A stretch of 64,000 nt of DNA from Tetmemena sp. SeJ-2015. Its lineage: Eukaryota; Ciliophora; Spirotrichea; Sporadotrichida; Oxytrichidae. The notes beneath the pieces are model-generated. The model had not been told where the DNA came from and did not search any database. It was given only the letters and a program-made list of their open reading frames with translations. A program made the position numbers and the translations under genes. The stretch's first letter is position 1; each line of letters begins with the position of its first letter. The stretch is from contig JAJKFJ010023569.1 of NCBI GenBank assembly GCA_027382625.1, forward strand, positions 62,001 through 126,000, written 5' to 3'. Below, in pieces: positions 1 to 64,000 of the stretch.

Positions 1-1273
1 ACAGGAGAATTTTTGGACTCTTACTCTTGAACTTGCTAATTAGACGACACTCTCTTATCAGCAATTAAGGTAGAGGATTTAACTGACTCATAAAAATTAT
101 TAGGAGTTATCATTTGAATATCGGGATCACATAATCTCTATTTAGATAAATTTGATGTACTTCTTGTCTCATAAATTTGATTAAAAGAAGCGTTTTCAAT
201 TGAGGCCCCTCCCTTTCTTTTCCTCTATAGTTCTCCTATGAAATCTAAACTACTTTTCCTCAAAATTTAAGGGTTTTATTTAACTGGGCTTTGGATGGCC
301 ATGCCTGCAGAGTTGTTTGCTGTCGAAAGATCATTCAATTAGTTAGTAGGGTCAGTCATGGAACCTTAAATATCTGCTTTTGGTTTTTCTATGACTTTGG
401 ATGCTGCTGCTGATCACTAAAATAATTCCCATATCAAGTTATTTAACAATAAGCTGAATTAGTTGTGCTAAAATAATTAAATATTTGAGTATACTCACTA
501 GAAATATTTTTAATATCTTTATAACGATTTCTGAGGGCTTTTAGTGATAGAAATCTTTGATTTTTGCTCTTCATCATTTATTGAAGCAGCAGTCTCTCTT
601 CTTTCATTAGTTGATAGCTCTCTCATTTTTACATCTCCTTCAGAATCTCTAATTGCACTTGAATTGGCTTCCTTCTTACTATCATTCTTTTAGGGAATGG
701 ATGCGGTATTAAGTTTAGAAGGTGACTATTTTTTATCACTGCTCTGATGGTTGAGAGAAGATAAGTTGGTATATTGCTTTGAGGGAGTTTGAAGCTAGCG
801 CTTTTAAGGTTACTAAGTAGTACTATTTGGCTATTAGACTTGCGATTTAATTGCATTCTGAGGGCCATTACTTGCCTGCTTTGATGATAAAACCTTGGTC
901 TTAGTAGAAAGTGACTGCTGCTGCTCATCCTTCATTTCCTCATCTTCATCATCATCAAGAACTCTTTTAGTCTGTCTGCGTTTGTTTCGCATCACCACCT
1001 ATTACTAAGCTAAGTATTCACATTCCAAGGTTAATCAGCATATTTTTAAGCTATTACAATAAAAATAACTAAAAATTATTCTATTTGTGGAAAATGTATC
1101 AAACTCAATCATACTTAATTTCAGTTAATTTTTTAACAAACAAAACAAGAAATCTTAAATGATAATAACTTCATTTTGTTAGCAAAAACTTAATAAATTT
1201 ATAAAAGCTATTACAGCTCAAAAAATGTTTGACAGACTATGTTCAGTAAACTTACATCTTCATCTGAATCCAT
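1..1273 (-). CDS. Q/S/K-rich hypothetical protein, partial (runs off left edge)
   Basis: Function not recognised. Reading UAR as Gln, the minus strand is open over most of the interval. A first exon encoding MDSDED starts at 1273 and is followed by a GTAAGT-type intron or IES of about 270 bp. A basic/acidic stretch follows (MRNKRRQTKRVLDDDEDEE from about 992), then a long Q/S/T-rich segment. Near 499 a GTGAGT donor opens an intron ending around 410. The last segment contains KASADIQ-like and SSTLIADKRVSS-like runs and is still open at base 1, so the C-terminus is outside the window. Basic and acidic N-terminal patches suggest a nuclear protein, which is inference only. The exact splice sites are uncertain. 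Confidence 0.6.
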
Positions 1274-1700
1274 TTTGTTTAGTGCGAGCGCTTTTATCCG
1301 CAAAAGTCCTTTTAAAATATTATTACAATTGCTGATTAATCAAATTTAATTTCAGAGAGACAATGGTGGAAATAGTAGTGTTTTATCAATTATTTTTCTC
1401 ATTTACTATTGTTGAAAAGCTTTGAAAGAATATATTTAAATACTTTGTATAGTTAAATAAAAATAATTCAATTTGGTATTTAAAAATTAACAGACAATTT
1501 TTATTTGTTAAAGTAAATATGTTCTAAGTTAAAGAAGTAAAAGCATCTTATAATCATAACTTGCTGATAACGGTGAACTTATTTTTATTAAACTTTTTTT
1601 AATCGAACTTAAAATACAATATTATATGCTTTTATTATCTAGTTAATGACTTTTAATAAACTATAAACTTTCATCTTCAACAACAATCACAGTTTCAAAC
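1274..1700. other. AT-rich spacer upstream of kinase 1
   Basis: No protein-like frame on either strand. The final ~90 bp (from about 1610) is nearly repeated at about 3775-3900 upstream of the truncated kinase copy, so promoter and 5' UTR were duplicated together with the gene. Divergent promoter region for the gene at 1273 (-) and kinase 1 (+). Confidence 0.5.
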
Positions 1701-3184
1701 ATGCAGATGATAAGACAAACCCAAGATGTAGATGGCTTCATTCTACAAAAAAAGCTAAGTTAAGGATCCTTTGGTGAGAATTATGTGGCAATTTTAAAAT
1801 AATTTCTTTTTTTGTAATCAAAGTGAGCAGGTAAGACTTTTCATAACTAAATTCATTTAGCGGAGCGAAGTATGCCTGCAAAGTCATCCGAGACTTTGAT
1901 TTACTCAGTAGTGAGATGAAGGCTTTTATTCTGATTGAGTGCAGCATTATGCGAGACCATAATAAATCTAACCTTCTGCGAATGAAACAATACTCGTTTC
2001 TGAAACGCAACCTCTATATGTTCACTGAACTTTTCAGATTTGGTGATTTAACTGCATCTTCCAAAAATTTCTTCATCGAAGATATCAACCTCACTTTATT
2101 TTGAATATTTAGCTTCCATTATATTATATGCGAATCTCATTCGTAATTACAGCTCAAGATTTCCAGAGCGTGATCCTCAAACAGCTACTAGAAGGGCTAA
2201 ACTATCTCCACTACAAGAACATCATCCACAGAGATGTGAAGTGCTAGAACATCTTTGTCACCAGCCACTCAGACGATGGCAATCTCACAACTCTGACTCA
2301 ACCTTTGATCTCCTAACATCGCTCACCTCAAGAAGTTAGGAAACAACTTCAATCGCCTCAGCCTTGAGGAGAGAACCTTTGGGAACTCAAGATGTGAGGA
2401 GACAGCCTCAATCTCGACAAGACCTGATGAGACAGTTTCTCTCGCCACAGGACATGAGGGACCAACTTCACTTGCATCAACAAGTGAGTGGCGACCTTCT
2501 GACGCCTCAATAAGATAAAGTTGAGACATTTCGTTTTGTTTTGGGGGACTTTGGATTATCACAGTTTCTTCATAACGGAGGGGAGAGGGATACCTTTTGC
2601 GGAACTTTGCGTCACATGCCTTATTTTTGGTTTTATGATGAGATTTATAGCTCCTGAGATACTACAGGATACCATATGACACGAAAGTAGACATTTGGGC
2701 TGTAGGTGTTGTGCTCATAAATATTGACTATTTAATAATAATGCTGTTTGTTCTACTGACTGGGGAGATTCCTTTCAAAGGAAAGAATGTGAGAGAGGTT
2801 TTGCGATATATACACCGAGGAAGTGTACAACTGCAAGCAGACTTTACTATTTCTGATAAGTGTTTTGATTTCTTTACGCTCTGTTTGAGCTACACATCAG
2901 AGAGCAGATTCACTGCACGTGAACTCCTGAAGCATGCTTATTTGTCTAGAGATCAGGACGGTAAATTCAAATAGATTAAAATATAAAATCTGGAATAAAT
3001 ATATCCCACGCCATCATCCAAGGATAAAACTATTTCGAGCTAACGAACTAGAGCTCCCTTGGAACCATCTAAGAGGTGACTAGCCACAACCTGTTGGGAA
3101 CAATCGAGGTGTAAGATTTCCTTTTTTTTAAATGATTTGTTGTAGGCCCTTGAACTACTCCTAGACTTCTTGCTCTCCAAGTGA
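1701..3184 (+). CDS. Protein kinase 1 with a 10-residue tandem-repeat insert (possibly decaying)
   Basis: Serine/threonine kinase by motifs: glycine loop QGSFGE, beta-3 lysine in YACKVI, catalytic loop HRDVKCQN, DFG in GDFGLS, KVDIWAVGVV. A 23-bp IES (1797-1822) and a 30-nt GTAAGA...TTTAG intron (1831-1860) interrupt the N-lobe; a 30-bp IES sits at 2712-2745. Between HRDVKCQN and DFG is an insert of about seven degenerate 10-residue units of the type PQDVRRQLQS (2326-2534). Unit 2 is one base short, and a second frame break lies near 2672 (APEILQD to YDTKVD). Either more IESs lie there or the copy is degenerating. The C-terminal tail ends LLLDFLLSK at UGA 3184 after another small intron. Paralogue of the kinase at 8435. 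Substrate unknown. Confidence 0.65.
1797..1822 (+). other. IES in kinase 1, pointer AAA
   Basis: AAA at 1797-1799 and 1820-1822. Removing 23 bp joins VAILK to VSSGAKYACK in frame. The same IES is present in the tandem copy at 3993-4018. Confidence 0.75.
2326..2534 (+). repeat. Degenerate 30-bp tandem repeat inside kinase 1
   Basis: About seven 30-bp units encode a 10-residue motif resembling PQ(D/E)(V/M)RxQLxS. They form an insert between the catalytic loop and DFG. Unit 2 has 29 bp, which shifts the frame. Kinase 3 carries an unrelated, non-repetitive insert of similar placement. Confidence 0.7.
2712..2745 (+). other. IES in kinase 1, pointer TGCT
   Basis: TGCT at 2712-2715 and 2742-2745. 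Removing 30 bp gives VGVVLFVLLTGEIPF, a normal kinase subdomain IX-X. An IES of unrelated sequence occupies the same codon position in kinase 3 (9294-9329). Confidence 0.85.
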
Positions 3185-3901
3185 TTTGTACTGAAAAGAG
3201 CATTCCTTCAAATAAAAATATTTTCAAGCTATGCGCTTTGTACTTCAGAGTCCATAGTTGACCTTTTTGCTGCTGCTAGTCATAGCTATGCTTTTAAAAA
3301 ATTTAAACTTTCGTTCTACTTCCTCTTCATGAGATGAGGAGTTGACTGTTGCTTCTCTTCCCTTTTCAAAGGTTGAGAATGGAAAGTTAATTAATATAAT
3401 TTTTTCACTTAATAATTCAAATCTATAGCGCATCTCTTAAATACCAAATGATTACATAGATTATACCTTCATGATAATTTATTCTTATTTAAATTAAAAA
3501 AAGAATATCATTTGAATTCTTGTAAAAATAATTATAGAAGCTTAACTCTTTCATTTTATAATGCATAATTAAAATTATTAAGAAAAGCATTTGAAATAAG
3601 GCGAAAGAGAAATTTGATATTTTAGTTTCTTTTATATTATAGCTCAGATTTCAGATTTACTGAAATGTCACTTAAAACTGACTACAATTAAATTTGCTCA
3701 TCAATTTATGATTATTTATTGATCTGTGGATAATTTTAAGGTTTGAGCATTATTAATATTTTTTAAAAACAAAATTAAAACACAATATTATAAGCTTTTA
3801 TTATCAAGACTCAATTTAACATTTAAGAGGGATCAGAGAAATATTAATCACTTTTAATAAACTATAAACTTTCAACTTCAACAACAAACAAAGTTTCAAA
3901 C
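3185..3901. other. AT-rich spacer between kinase 1 and its truncated copy
   Basis: Mostly AT-rich. A 62-codon minus-strand frame at 3245-3433 begins MRYRFELLSEK and is compositionally plausible (acidic HEEEVERK patch), but nothing else supports it as a gene. The last ~120 bp duplicates the promoter region of kinase 1. Confidence 0.4.
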
Positions 3902-4315
3902 ATGCAGATGAGAAGACAAACACAAGTATGGCTTCATTCTACAAAACAAGCGTGGTTAAGGATCCTTTGGTGAGGTTTATGTTGCTATTTTAAAATTATT
4001 TCTTTTTTTGTAATCAAAGTGAGCAGGTAAGACTTTTCATTACTAAATTCATTTAGCGGAGCGAATTATGCCTGCAAAGTCATCCGAGACTTTGATTTAC
4101 TCAGTAGTGAGAGGAAGGCTTTTGTGCAGACTCAGTGCGAAATTATACAAGACCTCAACCATCCTAACCTTCTGCGAATGAAACAATACTCGATTCTCAA
4201 TCGCAACCTCTATGTGTTCACGGAACTTTGCAGATTTTGTGATTTAACTGCCTTTCCAAATAAGTGCTTGAAAATAGATAACAACCTCACTTTCTCTTAA
4301 ATATTTCAATAAAAT
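3902..4315 (+). pseudogene. Truncated tandem duplicate of kinase 1 (N-lobe only)
   Basis: Near-identical to 1701-2100, including the same IES (AAA pointers 3993-3995 and 4016-4018) and the same 30-nt intron. It contains QGSFGEVYVAI and YACKVIRDFD and retains conserved N-lobe residues such as HPNLLRMKQYS better than kinase 1 does. A 5-bp deletion after codon 8 takes the start codon out of frame, and similarity to kinase 1 stops near 4315 before the catalytic loop. Alternatively it is one segment of a scrambled gene, but no matching C-lobe pointer was found. Confidence 0.7.
3993..4018 (+). other. IES in truncated kinase copy, pointer AAA
   Basis: AAA at 3993-3995 and 4016-4018; 23 bp removed gives VAILKVSSGANYACK. 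It is almost identical to the IES in kinase 1, so the duplication happened in the germline with the IES in place. Confidence 0.75.
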
Positions 4316-4663
4316 ATATTAAATGTGCTCCTAGAATGTAATACAAGCGAATGTGAACAGATTTGAGAAGATCACTCTTAATAATAATTCTGTTAATTCT
4401 CAACAATAAATTATTTAGCAATACTAAACTCGGAAAGAGAGTCTCTGGTCCAAATAAAAACCCCAAAACCCCATAATATGATAAGAAAGTGAAAATAAGT
4501 AGTGTATAATTAATTTCTTTATTAATACTTATAATCATGCTAAATTTTAACCCTAAACAGGCATTCTAAAGCTTCTAGGAATGGACCTTGACGTCTGTCT
4601 CATATTCTCTGAATTTTATACCTTTAAGTGCTTCCTCTATCTCAGATAACTGCGTGTTAGATT
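4316..4663. other. AT-rich spacer with a telomere-like sequence
   Basis: No convincing coding frame. It lies where kinase-copy similarity stops and before the end of the minus-strand kinase gene. Contains the C4A4 motif listed separately. Confidence 0.5.
4457..4472 (+). repeat. Interstitial hypotrich telomere-like repeat (AAAACCCC)2
   Basis: The sequence is A4C4A4C4 on the plus strand, two units of the spirotrich telomere repeat. I saw it nowhere else in the window. It could be a trace of a telomere-bearing element, a capture event next to the truncated kinase, or a telomerase-RNA-like template. No flanking snRNA-type promoter or template-boundary motif could be confirmed. Confidence 0.7.
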
Positions 4664-5330
4664 TCATAGGTTGCTTGATTATTACTTTTTTACTAAACTT
4701 TTCAAAGGTTCTGATACCTTGTCTATCTTACAATGTCTTTTTGCGAATTATATTGCATCATCTTCACTTTCACACTAGTAGTATTCCTCTGGTTTCTTTA
4801 TCGCATCAAGTATGATTGCAACTATAGACCAAATGTCCCACTGCACTGAACGTTGAGCAAGTCTGTCTCTATGGGAAGTAGCCTGCAGTTCCTTGCACCG
4901 ATGCTCCTCAATGTTTTCACTTCTTACAACTCTGTTGAAGTCTATGACAGTTGCTCTGACTGGTTCAAAGTTTATCATGATGTTCTCTGGCTTGAGATCT
5001 CTGAATCCCAACTCATGCAACTCCATCACTCCTCTAACGAGGTCAGTGAGAATAGCAGTAAGCTAGTACTTGTTGCGCCTCGTGCTGAGAAATTCTCTTA
5101 GTGTGATCTCCCATTTAGGAAGGCGAATGGCGATGTAATCATGATCGATAAGAACACCAGCAAGATGAAGAACGTACTTCAAGTTTTTGTCCCTCGCTTC
5201 TCTCAACACTGTCAGTTCGTTCGCGAACTCAAGACCTCTCTCTTCCTTTTTTACAAGGTAAAAATGATAGTTTTCTAAATATATTATTCTTGTTAAATCA
5301 AATTGATTGAGAGAGAAAATATTATTATAA
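4664..5330 (-). CDS. Atypical protein kinase, N-terminus missing from this locus
   Basis: Kinase fold by order of motifs: beta-3 lysine in YLVKKEER, alpha-C glutamate in FANELTVLREA, catalytic loop GFRDLKPEN (Arg-Asp kept, His replaced by Phe), VIDFNRV in place of DFG, then SHRDRLAQRSVQWDIWSIV. It ends at UGA 4664. The glycine-rich loop and a start codon are absent: the frame upstream runs into the end of the MT-A70 gene. The missing exon or segment may lie elsewhere in the germline genome, or the gene may be broken. The altered HRD and DFG suggest weak or pseudo-kinase activity. Start coordinate approximate. Confidence 0.6.
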
Positions 5331-5363
5331 TTAACTTGGCTAGTAACCTTAAATATAAGAAAT

Positions 5364-7207
5364 TCATCTATTTTGATCAGATTCTGGAAAAAGGAGAAGA
5401 AGATTGGGATCCAGCGACTGATAAAAAGAATAGGGAATAGAACTTCCAATTGGTTACTGTTGAGTAATGTCGATACTCTGTATACCAGCTGTGATCCAGC
5501 GATCTCGTTATCCACATTATCTGCCGCAGAGATTCAAGTATCGATCGTGCGGAATGAACTCTTCAAAGAACTCATAGAATTTCGTGGGCTTCTAACTGGC
5601 CACTCCTACTTCCTCTATTATCACGTTTGAGAGATAGTGTAGAACCGTCTGTTGCTTGAGCTCAGTGAAACTCTTGCGCTTCCTAGCTATGATGCAGAAT
5701 TCCGCGACATGTCAAGAGTAGTAGCCGATGTTGTTATTCAAAGTCTTATCTTTATTAAGCTTTACCCACACAAGGATATCACATTTCATGTATCCACGAT
5801 CATTAGTTTACTTAAGAGCGTCCTCTATCTATGCTTGGGTAACCCACAGAAATAGGTAACCATCATCCTGCAAGCGATCCCACGGTACGCTATTGAAGAA
5901 CTCATCATTAGTCATTGTAGCATATGGCAGCTTCATGCCAGTGCCAACCAAAGGAGGATCGACCACAATCACCAGAAATTTTCTACCTCCTTCAAGATAG
6001 ATCATGTCATACTCTAGTTGGTTCCAAAAATCTGGGTCCCGGAAGTTCCCCTCGTATTGCCATTGTTTGTTATTAAATCTTCGCCTCCCCCATTGGAACA
6101 TTGTCCAAAAGAAGCCTAGAGAAGGCCCTTTGAGTTGAAACTTATCAGGTTAAATACAATCCCTCAGCTTAGATTTTTTTATTTTCCAGTCATCATTGAT
6201 AATTAAAGGATTGCTTTTCTACTGATCATTCAACCTTCTCCTTACTTATTCAAGCTACTCCTTGACACTCGTAATCTCGCATTACTATTTCAGATAAGTT
6301 TCTAAATGCTACTCGAGCTACTTTTTGTACATATCAGCCTGTTTCCTTGAAATACTTTGCCTTCACGCTTCCATTTTCTAGCAACGACATGAGCTTCAAC
6401 CATCTTATGATGATGCTTCTTTCTCAATTAAAGCATCTTATCCACTAATTTCTCCTTCTCTATGTTACAATTATCTTAATATATGCTTTCTTCTTGTTTA
6501 AAATCTTCAAAATTTGATTTCTGTCTCCACCAAACTGAATTTTGTTTGACTTCTTCCCTCTTTTGATCTCTTTTTTTTATAAAATTCTGTTTAAATATAA
6601 AGTCTCGATCTCCTTTTTATGAATTTTAAGCTCCATTAGAGATTTTCTAATTTTCAGAGGAGTAAATATGAAACCATTGATTGAACATGGATCTGTCTTT
6701 GAAAAGCCTACACACAAAGTTGATCTGTTCTCTATGCCAATTGAATTATTTGAATAGAGCGTCTCTCTTTTCTTTGATCTCTAAAATATTTCCTGGAATC
6801 TTTTAACACATCTTTTATACAGATGAAACATCTCCTACTAATTTTAAAGTCATTTAGATCTATGTCTCAAGATTTTCATGCTTGATTACATTCCATTTTG
6901 GAGGCTTGAACTTTTTATGGTGCTCAAATATTTCTGCCGAAGGATTATGCTCCATTTTTTTATTATCGGGTTTTTCAGGGTTTTATTTCTTATTTTGAGA
7001 AATTTCTTTTTATTAGAGTCTAAAGTTGGATGATTAATTAGAACTTTCTATAGGGAACTCTCTTTCTTAAAGAATGCAATTTTAGAATTTTTAGCTATCT
7101 TCTTGGCCATCTTCTGAAATTTTGGAAAATCTTGCGTCTCCATATCCACTAAAATCTGATTGTTAGCTACTCGAATTCCTTTGATTTAGTAAGGTTTTAT
7201 CTGCCAT
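5364..7207 (-). CDS. MT-A70 family methyltransferase (METTL3/14, MTA-like), DPPL variant
   Basis: Adenine methyltransferase family protein of about 600 residues, from ATG 7207 to UGA 5364. The N-terminal half is Q/K-rich with a coiled coil (KEQLEQVRRRLNDQQ). The C-terminal MT-A70 domain contains FQWGRRRFNN, the motif VVDPPLVGTGMKLPYATMT, YLFLWVT, HVAEFCIIARKRKS and the end motif YLNLCGRQ...WITAG. The catalytic tetrad reads DPPL rather than DPPW, as in non-catalytic partner subunits such as METTL14 (EPPL), so a scaffold role in a 6mA or m6A complex is likely (inference). A 14-bp IES at 6342-6358 must be removed to keep the coiled coil in frame. One in-frame UGA (5712-5714) sits inside the conserved segment between GYYS and HVAEFC. 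Confidence 0.8.
6342..6358 (-). other. 14-bp IES in MT-A70 gene, pointer AAA
   Basis: On the plus strand TTT at 6342-6344 and 6356-6358. Removing 14 bp joins KWKREGK to QADMYKKQLE, restoring the coiled-coil frame. Confidence 0.65.
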
Positions 7208-7415
7208 TTTACGGATAAATAATTTGTAAGTTAAATGATAATTTATAATAATTTTGCTTTTATATTTACATTTATCTTTAAAATTTAAATAATATTTTTA
7301 ATAATTTTATAATAATTTGAAAAATTCATATAATCTGACTTTTTATGTGAAATCTTGTCTGCGGTTCTCAAATGTCAGCCTCAAATAACCTCATAAACTC
7401 TGAATGTTAGATTAG

Positions 7416-7446
7416 TTTACAATGCTCTTCCTTTGAGCATTGTAAA
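7416..7446. other. Perfect 12-bp stem-loop
   Basis: TTTACAATGCTC (7416-7427) and its exact complement (7435-7446) flank a 7-nt loop. Could be a terminator-like hairpin for the RNA transcribed leftward from about 7640, or a cruciform. Confidence 0.7.
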
Positions 7447-7495
7447 ATCATTTTTAACACTAAGGAGCTTAATAATAAGTTCATAGAATTGATAT

Positions 7496-7640
7496 AAAAA
7501 TTCGCCACGTCAGGTGGTTGGTAAAAGTCTATCGGGTTTTCGGACCCAGGAACCTTTCAACTATGTTGTAGGTAATACGCTCGGGAAGCGGAATCGAAAG
7601 ATTGAACAACCTTGGTAAACTTTTACTTAGCAAAGAGTAT
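7496..7640 (-). ncRNA. Candidate structured RNA, family unknown
   Basis: A GC-richer island in an AT-rich spacer with nested complementarity. Plus-strand GTAAAAGT (7521-7528) pairs with ACTTTTAC (7619-7626). Inside are GGGT/ACCC (7534-7547), ACCT-CAAC/GTTG-AGGT (7552-7573), CGCT/AGCG (7578-7590) and AATC-GAAA-GATT (7592-7603). A CCAC/GTGG hairpin lies at 7505-7517. On the minus strand this last hairpin is followed by TTTTT (7500-7496), as at a Pol III end, and TTATTATA lies about 20 bp upstream of the putative start. I checked by eye for U1-U6, U3, SRP, RNase P and tRNA motifs and found none. Strand is inferred from the T-run. Confidence 0.45.
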
Positions 7641-8434
7641 AATAAATTGTCTTAAGAACCAAATTCTCAGAAGAAGAGAATCTTAGAATAATAAAATGAG
7701 TTATTGATTGAGCCAGGTAAGGAAGATAGCTATTTTCGGGTGATTTCGAGTTTTACTTGTATGATAAAAATAATAAACTAAAGAAATTAATTTTGCATAA
7801 TTAATTCTCATTTCATTATCATATTTTAGAGTATTGAATGCACAAGAAGACTATTTCACTAATCTAAAATGCAATTAACATGGATTTTACTCGAGAGATT
7901 AACCTTTTTACTTTCTTCCATTCAAAGCAGATTTGAAATATACTTTTTGAAAAAATATATATTGATCCACAAAATATCAATAAATTATTTAATTTTCAAT
8001 TATTTATAATAGCTGCAGATATTTTTCTGTCTTTACTCGTGACCTAGTCCTTCTAAATTCAGAATATCCTTATTCACAATATCAAATGACCAGATTATTA
8101 AACTAATAACTCTTGAAAGAGTAAGTTTAGATTTAAATGAGAATAATGCTACAAATCTAATAAACCTGAGATTGAAAATCTACTAACAAAATACATTCAT
8201 AAAATAATCAAAGAAGGAATAAAATGCTTGGATGGTTTGGAATTTAATTTCTTATTAAGGACTGGAAATGTTTCAAATTTATTTTCAACATAAAGACACA
8301 TCAAGAATTATAAATTCTTGTATTCATAAATATATTTGCTTCTAATAGAAAAATAAGAGAGTTTTAATTATCTTTTTAATTAAACTATTGAGACTAACTT
8401 TCCAACTTCACAAACTCTACTTTGCGACATTCTA

Positions 8435-9537
8435 ATGAGCAAAATTTCTTTTGAGGTTGATGGCTTTTAACTCAGATAAGAGTTAGGAAAAGGAGAATTT
8501 GCTGTGGTTTATCTTGCAGTAAACAGAAGAACGTATGTTTCTTAAAGCCTTAATGTGTTTAGAGGGACTTGTTATGCTTGTAAAGTTTTCAAGTCTTTTG
8601 ATAGTCTAAGTCAGGATAGGAAAGCCCTGATTAAGTCGGAGTGCGATATTTTGCGTAGACTCAAACATCCAAATCTCCTCTCACTACATCATGTCTCTAA
8701 CTTTCAAGGCCACCTTTATGTTTTCACAAGTCTTTGCCGCCAAGGTGATCTCAGTTGTTTCCTTTTTAAGTCAGTACCACAAATGCATCAACTTCTTGAA
8801 CATTTAAGTTTCGTTAATTAAACTATATTAATCAACTTCCCAGCGACAGTATAAGTCCAAGACTTCCCCTAAAAGACTGTAAAGTCATTTTGAGGCAAGT
8901 ACTTAGCGGCCTTCACTACATGCACGAGCGTGGTATCATTCACAGGGATGTCAAGTGCAGCAACAACTTTGTACAAAAGCTTTCCGAAATACCAAGAGAA
9001 AGTTTTCTGTTGAGGTGGATACCTTTCGGAAGATTTCTGATGAACCTTTGTGCTCCCAACAGACAACAGGCAAGACTATAGCCTCTCTAACATTCTGATT
9101 TGAGATTTGAAGACTTTCGGTTTGTTTTAGGAGACTATGGCCTTTCTAAGGTTTCTTCAATTGGAGGTCGCTTTCACAGATTTTACGGAACTCTGAACTA
9201 CATGGCTATTTAATTCAATATATTTAATGCTCCTGAGATGCTACGCAACGAGAGCTATACCATAAAAGTGGACATTTGGGCAGTAGGAGTTTTGCTTATA
9301 AAATGAGTGAAAAATAAATATATAAAGCTGTTTCTTTTGAGGTCTGGGAATTTTCCATTCAGAGCGACTTAGTAGGATGAGCTTCTGAGAGAAATACAAA
9401 CAGGGAATGCAGCCAAGCTCCCTCATGGCTTAAAGCTTTCAAGCGACTGTATTGAGTTTCTTCGATGCAGTTTGAACTACAATCCTGACAAGAGAAAGAG
9501 TGCTGGAGATCTTTTGAAGCTTCCTTTCTTTACTTGA
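8435..9537 (+). CDS. Protein kinase 3, DYG variant, interrupted by three IESs
   Basis: Complete kinase once three IESs and one intron are removed. Glycine loop GKGEFAVVY; intron of about 30 nt (GTATG...TTTAG) after NRRT; YACKVFK; KHPNLLSLHHV; HRDVKCSN; then an insert of about 50 residues; GDYGLSK (Tyr for Phe in DFG); APEMLRNESYTIKVDIWAVGVLL; end KRKSAGDLLKLPFFT at UGA 9537. IESs: 8787-8839 (9-bp pointer), 9205-9231 and 9294-9329. Two of the three IES sites coincide in codon position with inserts in kinase 1 although their sequences are unrelated. Resembles CDPK/NEK-type kinases; subfamily not assigned. Confidence 0.85.
8787..8839 (+). other. IES in kinase 3, 9-bp pointer
   Basis: ATCAACTTC occurs at 8787-8795 and 8831-8839. 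Removing 44 bp converts a frame-shifted reading into QMHQLPSDSISPRLPLKD followed by CKVILRQVL. Confidence 0.9.
9205..9231 (+). other. IES in kinase 3, pointer GCT
   Basis: GCT at 9205-9207 and 9229-9231; 24 bp removed joins NYMA to PEML, giving the kinase APE motif. Confidence 0.85.
9294..9329 (+). other. IES in kinase 3, pointer GCT
   Basis: GCT at 9294-9296 and 9327-9329; 33 bp removed joins VGVLL to FLLRSGNFPF. Same position as the kinase 1 IES at 2712-2745. Confidence 0.85.
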
Positions 9538-10675
9538 GAAGAAGAGAGTAAACTCAAATTTAAATAAGTGAACTAAAATAAATGCTTAAGCAAGTTTATC
9601 CAACTCCTTGCTCCAGGGAGTAACGCAGTAAGATTTAATAAGATAATCGCTTACATTTATAGCTGACTGAACGGTTTGAAGACACTTTGAGCTAGAGGGA
9701 GAGGCTCGCTCGCATGAGTTAATTAAAAAAATAAACACATGATCTATTTGAACTAGTAGAAATACATGCGAGTCGCTCTACTAGCTGCACTTTATAAAAA
9801 ATACTTTTTGGCATTCTTTTTTTACTATTTGTGAAAGGAATCGACCATCATTCCCCTTCTGATCTAGGGTGAGCCTGAGAACAAAATAAATCTCTAAAAG
9901 AATTGAATTTCTGAAAACTTAAAATTTCTACTTCATTGATTAAAAAATGTTAGATTTATTCATTAATTTAAAAAAACTTAATCTGAAATTATCATTATAA
10001 ATTAGCAATAAGATTTTTTCTTTAATACTTGAAATTATTTAAAAGAATTATTTCTTAGCATTAAAAAGAAATTAATTTATAACAAGATTTATGTATTATG
10101 AATTTAATATCTACAAAAATATTCAATTTTCTATTATGAATAATTTCATTGTAAAATAGAAATGCGAAATTAAAGATAGCATTCATATATCCTCTCCGAC
10201 ATTTATCCCCCTAAACAATTATTAAAAGTTCCTTCTTAGATCTTATAATATACATTTAAAGAAAAAATTATACAGTAATTTAAGTTCTTTTTAATTGATA
10301 AAAATACTTAATATAATTTCAAATTTTTTCCAGAATCGTGCTTTTAATTAAATTTTAAATCTAATTTATTATCTACTTAAATTCTGCTTTCATTTAAAAA
10401 AATAATACTGAATTTATATTTATATAGTTATCAAATTTTACATAATGAATATTTTTATAAGAAATGTAATAAAAATGCACAATTTGATTTAAAGAGTAAG
10501 ATTTGTAATAAATTTGAGAATAAAATAAAATTGATGGGAAATTGTAAAAGTTGTGACTGCAACTTTGGAGAGAACAAATAAATCAATAACAAATATGCTA
10601 TTTAAATTATTTATAGTTAATTTTGGCTTACGAATATGATGATAACGTAAGTTCCTGCAAAATAATTTATCCAAG
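9538..10675. other. AT-rich intergenic region
   Basis: No protein-like frame on either strand. Contains an imperfect inverted repeat at 9691-9785 and otherwise long A/T runs. Confidence 0.5.
9691..9785. repeat. Imperfect inverted repeat with GC-rich arms
   Basis: The arm around 9691-9714 (GCTAGAGGGAGAGGCTCGC then TCGCATG) is nearly complementary to 9765-9785 (CATGCGAGTCGCTCTACTAGC) across an AT-rich loop of about 50 bp. The arms are GC-rich against AT-rich flanks. Could be a small MITE-like element or a hairpin RNA. Confidence 0.5.
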
Positions 10676-12822
10676 ATGGTATCGATATTTAGGCCTAAGT
10701 TTCAGGGCCAAGCTAGATCTATTTAATAAGTACACCCACGAAACTAGGCTATCTTCTTTTCCTATATAAATAAAATGAAGAAAAAAACCTATCAAGTTTT
10801 ATAGAAGCAAGAATAGACTAGTGGAGATGGAAGTGTGAATAATAGCAAACAAGCTCCAAAAAATCCATTGATAGAACAGCACAAGAATATTTAAACCAGT
10901 TATATAAGTTTTAAGAATCTCATAGTCAAGAAATAGAATACTCAGCTAGAGCTTCTAATAAAATAAAAATCTTGGCCATAGATCTGCAAACTCAAGATCC
11001 CAAACTAATCTGAGATAGACTTATTCTCGAGAAGGAGCTGCAACTCCATAAAACGACTCCAAAATCCGGGAAATCAAATATTTATTTAATATTCTATTAA
11101 ATCTGTAACTATATCTAAACTTATAATACTTTTAGAGATTGAAGATGTTGACTTGTAGAGCCTTAAACAGCGATCTGAAATTTCCATAAAGAATAATCTC
11201 CAAAATCAATTGACTCCAGCTTAACTGAAAAATTAGAACAGCAGTATCTTAGGCAAATATTTTAAGGCTGTAAATTTAATATTTAAATTTCAATTGAGTA
11301 TAAATAATCTAGATCTAAGCTGCAATTAGAGGAGGTTTAGCTAGATTAAGAACATTCCAATTAAAGAACTAAACTAATGTTAGAAAGAAATATTTCCTTG
11401 ATGAGGAGTTCTGGGAGACAATAAACACTTCTGCTTAAGACGTATTAGAGAATCAGAATTAAGGCCAGGGTCAGAGTTTGATAAGCAAAGATAGAACTCA
11501 AGGGAGAAAGATTTAACTCAGTCTGATTTATAGAATCAGCAAAGAAATTAATTAAGACTAACTCAGAGAATACCAAGGTTTTGAGAAGAAAGAATACACC
11601 TACATTTAAATTTGAAATTGAAAGATGAGAATTAAATTTACAAGTGCTCAGGTGCAACCTATATTGGAGGTTGGTTTTATGGATTTAGACATGGATATGG
11701 ATCCATGCAATAACATAATAAATCGGTTTTAGTAAGTCTTAATTAAATTGGTGATATGAATGGAATGACGGAGCGAGGTATGAAGGAGAGTGGAGCTTTG
11801 GAAAAGTAGTGGGTCAAGGAAAATTCACGCATACTAAAGGAGAAATTTATGAAGGCACTTGGATGAACGACAAGGCGCATGGAAAAGGATTGTATGTTCA
11901 CTCTAATGGAGCTAAGTACGAAGGAAAATGGGAGCACGATCTTCAGCTAAATATTTAAGTTTTTAATTAGCATGGTATGGGCTAAGAGACTTGGCCGGAT
12001 GGATCAGTTTTCGTCGGAGAGTATAAAGAGGGCAAAAAGAATGGGAGAGGCAAGTACATGTGGATAGATGGAGCCACCTACGATGGAGAGTGGAAGGAAA
12101 ATGAGATACAATAAATTCATATGAAAATTATTTATAATAGATCCATGGATATGGCAGCTATTCATGGAGTGATGGTAGATAGTATATTGGCGAATGGAAA
12201 AAGAATGTTCTAATTATATTCTATATCCTAATTATATCTTAAGCTCTTAATGTGATGGATGGGTTCGGGATTTATACGTGGAAAGACGGGAGAACCTACG
12301 AAGGCTTTTATCTTAATGACAAGAAGCACGGTTATGGAATATACACCTGGTCTGACCAAAAGAAGTACTCAGGCTGGTGGTTTGAGGGAAAGCAGCATGG
12401 ACTCGGACTTTTCTTGTCTTCAGAAGGAGTTTCCTAACAAGCAGAAGGTTAACAGTAATCTTAAGCATCTAGAAAAATGAGGATTGGGCTTTGGGAGAAT
12501 GGAAAAAAGACATAGTGGTTTTCCAGCGATGAGGTTTCTGCTATTGAAAATGGAGATTAAGAATCTCTATCTATCTTGGAAAGGGCTTGCAATTTGGGAA
12601 GCAGAGTTTCAAAAAGATTTATTTGACAATCTAAATAATCTTAATACTTATTAGATCCAAACTTTTCCGCTTTAGTTTGCACCACCTCCTAATTTTAAGC
12701 AGTCTAGATCTAATTTAGTCGAACGATTAAGAGAACTAAGTCTGGATTTATATCTTTCTAAAAACTTGGGTCCTAATTCTAAAGATGACTCACTAATTTT
12801 TTCAAGTCAAGGAAATTTATGA
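10676..12822 (+). CDS. MORN-repeat protein with IESs between repeats
   Basis: N-terminal 300 residues are Q/K-rich and coiled-coil-like (KEYLNQLYKFQES, LILEKELQLHK). The C-terminal half carries about eight MORN repeats (YxGxW...HGxG pattern), for example RHGYGSMQWNDGARYEGEW, KGEIYEGTW, GAKYEGKWEHDLQHGMG and GRTYEGFYLNDKKHGYG. MORN repeats bind membranes or scaffold cytoskeletal complexes; the partner is unknown. Six pointer-flanked IESs are placed (10849-10885, 11004-11021, 11709-11761, 11945-11971, 12109-12145, 12204-12253); more probably lie at 11060-11300 and 12600-12660. All Trp codons in the repeats are UGG, which argues against UGA as Trp here. Start MVSIFRPKFQG at 10676, stop UGA at 12822. 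Confidence 0.85.
10849..10885 (+). other. IES in MORN gene, pointer ACAAG
   Basis: ACAAG at 10849-10853 and 10881-10885. Removing 32 bp shifts the frame from the start-codon frame into the QEYLNQLYKFQES frame. Confidence 0.8.
11004..11021 (+). other. 15-bp IES in MORN gene, pointer ACT
   Basis: ACT at 11004-11006 and 11019-11021. Removing 15 bp eliminates an in-frame UGA and gives QDPKLILEKELQLHK. Confidence 0.65.
11709..11761 (+). other. IES in MORN gene, pointer AAT
   Basis: AAT at 11709-11711 and 11759-11761; 50 bp removed gives HGYGSMQWNDGARYEG, a canonical MORN repeat. Confidence 0.85.
11945..11971 (+). other. IES in MORN gene, pointer AGC
   Basis: AGC at 11945-11947 and 11969-11971; 24 bp removed joins EHDLQ to HGMGQETW. 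Confidence 0.8.
12109..12145 (+). other. IES in MORN gene, pointer CA
   Basis: CA at 12109-12110 and 12144-12145; 35 bp removed joins ENEI to HGYGSYSWSDGR in frame. Confidence 0.75.
12204..12253 (+). other. IES in MORN gene, pointer AATGT
   Basis: AATGT at 12204-12208 and 12249-12253; 45 bp removed gives KKNVMDGFGIYTWKDG. Confidence 0.85.
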
Positions 12823-12955
12823 CTTATTTTTCCATATTGATAATCCTGGTCTTATGTTTTATAGTAAGTAAGTTTCATTTAAAAAGGAAGAAATAAAAAA
12901 TATGATGAGTTTTATATAGAATCCTCCTTGATTCAACTATATAATAAAGCTAATT

Positions 12956-15900
12956 ATGCAGTCAGTAGGTGTTGATAATTAATAGTTTACTCGGGCAAAG
13001 TAGTCTAAATAATTTAGGCAGAATATTCCTTTTGAGATTTATAAATAATAAAATCTCTTTGCTCTGTTCCTCGATGGTAAGTTTAGCTAGCGTAGATAAG
13101 GCAAAGTTTTTGCTCATAAAATTTCAATAAATCTACCTCAAGAATCTACCCTCTTTGGGATTCTATAGCACTATCTTAAATATGAAAGTTATTATGAATT
13201 TTGTTGACTATCTTCTTGCATTAACTTTACTCTAATGCAATTCTTTAATTTTATTTATGTAGGGACTTCTATCATTTCTCAGCTGCTGCAATTCAGACAC
13301 AGCTTCCAAAGAAACTCAGCAGCAAGCGCCAACCCAAAATACTATCCAACACAATCGATCTAGTATTGCATTTTAAAAATATTAAACTCTTAATGTCATT
13401 CAACTCACTTGAAATTAAGGTTAGTATAATTTAAAGACGTTAATAGCTTGAACCAAGTTGCTGCGTTAGGACATCTGTTATAAGAAAACTAGTAGCTTCA
13501 AAGTGGGAGACGAGCGCAGTTGCAAGTGCAAATACACTCCAGCAATAACAATACGAGTAACTGCATTGAAAGTTTACTCATCTAAGCAAAAGCAATAGCA
13601 GCCTCCCCAGTCCAATTAGCTGCAGCCCTAACACTCACTTTCAATTAATTAACCCTCAATCTAATAGTCAGCTTTCAGTGCTTAGTAATAGTAAACACAG
13701 CAGCTGCCAAAGTCGCACAACCCTAAGTTTCATATTAAGTACTACCGCATGCTCATTAATTTTATTAGCTAAAGAATTTTAATAAATTGCTACAAGTGTA
13801 GTCAACTATCATTATTTTAAAAGGCAGAGAATCTAAAATTACTTCATTTATATAGCGATAGTAAATGGTTGCACATCTTGGCTAGTAAAATTTAGAAGTC
13901 TAAGGTCTGAACAAAAGGATAATAGCTTTTAGTATTTTTAAGAAGAGATAGTCGGAGTGTGGCTGTATCTCCCATTTAAACATAACCTCACCAGATCATC
14001 ACAATAAGCAACCCACCTCCTGCATAGTTTCAACTCATTCGTTTTATGTGATTATGAGCTTAAAAGATTTTTAAATTAGCATTCAGTCTGATAATGGAAT
14101 TAACTCAAACTGTTTGCCCTAGAACATATCTCATCAATTTTTCGCAGGTCCATCTCAAACTTAGCCCTAACTTCAAGTTATCAATGCTAGTCAATAGCCT
14201 TAGTTCTAGCTATAGCAACAGCCATCTTAATAAATTTAAGTCCAACCTTTAGTTTACTCTTTTAAAATTTTTGATGATGGAAACATTATTTACAAAAATT
14301 TAGTTGATTTCCTTGGTCCTTCAAATTAATATACCCAAGCGCTCAATATTTAAAATCTGAATCCACCCCAGACACTAGATTTATTTTTCGCAATCTTATT
14401 AATTTTAGAAGGGGCTGGACTTGCAGGCCCAATAATGAATGGAGTTGATAGCAATAGAATATTGCAAATCCATGTATCTAATCAACAGCCCCAACATATT
14501 TTATACACAAGCGGCTCTTAAAATCCTCATTTATTCCCATCACTTTAATTAGTAATCCTATTCCATCTTCGTTTCAGTAATAAAAAACTATCTAAGTTCA
14601 ATCAAGTCACCCACATCTCCTTCATTAGCAATACATAAATTTAACTTGCTAATTGATTTTCCATAGATTGAATAAATGGGCCTGTAATGAACTCTGGACC
14701 AACTCAAAACCAGCATTTGTAGAACTAATCACAAACTAACTTAGTTAACATAGTGAGCCAACATCAGCTTATGTTCGTCAATAGTCCCAATCACCTAGCT
14801 CACATGACAACCTTCCCCAATTAAGCTCAAGTCTAGCTCAACCATCATTCAATTAAAAAAATATCATTATCATTTCAATCTTTAATCAGCCTCATATCCT
14901 GAATTAGATGACAACTCCCCCTTAGATTCACTATATAGATTTTGCTTAACCACTCTAGTAATAGCAGCCACAAGCAACTTTAAATACTCAGCCTCAGCAA
15001 TACCAAATCAATTGTGAATCATTAATTTTAACTCGTGTCTGGTTTCGGGTAGAGTGTGAACCCTCAACCTCTGAGTTACTCACCCAATATTTTCCATTAG
15101 CAGCAAAATCAGCAGACACCAAACTAGCAATAAAATCAGATGCAACAGCAACTTTCTAACTCCTATCTTGCTCCGTCCCAATACACTCAAAATCAATAGG
15201 TATAGACTCCCATTCAACATTTTATTTTCACTTCAATTTAACAGTATCTACAGCCCGCAACTAACTATAACTATACCAACTAAAGCTAAATCTAGCCTTA
15301 GTAGCAATAGATCTAATGAATATTTTTAATATTCTATCTAATTCAGCACTAAGTTCAAACTTAGCAGCCATAACCAAGCTTAAATTTCTAGGGAAACTCA
15401 GGCAATCAGTTCCAAGCCCTAAACCCAAATCAAATCTCATTATCCCCTAACTCCTAGTATCCTTAAATAAGCCAGATTCCGAACTCTTCCTTTCAGCAGC
15501 AACTTCTTACTTATGAGTAGCAACAGCTATTCGTTTAGCCTCCGCAATACTATTAAATCCCTCAAGTTTAAATTCCTCAAAATGGTATAATCCAAAGCTA
15601 GCCATAATCTTAACCTTAGCAGCTATTTCAAAGCTAAGAATCAAATCGAATTCACACCATAAATTCCTCTAGCCATTAACCCCAGTAACCCACAAACATG
15701 CAAGTTCAAGAGGCTTAGAACTAATTATCACAATTGCAAATCAAGCCTCAGAATAGTGCAGGTTCGAAAAAGCCTCTTAACATCTTGACTTAGCCATTAA
15801 GTGATAATTAGAATAGCTGCTCTTAAGGATTTGATTTATCTCCGAATCAAGCAAATCCAGGTCCTAATTTTTCTTCTTAATTTAAACTATATAGATCTAT

Positions 15901-17578
15901 GAATAACTTTTAGACTTCTTCTTAAGATTAATCAAAGGCCGCATCTTAATTTTATAACCCCAGACAGCATCATAGAAGTAATACCATCAATCATCAAAAA
16001 GCTTTGAACTAAATATTTCACATTTTATTAAAGACTCGCAAATAAATGAAAAGACTTCAAACTAAAGGATGATCCACCAAAGTAACATCAGGAGTGAAAA
16101 GGCACTACTAGAGCAATAACTCAATTAAACTTAAGATTATGTTGTTGTGTGTAGATTTTAGTATTTCACTATAGGGCTTAGCTAAATAGTGTCCCACAGG
16201 GTGTATTGCTCAACATAAACAACATATAAGGAGTGAATTACGGTGGGTAGGGTACAAGCGGATTCTACGCAGGTAGCGGGTAAGGGATGGGACCTAGTGC
16301 CAACAATTCTTCACTGAATGATGTGAGTCTAGCAGGCAGCTTTGGCAATCAAGCTCATTACAAGCCCAATAGTGGTAACGGAATCTTCAATTAGATCCAA
16401 TCTATCTCCAATCAAATATCTTCACCACCAATGAAGCAAGCCAGTAACATTGAGAAGTATATGTGATAAGATACTAATTATTTATCTTTAGATTAAGTAT
16501 CTTGAAGAGCAGAAGAAGGTTGAGGGATTGCTATAGCTTGACGACATACAGCATTAGGAGTCGATGCAGAAGTTTCAAGTTATACTGGCTCAAGGCAACC
16601 AACCTTTCAGCTTGAATAATTCTCAATAGCAGGATTTCACTTCTTAACTAAGACCACTAATCCAAGCTAACCCCTGCCCTCAAGAATAAATTTATTTATA
16701 ATACTGCAATTTAATTGCTATTTAATTAGAGTTGAGTGGGTGCTTTTAGAATGACAAAGCCGGAGTATCTGTATCTTCTGTTTCATAGTCAGAGCAGCAC
16801 AAGCTTCTAAATGGAGATCCGAGCTAAAGCAGATTAAAGGAAGAGCTTATTTTAAGTTACTTTACTAACTTTTTGAATCTTTCATTCTACTTTTTAAATT
16901 AATAGTGACTAGTTATTGACTCCTAAGAAATTGAGTAACACTGTGAATCATCCTGGGACAAAAAAGAGAAAGTCTCGAGCAGCTTAGAATGTAATTGCTG
17001 AGCCAGAAATGGCAGTACTAGTTATTCAAGAGGAAGAAGAAAAGAAGCATGAACACAACTCTAAAAGCTTGCCTCTTCAGCAACTCTCTAATCTTAATTA
17101 GCAGTTCCAGCCATTAAACATTCATAATTAAATTACTTCGAAAAAAGAAAAGAGTATAATTATAGGTTTCATCATAGGAGTTCTGATGAGAAGGCTTAAA
17201 ATATCTTAGGCTTTTAGCAAAATTTCAATATCAGTGGGGGATAAGTCATTAGCTAAAATATATCAGGGATTTCAACGGGTACAGACTATTAATATTATAA
17301 TAGTTGTTGCAAATTAAGCACTTTCCGTACCTCAGTCATTTACCTATAATCAGTTAAACTAAATGTAAGCACTCCCTCAGAACCAGCAAGACTAAGCACA
17401 CTTGCAACAACAAAATGTTTTGATGCTCAACCAAGAAATTAATTAGAATCTGCCTCAAAATCAAGCTCCTATTCCCAATGATGCTAACAATCAGAGTTCA
17501 CCATTATAATATTTTATATAGCAGAGGAAACCAAACTTAGCGCAGATACAGATATTTAAAGATATCAATTATTCATGA
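12956..17578 (+). CDS. Very large Q/N-rich protein, function unknown
   Basis: Starts MQSVGVDNQQFTRAKQ. A moderately complex N-terminal region follows (NLPQESTLFGILQHYLKYE; FYHFSAAAIQTQLPKK) that I cannot assign, then about 3 kb of Q/N/P-rich sequence in which most Gln codons are UAA or UAG. A short structured segment occurs near 16455-16570 (IEKYLEEQKKVEGLL after removal of the IES at 16455-16500), and a basic patch near 16960 (KKRKSR). Ends IFKDINYS at UGA 17578. Composition resembles transcriptional coactivator or RNP-granule proteins, but this is inference. Several further IESs and introns must exist because the open frame changes repeatedly between 13200 and 16900, so exact structure is unresolved. 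Confidence 0.6.
16455..16500 (+). other. IES in Q/N-rich gene, pointer AAGTAT
   Basis: AAGTAT at 16455-16460 and 16495-16500. Removing 40 bp eliminates UGA and joins NIEKY to LEEQKKVEGLLQL. Confidence 0.9.
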
Positions 17579-17891
17579 AATTGAGTATTAAAAGAGTTTC
17601 ATATTAAACTTAGCAAGTCATTAAAATTCACTAGCAGAATAATTAAAAAAGATATTTCTTAAATAGATACAAATTTTAATCTAAACTTAACTTAGTTAGT
17701 TAAATTGAATAAATACTTAATATTCTATAAATTAATTTTATATAAAAATGATTTACTTTAATGAGAAATAAAATAATTTTTAATAAAACTTATGGAGTTT
17801 AATGCACAAATGTTATAAATCAGATCAAAATTTATCTTTGACATTATAATTTCTCTCTCAATAAATATGATGATTTTTGTCAATTATCTTC
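17579..17891. other. Convergent AT-rich spacer
   Basis: Short 3'-to-3' intergenic region between the Q/N-rich gene (+) and the Myb gene (-). Nothing recognisable. Confidence 0.5.
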
Positions 17892-20800
17892 TCATATCAT
17901 ATCTACCGAGAAGAATTCATTAGTTCTATCTTCGTATTGAAGTTAATTGCTGTCATCTTCTTGCTCCAAGATTTCTCTCTAGTAACTCAACTCCAAATAA
18001 TTAGCATCACTCAGCAGATCATCATATTCATCTCCAATAGCGGCAGCTTAGTGTTATGCTTAAATTGATGGAGCTTGATAATTTAAAAATTCTTCGAGTT
18101 CTGATTTACTTGCGTTTTTGGGTTAAATTGCCTGGCTCAAGTCTCCACAGTCATCGTAGATTGAAATTTCTTCTTCTGTCTAGCTCTTCTGGCTTTTAGA
18201 AATTTTATTATCTGCTTCCATTTGAACATTCCTGTTCCTTTCATCTACGTTATATTTATTTATTAATTGCTAATAAAGTTATAGTCTTATTTTTCTAAGA
18301 GCAGCTAACTGATTAATCTCTGAATTCCCTTATCCTTCAATCCTTATTCCAGATCCTTCGACTGTTTCTTATCTCAAATTAAACTTAAAGAATTAGCTAA
18401 GTATAAATGATCACATTTAAACATCTTTGAGTAACTTCGATAAAGGAATGCCTTCTAAATCTTAAATTAGTCCTCGATTCTTGCTCCTTCGAGACCTACT
18501 GCTTTTTCCACTCTCTAAACTTCCCTCCTCGTAGAGTGCACTGCTGTCACTCAAACTTCTATTTCTTCTCTCTGCTTCTTGCTCGTAAAGCTCGTCCAAG
18601 TCTATGTCTTCGAATTCACTATCCTAACCATCCTCCAGCATTAATCTTCCAAATTTCTCAGCTCTATTCTGGTCACTCACGATATTTTGGTATTCCCTAT
18701 TCAAACAAATTACAAATTGATTCGAGATGGAAATTAATTGATTTGGAGAAGACATGAATTTCAATAAATTAGCAACTTACATTCTTAAGAAATGAGCTGA
18801 TCTATTTGGCAGAAAACATTTGCTAATAAGTGACCAGCGATGAGTATTCGATCCAAACCATTTGAGAGCCTGAGCAAACTTTTTCTCCTCTGTTTCAGAG
18901 AGTGGCATATTCCTCGATAGCTTCCACCTCTTAATTAAGTTGTCAGGAGCTTTTGCACAAGTCAGATTTTTATATCTGTGCTTAATATAAAAAAGACTTT
19001 TTTATTAAAATGATGGTGCTTGATTTCGTTTGCAGATTTATTAAGGAGCCAATTCTCTTGAATACTGTTGACGTCTTTATATCCAAATTACCTCAAACCA
19101 AGTAGCAAGAAGTTGTCATCTACATATGAGAATCTTCGCCTGTTTGTGGTTTGTTGGCATTATATAGGTGCGGGGATAGGCTGACCCTCTATCTGAAATT
19201 CTAAAGGAGTGGCAGAGTTCACTCCTTAGTCCTTAGACTTTTACTTGTTCAAGCTAAAACATAAAGAAACACATTTTTGTAGGGAAAAATTAGTGCTGTC
19301 CTCTTTAAAAGTAATTATAATGAATTATACGAAATTATTTGATCTTGCATTTGAGCTTGCTTGAAGAAAGGATGATTTTGGTAGTTGCTATGGGACCAAC
19401 ATCCTTTTGGCAGGAAGTTGTAAATTGAAGGAAAAATAAAAGGATAATATTTGGATATAGAATATTGAAGGGAGTAAGTACTGATTGATAAGAGGAGAGT
19501 ACTTAATCAAGAACTTCATTTGTCCCTTTGCATCCACATTAGATTTTTGCATCTGCTGCATGATATCTGGAGCTATGTCAAGCAAAGGAGACTGGAAATA
19601 GGAGACTTGTGGGTGTAGTTTCAAAGGCTCTTCCTTAGAGTTCAGCAGATAAGGCACTTCATACTAAGGTAAATTGGTGAAAGGTTTCAAAGTTAATAAA
19701 TATATCTTGCCCTATATTTCATTTAAGTTTAGCTCTTTCTTGCTGGAGAAATCATAGAGGAGAGAGTAGATACGATGATTGAGCTTTTCATTTGCATGAA
19801 TTTACTTTTGAGATAGAAGACCATAGCTGGAATCACTTTATACTTTCCATTTAGCAATAGGGTTTGGTATATGATCTGAATGTACATTTCTATCTTAGAA
19901 AATTAAAAGCAAGCAAATATTCAAACTAAGATATAATATCTAGTGTACGAGCTCTCTCAATTGCTCATTTTTAAAAGGATAGAAGCTCTTTCTGAAGAAC
20001 TCTCTGATCTCCTCTCGTTTTTTAGTTTCCTGATACTCATCCTTGGATTACTTATCGCTTTCATTTATCCCATCAGAATTGGCATCACGCATCATTTTAT
20101 CTCTTAAACTTCCCTAGTGTGAATCAGGGTGACTCAAAGCACTTTACTTAACTCCTAAACTTTGTGAAGCGAAGTTGGGATATCCAAAATAAGGAGGAGG
20201 AACTCTCTATCCTTACTTCAAATCTGTAGGGTGGGGTATAGCTTAATTTGCCATTCCGAAGTAAGGATATCCAGGATATGGAGCCATCGGATGATATGGA
20301 GTTTGAAAAGGATATTTTAAGAAAGTCTTAAAATGATTTTAAATCGATATCTGCCAGCAGCAGCAGCCATTTGATATTACTACTAAGCATAGTAATGAGC
20401 GGCAAACTGCTCGTACATCTTTAAAGATTCTTGCCTCTGAGAATCACCATATCCGAATGAGTAAGGATTAGCCCCCAGACTAGCAAAATTTTTCTCAAGA
20501 ACATCATCTTTCTTCTCCTCTGCCTTCTTAACTCGCTTTCTTCTTCTTTTCTTGCCTTCTCCTTTGCCGTCGATAAAATCCTCATTATCATCTTGACCAA
20601 GCTTCTCAGGAGTAATTAATCAAATATCTTATTACTGAATTCAAATAGAATCATAGTAACTTAAATCTCAATGCTCTTGGTTTCAATTTACCCTTAAGGA
20701 CTCTAACCTCCAACAATTTTTTGATTCTAAGCTTGATTACCTATATTGCCGCTTGCCTAGAAGCCACAATTATCTGCTTAGTAATATTGCTGTGGAGTTG

Positions 20801-22681
20801 TAGAAGATCTCTATAGTGCTCTTTGATTTGGAGCTTATCCATAGCCAGTGCTTTCCTAGCCATAGTGTCCAAAGTTATTGTTGAAATTGTAATAGTAGTT
20901 ATTCTAAGTGTTTGGTCTAAAAACATGATTGTTGTAATTTGAGGTTTCATGATTCTAAAATTAAAGCTCAATAAAGGAAGAATTTTATGCTGATGCATCT
21001 AAGCATTCGAATCTTCATAGCCTTGCCTACCTGAACTACCTTGCCTCTATCCTGATATAGCAGTGTTTTGTTGAAATCCTACTGTCTTCTACCTCTTATT
21101 TGGATCTAGCGAAGTTGCCCCAATATTTTCTTAACCTATCTGCACGTTGGATCCTTGATTTGAAAAGTTTAAAAGGTTTCCACTTGAGTTTGTGTGTTGC
21201 AATTTTTCAGGAGCTCTTCGCTTTTTGGAGTTATTAGGGACAGAGTTATTATAACTTGGACCTGAATCTAAGATCGAATCCAAGGAGTAGTTGTTGTTAT
21301 TTTAGATGGTGTCTCTAAGCAAGTCATTCACCTCTGCCTTTGGAATTTGGTACTTGAAAGGTCGCATATCTTGTTGATACTAAAAAAGGTGTTAGAAAAG
21401 TATATTCAATAAGAGCTTAAGATGATAATTTTGACTTACAATCTTTTGATTTTTTTGAAGATCTTCGTTGATGGAATAATCTTCATCGTCCTCACTGCAC
21501 CAAGATAGAGTGTTCATTATTGCGCTCCCTTTCATATTGCTGTTGCTAATAGTTTCAAAATGCATATTCTGATTCTGTTAGGAAGACAGGGGATTTGCAT
21601 TTCCTACTCCTTTTAAAATATATTTGCATAAGCATAAATTTAGTATGATTTAAGCAAAAATTTCTAGTATATTAGAAATGATACTTTAAAATTATATTTT
21701 TGTGTAATTATCTCATTACTAATATATGTCCCCTTTTATAAATTTAATTTCACTTTTTATTTCATTTCGACACACGAACTATTTAATTTAAATCCTTTAG
21801 GATACTAATCTATTCATTAGCAGGCTGCATTTAAGCAAATCTATCTCTTAAATGAAAATCATAGGCTCAATGAATTATAAAATTCTTGAGTTATTTGCAA
21901 ATGGCTAATTTCTACCAGTATTTAGATGAGATGATTAATACTACGAATTAATAATTTAAATTAGAAAACCAATCATCTAAAAATTAATGCCATAGTTATA
22001 GCTCCCATAAGGAGCCATTCCTTCGCCTCCAAACTTAGATTAGCCTCCATTCTCCATAATGAAATCATGAGAAGGTCCATTTGACTAGCTAGGCATGTTG
22101 TGCCCATAAAATCCATCGTACTGCTGTTGTTAATTCTGTTAAGATTATGTGTATCCCATGTGAGCGGGATAATAAGGATACTGATGCTACTGCTACTGCT
22201 GAGAGTTAAAGTGGGGCTGAAAAGAAAAGTTATGAGGTTGGGAGGGCATAGAGCCCTAACCGTGACCAGTTTAATTGAAACCTGTTTAACTCAGCACATA
22301 AGAGGGTTCATCAATGTTTTATCATAATCATTCATTAAGAAAACTTTATATCTTATCCATACTTCATGTGTTGGTTTCCTTAGCTTGGGTTGTACTGACC
22401 GTCATCTATAAAACTTAAAAGCAATATTTATTATCTAGAGATGGGCCAAACTGGTTTTGGTGCTGTCCTTCAAAATTTGAAAAGTTAACCTAGCTTCCCA
22501 TTTGGTAATTAGCTTGATGGGAACCGCCAAGAGCAATATCTAGTCTCGGGGAGTTACTTCTTTCCGCTGGTTGGTTATTTTGTTGCTTTGAATTATGAGC
22601 TCCATCTCTTTTCATAGATTTTTTAATCAAATAATACATAATCTTAAATATTTGTTATGATTAGGTGTATTTGTAGTCCAT
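17892..22681 (-). CDS. Q/N-rich protein with C-terminal Myb/SANT domains
   Basis: Likely a nuclear DNA- or chromatin-binding protein. The N-terminal 500 or more residues (22681 to about 20600) are Q/N/S/Y-rich (MDYKYT or MKRDGAHNSKQQNN starts possible). A basic segment KKRRRKRVKK follows at about 20540. The C-terminal part has two Myb/SANT-like modules: SYVDDNFLLLGLRQFGYKD...NWLLNKSANEIKHRYKNL, and LSETEEKKFAQALKWFG...FLPNRSAHFLR, a spacing reminiscent of GON4L-type proteins. An acidic/serine tail ends at UGA 17892. IESs at 18978-19021, 20311-20350 and 22404-22437 restore the frame. The 21565-21960 stretch is AT-rich and could hide a large IES or mark a boundary between two genes. Confidence 0.65.
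18978..19021 (-). other. IES in Myb domain, pointer AAGCAC
   Basis: Plus-strand GTGCTT at 18978-18983 and 19016-19021. Removing 38 bp gives NEIKHRYKNLTC, the end of a SANT helix. Confidence 0.9.
20311..20350 (-). other. IES in Myb gene, pointer ATATC
   Basis: Plus-strand GATAT at 20311-20315 and 20346-20350. Removing 35 bp gives AAAAGRYPFQTPYHPMAPYP in frame. Confidence 0.85.
22404..22437 (-). other. IES in N-terminal Q/N region, pointer TAGAT
   Basis: Plus-strand ATCTA at 22404-22408 and 22433-22437. Removing 29 bp gives GPSLDDGQYNPSQGNQ. Confidence 0.8.
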
Positions 22682-22779
22682 TTTAGTAAAATAAAGATTA
22701 TAGAATTTAACTTTGGCGCAACTTTTATTCTATTGTTTTATCCTGAGAAATTCAAATTACTTCTATAATGAGAGATGCT

Positions 22780-24576
22780 GACTGTTTTAGTAAGAATAAT
22801 AATAATAATTTAGAGATTAATCAAATGCACTTTTAGCAAGTGAGGTCTTTGGGGTGGCACTTTCCAGGAAGGCAAGCTGGCTGTAGATGGAGCATGTTTG
22901 CCTTCTTTTAGTATGTGCACTACACGAAATCTGTGATCACCTCTGCAACAATCTAGTCTGAAAGATCTGGACTTATTCCAAGCAGCCTCAAATTCCAAGC
23001 TTGTGAGCTTTAATAACCTCTATTAAATTTTTTAAGTGATTGTTTAAAAAATAGATGATTATAACCTTTAATATCGTCACAAACTCCTGATATAGTGGCA
23101 TCCTAAAGCTACAACATACCCTCTAAATAAGTTGAAAAATCTGAGCTGGTCTATTAATCTAACTTCACAAATTCCTCTCAATTTTAAATAACTAAAAGTT
23201 TTTATTAAATCTCCTGTCACTAAAATATCTTGCGCTTCTGGCAAATCATCTCCTCCATTCTGGCTATTACCAGCTTTCTTAAAGTATAGTTGGTGCTTAG
23301 TGTTTCTCAAAAGCATATCTTGGGAGGTTAAGTCTTCTGATTCCTGTAAAGTAGTGTCAAAAGCCTCACTATCTAATGACTATATTCCTGTGGTAAGTTT
23401 CAATGGCTGCTTATTTCGTGGACTTGAAAGTGCGACCCATTAAATTAGCATAATTGGAGAACTTTACTCTTTCCTTATTACCTTTAAACTTTTTAACTTT
23501 AAGAATAACTATTTTGAAATAGATAACTTTTGAATTTGTCATCAAAAGCAGAATGAGAATCGTCTAAACTTGGATTCTATAAATCATAGTTTAGAGGACC
23601 TATTATTTAATTAAAGCATTTATAATTTAAAAGCCTGAGAGAGTAAGTGAAGGTTTCCCCCTGCACTTATCAAGTGTGAAGAATTGCACCTGCAGCTGGC
23701 TAGGTATAGTGATTGATGTGATGCCCTAACCTTTTTGAAAGGATACTTAATTGCTTTGCAAATTAAAAATAAATCTCTGTAGAAATCTAGTTAATTAAAT
23801 TCATCTGATCGTAGCATTAATCACTTTCTGTAAAAGTTGCACCAGTGATAGCATGAAAATTATCCTACCCTAGAACTTAAATTCTTGGCTCTTCTAATTC
23901 ATTATAAAAGTATACTTCTGCTTCTCTTATCCAGTTGTCTATCTCTCCTAATTTTCCAGACTCGTATGGCCCAATCATTAAAATTAAACTAAAGATAAAA
24001 AATAAAATCAATTCAACTGCATCCTCAGGTTTTGAAACTTTGCATTCTAATTGTCGACAAAGCTTAACTCTAACTCCTTTACCTACCTTGATTGAAGATA
24101 TCTTTTTGTCTAGAGGATTTTTCCCTAGAGAAAGTACAGTTTTGTCCTCAACAAATGGTTGCACAGTTACATTTTAGCTGAGTCCCTTAAAGTTAGGGTC
24201 TGCAAAGAATTAGACTTTTAGAGGAGGGAATGGATCGCTAGGATTTGTTCCTAGAGATGCTGTTGAAATTATATAATCTAGAGGAAGAATCGTTTAGAAT
24301 TCTGAAACTTCAATTTGTTGGCTATCAAAGTGAGAATCATGAGTACTTAGTTTTCCGAATCTGTAAAAGTACAGGATTAAGCTCACTAGAAATAAGGCTG
24401 CAAGAATGCTTAAAATTGAGAATCTTCTGCTTCTTAATTTTTCTATAATAAATGATTATAATTATGAAACTTCTTTGAGTTTCCGAGTAGCTCTAAGCTT
24501 CCTATTTTTGTATCTAAATAAGAAGAGGAGATTTCGCAAGCTTATAAGAATCTGATCGAATTTTAAAATGCCTCAT
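22780..24576 (-). CDS. Membrane-anchored beta/gamma-crystallin-like protein
   Basis: ATG at 24576 (MRHFKIRSDSYK). A single N-terminal membrane helix, SILSILAALFLVSLILYFY, appears after removal of the IES at 24430-24475. The ectodomain has the Greek-key pattern VQFFADPNFKG ... DKKISSIKVGKGVRVKLC ... GPYESGKLGEID...IREAEVYFY, which matches beta/gamma-crystallin strands. A second IES (23973-24010) interrupts this domain. Downstream segments (KHQLYFKKAGNSQNGGDDL; LEFEAAWNKSRSFRLDCC) are coding-like but unassigned. Ciliate crystallin-fold proteins are surface or secretory-granule proteins, so a type II surface protein is inferred. The 3' end is uncertain, as no clear UGA before about 22780 fits. 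Confidence 0.55.
23973..24010 (-). other. IES in crystallin domain, pointer TGATT
   Basis: Plus-strand AATCA at 23973-23977 and 24006-24010; 33 bp removed gives PEDAVELIGPYESGK. Confidence 0.75.
24430..24475 (-). other. IES before the membrane helix, pointer AAGAAG
   Basis: Plus-strand CTTCTT at 24430-24435 and 24470-24475; 40 bp removed joins SETQ to RSRRFSILSILAALF, shifting frame correctly. Confidence 0.85.
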
Positions 24577-24742
24577 ACTTAGATTTTATAATATTTATTA
24601 ATCATCATTTCTAAACTATTTTACTAGTAGTACCTTTAGATCTATAACTCGACACTAATTAAACTCTAGCTTTTATAATAACTAGTAACTTTGGTAATTT
24701 GCAATAAAGTGAAAGTTAATTTTACTATGATTTGCTGTTGTT

Positions 24743-27700
24743 TCATCGTTTGGCTTCTTTTTCATCTTGATCTTCCTCGATCATGATGGATAGGAAATTA
24801 CTGTTGCTATTTTAGAGCTTATCTGCTCCAGTAATCTAACTGAGCTGATAGTAGTTACTATTCTGAAGATTACTTTGGATTTCTGTGTTTTGCTTTTTTG
24901 TCCATAAATATATAAAATGCTTTTGTTATTTGCCTGAGGAAAGTGCTCTGCTCTTAGTCGAATTTGATTTGAATATGTTTTTAGGCCTCTGCTTCTTATT
25001 GCTTCACTGGATATATCATGCTCACACCCAACACTGATTTGTGATAACTTTGGAGTCTTTAATTATGCAAAAAATATCAAAATATAAAGAATGGATGTAA
25101 TCTTTGCTTCTCCTCATTTTAGAGTTGACTAACAAATAATTATTTTGAACATTAAATCGAATGAATAGTTAATTTAAATGGTGCTCTATCCACCCTATGA
25201 TCGTCAATATGAAGAATAAATTTAATCATAATCAATATCTTCTTAGAGCATGATGTCAATTTCTACGCTAGATGCTGGATTGGTGTTAGCAGACGCATTT
25301 CTACTTTTATCCGCAATCTCATCTTATTTCTTTTTCATTTCTTTGTATATTATTTAGTCTCTCTTCTCATAGTCTTTCCTTAGCTTCCTAAAGTAAACTT
25401 ACTTTTAAGTGATCGCAATATGGGATTTCCTAAATTAATTTAAGCTCTTCTCTCAGCCTCAATTTCTTTGGTAGTTTTCTTGATGCGATTATGACGATAA
25501 GGAATATAGAAGAACACTATGTAGAAGAGAGTAGCATACATCATAGATATTGCCAAATGAGAATTTCGATTTTAAAAGGAGAGAATAAGTGACTTTTGAA
25601 ATTAAGTGATAGTACAACGTGGAGGGTTATGAACATTTCAGAAATTATATGGTCTGCTTTCCAGACACTTAAGTTCCCAGAAACTCCAGAAACGCATGTT
25701 AGCTTTGCCGTTTCCTTTACAACTTATATCTCTAAGATAAAGAGTCCTATAACCCCACCCATCACTATCCCGTAAATACTCCAAAGCAGATTCACGATAG
25801 TGAACATCAAGCACAATTTATATAATGATCAAAAAGATGATTCATCAAAGTTTGTGTTCTCACATACCTCCAAAAGCCTAATGCTCTTTTCATGCTTAGT
25901 TCTTTTGGATCCTCCTACTCCTCTTCATTACTTTTTTATCTTGATGAATTTTAAGTGCTATCTAAATCTTCTTCCTGTTCTTAGATTTCTTAATTTGTGT
26001 CACTATTTTGAAAGAGATAATTAATCAAATTATTCAACTTAACTATTGATTGAGCTCTCTATTTTTGCAGAAGCAAATACTTTAGATTTTTTGAAGTATC
26101 TCTGCTAATGATTCATGACTTTAAATTCTTCTACGCTTTCATCCTCTTATTCCATAGTTAGCACTCTTTTTTGCTTTACAGTTTGATTTCTTCCATTTTT
26201 CAAAAACTGATTATAAGATATTATTTTAAAATAACCAGCATTTAATTTGATTTTTCCTCTACCTCTTTGGACTCTGCTAAGTTAAACCTCTAGTTCTAGC
26301 TTTGTGAACTTTATCAGTATAGTTCTGCGATTTAACTTCACTCTATTGTTCATTATCATCTATTGGGACAGAGTCAGAGTCTAGGCCTTTAAAGTATTGC
26401 CTCTCAGATTGAATCTCGTCATGGTCCTAATACATTTAAGCTGGAGGTTTCTCTAATGTCATCATTCTTTTTAAACTTGTATTTTTAGTTTATCTAGAGG
26501 TGGCTTTATCATTTACTAAACGAATATCACTACTCTAAGTCTATGTCAATTTCTCATTCTTGCTGTTTTGAATTAATTAAGCTGTGTCCTCAGCTTGATA
26601 ATCGCTTAACATCTAATTGATTCGTTCTTGATTCTTATTTATCTTTGCATCTTATTCTCCCTCTTCTTTCATTTATTATTGATAATAATTATAATAAGCA
26701 TATATTTAATTTAATTAACATTTACTGCTGATGAAGAATCATATGCTTGACTATATATCGTTCACAGTTATCTTGTCTGTCGATTTCCCGCAAAAGTTCA
26801 TCCTAGACTGGAGTCCTGTGTGCTTCTCCCTACAAATTAGATAGGAACTACTCTTATTCACTAAACCCTTATCCATAAGATTGTAAGGTGGAGGGCAGCA
26901 GGATTCCCAAGATTATGTCTATGACGCTCATCACAAAGTCTAGTCCCAAAAGCAATACAAGCTGCATCGCTATATCGAGATTTAATTTAGAATTAGTTGA
27001 AAAAGAAATTAGGATGACAAAAATACTTACGATAGATCTGAGGGGAACAACGAAGGCCTTGAGTCGGGAAGAGGGCAGTTGAAAATATTAGAAACAGGCA
27101 GAAGAGTCTTATTACCAAACTTATTTTTAAGCTATAGGAAAGTTTAATGTATTATCAATCTTTGGGAAGTTAAGTAGGTTATTTAAGGTTAGTTAGAAGT
27201 TCCTGTTTACTAAAGAAAAATTGTGGGATTTGAAAGAGAAATTCAAAGTTGCTAGAAATATACAATAAACAAAGCTTCCCCAGAGCTCAAGGAGCGCAGT
27301 GTTTAGGCTCTTATCTGAGGAGATTTTCAATATTTTAGTGTTCCTCATGGTGTTCGCTCTCTCAATTGTGCTTATATTCTGCGTATCAGTTATCAAGGTG
27401 CTCGAGATAGTATAGCTGCTCACTACTGCAAGGACCAGCAAGTTTCTTTGATTCTTTTCTCTTTTCCCCCGGGAGGTGGTAAATAGTGAAATTCTTTTTT
27501 TTTCCTTTCAATCTGTGTCTCCATTGTTCTTTTGACTTCAATTGTTAATTGCTAAATGATAATTAAAATGAGAAACTTAATTACCTTATTTATTGGGCTT
27601 TAAATTAATTAAGATAGAGCAAACACGAATTAAGAATACTGTGATTAGAATTAAGAACTTATTAAGTGCTTTCTTTAATAGAGAAATCATTTGAACTTAA

Positions 27701-29193
27701 GGTTTGTTAAAAATAATTCACTTTTAAAATTCTTTTTAAATTTTTAAAAAATTAAATTAATTTCTCATTTTTTTTAATTTTAGCAATTAACAATGGAAGT
27801 CAAGCAATGAACACACTGGCAGCTATCACAGCATTGTAAAGGAAAAAAACAGAATTTAAGCTATTTGACCACCTCACCGAGGAGAAGAGATGAAAAGAAT
27901 CAAAGAAACTTGCTGGTCCCTTTCAGTAGTGAGCAGCTATACTATCTCGAGCACCTTGATAACTGATACGCAGAATATAAGCACAATTGAGAGAGCGAAC
28001 ACCATGAGGAACACTAAAATATTGAAAATCTCCTCAGATAAGAGCCTAAACACTGCGCTCCTTGAGCTCTGGGGAAGCTTTGTTTATTGTATATTTCTAG
28101 CAACTTTGAATTTCTCTTTCAAATCCCACAATTTTTCTTTACTTACTGCTTTTTAAATCTCCGAGTATATAGAGCATTCAAGGCTTTGATTTAGAGATAA
28201 TAGCTAGCACCTATTTTCATCATTGTATTCAAAAGAAAAATGAAGAAAAGCACATTCAAGTTATGAACTATGAACTCAAAAACAATCAGTGCGATTGTAG
28301 AAACATTTATATTTACTTAAAAGAAGCTTACAAAGTAATTTTTAATAAGCTTATGATTGGTAGTAAGAAAGAGAAAAATCTCAAACTAGTTCCAAGTTTG
28401 GTAAGTTTACTTATATCTGAAGACAGCTTGCGTATTCTTGAATAAAATGAGGAGGCATTTGAACATGATGAATATCTTTCTAACCCAGGAGAAGAATATT
28501 TTAACTGAATGTCTATCCTCGTGGCCATCCCCAGATTATTGACTCGAATATGAATCTTATGTGGGGAACTCTACAGATTCTTCTTCATTATTTGCTGTGA
28601 TAGATTGAAGTGATTTTATATCTTCTAAATTAAAATCGAATAAACTTCCTTTTGTATTTGTAAGTTATTACTGCTAAAAATGTAGATCCTGATATTTAAA
28701 ATCTTGAAAAGCTAATTGCGTAGTTGGATCATAGTTAATTTGAAGAAGAGAAATTTCCTGTTTCAGATTTCTAAAGCTCATCTGTAGGAATAGACATACC
28801 TTGAGAACCTTAGCCATTTTAATATTTTGAGGAATTAAATGTGCTAGAATAATTTAGAGAGCTATCCCTACTCATCATGAGGTCATTTTATTTCACTCTG
28901 CTGTGATTGTATTAATTAAAAGATAGATTGCTGTATTTTATTAAATCTAAATTATTCTCTCCCTTGCCTTTTAAATTTTCTTAGATTACTGTATTGTCAT
29001 TAGCATTTAAGCTGGATTCAAGCATTCCAAGAAATGAATAGTGAGAGCTTTCGTTTTCAAAGAGGCCGAAAGTAACTTTCCTCGAATAATTGTCATTGTA
29101 AAGAGAAAGAGAGGAGTTATTGTAAAGTGGAGTACTTAAATTAGAATAATGTTGCGGAAGAGTGAGAGTGTTTAGTAGGCCTAGAATATCCAT
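24743..29193 (-). CDS. Large multi-pass membrane protein, function unknown
   Basis: One long minus-strand gene from MDILGLLNTLTLPQ (29193) to ...EEDQDEKEAKR (UGA 24743). Order: a Ser/Asn/Gln-rich cytosolic N-terminus of about 300 residues, with an IES at 28494-28551; membrane helices near 28200 (VSTIALIVFEFIVHNLNVLF), 28000 (IFNILVFLMVFALSIVLIF) and 26950 (AMQLVLLLGLDFVMSVIDII); a long charged loop (26700-26050); helices near 25800 (FTIVNLLWSIYGIVMGGVIG), 25600 and 25520 (MMYATLFYIVFFYIPYR); and an acidic C-terminal tail with an IES at 25204-25238. No family recognised; the overall topology could be receptor- or channel-like. Between the second and third helices lies an inverted copy of the second helix exon (27211-27556), so exon order there is unclear. 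Confidence 0.55.
25204..25238 (-). other. IES in multi-TM gene, pointer ATATTGA
   Basis: Plus-strand TCAATAT at 25204-25210 and 25232-25238; 28 bp removed eliminates a UGA and gives LQEDIDDHRVDRAPFK. Confidence 0.85.
27211..27556 (+). repeat. Inverted duplication, left copy
   Basis: About 345 bp that reads on the plus strand EKFKVARNIQQTKLPQ...IFNILVFLMVFALS, the same membrane-helix exon found on the minus strand at 27778-28141. The first ~230 bp (27211 to about 27440) is essentially identical between copies; the rest is clearly diverged but alignable to the shared TTGTTAATTGCTAAA end. Confidence 0.85.
27778..28141 (-). repeat. Inverted duplication, right copy (in gene orientation)
   Basis: Partner of 27211-27556, separated by about 220 bp of AT-rich spacer. 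This copy lies in the same orientation as the surrounding multi-TM gene and follows in order after the helix near 28200, so it is probably the exon used. A one-base length difference near 27915 distinguishes the copies (ACTGAAAGGGACC here, ACTGCAAGGACC in the left copy). Confidence 0.85.
28494..28551 (-). other. IES in multi-TM gene N-terminus, pointer ATATTC
   Basis: Plus-strand GAATAT at 28494-28499 and 28546-28551; 52 bp removed gives TQDSYSSPGLERYSSCSNAS in frame. GC content is higher than in most IESs here. Confidence 0.7.
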
Positions 29194-29453
29194 ATTTTAT
29201 AATAATGTTTTATAAAGCACTTGGTTAAATTATTAAACTTTCACTCTCACCATCTACGTTTTATTATCGCAAATTTATTTAACCAAATGTCTTATAATTA
29301 AATTTCAAGGTGTTCTGATTCAGGAATCATTTGGTTGAATTAAATTCCTATTCTTACCTATACAATTTCATCATCAGCTAGTGAATATCTAAAACTAATC
29401 TTCAGACTATGGAAATGTATAGTCTGAATTAATTTTTGAGATTAATTAAAAGG
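29194..29453. other. Spacer with hairpins next to the orphan HECT segment
   Basis: AT-rich. Contains AACCAAATG (29281-29289) complementary to CATTTGGTT (29328-29336), with GATTC-AG-GAATC (29317-29328) inside, and a perfect 10-bp stem TTCAGACTAT/ATAGTCTGAA (29401-29428). The second hairpin ends 26 bp before the scrambling pointer. Confidence 0.6.
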
Positions 29454-29466
29454 GATGTTGATCTTT
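29454..29466 (+). other. 13-bp scrambling pointer, downstream copy
   Basis: GATGTTGATCTTT. Identical, in inverted genomic orientation, to 52577-52589. It marks the join between the minus-strand HECT part and this plus-strand part. Confidence 0.85.
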
Positions 29467-29993
29467 TGAAGAGACATACCAAGTATGGAGGAGATAAGAA
29501 AACAACTATACTTACAGAGGAGAGTCGCCGCATCAAGTGGTTCTGGGAAGTCCTCAGAGAATTTACTGAGGAGGATAAGTAGAAGTTTATAAAGTTCTGT
29601 TGGGGCTAACAAAGGCTTCCTGCAAATGATGAAGAGTTTGACCGTCGCTAAGTCAGATTCATGATCAAGCCATCTATCAAGAATACACATGGAGATGGAG
29701 CTCTACCAAAGGCAGATACTTTTTAATTAGAGCAGAATTTAAAGAGAGAATGTATGTATGCATCATGCATATATGTTATTACTTGCTTCTTCAACTTGGA
29801 ATTGCCAGACTACAGCACCAAGGAAATCATGAAGCAGAGAATACTGCTGGCTATTTACACAGATAGTGATTCTATGAATGCAGAAGCTGAACATGCAGCC
29901 AACATTCATTTAAGTGACCCTATGTCAGGCGGACCTGGAAGAGGAGCAATCATGGAGAGACATTTGGATCAATCCTATGACGATGAGTATTGA
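29454..29993 (+). CDS. HECT E3 ligase, terminal segment (inverted relative to rest of gene)
   Basis: Encodes the HECT C-lobe: DVDLLKRHTKYGG, RRIKWFWEVLREFTEEDK, FIKFCWGQQRLP, then LPKADTCFFNLELPDYS with the catalytic Cys in TCFF, STKEIMKQRILLAI, and a Gly/acidic tail ending at UGA 29993. The IES at 29717-29784 separates LPKADT from CFFNLEL. There is no start codon and no HECT N-lobe here. The segment begins exactly at the sequence GATGTTGATCTTT (29454-29466), which recurs on the minus strand at 52577-52589 where the HECT N-lobe stops. Joining there gives CGKNIVDVDLLKRHTKYGG, the normal HECT sequence. This is therefore the last macronuclear-destined segment of a scrambled gene. Confidence 0.9.
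29717..29784 (+). other. IES before the HECT catalytic cysteine, pointer TACTT
   Basis: TACTT at 29717-29721 and 29780-29784; 63 bp removed gives LPKADTCFFNLELP, the HECT active-site motif. Confidence 0.9.
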
Positions 29994-30121
29994 GCAAAAT
30001 CAGCAGAGCAATATTTTGTATCAAGAAAGTAGTCATTCAAGTTCCTTTAATTTCAATTCTTTAAACCTTAAATCAAACTGAAAATTATTTTAAATGATTA
30101 AGTAATTATGAAGATTATATA

Positions 30122-30835
30122 TCAGTAGTCACTCATTATTTCACCACAGTCGCTAATGTAAACTTGCTATCTACATACTCCGCTCTAAGAACCTACCTTA
30201 CTCACATTATATAGGATCTCCATTCCATTGATGACTTTTCCAAATGCAACATGATGCCCGTCAAGATGTGGATAAGCATCTAGAGTAATAAAGAATTGAG
30301 AGTTATTGAAATTCTTCATAGTGGGCTAAGTACCATCATTGCTGTTCATGCTAGGAGGTTTTGACATTGATATAATGCCTGCTCTATCATGCGAATGGTT
30401 AAAGTTCTCATCTGGGAATTTCAGTCCATAGATAGATTCTCCACCCAGACCATTATTTCTGTGAATGTCTCCTCCTTAAAGCATGAAGCCCGGTATTATT
30501 CTGTGAAAAAGGGTATCTTTATAAGACAAGAGCTTCTTTGGTTTCTCTTCTTTGCCTTGCATATTTGATGAATTAGCCGATAACTCGCTAACGATTTAAC
30601 CATCAGGGAGTTGAGAATCATTTGCAGTGTTTTATACCGGAGGCTGATAATGCTAGCAGTATCCTTTCTCACCAGTGCAAAGTGCTCTAAAATTTTCAGA
30701 AGTCAGAGGGGTATCTCCAAATAACTGAATCTCAACCCTGCCTTACAAAGTGCCAGAGAGACTGATCTCGAGATATACTGTCGCTAAGATGTCCTCTGTA
30801 TTATTTGGATTGCTGGGGTCGTCTACAAAATTCAT
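30122..30835 (-). CDS. Cyclophilin-type peptidyl-prolyl isomerase
   Basis: Catalyses cis-trans isomerisation of prolyl bonds. Starts [17 protein letters not shown] at 30835. Family motifs in order: [41 protein letters not shown] (catalytic Arg and the Gln-Gly-Gly-Asp), [42 protein letters not shown] and the terminal V(Y)ISDCGEI. An insert of about 35 residues between TGEKGY and FHRIIPG is unusual; such inserts occur in divergent cyclophilins. A 21-nt GTGAGT...TTAG intron precedes the last exon; UGA at 30122. No IES was needed. Probably cytosolic or nuclear. Confidence 0.9.
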
Positions 30836-31058
30836 TCTTTAAAAAATAATTATCTTTATTCAAGCTTTTCTACTCTAAGTGATTAATGAGTAAAAAAGTA
30901 AATATTCATTCACAGTCTCGAATGCAATTAGAATAACTTTATTTATAATCCTTCTTCATTAAGGCATTATTAATTTGCAAAATTCAATAAAATTCACATT
31001 TATATTGCTCATCATTTAATTCTTAATTTAGAATTTATTAACTTCTAGATTTGGAATA

Positions 31059-31695
31059 ATGAAAGCCAATACAGAGAATTACTTAAGTGAAGCATAAAAG
31101 CCAACTCCAAATACATAATGCCATAAATTTGTAATAAGTCGTCCGAGAACTCAAAAAATAGGTTATGAAAGGCTTTAATAACATTCGCACTAAGCAAAAC
31201 TAGATTATTTTTCGAGAATTTGTAATTTATAGAAATTTTATTTTAGATAAGAAACTCATAAAGTCTGCATTATAATCTTAGGACTTACTCTACAATTATC
31301 ATTATGCTCTGCAAAGGAATAAGCTCGCAGCCCAAGAGAAGGAGTGCGTTTTCATAGGATTGAAAATGGCAGAATATTTTACAATTTAATTTTTTTATTT
31401 GAGATATTTGAAGTTCCCTCTAATGATCCTGAACTATAAACCAGTTCAGACTATTCCTATGATGAAAGCGAGTAATTGAAGCATAGAAACAAATGAAAAA
31501 GCAAATATGAATACAAAATCGGAGAATTTTCATGATGAAGAGATTATCACCAAAAAGTCGGCCATTTAAAATGGGTGGTCATTCAATGTGGATGAATAGC
31601 TTAGTTAAGATGAGGTTTGGCAACAGCATCTCTTGAAAGAATAATTTAAAATTTAAGATATGAGCTAAAAATAGCTTCACAGTAAACAAAGATGA
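31059..31695 (+). CDS. Hypothetical cytosolic protein
   Basis: Not recognised. Starts MKANTENYLSEAQKPTPN. A coherent central segment reads HYALQRNKLAAQEKECVFIGLKMAEYFE when a pointer-type IES of about 30 bp near 31375-31410 (TTT repeats) is removed, followed by PSNDPELQTSSDYSYDESE and a Q-rich end (SQKQLHSKQR, UGA 31695). Frame changes indicate one or two additional introns or IESs near 31150-31300 and 31500. It may also belong to the following gene, whose own start is missing. Confidence 0.4.
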
Positions 31696-31739
31696 TTATC
31701 CTATATTATAAGTTATAAATTGAAAATTTACTTCAACAA

Positions 31740-33152
31740 GGAACTTGGCAACTACTACTCCTGTATCATAAGATTCTTACACATGCGTAGTATGCATGGA
31801 TAATAACTTTGATTACTGTTAACCTAAGTCTAAAGGCATGTTTGTCTACGATTCAGCTGGCATTTGCGATGATTCCACTGTAACTAAGGCCTTAAATCCA
31901 ACTACTCCCTACTACTGCTCAGATCAGAAAATTAGAAAAGTCTATCACTTATTAAACAATCATACTGATCAGTTTTATACCTACTACAGATATGAGTTTC
32001 TGTCATTTTTCCCATGCCCGTTTTTCACTCAGAAATGTGGGTCAGACACAGCTCAACTTACTATTTCAGAAGAGGAGAAGACTATTGACACCTCTCTTAT
32101 GAGTTAGGGAGATGTCTGCGTGTTTGAGATTTCCTACAATAAAGTTGACGATGATCTTAAAGTTTGCCTAATTTTTGCTTGCGTATCTATTTTCTCATTA
32201 TATTTTGTTTGGTTCTCGAAGACAACGAATGTTTAAGTTACTATAGCTGATGGATTTAAATAGCACCCCTACTCAATAAGTGGGAACTTCACTTTCGTGA
32301 GCAGGTTATTAAAAAGCGATGAGGAATTTGAAGTGGGCGACTACTGGTATAACATCACAACTCCTGGAAAAGCCTATCTCTTCATTAAGTGCACAGCTAC
32401 CTACGGATATGCCTCTTTCTCTTATGGCAAAAAAGGACTACTCCCTCAATGGGCTCTAATCCTCATTATAGTAGGATCTTCTGTGGTTGGTTTGGCTTGC
32501 CTTTTCATTTGCTTCTGCTATGTTCGCAGATTGCAAAGAAGAAAGAAGTTGGCAGCAAGTGCTGGAACCTCAAAAGTTCAGAAGTTCCAGAGAGTAGAAA
32601 CGGCAGAAGATCGTATAAATAAGTACAAATACAAATCTGGAGCTCTGAGCAGGCAGTCATTGGCCACAAAGCAAAACTAAATCAATTACTAACCTGAGGT
32701 TTACCCTGGCATGATGCTAGCTGGAGATGGGAAATATAAACTAGATGACTTCAGCTAAATAACTCCACTAGACGGATCGCAAGTGCCAGCGCTTATGCCT
32801 AATCAAATGTTTGACTTCTCTAATATGCAAGATTCTACGCAATCCCACCAGTCTGCGCCTCACCAGAATAATATATATTACCTTAAGATATAAATATTAT
32901 TTTTATCTGGAGAATAACCCAATAATCAGTATGGATCCTAACGCTTATGCGCCAGTTAATAACTTAGATTACACATAAATGGAGCCAAATATGTATGGAC
33001 CTGGAGGCCCAGAGGTATAAAACTATCCTATGGAGCAAGATAACGCAATGAACTCTTAATAAACTTAAGAATAAGTAATAGAAATATTACTTCGTTTCTT
33101 ATTTAAGTTTATCCACATAATTATCCTTTCTAAATGCCAGGGTAAATGTGAA
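31740..33152 (+). CDS. Type I membrane protein with Cys-containing ectodomain
   Basis: The ectodomain contains paired cysteines (TCVVCMDNNFDYC, YYCSDQ, CPFFTQKC, GDVCVFEI). One membrane helix, WALILIIVGSSVVGLACLF, is followed by CFCYVRRLQRRKK and a long N/Q/P-rich cytoplasmic tail ending PFQMPGQM at UGA 33152. The IES at 32162-32211 disrupts the ectodomain; removal gives DLKVWFSKTTNVQVTI. Another pointer-type insert lies near 33070-33110 (TAAG repeats). No signal peptide or ATG is visible upstream of about 31740, so the N-terminus is incomplete here: either spliced from upstream or on a separate germline segment. Function unknown; probably a surface receptor. Confidence 0.65.
32162..32211 (+). 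other. IES in type I membrane protein, pointer GTTTG
   Basis: GTTTG at 32162-32166 and 32207-32211; 45 bp removed joins DDDLKV to WFSKTTNV in frame. Confidence 0.75.
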
Positions 33153-33780
33153 CATTCATAAGCTAAAATATTGATTTATTTAAAATGGGAACTCAATTTT
33201 TATTTGTCTTTCATATAATTTCATCTCATCTCATTGAATTTATTTATTTTTATTAAATTGAATAACGGAGATTAAATATATTTTAATAGATTAATCTAAG
33301 TAAATATTTTGTATTTAAATAATGTCACAATTGTGAATATTATAATATCTGCATGGATTTTTTAATTCTATTTAAAGTATTTTCGATTATTTTGTTTGTG
33401 GTGATGGATATAGCAAAGGGTTGTAAATTTATTTATAGTTATAAGTAAGAATCATAGCTATTGTATAAGCTAAGTAATATATGTTAGTGCATATCCATCT
33501 CCTATTCTGAATATAATTCCATTTAGAAAGTCATTTTAATTTCCAATATTCTACTTATGAGGACAAATAAATTTTGATAAAGAGTAAAGAAATTTTATCA
33601 AATTTATTTTTAAGGTTCCAAGTAAATCTCACTCTAAATTATTGGAAATTAAGTGATTGAATCTTGTTAAGCTTGTAGTTTTTCCCTTTATAAATTAATA
33701 TGTACTAAAGCATTATTGTAAGAAGAAATCAGATAATTGGTTTGACAACTAGGTCCTTCTATACTATAGACAATAGATTT
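33153..33780. other. AT-rich spacer
   Basis: No coding frame or RNA gene seen on either strand. Confidence 0.5.
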
Positions 33781-34812
33781 TTTGACAAAACCACATCAAA
33801 TCTAAGAATAAATTCTGTCTCCTTTAAATCTAAATTATTATTTTTTTAAATCGTGAAGATGTTTTGACAAATTCTAAGAATCCTTTAATATTTTTAGTCT
33901 TGCTAAATCAGCCAATATATTTGAGCCTGCTTAACTACTTTCTTAATTTACGATCTCTCGAAACTATAGTTGTATGTGCAGATGGAGGAGCTAACTTTCT
34001 ATTTGAAATTATGAGAAATGAAGCTATCTCAAGTATAGGAGATGGATCTAGTGAACTAAATAATTCGCAACTAATAAGATTAAAATAAAATATTGGATTA
34101 ATTTAAATTAAAAGATAGATACCTTAGGCTATTATAGGAGATTTAGATTCTTTGAAAGATGATGCTAAGGCATTTTACAATTATTAGATTATTTATTATC
34201 GCTTTAAAAAAAATATTTTTACAAATCTAGAGGAACTTAATTCATATGTTTGCAAAGTGATTAAGATACTTTAATAATTTTATCCATATTAAAATTTTAT
34301 GACACAAACGATCTTGAAAAATGTGAAAATGAAATTTAGAAAATGAAGGCCAAGTTTTAGCTTGAGAATCCTTAATCAAAAAATCTATAGTCATCTTCTA
34401 TTTATCTTGGCGCTTTTGGAGGGAGGTTAGATCACACTATTTAGAATTTAAGTTTGCTTTTCAGGTTCCCTTATCAATAAGATCACTCTTTTATAAAAAT
34501 ATAAGTTACAAATAATTTATTAACTCTGCTTACATGTTAGGAGAAGAGTCTATGGCGTTTAAAGTTCCAGCAGGCAAATCTGAAATAACCTGCAGTAACA
34601 GATTTGAAAAATCTGATGGAGGGATAGGAATTATACCAGGAGAGGAAAGTATAGTGTCAACTTAGGGTTTGAAATGGGATTTAAAAGACTATAAAACTTC
34701 GCTGAGGAAGAAAATATCCACTAGCAATTAGAGAGTGCGGGACAGTGTCCTCATACAATCAGACTAAGATCTTGTTTTTATCAGCTAATTTAACAAAGAA
34801 ATCTTATGCTGA
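33780..34812 (+). CDS. TPK1: Thiamine pyrophosphokinase, paralogue 1
   Basis: Transfers pyrophosphate from ATP to thiamine. Motifs: ETIVVCADGGANFLFE, AIIGDLDSLKDDAKAFY, a divergent DQDTLIIL in place of DQDTTDLEK, YLGAFGGRLDHTIQN, GIIPGEESIVSTQGLKWDL, and a C-terminal STSNQRVRDSV block; UGA 34812. The reading frame changes between these motifs (about 34110, 34240 and 34480-34620), consistent with introns or IESs I could not place exactly. The start is uncertain: no ATG is in frame directly upstream of KNPLIFLVLLNQP. Tandem neighbour of a more canonical TPK at 35193. The altered active-site region suggests divergence or loss of activity. Confidence 0.7.
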
Positions 34813-35192
34813 AGAAGAATAATTCTCTTTCTTCTGTTGAACTTTAATCTAATTTAATTGTCTTATTTTTTTGTAATTTCAAATATTTATTAGATTCTAT
34901 TAGGAAATGATCATCTTAAAAGCTTGAAAAATAAAAATATACTCATTTCATAGTCATAAACAACAACGACTTAAATCCAAATTTAGCTAGATAATTAAAT
35001 ACATCTATTAACTTCTTTTTTAAAGATAAAAGTAGAAACATGGAAAAAAATATTTATAAAAATGAATGAATGTAAGAAGAAAGCCAAACTTCTAAAAATA
35101 TTTAATCATATTAAAAATCATCTTAATTATTCCTATATTTCATGAAGAGAACATTATTGAAATTTTCTATTTGATAAAAAAAATTATTGATA

Positions 35193-36112
35193 GCATGGTG
35201 AGTCAATTAAAGGAAGAAAACCTTCACTTAGACAATAGCATCCTAGACAGTTTCAGAGAATCAAGTAACCTAAACTCATTAAAGTTAATCAATTTTCACA
35301 GATTAAATTAAAGATGGATTGACTTTCAAAACTTACTTGATAATCTTGAATCAGCCTGTGAGTTACAAGTTGCTCTCCACTTGTTTTTCAATGACTGGAG
35401 ATCCAGTGATAATTTGCGCTGACGGTGGTGCAAACAGACTCTACGATACTATAACGCACAAATTTCTTACTGAAAAAGAAAGCGAGGAATAAAAAGGGCT
35501 TTTGTTCAAGAAATATCTGCCTAAGTTGATAGTGGGGGATCTAGATTCAATAAGACCAGATGTCAAAGACTTTTATTCTGAGCTTGGAACTGAGGTGAGA
35601 GATTTATCTCATGATCAGGATACCACAGATTTAGAGAAGTCTTTAAAAGCAGTTCAGAAATTAATTGAAGATGATGGAAATATAGACTCTTAAGAGACTC
35701 AGATAAATATTTTGACTCTTGGCTCATTTGGAGGAAGACTGGATCACACACTAAGAAATATGATGGAGTTGCATAGGTAGCCTTTCTCTCCAGAAAAAGC
35801 TTTCTTCTTAGGGGAGGAGTCTATTGCGTTTTAAGTTCCTCAGGGTAGAACTACTGTGACTTACTCTAGTTACTTGAGTAGCTTATTTTAATATTTTTTT
35901 AAATGAGTCTGTACACACTTGTGGAATAGTGCCTAGTAGAGAGACTCGTATTAAAACGAGAGGATTAAAATGGGATCTCGGAGAAGCCCCATGGGATAAA
36001 ACTAGCATGGATACACAAATATCAACTAGCAACGAAAGGTAGCAATAAAATGTAGAATTTGAACTAGACACTGGAATAATATTCATATTTAACTAGATCA
36101 AAAATAAAATGT
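35193..36112 (+). CDS. TPK1: Thiamine pyrophosphokinase, paralogue 2
   Basis: Makes the cofactor thiamine diphosphate. Starts MVSQLKEENLHLDNS. Core motifs: LIILNQP, PVIICADGGANRLYD, KLIVGDLDSIRPDVKDFY, HDQDTTDLEKSLKAV (the metal and thiamine-binding DQDxxD), LTLGSFGGRLDHTLRN, then after a frame break near 35880-35905 CGIVPSRET and TRGLKWDLGE. The break is probably a pointer-flanked IES (TGAGT repeats flank part of it) but the exact junction is unresolved. Tandem duplication with paralogue 1, same strand. The 3' end is approximate because UGA is far away in this frame. Confidence 0.8.
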
Positions 36113-36471
36113 TATTTTAAAAACATAAAAAATTAATTTATAATAAAATAAACACAACAGAAGATTAATTACCATAGAGAAAAATTATTTTTCCTCTTCT
36201 AGTTATTTATAAAATTAAATAGTAAATTTAATTAAGCTTTATTAAATTTAAACATATCTTATTTTGTATTTGTATGATTGTATTTAAGTATTTTTAAATA
36301 TATTCATAAGCACTATTAGTCTTGAGTATTAACAATGAATAACTTCTTCTATACTATTTTGTTTTGGCTTACTACTTATTTTGATTTATGATATAAGAAC
36401 ATAATCTAATGAAAGAGAAACTTATCTTTCTCTAATTTAGATTTTAATAATTTCTAATAAATTTTAATTTG
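36113..36471. other. AT-rich spacer
   Basis: Nothing recognisable on either strand. May include the true 3' end of TPK paralogue 2. Confidence 0.4.
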
Positions 36472-37026
36472 ATGGCAGAAAAATTAGTATCAAAGTCTAC
36501 TGATTTCAGAGACTTTTGCAATCATATGACAGTTTTCGCTGAGAGCTAGCTTGACTTCCATCGCTAAAACTACTACGGACTTAGCGTAAGTACTAATCAC
36601 TGATACTTTAACACATGAATCGACTGAGAGATGGCAATAATTTATCTATAGTAACAAGTGTATAAGCGAATAATGAAATGCTATGAAGAGCCACGCATGA
36701 CAAATGAAGAAACTGACTCTTGTGCAGCTGTTCACAGAGACTATATGCAGAAAATATAAAAGGAGCTCACTCAAAGCCTAATGTAAAAGAGTGTAAGTTT
36801 TTGCTCTAAAATGAGTATGATAATTTCGAATCCTTCCTGTCTTTAATCAATAAACTTAATTCAATTTTCATTCTAGTAAGAACTTGAGGCTTGCACAGAC
36901 TTCTGCAAAAATGAAAAAGACATGCCCTGCATCAACACTTGCGGCACAAAATATCTTCAAGGTCTTCATAAAGAATTCGACTCAAGGCTTTTGAACTACA
37001 TTCAAGAATATAACAAAATAGTTTGA
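36472..37026 (+). CDS. Small helical twin-CX3C protein (small Tim-like)
   Basis: Starts MAEKLVSKSTDFRDFCNH. Two introns (from GTAAGTACTAAT near 36588, and GTAAGTTTTTGC near 36794) leave a helical protein of about 130 residues with MKCYEEPRMTNEETDSC, then CTDFC and CINTC. Two CX3C motifs in a short helical protein recall small Tim chaperones of the mitochondrial intermembrane space, but their spacing (seven residues between motifs) is shorter than usual. Ends QEYNKIV at UGA 37026. Assignment tentative. Confidence 0.5.
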
Positions 37027-37106
37027 GTTTGTCTTGATATAGATTGTTCAATTTAAAGTAATTAATCTCTAACTTAATTAATTACAAATTAAATTCAAAC
37101 TTAAAA

Positions 37107-37859
37107 ATGTACGACGGCTTCTATCTTGCGAAGAATTTAGTTCAAGCTCTTTCTTTGCTGGTTATCAATATTTGGTGCTTTGGTGGATTCGGTTTGGACA
37201 AAACCTTCGTCTTCATTTTCTTCGAAGGGCTTTGCTAGTTCCTAGTTCAGTTTGTAATTATTTGATCCATGATTTTAAATTCGTTTACAGATAAATGTCT
37301 GCGGCTACTTCACAAGCTCGGGTGGAAGAGTGCTTTTTAATTTGAGCTTCATTAGGTAAGATAATAGCTTCTAAAAAATTGTCTCATCTTTCCCTAAGTA
37401 TAGACAAGTGGCAGTGATGTTCGTGGAACCCTTTTTTGCTTTTATCTTGGCAGACTTCACAATCAGACTTTCCAACTTGAGAAATGAGAGACAGATCTCC
37501 TAAAAGCTGCAACCACTCACTCTTTTCATTGGCCTCATCAGCTTACTGAGACTTTTATCCTTGCTACCTGACCTCTTTGTAATTGAAATTCTTATAAATT
37601 TTGACTAAAAATTAACTTTGTAAATGTTGAGAACACAGTATTTATAAACTATGAGGGCGCTAGCTACTACAAACTCACCTTCGCGGACTCTTTAGCATAT
37701 CAAGCAGTAGATTTTCTCATCATAAGTTACAGTCTAACCCTACTAACATTCGCTGCTGTCTGGTTAAAGCGAAAATACCTATTGCTCCTTTGGGCCTTCA
37801 AACTTGCAGCTTTGCTTGCAAAACTTGTCATTGGCTTCTAAAGTTTAAGAAATTTCTGA
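37107..37859 (+). CDS. Multi-pass membrane protein, unknown
   Basis: Starts MYDGFYLAKNLVQALSLLV. Three short GT-AG introns (37 nt at about 37250, then near 37356 and 37578) separate exons. Hydrophobic segments: LVQALSLLVINIWCF, FVFIFFEGLCQFLVQF, VAVMFVEPFFAFILADF, LTLFIGLISLLRLLSLL, AVDFLIISYSLTLLTFAAVW and LLLLWAFKLAALLAKLVIG, giving about six helices in roughly 190 residues. No family recognised. UGA at 37859. Confidence 0.7.
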
Positions 37860-37902
37860 ATTAAATTCGAAATTCAAATAGCAGAGATAATAAAGTTTGA
37901 TC

Positions 37903-38139
37903 ATGGAAGATGGTCTAGAGTTAATTAATTTCTTGATCGTGTACTAGTACCTTGGAATGCAAACTTTGCTTTGCGATGTGGAGGACAGCAGAGAGAAGCT
38001 TGATCGCTTTTTCAGCTACAATTTCCTATTCTTTGATGACGACTGAGATGAAGAGAAGCTTTCTTTAACTAGATCTAACCTTTTTAGATAAATAAAAACT
38101 TATTTCTCTTACTGTATTCACCTCTTTAAATTTTGCTGA
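37903..38139 (+). CDS. Small acidic protein with a 12-bp IES
   Basis: Starts MEDGLELINFLIVYQYLGMQ and continues DVEDSREKLDRFFSYN. An in-frame UGA within FFDDD-UGA-DEEKLSL is removed if the GATGA repeats at 38035-38039 and 38047-38051 act as pointers, giving FFDEEKLSLTRSNLFRQ. Ends near UGA 38139. A coding-like stretch at 38200-38314 (FQFASLRKKETQSGG) may be a further exon. Function unknown. Confidence 0.5.
38035..38051 (+). other. 12-bp IES removing an in-frame stop, pointer GATGA
   Basis: GATGA at 38035-38039 and 38047-38051. Excision deletes exactly four codons, including UGA. Confidence 0.55.
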
Positions 38140-38406
38140 TCTGATTAATTGGGAGTTGTTGAGAAGTGATATATAAGTCATAATTAAAAACTAAAACTCA
38201 TAGCTGATTTCCAGTTTGCCAGCTTAAGAAAAAAAGAGACACAAAGTGGAGGACTGCCGCTTCTAAGAACACACCGCCATCAGACTCGTATCACTATGTC
38301 TAATTCATGAATTACTTGTATAATACTTTTTAAAAGGAACATACCATGAGAAGAGATTCTGACTTCAGAGATACTCGACCCGGGGAAATAACAGCAAAAG
38401 TAAAAA

Positions 38407-38524
38407 GCTATCAGCACGGAGGTTTCCCGAGCGGTCCCCCACCTCAGTACTAACAACGCCTTAAGCCGCTTAACTTCGGAGTTCGGATGGGATCCGGTGC
38501 ACATGGCTTAGTATGGCCGATAGC
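38407..38524 (-). rRNA. 5S rRNA: 5S ribosomal RNA
   Basis: On the minus strand the gene begins GCTATCGGCCATACTAAGCC and contains the conserved loop A-helix III segment GGATCCCATCCGAACTCCGA. The internal-control-region sequence AAGTTAAGCGGCTTAAGGC follows, and the end is CTGATAGC, complementary to the 5' GCTATCGG. Length about 118 nt. TTTTT follows at 38406-38402 as a Pol III terminator. It is a single copy in this window, located between protein genes and 260 bp upstream of the UBX gene on the opposite strand. Confidence 0.97.
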
Positions 38525-38786
38525 GATAGTCTACCGTCAATATCTCTATATAAACCAATGGGCACTACCGAATATCGCAACTTTTGTACTCTTACATATG
38601 CACTTGCTTTCTCCATAAACACCGTGCATTTAAGTTTCACTCTATTCCTTACATTCATTTAGCGTTTGCAATTTCTCGCAGATTTAAAATTCCACTCTCT
38701 TGACTCCTATATTCATAGAGAATTCGCAGATTGAATTGAATTGGAGTAAGAATTAATCAAACTTATTAACTTTAACTTTTCATAAA

Positions 38787-40270
38787 ATGGACTTCAAGAA
38801 AGGCGGTTGGAATCCCACAGCTGGGATGAACTTCGATAACATCTCATCTGATCTACTAGATGATAAGATGACTAAGAACATAATAAGCGATTTGAGAAAG
38901 AACCTCCCACCTGGAGGCTTCCCCAAGCACAAGCCTGTAATCACGGGAGGCACTCCAAGTTCTGGACTTGCATCAGGCAAGAATGCAAAGAGAGGCGTCT
39001 CTTCAAATCTGGGAGGTGCTGCTGGTGGTATACTAAGCTCGCATGGTGATGGTGACCTAGTCACTAAGATGGCGGCACGGTTGCAGTAACTTGAGTCAGT
39101 GAATCAGTCACTAAGAGCAGAAGTGAAAGAGAAGAGCTTAAAGATAGAGACTCTAGAAAAGGAAAACTTCATCCTCTAGACATCTGCTTCTCCTGATTTT
39201 ACTAGATCTTTAAAAGAGGCATAAGCAGAAAGAGATTCGTTTAAGCTGTAATGCAAGGAGATGGAAGAGTTTCTTGCTGACTATGGCTTGAAATGGGTGG
39301 GGAAAGACGGATAGAGGGAAGGAAAGTTTGACAAAAATTAGATCAATCAAGAGTTAGCTCATAACAAACCTTATTACAAAAATAACTTGCCATCCGAGAT
39401 AGATACAGAAGTTCTAACTAGAAGAATTGAAGAACTCAACTTCATTGCTGAAAAGCAAAGAGTCGTCAAAAATAAGGATGGCTTGCATTAGTTGCAAATT
39501 TTAGTATTTATAGTACTTAAAGATTTAAGTTCTAGAAGCACTCTGATGTACTAATTTTCTTCTTTAAAAACGGACTGATAATAAAGGGCTTCCCTTTCTA
39601 CCCTTACCATTCTTAAATAATATTATATGTGAACTTAAATTTATGATCTCGTGAAGCATAGAGTGTGCTTTCTGATATTCTAGACGGTTACTTCCCTTAT
39701 GATTTGAAAAAGAAATACCCTGAAGGTGTGCCCTTGAAGCCTGTGGACTGCACCGACGACACTTACTCAGCTGAAAACGTGAAAACTAACCCAAAATTCA
39801 AGGTTTTTGGAGATCTTGAGAAAGATATTAACCCTATGTCCAAGGAAGAATTCCTCAACCAATTCCCTAAACAAGTTATCAAGGAAGGTAATGTAATACC
39901 TATTAGAGAAGAGCTAGAGAAAAGGTTCCGTGACACTCAGGAGTTAGATGTTAATAAACTCAACTCTCACGAGCCTATAGTCATTGAGAACGATGTCACT
40001 CGCAACATTGATAACATTCCACCCACAGATATAGTCACTATGAGAGTCAGAACTGAAACTGGAAGAAGAAATCTCATCCTCAAGTTATTGGTAACTGATC
40101 AAGTAGGCAAGGTGTATGCTATGGTTAAACCATATTTGGAGAATAAGGGAAAGCCTTTTGAGATCAGAACTACCTTCCCTAACAAGGCATACCCTGAAGA
40201 TGAGTAGAAGACTTTGAAGCAGTTAGGATTAGCCCCTTCTAGTGCTTTAGTTATTTAACTTAAGCCATGA
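38787..40270 (+). CDS. SEP- and UBX-domain protein (UBXN11-like p97/Cdc48 adaptor)
   Basis: Starts MDFKKGGWNPTAGMNFDN. A Gly/Ser linker is followed by a coiled coil (QQLESVNQSLRAEVKEKSLK ...), a SEP domain (VLIFFFKNGLIIKGFPFYPYHSREAQ...DILDGYFPYDLKKKYPEGVP) and a C-terminal UBX domain (TMRVRTETGRRNLILKLLV ... SALVIQLKP, UGA 40270). UBX domains bind p97/Cdc48; SEP domains occur in p47/UBXN proteins, and the coiled-coil plus SEP plus UBX order matches UBXN11. A 32-nt intron (GTATTT...TTCTAG, about 39506-39537) and an IES at 39611-39649 split the SEP domain. The end VIQLKP uses UAA as Gln, direct support for the genetic code. Confidence 0.9.
39611..39649 (+). other. IES in SEP domain, pointer TCT
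   Basis: TCT at 39611-39613 and 39647-39649; 36 bp, containing a UGA, is removed to give YPYHSREAQSVLSDILDGYF. Confidence 0.85.
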
Positions 40271-40986
40271 AAAATTCTTTAAAAGTACGATCAATATTAT
40301 TTTGTGACTTCAATTGAATAAATTGTTTTACTATATGCTCGTATAAAGTATCAAGCATTTTATTTTTCCAGTCAATATCTCTGAGTCGAAGTCAACTTAA
40401 CCTCATCCATTTGTGCGTTTATTTGAAATTTTACAAAGTGCTGAGGTTGTGACTTGCCTGTCATTATGATAAATAAATTAATGATTATTCTTTCCTAATA
40501 TGATTATTTTATCTTAATTTTTGATGATTAGATAATGAAAATTAATTTAATTAAAATTTATAAATAGATTTTTAAATGACCTATTTTAATTTGTAAATAA
40601 CTCTAGATATAAAAAATAAACTCACGAAAATATAATTTGCTTATTTATTGTTAAATGTTGTCGAATTGGAAAGACCATAAGTTTATCTAATAACTTAGGT
40701 TATACTCAAAATAAGCCTAAAATTTAAAATGATCTAATTGTTTCATCATATGCTACAGTAGTCTGATTAATTCCACCTTCAACAATAAGAAATTCATCTG
40801 ATACAACCACCTTCAAACATATTTAAATTCAAAGCTATTCTTCAACGTTCTAGTTGCTTCAGAATAGTCTGAACTTTTTTATTTTAGCTTTCCAAGAGCT
40901 TTATATAATTATAGCTTACAACGACAACTCCTAGTTTTGAATAAGATATTAAGTATGTTGTAGTGGTAAGTCTTTTTAACTACTTC
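40271..40986. other. AT-rich region upstream of USP
   Basis: Mostly AT-rich. A frame from ATG 40654 (MLSNWKDHKFIQQLRLYSK) could be an N-terminal exon of the USP gene, but its connection is unproven. Confidence 0.4.
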
Positions 40987-44863
<3,877 letters not shown>

Positions 44864-44939
44864 TAATAGTCATTATATATTTAATTTTTACACTCGTTTC
44901 GTTGAATTTATAGCTCGATTTTAAGGATTTTATTTTCTT

Positions 44940-46382
44940 ATAAGGATATTTTATATAAACCAATGGCCGACAAGACGTCTCCGGCTTATTTAAATTACAG
45001 TTGGTGCGCTTCATTTGTACTCTAATAAAAGAAATTCTAAACGTCTAGAGCATGTTATTAAAATGATCAGTGCTATCATAGCGACTTTCTTCCTAGGGAG
45101 TATGCATTTCTTGGTCGTCGCTCATGACAGCTGATGATGCGGTAGTGCTGTTTAAAACTTTATCTAGGATTGGATTAATCCTACTGCTTAAAGAAAATTC
45201 TAAATCAATTGAGTTTTATTCTATTGCTATCACCACTCGGAGTTTATTTAATCTCTACTGAATCATAGAGTGTGTACTCTTTCCACTTCTTCCACCAATC
45301 CATAGCGACAAGGTAATACTCCTCACCGGCTTTTTAAGGAATGGCGGGCATTTAACTCAACATTAATTTTACAGTTTAAGCCTCATTTGTCAACTCCTCC
45401 TTGCTCTTTATTTAATGAGCAGAATATAAAAGATCTTAAAATATATAGCTACTACTATAAATTTTATGCTCCTATAATTAATTTTCTTTTGATTAAGATG
45501 AGGGAATTCCTTTTTCATTAGCTCTAATCTCTCAGTTCTCAATCGCTCCAGATCTTGCTTCTACTATAATAAATTTCCAATTTATAAATAGTATTTTATC
45601 CATTGCTTGTGCTTTTCCAGTTTTTCTTCCTCACTTAGCTCCTTTAAATCTCGCTGGTCCTCATCCTCTTATTCGATAATCAGTAGCATCTCAAGCACAC
45701 TCTTAATGTAATTTTCTTAATGTTAATTCAAATTAGTATTTATGCTTTTTATGATGACTCTATGCGTAGTTATTTAAAACTTCCTCCTCAGACTGAGTCA
45801 GATAAAAGAACAAGTATTCACACACAACATTTTATTCTTCAAGAGAGTTTTAATCAAATTATTTTTACAATAAGTGAGGGTCTCATAGAGAAGACTTGCA
45901 GTGCTCTGCCTCAGATCAGGTTTTAAGTTCTTATTTAGCTTATGCTTGAGGCTCAAAAGTAGGTTTATCATAGTGCGGAATACTTAATATTATAATCCAA
46001 AACTCAACAAATTCAGTAGAGGATTATAACTTGCTCCTTGAGTGGCTCTTTCTTGACAAAGTGCTCTTGAATGGCCGCAACTGCCTGTTTAGCTTCCTGG
46101 TCAGTGATTGAGAGGAACTAGTCAAAAGTCTGTCCAGTATTTTAAGCTGCGAACTTCTGTTTTTGTTTTTCCAAATTGTACTCACAGTATTCAATTTAAA
46201 AAGACATGTAAATTATCTATATCGATAGTTAATATATCATAGTATTCTTCAAAAGTAGGAGGGTAGACAGAACTGGTTTGCGAGAGTTATTTATTATTGC
46301 TGAGAGGCGGGGTTGCAGGTGGGTACTCCTTAGATTGTTTATCATTAGCTGGTTATGACTAATTTGCCCTTTTACTGCTCAT
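44940..46382 (-). CDS. DUSP-domain protein
   Basis: Starts MSSKRANQSQPANDKQSKEY at 46382. After the 7-bp-pointer IES at 46186-46247 the frame reads FEEYCEYNLEKQKQKFAAQN and FDQFLSITDQEAKQAVAAIQ. Downstream near 45330 is a DUSP signature, EEYYLVAMDWWKKWKEYT, and further on VMSDDQEMHTPQEESRYDS. DUSP domains normally accompany USP catalytic domains; here none follows, and the gene converges on the USP gene at 44863, so it may be a stand-alone DUSP regulator. The region between 45400 and 46000 contains several unplaced introns or IESs; the 3' end is approximate. Confidence 0.6.
46186..46247 (-). other. IES in DUSP protein, pointer GAATACT
   Basis: Plus-strand AGTATTC at 46186-46192 and 46241-46247; 55 bp removed gives PTFEEYCEYNLEKQK and corrects the frame. 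Confidence 0.9.
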
Positions 46383-46856
46383 TTTTAATATTCTAACTTC
46401 ACAATAGAATATTAGAATTACTATTTCAAGAATATATATATATATATTCATTAAATGTATTTCATTTTATTCCTGAGATTAATAAATAGATTATTAGCTA
46501 TATTAATTATATTTAAAATACAAAAACCATTGTAACATCTTGTATTAAATTTCATCTTCCCTTTATCATCAAAGCTCATGATATTAAAGAAAAATATCAC
46601 CACCAATAAAATATAAAATCATAATGAAGATTGTAATAAAGCTATCATAATTTTTTTTCATTTAAAAATAAATGCTATAATTTATTGAGCAATTTCTTTC
46701 CTAGCGTGAACCAATCATTCCCTATAAGTTTAAATTTCTTTTATCTATTTCTAGAAATTCTCATAAATATCACTGTAAGTGGTTTAAATGAAGACTATGA
46801 CTTAATAATTTGGAATTAACACTTTTATAAGTATCAAGTAAAATTTGAATAGATCA
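46383..46856. other. Convergent/divergent AT-rich spacer
   Basis: AT-rich, with an (AT)n run at about 46432-46448. No gene seen. Confidence 0.5.
46432..46448. repeat. AT dinucleotide microsatellite
   Basis: Eight consecutive AT/TA units within an AT-rich spacer upstream of the DUSP gene start. Confidence 0.8.
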
Positions 46857-47566
46857 TCAGTAGTCTTTAACCTGCTCTCTCAAAAGCTTAAACTCAGGAT
46901 TTTATTTCCATGTGCCAGTTTATGCCTTGTTGACTAATTTATCTTGCTATGTTTAAGTTACTGATTAATCTTATTAAGTTTCAGAAGTGATTTCACTTTA
47001 TTAAGCCTAAAAAATAATAAAAACTAACTATCATAAGGTATTAAAGCCCCTTCTTCTGCTGCATAAAATTCTTTCTTCCAAATGGGAACCTTTGTCTTCA
47101 GCTCATCGATTGCCCAAGCTACAGCATTCAAAGCTTCCTTGCGATGAGGTGACACTGCCACTATATTCACAGAAGCTTCACCAACAGGCTAAAAAGTAAT
47201 ATCATTATCAACCAAGCAACTAAATTTACTTGAAGAACTTAAGTTACTTATGATAAACTTACACATTCCCCTATTTTATGATAAATAGATATTCCTGATA
47301 AGTTGTATTCTTAAAGAGCCTTCTCTCCAAGTATCTGCATTTATTTTATTGCCATGGATTCATAACACTCATAGTGCAGAGTGACTACCTTCTTTCCATT
47401 GAAAGTTATTACGAGTTATTCCTGAGAAGCTGCCACATGCCCCGCATTCAGGTAGTTTAAGCTCATCCACCTGATCTTACAAAGTAGGTAGAGACGAGTC
47501 GGCATAGATTTTCACTTTCACTCTATCTGAAAGATTTTGCAGCTATGAGGCGTCAATTTATTCCAT
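46857..47566 (-). CDS. MOCS2B: Molybdopterin synthase large (catalytic) subunit
   Basis: Transfers sulfur to precursor Z in molybdenum cofactor synthesis, working with a MoaD-type small subunit (none in the window). Starts MEQIDASQLQNLSD. Family motifs: [91 protein letters not shown] near the end; UGA 46857. A 76-nt intron (GTAAGT...TTTTAG) precedes PVGEAS, and another insert of about 150 bp separates [10 protein letters not shown] from TWKQN. The frame is off by one base at 47410-47420: either one extra T in AACTTTCAATGG, or a 10-bp IES flanked by AATAACT repeats. Confidence 0.85.
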
Positions 47567-47689
47567 TCTTTATTATCTTGAAATGATTTACTGAAAATAT
47601 GGTAATTTCTATAAAATTTTAATTTGGAATGCACAAATTCATCTAATTTAATAGGTAAAGATATTTCGCAATAAACATATCAATCATAA

Positions 47690-50600
47690 ATGGTAGAATC
47701 ATCAACTCATGCAGTGAAGCAATCCACTGATCAAGACACTCTTGAGTTCTTCTTTAAAGGTCCCGTAAACTATAATTACCAATATAAATATCGTTTATTT
47801 TTTGATAATTTGGTTATCAGCTCTATGTTTCCACAAGATAATCAGTAACTCAAACGAGGGAGAAGAAGTGCCATAATAAGACAAAATATATCTGTTAGCA
47901 GGAGAGGGACCTACTCTGTCAGTTTATGATCTCCAAACTAAAAGCCTTGTGCAAAGCATTAAACTCTTTGCCTCCTGTTTCAAGATAATAGGAATACATT
48001 TGGCTAATGAATATCAATAGATAAATACTTTTAATGATGGAAATAGAATTGTGGTCAGCACAGAAAAATCACTGAAAGTTCTCTAACTTAAATCTGATAA
48101 AGAGTATGTATGATTATTAGTTTTTTAATGATCATAGTGGATATGAAGTTACTAACTCATTTGATAAGAGAGTCATGATAAAATAGTCCATAGTAGACTA
48201 GATGAGAATATTCTTTACACTATAAACGCTCACAATTTAATATTAAATGGGATGATCCCGTAATTATATTGAATTTCATAGAGAGCTGGGACTTGAACAA
48301 TATGACTTTGTTAAATCGCACTTTCTGTAACGAAGAGTGCATTCTTTACTCAGCAGACCTGAATTTGAAAACTAATCTGATTGCAGGAGGAACAGTATTT
48401 AGAACTATCTTGGTATGGGGAGGAGAGAGAATTGCAAAATGGAATCACCAAGACTAAATACCAACCGACGCAACCTCGTTGAAAGAGAATGCCTTGAAAG
48501 TACTTTACAAGTTGGAAGGACATGCAGGAGTGCTCTTTGATGTGAGAAATTAATTTTTTGTATGATGTGAAGTTTCTTTAAGACGATATTTTGGCGTCGG
48601 TTTCTGATGATCGCTCTCTTAGAATTTGGAGGCTGGATCTTAGCAAGGAAGGCGAATATCAGCAACTAAGTGAGTGCTATGGCCATCGCTCAAGAATTTG
48701 GAATGTTGCTGAGCTAGGTTTCGGAGGGATAATGGTGACAGTGAGCGAAGATGCAACTTGCAAGCTCTGGGAGTCTACCGACTTCAAGTCTACTTCAAAC
48801 AAGTTAGTTACTGCTAAGTTATTATGATAAAAGTCAATAAGTTCTATAAATTAATTGTGGAATAACCGATCGATTGAAACTCTGAAAGGTCATTCAGGAA
48901 AGAACGTGAGAGCTCTCACTTGCCTAGATGGCTTAATAGCCACAGGTGGAGATGATGGAGCCATCAAAGTATGGAAAGCAAAGGATATCTTAATCTCCAA
49001 GAAACTTCTCTCTCAAGATTCCAGACCAAAGAGGAGTCCAAGGAAGATGAACTTTAAATCAAGCATCTTTTAAATTATCCAAAATTATTGAATGAACAAA
49101 GTATGACTGCCAAGGAAACTGTAATAACGAAGATCAGAGTTGACATGCCTGAGGAGAGTGAAGCACTGCAAGAACTCAGAATGCTCAAAGAGCATCAGCT
49201 ACTCAAAAGGTAAAGAGAGAAAGAAGAGGAAGAGAAAAGACTTGAGGAAGAAGAAGCAAAGAGATTAGCAGAGACCGCCTCAGAGGAAAATAAGGAGACT
49301 GTCACAAGCCCAAGAAAAAGAAGAAAGCTTCTGTTCCAAAACCAAGGCCAGAGGAAAACGTCAACCAAATCAGAGCGATAGATATATTAGACGTTAAAGT
49401 GCAAGATGAAATCTTTCATTCTTTTTCTTCTAATGAGGCATTTTCGGTTCCAGTAATAGTAGCTGCAACTAACAAGGGTTCAGTGTTTGCTTTCGAAGCT
49501 AGATCAAAAGATGATATTAAATAACATTTACTCTATCAAGATGAACTACAGCAAAACATTCAGGATATTTAAACTATCAAATTATCCAAAGCCGCTATTG
49601 TTGCCTTTTCAATAGGAGAGGGGATGCTAAGGCTCCTTCTAATTACCGGAGAAAACGAGTCTGGTTAAATAGTAGGCAATGAAATTGCAGATTTGTAAGT
49701 TTCTGACATCAAACTCATTAATCTAAAATTATAAGCCTCTAAATTTAAATTGATTTAACTCTTGAACCTATTCTTGAATGTGGAAGCTTAAGATGAGAAA
49801 AATGTTTATTGACATAATACATTTTTTAAGAACTTTTATCTAATTAATACTTTAAGGAATTATTTAATCTTTTATTTAATCGTATTCTGCGAATATTTCT
49901 CTGTGATTGCTGCCAATGGAAGAGCTGAACTTATAGAGACTCTGTTTGTTTTCAATAAGCAACAAAAGAGTTGTAGGCAGTTGATTCCCTCCACTTAAAC
50001 TTATAAAGTGACTATCAAGACTCAATTCATTTGCCTCTAAAAGATTGATTCTTTGGGAGTGTTTGTTGCTGGAGATACTAAAGGCAATCTGTTTCTTTTT
50101 GACCCAACTACTAAACCTCCTAAGGATCATTTCATTTTCTTTTAATTACAATTTTATTGGAGGACTTAAAAGCTACCGACGCTGTGGGCCCTGATAGTGA
50201 GAAAATAGATCTCAGTTAAGTAATTCTCCACTATCAACAGTTAAAAGCACACAAAGATGAGCGAGTGCTTAGTCTCCATTACTCTAAAGAGTAGGGTTTA
50301 CTTTATTCCACCTCAAAAGATAACTACATCAACGTCTACAGCTTTGATAGTCAAAAGCATATTCAAAAAATGCAATCTATTAAGGAAGAAGATCTTAACT
50401 TGATCTACATCAAAAATATTTATTTTCTCTCAATAAGTAGTACTATTAGGAGAATATATATATATGATGATCTACAACATTTTCATGAGAAACAGAAGAT
50501 GATACTACAGGGCTTCTATGGAAACTTTGCCTACGTCTGGAATAAGCAAGAGAATATGCAGATATTCAGTATTGATACTAAAGGAGGAAACAGGCCCATG

Positions 50601-52026
50601 AGACTTAAAATCTAGGATGAGTCTATAATCTCTGACTAGCAATAATCATAGTAAATTATATAGTGATAAATTAAAATATGGGAGAAACTTTGTCTATGCC
50701 TACTCATATGGTGATTGCATTGTAATTTGCAATAACTGGCTTTTTAAGGACCAATACTAAGCTCTCTAAGAAGCAGGGTCAATGGAAAACTAATTCACAC
50801 TGAGGGACTCTCTTCACGGAAGAGAAATATTGACGTCATGTGGTTTACCGCTAAGTGAAGGTAAGACAGTTATACTTACAGGCTGTGAAGACTCTTTTCT
50901 CAAAGTTTCACATTTTGAAAGCACAAGCGATGGTTAAAGAACACTCTCAGTCAAGCAAACTTTCAGCAATCACGTTGCTTCAATTCGAACAATCACAAAG
51001 TCCAAGATAAAGGGATCTTATTTTATTCACTCTTTGTAATCAAATAGTTACTTGATAGTAAGTGGAGGTAGTCGCATGTAGGCCAACGTATTCTTAGGCC
51101 AGTATTCAAAAAGCAGTCCAGCCGATGCAGTCGATTTTAAAATGAGCCATATTTGTAACTTCATGAGGAGTAGTGAGCAAGATGAGGAACAAGACTTTAG
51201 AATAATGTCAAGTTGCATTATCTCTTAAACTAAAGGATTTTCATCTGCTAATGGACTTTAAAACGAACAAATTTCTTCTTAAATTTGGCAAGACAAGCAT
51301 CTCGAAGCCTACTGCTGTTTCGGAACTTCAAGTGGAGAGTTACAAGTTTTTAAAGTCAACTTCAAGAAGAGAAGACTTGAGGATTCGTATAAAATTATGC
51401 TTGCAAGCTCAGTCCTCTCTATGAAAAGGGTTAGAGTAGATGAATAAGTATGGCTTATTATTTGCGGACTAAGTAATGGAGATGTTTATATCCTTACAAT
51501 GGATTTGAGTAGTTAGGGATAAAGCAACTCTTTAGCTAATATATCTCCGCACGCAGAATTAAAGCAGGTTCATGATTTTGGAGTTAATACATTAGATGCT
51601 TCTTACAACTCACCACAAAGGAATTACTCATAGTTTCAGGTGGAGACGACCAGTAACTGTCAGTTATAAAGATGAAAAAGAATGCAAGTGAAACAAGCAA
51701 CTTCTAATTTGAGATAGAATCCTAATCCAAAAAATATGCTCTCTCTATTTATTTATGATATTTTTGCTCATTCCTCTTGCATAAAGGGAGTCGTATTAGC
51801 TAAATCTACTGGCGATGATAGTAAGATTCAACACAAAGTATTTTCTTCCTCATATGATTAGCGTTTCAAAGAATGGAATTTAGAGCAAACTAATTTGACC
51901 CTAGTTAAAACAAGCAGGCATTGCTTGAGTGATCTCAACAATATTTGCAAAATTAACACAAAGAGCAGTAGCCATTCTAGCTAATAAGTTGTTTTAGTTG
52001 GATAGGGAATCGCTGTTTTTAATTGA
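47690..52026 (+). CDS. WDR6: WD40 protein, WDR6/Rtt10-like
   Basis: WDR6 and yeast Rtt10/Trm734 support tRNA 2'-O-methylation by FTSJ1/Trm7. Starts MVESSTHAVKQS. WD-type blades: VYDLQTKSLVQS; GHAGVLFD...ILASVSDDRSLRIWRLDL; GHRSRIWNVAELG...VSEDATCKLWES; LKGHSGKNVRALTCLDGLIATGGDDGAIKVWK. Then comes a lysine/glutamate-rich insert (about 49100-49370), more blades (NHVASIRTITKSK, WLIICGLSNGDVYILTMD), and HDFGVNTLDA with SGGDDQQLSVIKMK at the C-terminal end, a WDR6 hallmark order. Ends VLVGQGIAVFN at UGA 52026. Frame interruptions at about 47780, 48110, 48550, 48830 and 49090 are introns or IESs not individually resolved. Confidence 0.75.
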
Positions 52027-52560
52027 ATTATCTTATTGAATTTTTAAGAGTGATATTGACTTGAGCGCTCTTGAACGCATAGATTTTTTGATTCATTGAT
52101 ATTGTAGAGTGAAGTGATGAAAGCAATGACTGACAAACTTGAATCCTTCATCAATTTCATTTGCCAAATCATGAGCGCTTATATCAACAGAAAGAAATAT
52201 GTTTGGATAAGTTAGAACTTTGGTATTTCCAACAATAGATTTTATAGTGAAAGATACAGGTAAAAATAAAAGGTCATCAAGCTTAATGATATAAATTAGA
52301 GACGAGGAAAGATTATAAAGGCATTAGCAAAATTATCATGAGGAGGACTTCATTATAAAAGATGAGAAGAGATAAGGAGGCTCATTATAAATTAAGATTA
52401 TTGGCCGATTGCTTTATTCAATTATGTCATTCAATGAAAATGTAATTCATTTACTCCAAATCTGGCTTGCATTTACATTTTTAGTTTGTCTTTTAAATTA
52501 TAAATTATAAATAAAATTTATTAAGAAATAAATTACTGTTCCAGACTATTAATTTGCCTT
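52027..52560 (+). other. Spacer with a short coding-like segment
   Basis: Plus-strand frame near 52120-52260 reads MKAMTDKLESFINFICQIMS then RKKYVWISQNFGISNNRF, followed by a basic tail; it could be a small gene or an orphan segment of a scrambled gene. Not recognised. The last 100 bp is AT-rich and borders the HECT breakpoint. Confidence 0.35.
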
Positions 52561-52576
52561 TATTTGTTTTGAATTT

Positions 52577-52589
52577 AAAGATCAACATC
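52577..52589 (-). other. 13-bp scrambling pointer, upstream copy
   Basis: Minus-strand GATGTTGATCTTT, identical to the plus strand at 29454-29466. It encodes DVDL at the HECT breakpoint. Confidence 0.85.
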
Positions 52590-54710
52590 GACTATATTCT
52601 TTCCGCATACCCATGTTTCAAGTTCTTGATAAGTGACCATGTTGAGTAGTGCTTCAGGGACTATCTTGACTATACCTCTCTTGATGGCTTCACACTGCAA
52701 AGAGCACTCAGTCAACCTTGCTTTGAGAGCCTGCCTTACATACTCAACTCTATCCTCAAACTCCACCTTCTGATCTTACTCCTATGAATCTTAATTAGTC
52801 TCAGCTTGATAAAATTATATATGAAAACTTATTCTAAAGTTAAGGTTGATCTTGTGTTGCTTTATATTTATTAACTAGGAAAGAGTTTTAAATTAGTTGC
52901 GTTCTTTTCTGATTTAGATTCTTCAATAGGTAGTCTTTACTTCTTAGGGGGAGGACTTAGTGAAATGATAGTCTCGTCTGAGAGAGTGAGTGAGTTCCAA
53001 GTCTCGAAGATGGATTCCTCGTACAATTTCTTGGGGGCGCTAAGCATGAATGACAACAGCTTGTAGAAGCCAAGATCTATCTCTACCAAGTCTTCGTGAC
53101 TAAATACAAATTGACAATTCTACTATGTAAAATGCTTATAAATATAACTAACCTTTTCACCCACCAATTACTTCCAAACAAACTGAGGAAGGTCTAGATT
53201 CATATGAGATTTACAATTCTACTATCAAAGACAAAATGATAAGTAGTACTTTTTTATAAAAATGAGCTCCTGTTCTGATACAAACTCCCATCAAGTTGCC
53301 TAAGAACTCAAACAAGGAAAGGTCTTAAGAGCCGTTGCGGGAAGGTGACAGCACGAACTTCCCCTTACCAATATTGCTGCCAGCTCTGTTGTTGGGGCTT
53401 GGATAGAGGAGTCCTAACAATTTCTGATTGGGATTCTTAGCTAAGTTGTTTGGTTGGAGCTCTTGAGATATATCTGCAAAGAACTGGCGATAAGGACCAC
53501 CCTCACCTACTACATGCTCCCCTCTGAAGATCACGTGGAAAGACAAATGTGGCTCTGCTCCTGAAGGCTTCTTTGGTCTTAGTTGAGCTAGGTCCATTTC
53601 TTTGATTTACTCGTAAGCTTGCATGTACATAAAGTCCATTGACAATCTCTTATCCTTTGATTTATTAGCATCGCTCTGAGCACTGTTGTGGTTTGAGTCT
53701 CTCTCTTATCCTCTTGGAGGGCTGCCTCTCTCCTCTTAAATGCTTCCCATGCCTGCAGCTGCCTCCTCAAGTTCTCTGTTTCTGTGAGCGAGCTTGAGTC
53801 TTTCAAAGTAAACCTTGGGTACCTAGCTCTGTTGCTGCTCTCTGGCAACGCTAGTTTTCTCCAAGATGAGGTGTCTCAGATCAAACTTAACATTCATCAG
53901 GCAAAGGTTGCGGCTGAACTGCATATATGCGGCTAGGGTTAAAGCGACTGAGTTTGATGGAATACCAGCCTAGCTCTGACCTGCTTAAGATGAGGTGTAT
54001 GAAGAAGTGTTGATATATGGTACCGCAGGTGCAAGGTATCTATTGAAGGTCTTTAGGAGAGCCCAGAGGTATCTCACATCGGCGAGTGTGAGCTTCTCAT
54101 TAATCTCTGGGAAACTGTTGCTCAGCTGGGAGTCATCGTAATAGTTCACTGACTTCACTAGCTCTTCGTTATTGTTAGGATCTAGGAGCATATCTCTAGG
54201 CATTTTAGAAATGAGTCTTAGATCGAAAGGATTCAGAGTCTGCACGCCTTTAGTCTCCCTACACATATCTATCTCTATGAAGGTTTTCAGTTTCTCAAGG
54301 ATTTGAATGTTGTTCACCTTATGATCTTGAGTCTCATCTGGCAAATAAGTTGGATAGGTTACCTATTGGAACCAAAAGTCGAAACCTTGAGATTCCAACA
54401 TCAACATAAAGAGCTTGACGTCAGCATCTACTATAATTTTGCACTGCTCAATGAACTCCTCTAAACCTTACTCTTTGAGACTTTCAGAAGTCAGATCAAA
54501 TAAGTCCTCTAAGTCTTTTGGAAGTGGAGTCAACATCTCAAGAGGGTAATTGCAATTGTTATGGTGGATTTTTGTCAAAACCTCAATTAGCTTAGGAGAG
54601 AACTCGAAATTCTTCTCATCAGCCTCAGGCTAAGATCTTGGCATCAATCTGCTCCTCAAGAAGTTAAACACTAGTCGCCACTCAAATGTAAGAGTACACA
54701 AATACCTAAT
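52577..54710 (-). CDS. HECT E3 ubiquitin ligase, middle part (HECT N-lobe; ends at scrambling pointer)
   Basis: Minus-strand coding from about 54710 down to 52577. N-terminal part: FEWRLVFNFLRSRLM, DVRYLWALLKTFNRYLAPAVPYI (a HECTD4-type pre-HECT segment). HECT N-lobe: LSFHVIFRGEHVVGEGGPYRQF, FLGNLMGVCIRTGAHF, MNLDLPQFVWKQLVGEK, FSHEDLVEIDLGFYKLL, FEDRVEYVRQALKARL, CEAIKRGIVKIVPEALLNMV, LETWVCGKNIVDVDL. There the frame runs into AT-rich DNA. The C-lobe with the catalytic Cys is missing here and is supplied from 29454-29993 on the other strand. Introns (for example about 30 nt near 53120) interrupt it. The upstream end also breaks off into AT-rich DNA at about 54710, so more N-terminal segments must lie elsewhere. 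Confidence 0.9.
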
Positions 54711-54817
54711 ATGTTAACGTTATCTTTACAATTTATGACATTTTAATGTATAATTTATTGTTATTTGGTGGATAGTCATATATTTATTTCACTTCATTCA
54801 AATATACTTTATGTATT

Positions 54818-57800
54818 CATGCTCTGAGAATCTGCATCTTTTTACTGAGTTAGTCATAGGACTATCTAGCAGGAGCGAGAGAGCTGCTTGACTTATTTTT
54901 GGCTGTATTCTTATTTTGCTGCTGCTGAGTGATTTAGCTCTTGAAGATCTTGGAGGAGTTCCTGTTTCTCAAGGGAACAATCTTCTGGCCTAAATTAGAG
55001 ATCGCTTATTCTGGATGGACAGCCTGGCTCTTGTTATGGAAGTTCTACTGCTGCCTATGGAAATTGCTAATATCTAGACCTATCAGTGAAGATGAAGGTA
55101 GCTCTTATTGCTGAGAAATCTTCTAGTGGTCCTTTTTTGTGTTATGATTATGATGAGTACTCGAATTCAGAAGCATCACATCGGTTGAGCCTCGATGAGC
55201 TCCACTTCCAAAAATTCCTCCAAAGCTTTAACTATCACTGCCATTCATAGCTCTTTAAGCAATTAAGCCTTCGTTATCGAGAATGGGGCTGCTTTCAAGT
55301 TGGAAAAGCACCATGCTATCATTGTTAATATCCTTCTGCTCTTCAATTTACTGTGAAGTGTAATTTGCTTGCTTTCTGGTTTAGCCTGGGGTCAGAGATG
55401 AGAGTGAGGAATGCATCAGTCGCTAGGGCGGCTGATTTATAAAGGATTGGTTTGCACTATTGCCTGCGATATTCGATAGATTAGACATTGAAACTATGCT
55501 TTGCTGGACTATCTTTTACCCTGGATTAGATTTGTAATGTTAACTGCTCGTCTTTTATGGAACTGAATAATGCATCTTGCCTACCATTTACTGCTAGTTT
55601 AAACTATAGTAAGCTCATAATTTCAAAAATATTGAAAGTTCTTTTGTCTAATAGCTTGTTAATTTCTTTGAGCAGCAGTCATAGAATTGGAGGTTTGATG
55701 TTATTGTTGTTATTAGTTGAGGAATAGGCTATTGTTGGCCAGAGGATTCATAAGATTTGAAACATTGGATTGATGAATCTTAGAGGAGGGAATCTTTCCC
55801 AACGTGTTATGGTTGCTGATAAAATTGTCAAAACTCTAGTCATGAGGGAAGAGCATCATAGAGTCATCGTTCATGAATGAATTGCTAACTGCTAGTATAG
55901 GGTCATGCTACTAGCTTAAATACTGCTGCAAAACCGCCATACTAGTATCAATATGACTTTAGCTTTAAATTTTATTTTTAAAAATCATGGGCAGGAATAC
56001 TACCTAGATTACTAACTCGCTTTTTAGACAGCGATCTTCTATTGTCTGTCGTAGCAAAAATCTATTGCATCTGCCCATTTGCGCCTACTTTGACTCCTCT
56101 ATTTAGCTTTTAACCACTGAGTCCTGCATTATATTTGCTATGTGCTGCTAATGCACTATCTCCCTCCACTTTAATCGATCTGTTATGCTAAGTTATAGAC
56201 TAGTTATGGATCTTTTTGGGAGGCGAATGGGATCCACCCTATCTTCTCTTTTTCTTCAATTATGGACTATGATTGTCAAAGAACCCGAAATGCTCCTTTA
56301 CTCGGTTTCTCAATTATTCTGATTCCTTTCCGTGATTAGATCTCTCATGAATAAAAGATTAAGATTGGCTCACTTGACCCCCTGATGAGTGCTGACCTCC
56401 CTTTTATTGAGAATCGCTCTTGCTGTGGATAGTCTAGCTAGGATTTTGTCCTTTCTACTTAACTTCTGCCTTTATAAAGAAGCTGTAAAATTTAATAACC
56501 TAACTTACTGATATAATTTATTATGTTAAGCTTATCTTTAAAGGAGACCTTTAGTTTAGTCTAATAGAGCAGCACCTAGACTTGAAGAGTTTATATTCTC
56601 CTTGTTGCCTTTCAGATTGCTTGAGCCGAAATGTTTACTCAAGTGTTATTGTTGATATAGATGATTCTTGAGTTGAGAAGTATTCGCCTGCTTCATAATC
56701 TTCTTGTTATTCAGAATAAGAGCCTCAATTAACTCTTGCTTCAAATTATTGTTAGATATATTTGTTGTTGCGTTATTTGAGGAAGCAAACTGCTGATTTT
56801 ACAAAGCAGCATCTAAACCTGAGTTATCAATAGATTTCAAATGCTTAGAATTCTTGCTCGAGACACCTTTTAAAATTGAGCTATTCAGCTGCTAAGAAGT
56901 TCCTTGGCTGAAGAAATCATTAAAATATAAACTATATGAATAATATAATTAAGTTCAAGAAATTGGAACTCTTTCCTCTCCCAAAGTTTCCTTTTTACAA
57001 ATTTGAGGTTTCTATAATCATGCTTTGATTATTTTGGTTCATTCAAGATAGATACATAAATAGAGTCAATAAGAATATTTATCATGAGTTAGTTATTAAT
57101 CTCATGTTGTCTTAAGTTTCCATAAGACCTCTTCTTTTTGGATTGCTGTCTCTTTTAATCTGAGTTATTCATATGTTTGCTGAACAAGAGTAGTTGACGC
57201 TAATTCTCCATAACCTATTTCTACAGTTCAAGTATTGAGAGATTATCCTATTCTCTATTTCCATTCAATATTGAGCTTGAAATGTTCTTTTAAGAGCTAG
57301 GTTAAACAACATCAAAGGAATAATTGTGGTTGATATGATCTGATGGCTGAGTGAGCAAGGGAGCCTCTTTATTTAAGTTTTTGAAGAAAGAGAATTAAAA
57401 CTTAAAAATGCATAGAAAGCTAAATTTAACAATTTAGAGACATCATTTACTCTATCTCTAGATCTTGAATCTACTCTTCTTCCTTCAGATTTAGATCTAT
57501 TTTTTTCTGAGCTCGACGATCTGGTCTTTCTTTGACCCAGGTTTCTTAACTTCTGTCTCTTTTCTTTATCCTTTCTAATTAGATTTTTGATTCGTAGTGT
57601 TTGTTTTTAGTCCTACTTTCATTTAATTAGCAATCTATTGCTGCTTTTTGCCTGGGTTTGAAACTCTGCTTGCTGAACGCTATCTTTTTGCTTCTCCCAT
57701 ACCAATTCTTTACTTTATAATTTTGGAGTTCTTTTTAACGGTATTACTCTCCTACTGGTTTTACTTATTATTGTTTATTTACTACTCAACTATTTGATTA

Positions 57801-60800
57801 AGCCTTTTTTCTTTGAGAAAGTTGTTTATAATAGGATGCGAGAATATTAAAATTTAGCTATAAATGAGAATATTCTCTCGCTAGAGCGGCTATTATCAGA
57901 AGAAGAAAAGTTTCTCAAATGACTGCTGCCTTTTCTTACTGCTCTTTTAGGGATTTCTTGGCTCTTCATTGCATATAGTGCTTGCTTCGAAGTACTGTTG
58001 TTTTATTTCGATATGTTATGTTAGAAAGATGCAACTTCCTTTTGATTAACTTCATCTTGAGTGTCCTTCTTTTTCTGTACGAATCTTTTGCCTTTTCTTA
58101 TCTAGGAGGCTGTAGTTTAATTTGTGAAAGATGAAGAAGAAGGCCTGCTGAAAGACTTTGACTTAAAGTTAGAGTTGGTTTTGTGGCCTTTAGACTCGAC
58201 TGAGGACATATGTGCTAAGTTTATTCCTTATGAGGTTTTATCTATCTTTTTCTTATCCTCTACTGATCCTTCTTTATCCAGTATCAAACTTTTGTTAATG
58301 TCTTGGTTTTTAGTACTCTGCTGAGAGATTAATTCATTTTCGATGTCTTCTTCCTCATCAAATTCCTGCTACACTTAGCTTCTCTAAAGAGCAATATCTC
58401 TGGATTCTAGTTCACTAATCCGCTGATTGATTTCTGTCTATTAAGCTTCCATCATGTGATCACTTTGCTCTTCCTCATAAGAATTTCCATTCTCTCCATC
58501 TAAGTCATCCTCTTCATCATCTTGATATTCCAGCTCATCGCCGTCTCTCTCCAAAGATTTCTCTATCTCTTTGAGCAAGGAGTCTCCCTCTAGATAACTC
58601 ATTAGTTTCCTCTTTGGATGGTGATTGTCTTTACCTTTCTTAATCCTTCTTTCTTAAGAAGAGAAAGGCCTTAAGATTTTGGCTACTGCACTCCCAGAGC
58701 TCTTGCTGACTCCATCTAGCCGAGATCTCGCTCCTAGATTGGACTGGACACTCTTGCGTTGATTTTAGTTTTCTGTCCAAATTTGATGCAAGGACGAAGA
58801 ATCATCAGGGTTCTCAGTTCCTTTGTGACTCTACAGAGTGTGATGATGATGCATGTCAAAAGATTTATTGATGCTGCCATTTTCATCCAGACCGTCTTCT
58901 GCTCCACTTAATCGACCTAAGTTGCCAGTAACCTACTATCTTTCAAGTTCTAAGTTGCTGTTATTATGAAGGAAGGAGCTGAAGTCTTCTGATTAAAGTA
59001 TTTAGTATAGATAAAAAGTAATTAAATCGTGATTAGATTTTAGAGAGAAGCTTTTAGACTAACTGCTTCTTATCTAACTTAGGGTCATCAACTATTTGCT
59101 TTACCATCAGATCATAATACTCCTCTGAATACAAGTTTACATGTCTAGATCTTTGACTCCCACCATCATGACTTGAAACAAAATGCTTCTAATCATTAAC
59201 ATCTGCTAAGTCCCCTTCTTCATCCTCATCTTGATTCAAACTCCCGTCTCTTTAACTCCTAGAATCGAGATTATGTACTGGTGTAGTCAATATAAGTTCA
59301 AAATTACAGATAAATAATTATTCAAAATTAAAGTCGATCTATGATGCTCCTCTTCTTTGCTTTCACTGATAGCAGCTGCATTTATTAAGCCTATATGTCT
59401 ATATTCTCCTCAGTTGATCTAGCTTAAGCTCTTTGATTTGAGGTGGATAGTGGCACACTTTTCTTTTCAGTAGTAATTTGCGTTGGGTTTTGCTGCCCGC
59501 TACTCTTAAAAATTCTTCTTGTGAGTGGACTCAATTAGCAGGGACTGATCGCGACCTTGAGATTTTATATTTGCCTGACAATTGGTTAGTACTTATTAGA
59601 CTCTATTCCTTTCAAAGGCCTTATCACGTCTAAAATATCGTTAGACTCCATGTCTTCTTTTATAGGTTATTAGCTTGGATCATGATGCTTCTGATAACTC
59701 AAAAGAATGTGATTAAGAAGGGGACATTCACTTGGTAAAAATGTACAAGCTATCTCTAGAGCCTTTGCATGCCAGAATTCAGACTCTAGCTCTTTTCTCT
59801 TCTTAATAGGAGAAGTTAGGAATTCAACTCTTGACTAAAGGATGAAGCGCATTTCTGTTGAGACACAAAAGTAAGCAACACTTAAAAGTGATAGCTTTTC
59901 CAAGAAGGAATCTCTGGAGAGTTCAGTTTCGTTACGACAAGTTGAAAGCAGTTCTTTCATCGAAATAGGCTGAATTTACATGATGTTTCCTATGTTCAAA
60001 TTGTAAATCCATTCATTCTAGTTTAGAAACCCTAGTACAGAACGCATATCAGCATCATCAGGAAGCAATATCTTTTCATATTCTATCTCAGATGCGAGCT
60101 TTTCATTCTTCTGATCAATTTGTGGTTATTCTTCTATCAGTCTGCTACAACTTCTCTTAGTATGGGATAAAGCTTTAAAGATGTACGCTCAAGCATCGAT
60201 ATAGAATCTTCCAAGAAACTACCTGCACCATTACTTTAAATCTGGAATGCTCCCTGATTCACTTGAAACTGGCTTGGTGAGGTTGAAAGAATAGAGATTT
60301 GCTGTCTTTCGCTTTGACCTAATCCCATTCCATCTAATGCACTCTCAGGAGCATTTCCATTTTTGCTTAAGTTATTCATGGTCTGGAGGACTCTTCTTAG
60401 TTTAGGATCTTTGTTTTCAATTTTCCTAATGTATATACCACAGAGAGTTAGTAAATCTTTGAACAGCTGATGGACAAGCTTGACACTCTTTTTTGAATTG
60501 TCTAATGCCTCTGTATGATTCTGGTTTGAGAGAGAATAGCGCATAGCTGGAGTTTAATTTTACACTCTTGTTTGAGCTGTTTCATTCGAGTTGTTACCGA
60601 AGTGTCCTTGTAGAAAGATGGGAGAGCTATCATCTTTTAGCACTCTTTTAGATAGACATAGCACTCTTCCAGCATCCCTAACCTATTTAGATTCATTACT
60701 TTATCATCACCCAATTTTTAAGAAAGACACTGTGTTTATTAGATAAGAGAGGATTGTGCACAATACTTACTTTTGGTAGCAGAGAGCCATATTATGGAAA

Positions 60801-61488
60801 GTACAGTATATTATATACCTATCTCTTTTACTTTGATCTAAAGTTACTACCTAAAAAGTGTTTAAGAATCATTCAGCGAAAATTTATAAAAAATTTGAAA
60901 TAAGAAATATTTTGAGGCAGTTCGACAAAGATAAGTTGCTTCTTGTCAATTAGTTTAAAGAATTATTTAAATCATTCCTCATCATAGGGAAACTTACATC
61001 AAGAACACCTTCAGTTTTTTGAAGAAGGATGATAGCTTTTTCATAACTCTCCCTTTGAATATAATTGAATGCTGCATCTAGCAGTTCATAAAGAACAATT
61101 GGAATCTCTTCTTGATTGACTTTTATTTCTTTATTATAATGTCTATTGAATGAATCCGATTCTTATGAGAGGCCACCTCCCGCACCTTCTTAAATATATT
61201 AATATTATACTTCTTTAGTTGAGTTTCTGGATTTTTTGTTTCTTTTTCTCCTCCAATGGCTGGTCTATGAATGCAAATTATACTTATTGTTTAGTCATAA
61301 AAGTTGAAACTTTTTATGGAAGAGATTAACTACTTATTCAAGATAATAAAATGAATTGATGCGATGCACATAGATGCGATTCTCTTCTCCAGTGACTATC
61401 TATGTTTTACTTACCCTTCCATTTTTTGAGCGAGAGAGTCAGTCGACGCTCCTGAAGCGAGCAATGCTTTTTCTTAAATTGCCGACAT
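54818..61488 (-). CDS. Very long TPR protein with low-complexity C-terminal tail
   Basis: Starts MSAIQEKALLASGASTDSL at 61488. TPR-like helices: IPIVLYELLDAAFNYIQRES, YEKAIILLQKTEGVL, IIYCTFHNMALCYQK, RLGMLEECYVYLKEC, KLQLCAILSNQNHTEALDNS, KKSVKLVHQLFKDLLTLC. A helical middle follows (DDADMRSVLGFLNQNEW; EFWHAKALEIACTFLP; LLNHILLSYQKHHD). After about 59300 it is highly charged and Ser/Gln/Asn-rich for more than 1200 codons, ending SKKMQILRA at UGA 54818. A (TC)4 run (60528-60535) must lose one TC for the TPR to be in frame. I see no convincing gene boundary inside, but a break near 57000-59000 cannot be excluded. TPR scaffold function inferred. Confidence 0.6.
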
Positions 61489-62031
61489 TATAAGAAGTTT
61501 AGAACTATGAATATACAATGAAATTTCAATAATTTATTAAAATTAAATTTCTAATTATCGTTCATTACATTATATTCTAGATTTAATTAATTGCAGCCTA
61601 ATTATAGTTAGGGTGATAATTTATCTACTTAAACTAATTTTAAATCTAGATAATAAAATGTTTTTAGAAAATTTGAATTAACTTAGGATTTCTGATAAAA
61701 AGTTATTTGAAGAGTTATTGTAATCATTTTATTTCCTGGATTAATTGAGTCTAATAATTTGAAAATCAACGATACTCCTAACGAACTTTCATCAAACATA
61801 TCTTCCTTGAGTCATTCAACATCATCATCTATACATTAAAAACATTCTTAAATTCTACATTTTTCAAATTCACTTAAAAGTGTAGTGTATCAGAAATGAA
61901 GGGATGATTTGGTAAATTTAGTATTTAAGAGGGGCGGTATTCGAAATTATAATCCATAATTAAATATAAGACTAAAAGATTCGCATCTTTTAAGTATAAT
62001 TCGTTTTCTATTGAAAAGCAAACATTGTCAA
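61489..62031. other. Divergent AT-rich promoter region
   Basis: AT-rich spacer between two divergent genes. No coding frame noticed. Confidence 0.5.
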
Positions 62032-64000
62032 ATGACAAGACTTTTACAATCTAGAGATCTACTTGTGTATCCACCTCAAGTGGTTGCTTAGGAATCTGCT
62101 TGGGCGTACATTTAGTCGTTCTATCAGAGACCTTTCAGCTCCAGAGATGTGGACGCACCTGATTACAGAATTTCAGGGGCCTCATAGCAGGCCCACAATC
62201 CAGGTTACGCCTAATCAGGCCAGAATCATGGAAGCGTATTTGACTCACAAACAATCAACTCATGCTCCTTCTCATGGAATAGGCAGAACCCGAAAAGAAC
62301 CAATAGACAGGTATGCTTCAATCATAGACGCTGAAGATCCTCGCTTTGAAAGGCAGAGAATGGAAAATCACAAAGTTTAAACTTATTTTAAGTGCTTATA
62401 TTTAGTTTGGGAGAACAACATCAACTTTATATTAATATTAGTATTATAATTTAACGGTATATGCAATTCACTTAACAGAAGCAAATAATTTTGATTAAAA
62501 TTCCAGATATAATTTGAAGCATGGATGCCTTTTACAGTCGTAAAACTAAACTTTATCACTACGTTGTCTCTAACACCATCTCTGATCGAGACTCATTGGC
62601 ACCTCAAGTCGATATAAACGAAAGTGCAGAGCAGAATCAGGATATAGCTCTAGCTCCTTGGATCTTCCAATCTTTACCAGGCACAAAGCCAAGCTTAATG
62701 GGATAAGTCTCCCGATCAATTAGAGTCTCTAATTTAGCGTTTGGAGCAACTCCCAGCTACCTCACTTTGGAACGAGCCTCTTGACTTGACCTGTGGGGGA
62801 CCTGAGTTCTTCGAACATGCAAAGGAATTCATACTTAATACTGGAGCGAAGATAAACCAAATAGATGTTCTAGAAAAAGCTCAGCCAAATCATTAAAGCC
62901 TCATCACTTTGGAATCAAATGCATTAGTTGCCTTATTCGGTGTTGCTACTCACATGGCTAGCTATGAAAAACTTATGTATACCCTCGAAGTTGCTCATGA
63001 GCTTTCCAAAAGCTGCAAGCATGCAGATGCCATCATAGAAGAAGCTCAACCTCATTTAAAGACGTATCTGCAACAAATTGTCGACTTTGCAGAAAATCAA
63101 AAGTCTCTTCACTACTTCCAACAGAACTCAATCAATGGAGTAATATCTATTGCGAAACATTTCTCAATGCTAAACCTAACAGAAAACTTCTGCTCTTTGA
63201 CAACCTGCGGGAAGTATTTGTATCTGTTGGTTTCAGCGACTGGAAGAGGATAAATGTACAAGATTGGAACAGGAGAACAGAACACTCTGGCTGGAAAAGT
63301 TTATCTGAACGAGGCAGCTGAAAAAGAAGGAGAGATGACTTGGGTCTATTGCTAAGGCAAGCTCTACGCTCGCAGAGCCAATGAAGAACTAGGAACCATC
63401 TCTATTATTGATGCTGAGACCTTAAAGAGTGAGGGTGTAGCTAAGCTATACTTTGGAGAGGCTTATCAGAATCCCACAGCACAGTCCTTAAACAGATACT
63501 ATCCCTTGTTGACTGATGGAAAGAACTTATTTGCGGTGACCATGAATATCGTGACTAAGAGAAGAAAGGTAAAGGATAGCATGAGAAAGCTTTATCAGAC
63601 CTACTAAGAGCACAAACGCAAGAACAAGGAAGAGGAAGAGAAGCAAAAACAGCTTGATGCCTTGGCTAAGACTGAAAAAGCAAAGACTTTAGCAACTGGT
63701 CTTTCTTCCTCTTCCAAACTTTCTCTATCATATTAATTATTATTATTAATAATAGAAGAAGAAAGCTTTAAATTAATTATCTTTCTGATAAGGAGCTACA
63801 ATTGCTTCTAAAAGCTGGAGATGAAAAAGCAGCCATGTAGTACCTTTAATTGATAGAGAAAGAGGCAATGAAGGATATCAGCCAGGCCATGCAAGGTCCA
63901 AATGTCCAGAAAATGAACGAAAAGGAAAAGCAATCACATCTCAAACAACTGAAGCATAATCTCAAGTAGAAGCTTAAAAATGCAAGGAAGGAATTCTTAA
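62032..64000 (+). CDS. Large protein, N-terminal part; runs off right edge
   Basis: Starts MTRLLQSRDLLVYPPQVVAQ. After a 10-bp insert flanked by TCA (near 62240-62252) the frame continues GIGRTRKEPIDRYASIIDAE. A longer AT-rich insert (about 62385-62518) precedes FYSRKTKLYHYVVSNTISDR. Later segments: EPLDLTCGGPEFFEHAKEF; LESNALVALFGVATHMASYE; EVAHELSKSCKHADAIIEEA; LYLLVSATGRGQMYKIGTGE; KVYLNEAAEKEGEMTWVYC; then a KEEEEKQKQLDALAK coiled coil. The family is not certain; the GTG...GKVY repeat-like motif suggests a large ubiquitin-ligase or propeller protein. Still open at 64000. Confidence 0.6.

What the first reader, a model, noticed from the sequence alone, without database searches (positions are those of the whole stretch)
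29454..52589. Scrambled HECT ubiquitin-ligase gene: last segment inverted and 23 kb away
The minus-strand gene at 54710-52577 stops inside its HECT domain at CGKNIVDVDL. The plus-strand segment at 29454-29993 starts with DVDLLKRHTKYGG and contains the HECT C-lobe and catalytic Cys. Both breakpoints carry the same 13 bp (29454-29466 plus; 52577-52589 minus) in the orientation needed for recombination. Neither part alone is a functional enzyme. About 15 unrelated genes, on both strands, lie between them. Scrambled genes are known in hypotrich micronuclei. What is unusual is an inverted join over 23 kb with intact genes nested between, and a break just before the active-site lobe.
Basis: partly seen in the sequence, partly recalled or inferred. 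Interest (0 to 1): 0.93.

Follow-up and report, generated by a model that had tools for sequence, protein, structure and literature searches.

The report
Scrambled HECT ligase gene, inverted end
In a ciliate's germline a ubiquitin-ligase gene is stored as two pieces on opposite strands 23 kb apart; they carry the matching tags a ciliate uses to rejoin such pieces, and the joined form is present elsewhere in the same assembly, so this is a real but known kind of scrambled gene.

Summary
The 13-bp sequence GATGTTGATCTTT lies at 29454-29466 (+) and 52577-52589 (-), and nowhere else in the window even with one mismatch. Removing four pointer-flanked insertions and joining at the 13 bp gives one 823-codon frame with a HECT domain. 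Of 39 homologues, 33 run across the join in one alignment.

A contig of the same assembly, C5201, carries the two parts directly joined with one 13-bp copy. A second contig, C468, independently carries the window's left, scrambled junction. Between window and C5201, 440 joined codons differ by 44 synonymous and 1 non-synonymous change: this is a working gene, not a wreck.

Best reading: a hypotrich-type scrambled gene whose last segment is inverted and restored during somatic development. Inverted segments, long scrambled pointers and nested genes are described (PMC10901763, PMC9797194, PMC5940158). C5201 most likely captures the somatic join in a mixed assembly; a germline allele that is already unscrambled is not excluded and would be the novel case.

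The parts
52577..54700 (-). Upstream coding part of the HECT ligase gene (reads 54700 to 52577); includes most of the HECT N-lobe; interrupted by three IESs
   Evidence: Homology to P0001 and P0003 from 54677 down to 52578, to others over parts of it; Pfam HECT on the joined protein. The 5' end is not defined: homology stops at 54677.
29454..29993 (+). Last coding part: end of N-lobe, HECT C-lobe with catalytic Cys codon 29784-29786, stop codon TGA ending 29993
   Evidence: C468 and C5201 carry the same segment with 14 synonymous and 0 non-synonymous differences between them.
29454..29466 (+). 13-bp pointer copy GATGTTGATCTTT, 5' edge of the last segment
   Evidence: single copy in the joined contig C5201:8758-8770.
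52577..52589 (-). 13-bp pointer copy GATGTTGATCTTT, 3' edge of the upstream part
53209..53266 (-). IES1, 58 bp, pointer CTCAT
   Evidence: Present in window, absent in C5201 with one pointer copy left.
53104..53151 (-). IES2, 48 bp, pointer TTAGT
   Evidence: Present in window, absent in C5201.
52800..52897 (-). IES3, 98 bp, pointer ACTAATT; 100 bp in C5201
   Evidence: Present in both contigs; excision at the 7-bp repeat restores the frame in both.
29717..29779 (+). IES4, 63 bp, pointer TACTT, directly before the catalytic Cys codon
   Evidence: Present in window and C468, absent in C5201.
29994..52576 (.). Intervening 22.6 kb with other genes on both strands
   Evidence: 12 of 37 ORFs scanned in the interval with Pfam E <= 0.01, 8 over the curated cut-off.

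Best explanation
The window is, by its code, its pointer-flanked insertions and the C4A4 repeats of the assembly, germline (micronuclear-type) DNA of a hypotrich-like ciliate that reads TAA and TAG as Gln. It contains one HECT-type ubiquitin ligase gene stored as two segment groups on opposite strands. In development of the somatic nucleus the conventional IESs are removed at their short pointers. The upstream part (ending at 52577) and the last segment (starting at 29454) are brought together in inverted orientation and recombined at the 13-bp pointer, keeping one copy. This yields a contiguous HECT ligase (823 codons from stop to stop). The intervening genes are presumably processed on their own. 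Shown here: the pieces, the pointers, the open joined frame, the joined sequence on C5201, the scrambled left junction on the window and on C468, and the scarcity of amino-acid changes. Inferred: that the join is made by programmed, RNA-guided rearrangement (described for Oxytricha, not tested here), that C5201 carries the somatic join through mixed germline and somatic reads (about 65%), and that the ligase is active.
For: 13-bp pointers at both edges in the right orientation. Joined frame open over 823 codons with Pfam HECT E 3.2e-56, residues 430-733 of the 775 submitted. 33 of 39 homologues span the join in one alignment, 32 of those 33 with Cys at the catalytic position. C5201 has the exact join with a single 13-bp copy. 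C468 carries the left junction of the window within a 17.3-kb colinear contig. By a simple count, 44 synonymous against 1 non-synonymous difference over 440 codons, window versus C5201. The scrambled pointer (13 bp) is longer than the conventional ones (5, 5, 7, 5 bp), as reported for scrambled pointers (PMC9797194, passages). From 29,454 to 33,100 the window follows either the C5201 or the C468 allele at each variant site except two short clusters (3 and 6 bases) and two sites where all three differ, so it looks like a consensus of two haplotypes. At 32507 the window lacks a 47-48-bp insertion that both of these contigs carry, so insertion-free sequence enters this assembly.
Against: No telomere-capped somatic chromosome of this gene was found; every contig length listed is 10,034 bp or more, so short somatic chromosomes are probably not held. 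C5201 is not a pure somatic sequence: it keeps IES3, a 42-bp CTCA-flanked insertion that the window lacks, and 8.2 kb of germline-like flank. The right junction (52576|52577) was seen only in C1977 and C3719, which are letter-identical over the 20,000 bases compared and so not independent. The start of the gene was not found: homology begins 11 codons upstream of the Met I used as start, several homologues are longer, and no RanBP zinc finger, which two of the listed homologues carry, matched in the genome (0 matches). The evidence that both haplotypes carry the left junction is modest: in the last 330 bp before it the window and C468 differ at only three places, against about 5% further left.
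Confidence: 0.9

Rival explanations
1. C5201 is a true germline haplotype in which the HECT gene is already unscrambled, so the species is polymorphic for scrambling. Either a 23-kb inversion scrambled one allele, or one allele was repaired from a somatic template.
For: C5201 keeps IES3, a 42-bp CTCA-flanked insertion, the 48-bp insertion at 32507, a multi-copy sequence beside its upstream edge, and 8.2 kb of flank colinear with the window. It carries its own alleles. Just left of the junction the window is unusually close to C468 (three differences in 330 bp), so the window may follow the C468 haplotype there.
Against: Within 80 bp of the left junction the window differs from C468 at 29378, 29439 and 29444; with two haplotypes this suggests that both carry the scrambled left junction. 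Insertions are lost in a mosaic way: C5201 lacks IES1, IES2 and IES4, the window lacks the CTCA insertion and the one at 32507, and at 32507 both other contigs have it. So IES-free sequence does enter this assembly. IES3 sits inside the otherwise IES-free tract, which a single somatic-template conversion would not leave.
Confidence: 0.2
2. C5201 is a developmental intermediate: some IESs removed and the inversion resolved before chromosome fragmentation.
For: Mixed state of excised and retained IESs with germline flank attached. Partially processed molecules are described for actin I (PMC2394655, passages).
Against: [quoted passage not shown] C5201 keeps two inside the gene. Such molecules are transient.
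Confidence: 0.1
3. The window arrangement is an assembly misjoin.
For: Right junction rests on one assembly path (C1977 and C3719 identical where compared).
Against: Left junction is also present on C468 with different alleles. An accidental misjoin would not end both coding parts at the same 13-mer, in frame.
Confidence: 0.04
4. The window copy is a pseudogene broken by an inversion, with a working copy elsewhere.
For: A joined copy exists on C5201.
Against: 1 non-synonymous against 44 synonymous differences over 440 codons; 0 against 14 in 158 C-lobe codons between C468 and C5201. The frame is open once IESs are removed.
Confidence: 0.03

Closest known systems
Scrambled genes of hypotrichs with inverted segments (for example actin I; PMC2394655, PMC9797194)
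   Same: Segments on opposite strands, pointers at both edges, one pointer copy kept, scrambled pointer longer than conventional ones, conventional IESs in the same gene.
   Different: Only one scrambled junction was found here, no odd-even pattern, and the 23-kb gap holds other genes.
Russian-doll / nested germline loci (PMC5940158, PMC9797194)
   Same: Other genes lie between two segments of one gene; long pointers bridge other loci.
   Different: Whether each intervening gene is a separate somatic chromosome was not tested, nor whether they are layered.
HECTD3-type HECT E3 ligases
   Same: Best solved-structure match by sequence of the joined protein is HECTD3 (E 2.1e-40); both lobes and catalytic Cys present.
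   Different: The N-terminal half has no Pfam match at E <= 0.001; the start of the gene is not defined.

Membership tests
Scrambled germline gene (spirotrich type) | Coding segments out of order or inverted in the germline relative to the product | tested here: met
   Opposite strands, 23 kb apart; homologues run through.
Scrambled germline gene (spirotrich type) | Identical pointer at both edges, one copy in the joined product | tested here: met
   13 bp twice in the window, once in C5201:8758-8770.
Scrambled germline gene (spirotrich type) | Joined somatic chromosome capped by telomeres | tested here: inconclusive
   Joined sequence found only on a contig with germline-like flank; C4A4 repeats occur in the assembly (24 forward and 43 reverse matches), none listed on C5201.
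Scrambled germline gene (spirotrich type) | Join made during development | not testable with these tools
   No reads or time course available.
Nested (Russian-doll) locus | Segments of other somatic loci lie between segments of this gene | tested here: inconclusive
   About six Pfam-recognisable genes on both strands lie between the parts, but their somatic chromosomes were not seen.
HECT E3 ubiquitin ligase | HECT domain, both lobes, with catalytic Cys | tested here: met
   Pfam HECT E 3.2e-56, profile positions 25-300 of 306, on the joined protein; Cys shared by 32 of 33 spanning homologues.
HECT E3 ubiquitin ligase | Thioester-forming activity | not testable with these tools
   Needs an assay.

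The most novel reading that the evidence does not exclude
The germline of this ciliate is heterozygous for scrambling at this gene: C468 carries the inverted, split form and C5201 a contiguous form that has lost several IESs. That would be a direct snapshot of a locus becoming scrambled by a single inversion with a 13-bp duplication, or of a scrambled locus repaired in the germline from a somatic template, an event that the discussion of PMC9797194 proposes as rare.
Probability: 0.2. Interest if true: 0.75.

Novelty: new member of a known kind. Interest (0 to 1): 0.4.

Why it matters
It is a clean, simple test case: one scrambled junction found, one long pointer, 23 kb with other genes in between, and an assembled joined form to compare with. 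If C5201 proves to be germline, it would show scrambling as a standing polymorphism and let the origin or repair of a scrambled gene be studied directly.

Tried and rejected
IES3 as a spliced intron: worked through by hand on the sequences. Some GT-AG choices restore the frame in the window copy, but none that I tried does so in C5201, while excision at the ACTAATT repeat works in both (one search uses it); rejected. A missing N-terminal RanBP zinc finger in the genome: 0 matches; a 30-position model is weak, so this is not strong evidence. Naming the species: no call names it. The rRNA search did not complete and I did not repeat it. The Strombidium and Halteria germline assemblies (52.0% and 42.4% G+C) do not fit the window, which is below 43% in every 1-kb bin. 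A wider survey of IES differences between allelic contigs was not possible, so the rate of IES loss in this assembly rests on a few sites. More than two haplotypes, or a mixed culture, were not excluded. Papers: of PMC9797194 I saw passages and sections 11, 12 and 19; of PMC5940158 the outline and part 1 of section 9; of PMC10901763 the outline and sections 7, 15, 17, 18 and 19; of PMC2394655 passages; other papers only as search listings. I did not look for a published distribution of distances between scrambled segments, so I cannot say how rare 23 kb is. Where the N- and C-lobe meet, and that somatic telomeres in this group are 20 bp, is recalled.

Full report
What is there. The 13-mer GATGTTGATCTTT occurs in the window only at 29454-29466 (+) and 52577-52589 (-), with up to one mismatch allowed. 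It is maximal at 13 bp, and about 0.002 exact chance copies are expected on both strands of the 23.1 kb between them. I compared the 16 proteins of the first homologue search with the window by tblastn, reading TAA and TAG as Gln. Ten match on both sides. Their upstream parts lie on the minus strand and end at 52566-52599, 7 of 10 at 52578. Twelve match the plus part, from 29445-29454, 6 of 12 at 29454.

The gene. Four stretches inside the coding parts are flanked by direct repeats of 5-7 bp: 53209-53266 (CTCAT), 53104-53151 (TTAGT), 52800-52897 (ACTAATT) and 29717-29779 (TACTT). Removing them and joining at the 13 bp gives one frame of 823 codons between stops, ending at the TGA at 29993. The 775 residues from a Met at 54644 match Pfam HECT at E 3.2e-56 over residues 430-733; the best solved-structure match by sequence is HECTD3 at E 2.1e-40. 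Of 39 homologues from two searches, 33 align across the join in one piece and 6 do not span it; 32 of the 33 have Cys at the catalytic position and one has Ser. Homology upstream reaches 54677, 11 codons beyond that Met, and several homologues are longer at the N terminus, so the start of the gene may lie in further segments that I did not find.

The joined form exists. Searching the whole assembly with the two parts gave three other contigs. C3719 is identical to the window over the 20,000 bases compared and is not independent. C5201 (10,034 bp) carries window 53645-52577 directly followed by 29454-38202, with a single 13-bp copy at C5201:8758-8770, and lacks the insertions at 53209-53266, 53104-53151 and 29717-29779. 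C468 (17,297 bp) runs colinear with the window from 17919 to 36037, apart from a 929-bp element and small indels, and so carries the window's left junction.

How the contigs relate. From 29,454 to 33,100 the window agrees with either C5201 or C468 at each site where these differ, except two sites, and switches between them at short range; it differs from both only in two short clusters, at 30854-30858 and 31481-31486. In 158 C-lobe codons the counts add up exactly: window-C468 9, window-C5201 5, C468-C5201 14, all synonymous. The window therefore looks like a consensus of two haplotypes there. At 32507 both C468 and C5201 carry a 47-48-bp ATTT-flanked insertion that the window lacks. With two haplotypes, this loss is best explained by somatic reads or polishing; more than two haplotypes were not excluded.

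What C5201 means. For a germline reading: C5201 keeps IES3, a 42-bp CTCA-flanked insertion that the window lacks, the insertion at 32507, a multi-copy sequence beside its upstream edge, and 8.2 kb of flank. For a somatic or chimeric reading: the insertions differ between contigs in a mosaic way, the window shows the same kind of loss, and within 80 bp of the left junction the window differs from C468 (29378, 29439, 29444), which suggests that both haplotypes have the scrambled junction. This last point is modest, because these are the only differences in the 330 bp before the junction, against about 5% further left. I put about 65% on a somatic join caught in a mixed assembly, 20% on a contiguous germline allele, and 10% on a developmental intermediate.

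Function. Window and C5201 differ by 44 synonymous and 1 non-synonymous changes over 440 joined codons, by a simple count: 39 and 1 in the upstream part, 5 and 0 in the last part. This argues for strong purifying selection on both parts and against a broken pseudogene.

What lies between. I scanned 40 ORFs in four Pfam calls, 37 of them inside 29994-52576; 12 of the 37 had a match at E <= 0.01, 8 of them over the curated cut-off. The 8 point to cyclophilin (-), two thiamin pyrophosphokinases (+), a UBX/SEP protein (+), a USP-type deubiquitinase in two ORFs (+) and MoaE (-). Below cut-off are a DUSP match beside the deubiquitinase, WD40-like matches in two ORFs (+) and a weak SARA_C match.

Comparison with what is known. 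Pointers, conventional IESs, inverted segments and nested loci are described for spirotrichs. Scrambled pointers are generally longer (PMC9797194). Inversion alone accounts for 69.4%, 45.0%, 37.7% and 21.4% of scrambled chromosomes in the four species of PMC10901763 (section 19). In Oxytricha 1301 of 15,811 somatic contigs (8%) have segments of others nested within their germline locus (PMC5940158, section 9). The locus is a new example of a known kind. The open and more interesting question is whether C5201 is germline.

Noticed in passing
window 27211-28139: 929-bp element with long inverted ends, present in the window and absent from allele C468, beside a TA repeat; many related copies, matching on both strands, elsewhere in the genome. 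Looks like an insertion of a foldback/MITE-like element.
   Followed up: partly
window 32507: A 47-48-bp ATTT-flanked insertion is present in both allelic contigs C5201 and C468 but absent in the window, inside an open 475-codon frame: the window is probably not a pure germline sequence here.
   Followed up: partly
window 33786-34672 and 35202-35906: Two neighbouring thiamin pyrophosphokinase genes; C468 is 6-16% divergent from the window across 33.1-35.5 kb while C5201 is nearly identical.
   Followed up: no
L019 (C5201) 9791-10000: A multi-copy sequence lies about 27 bp from the upstream edge of the HECT part; 17 other contigs besides C5201, C1977 and C3719 are listed, three of them at 97-99%, matching it. 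Two of these copies, L035 and L036, are alike only on one side of the point where the C5201 match ends.
   Followed up: partly
G000 contigs C298, C334, C508: Contigs of 16.6-21.2 kb end in exactly 20 bp of C4A4/G4T4 repeat, the form expected of somatic telomeres (recalled); they may be long somatic chromosomes or germline-somatic chimeras. Several other contigs have the repeat at their first base.
   Followed up: no
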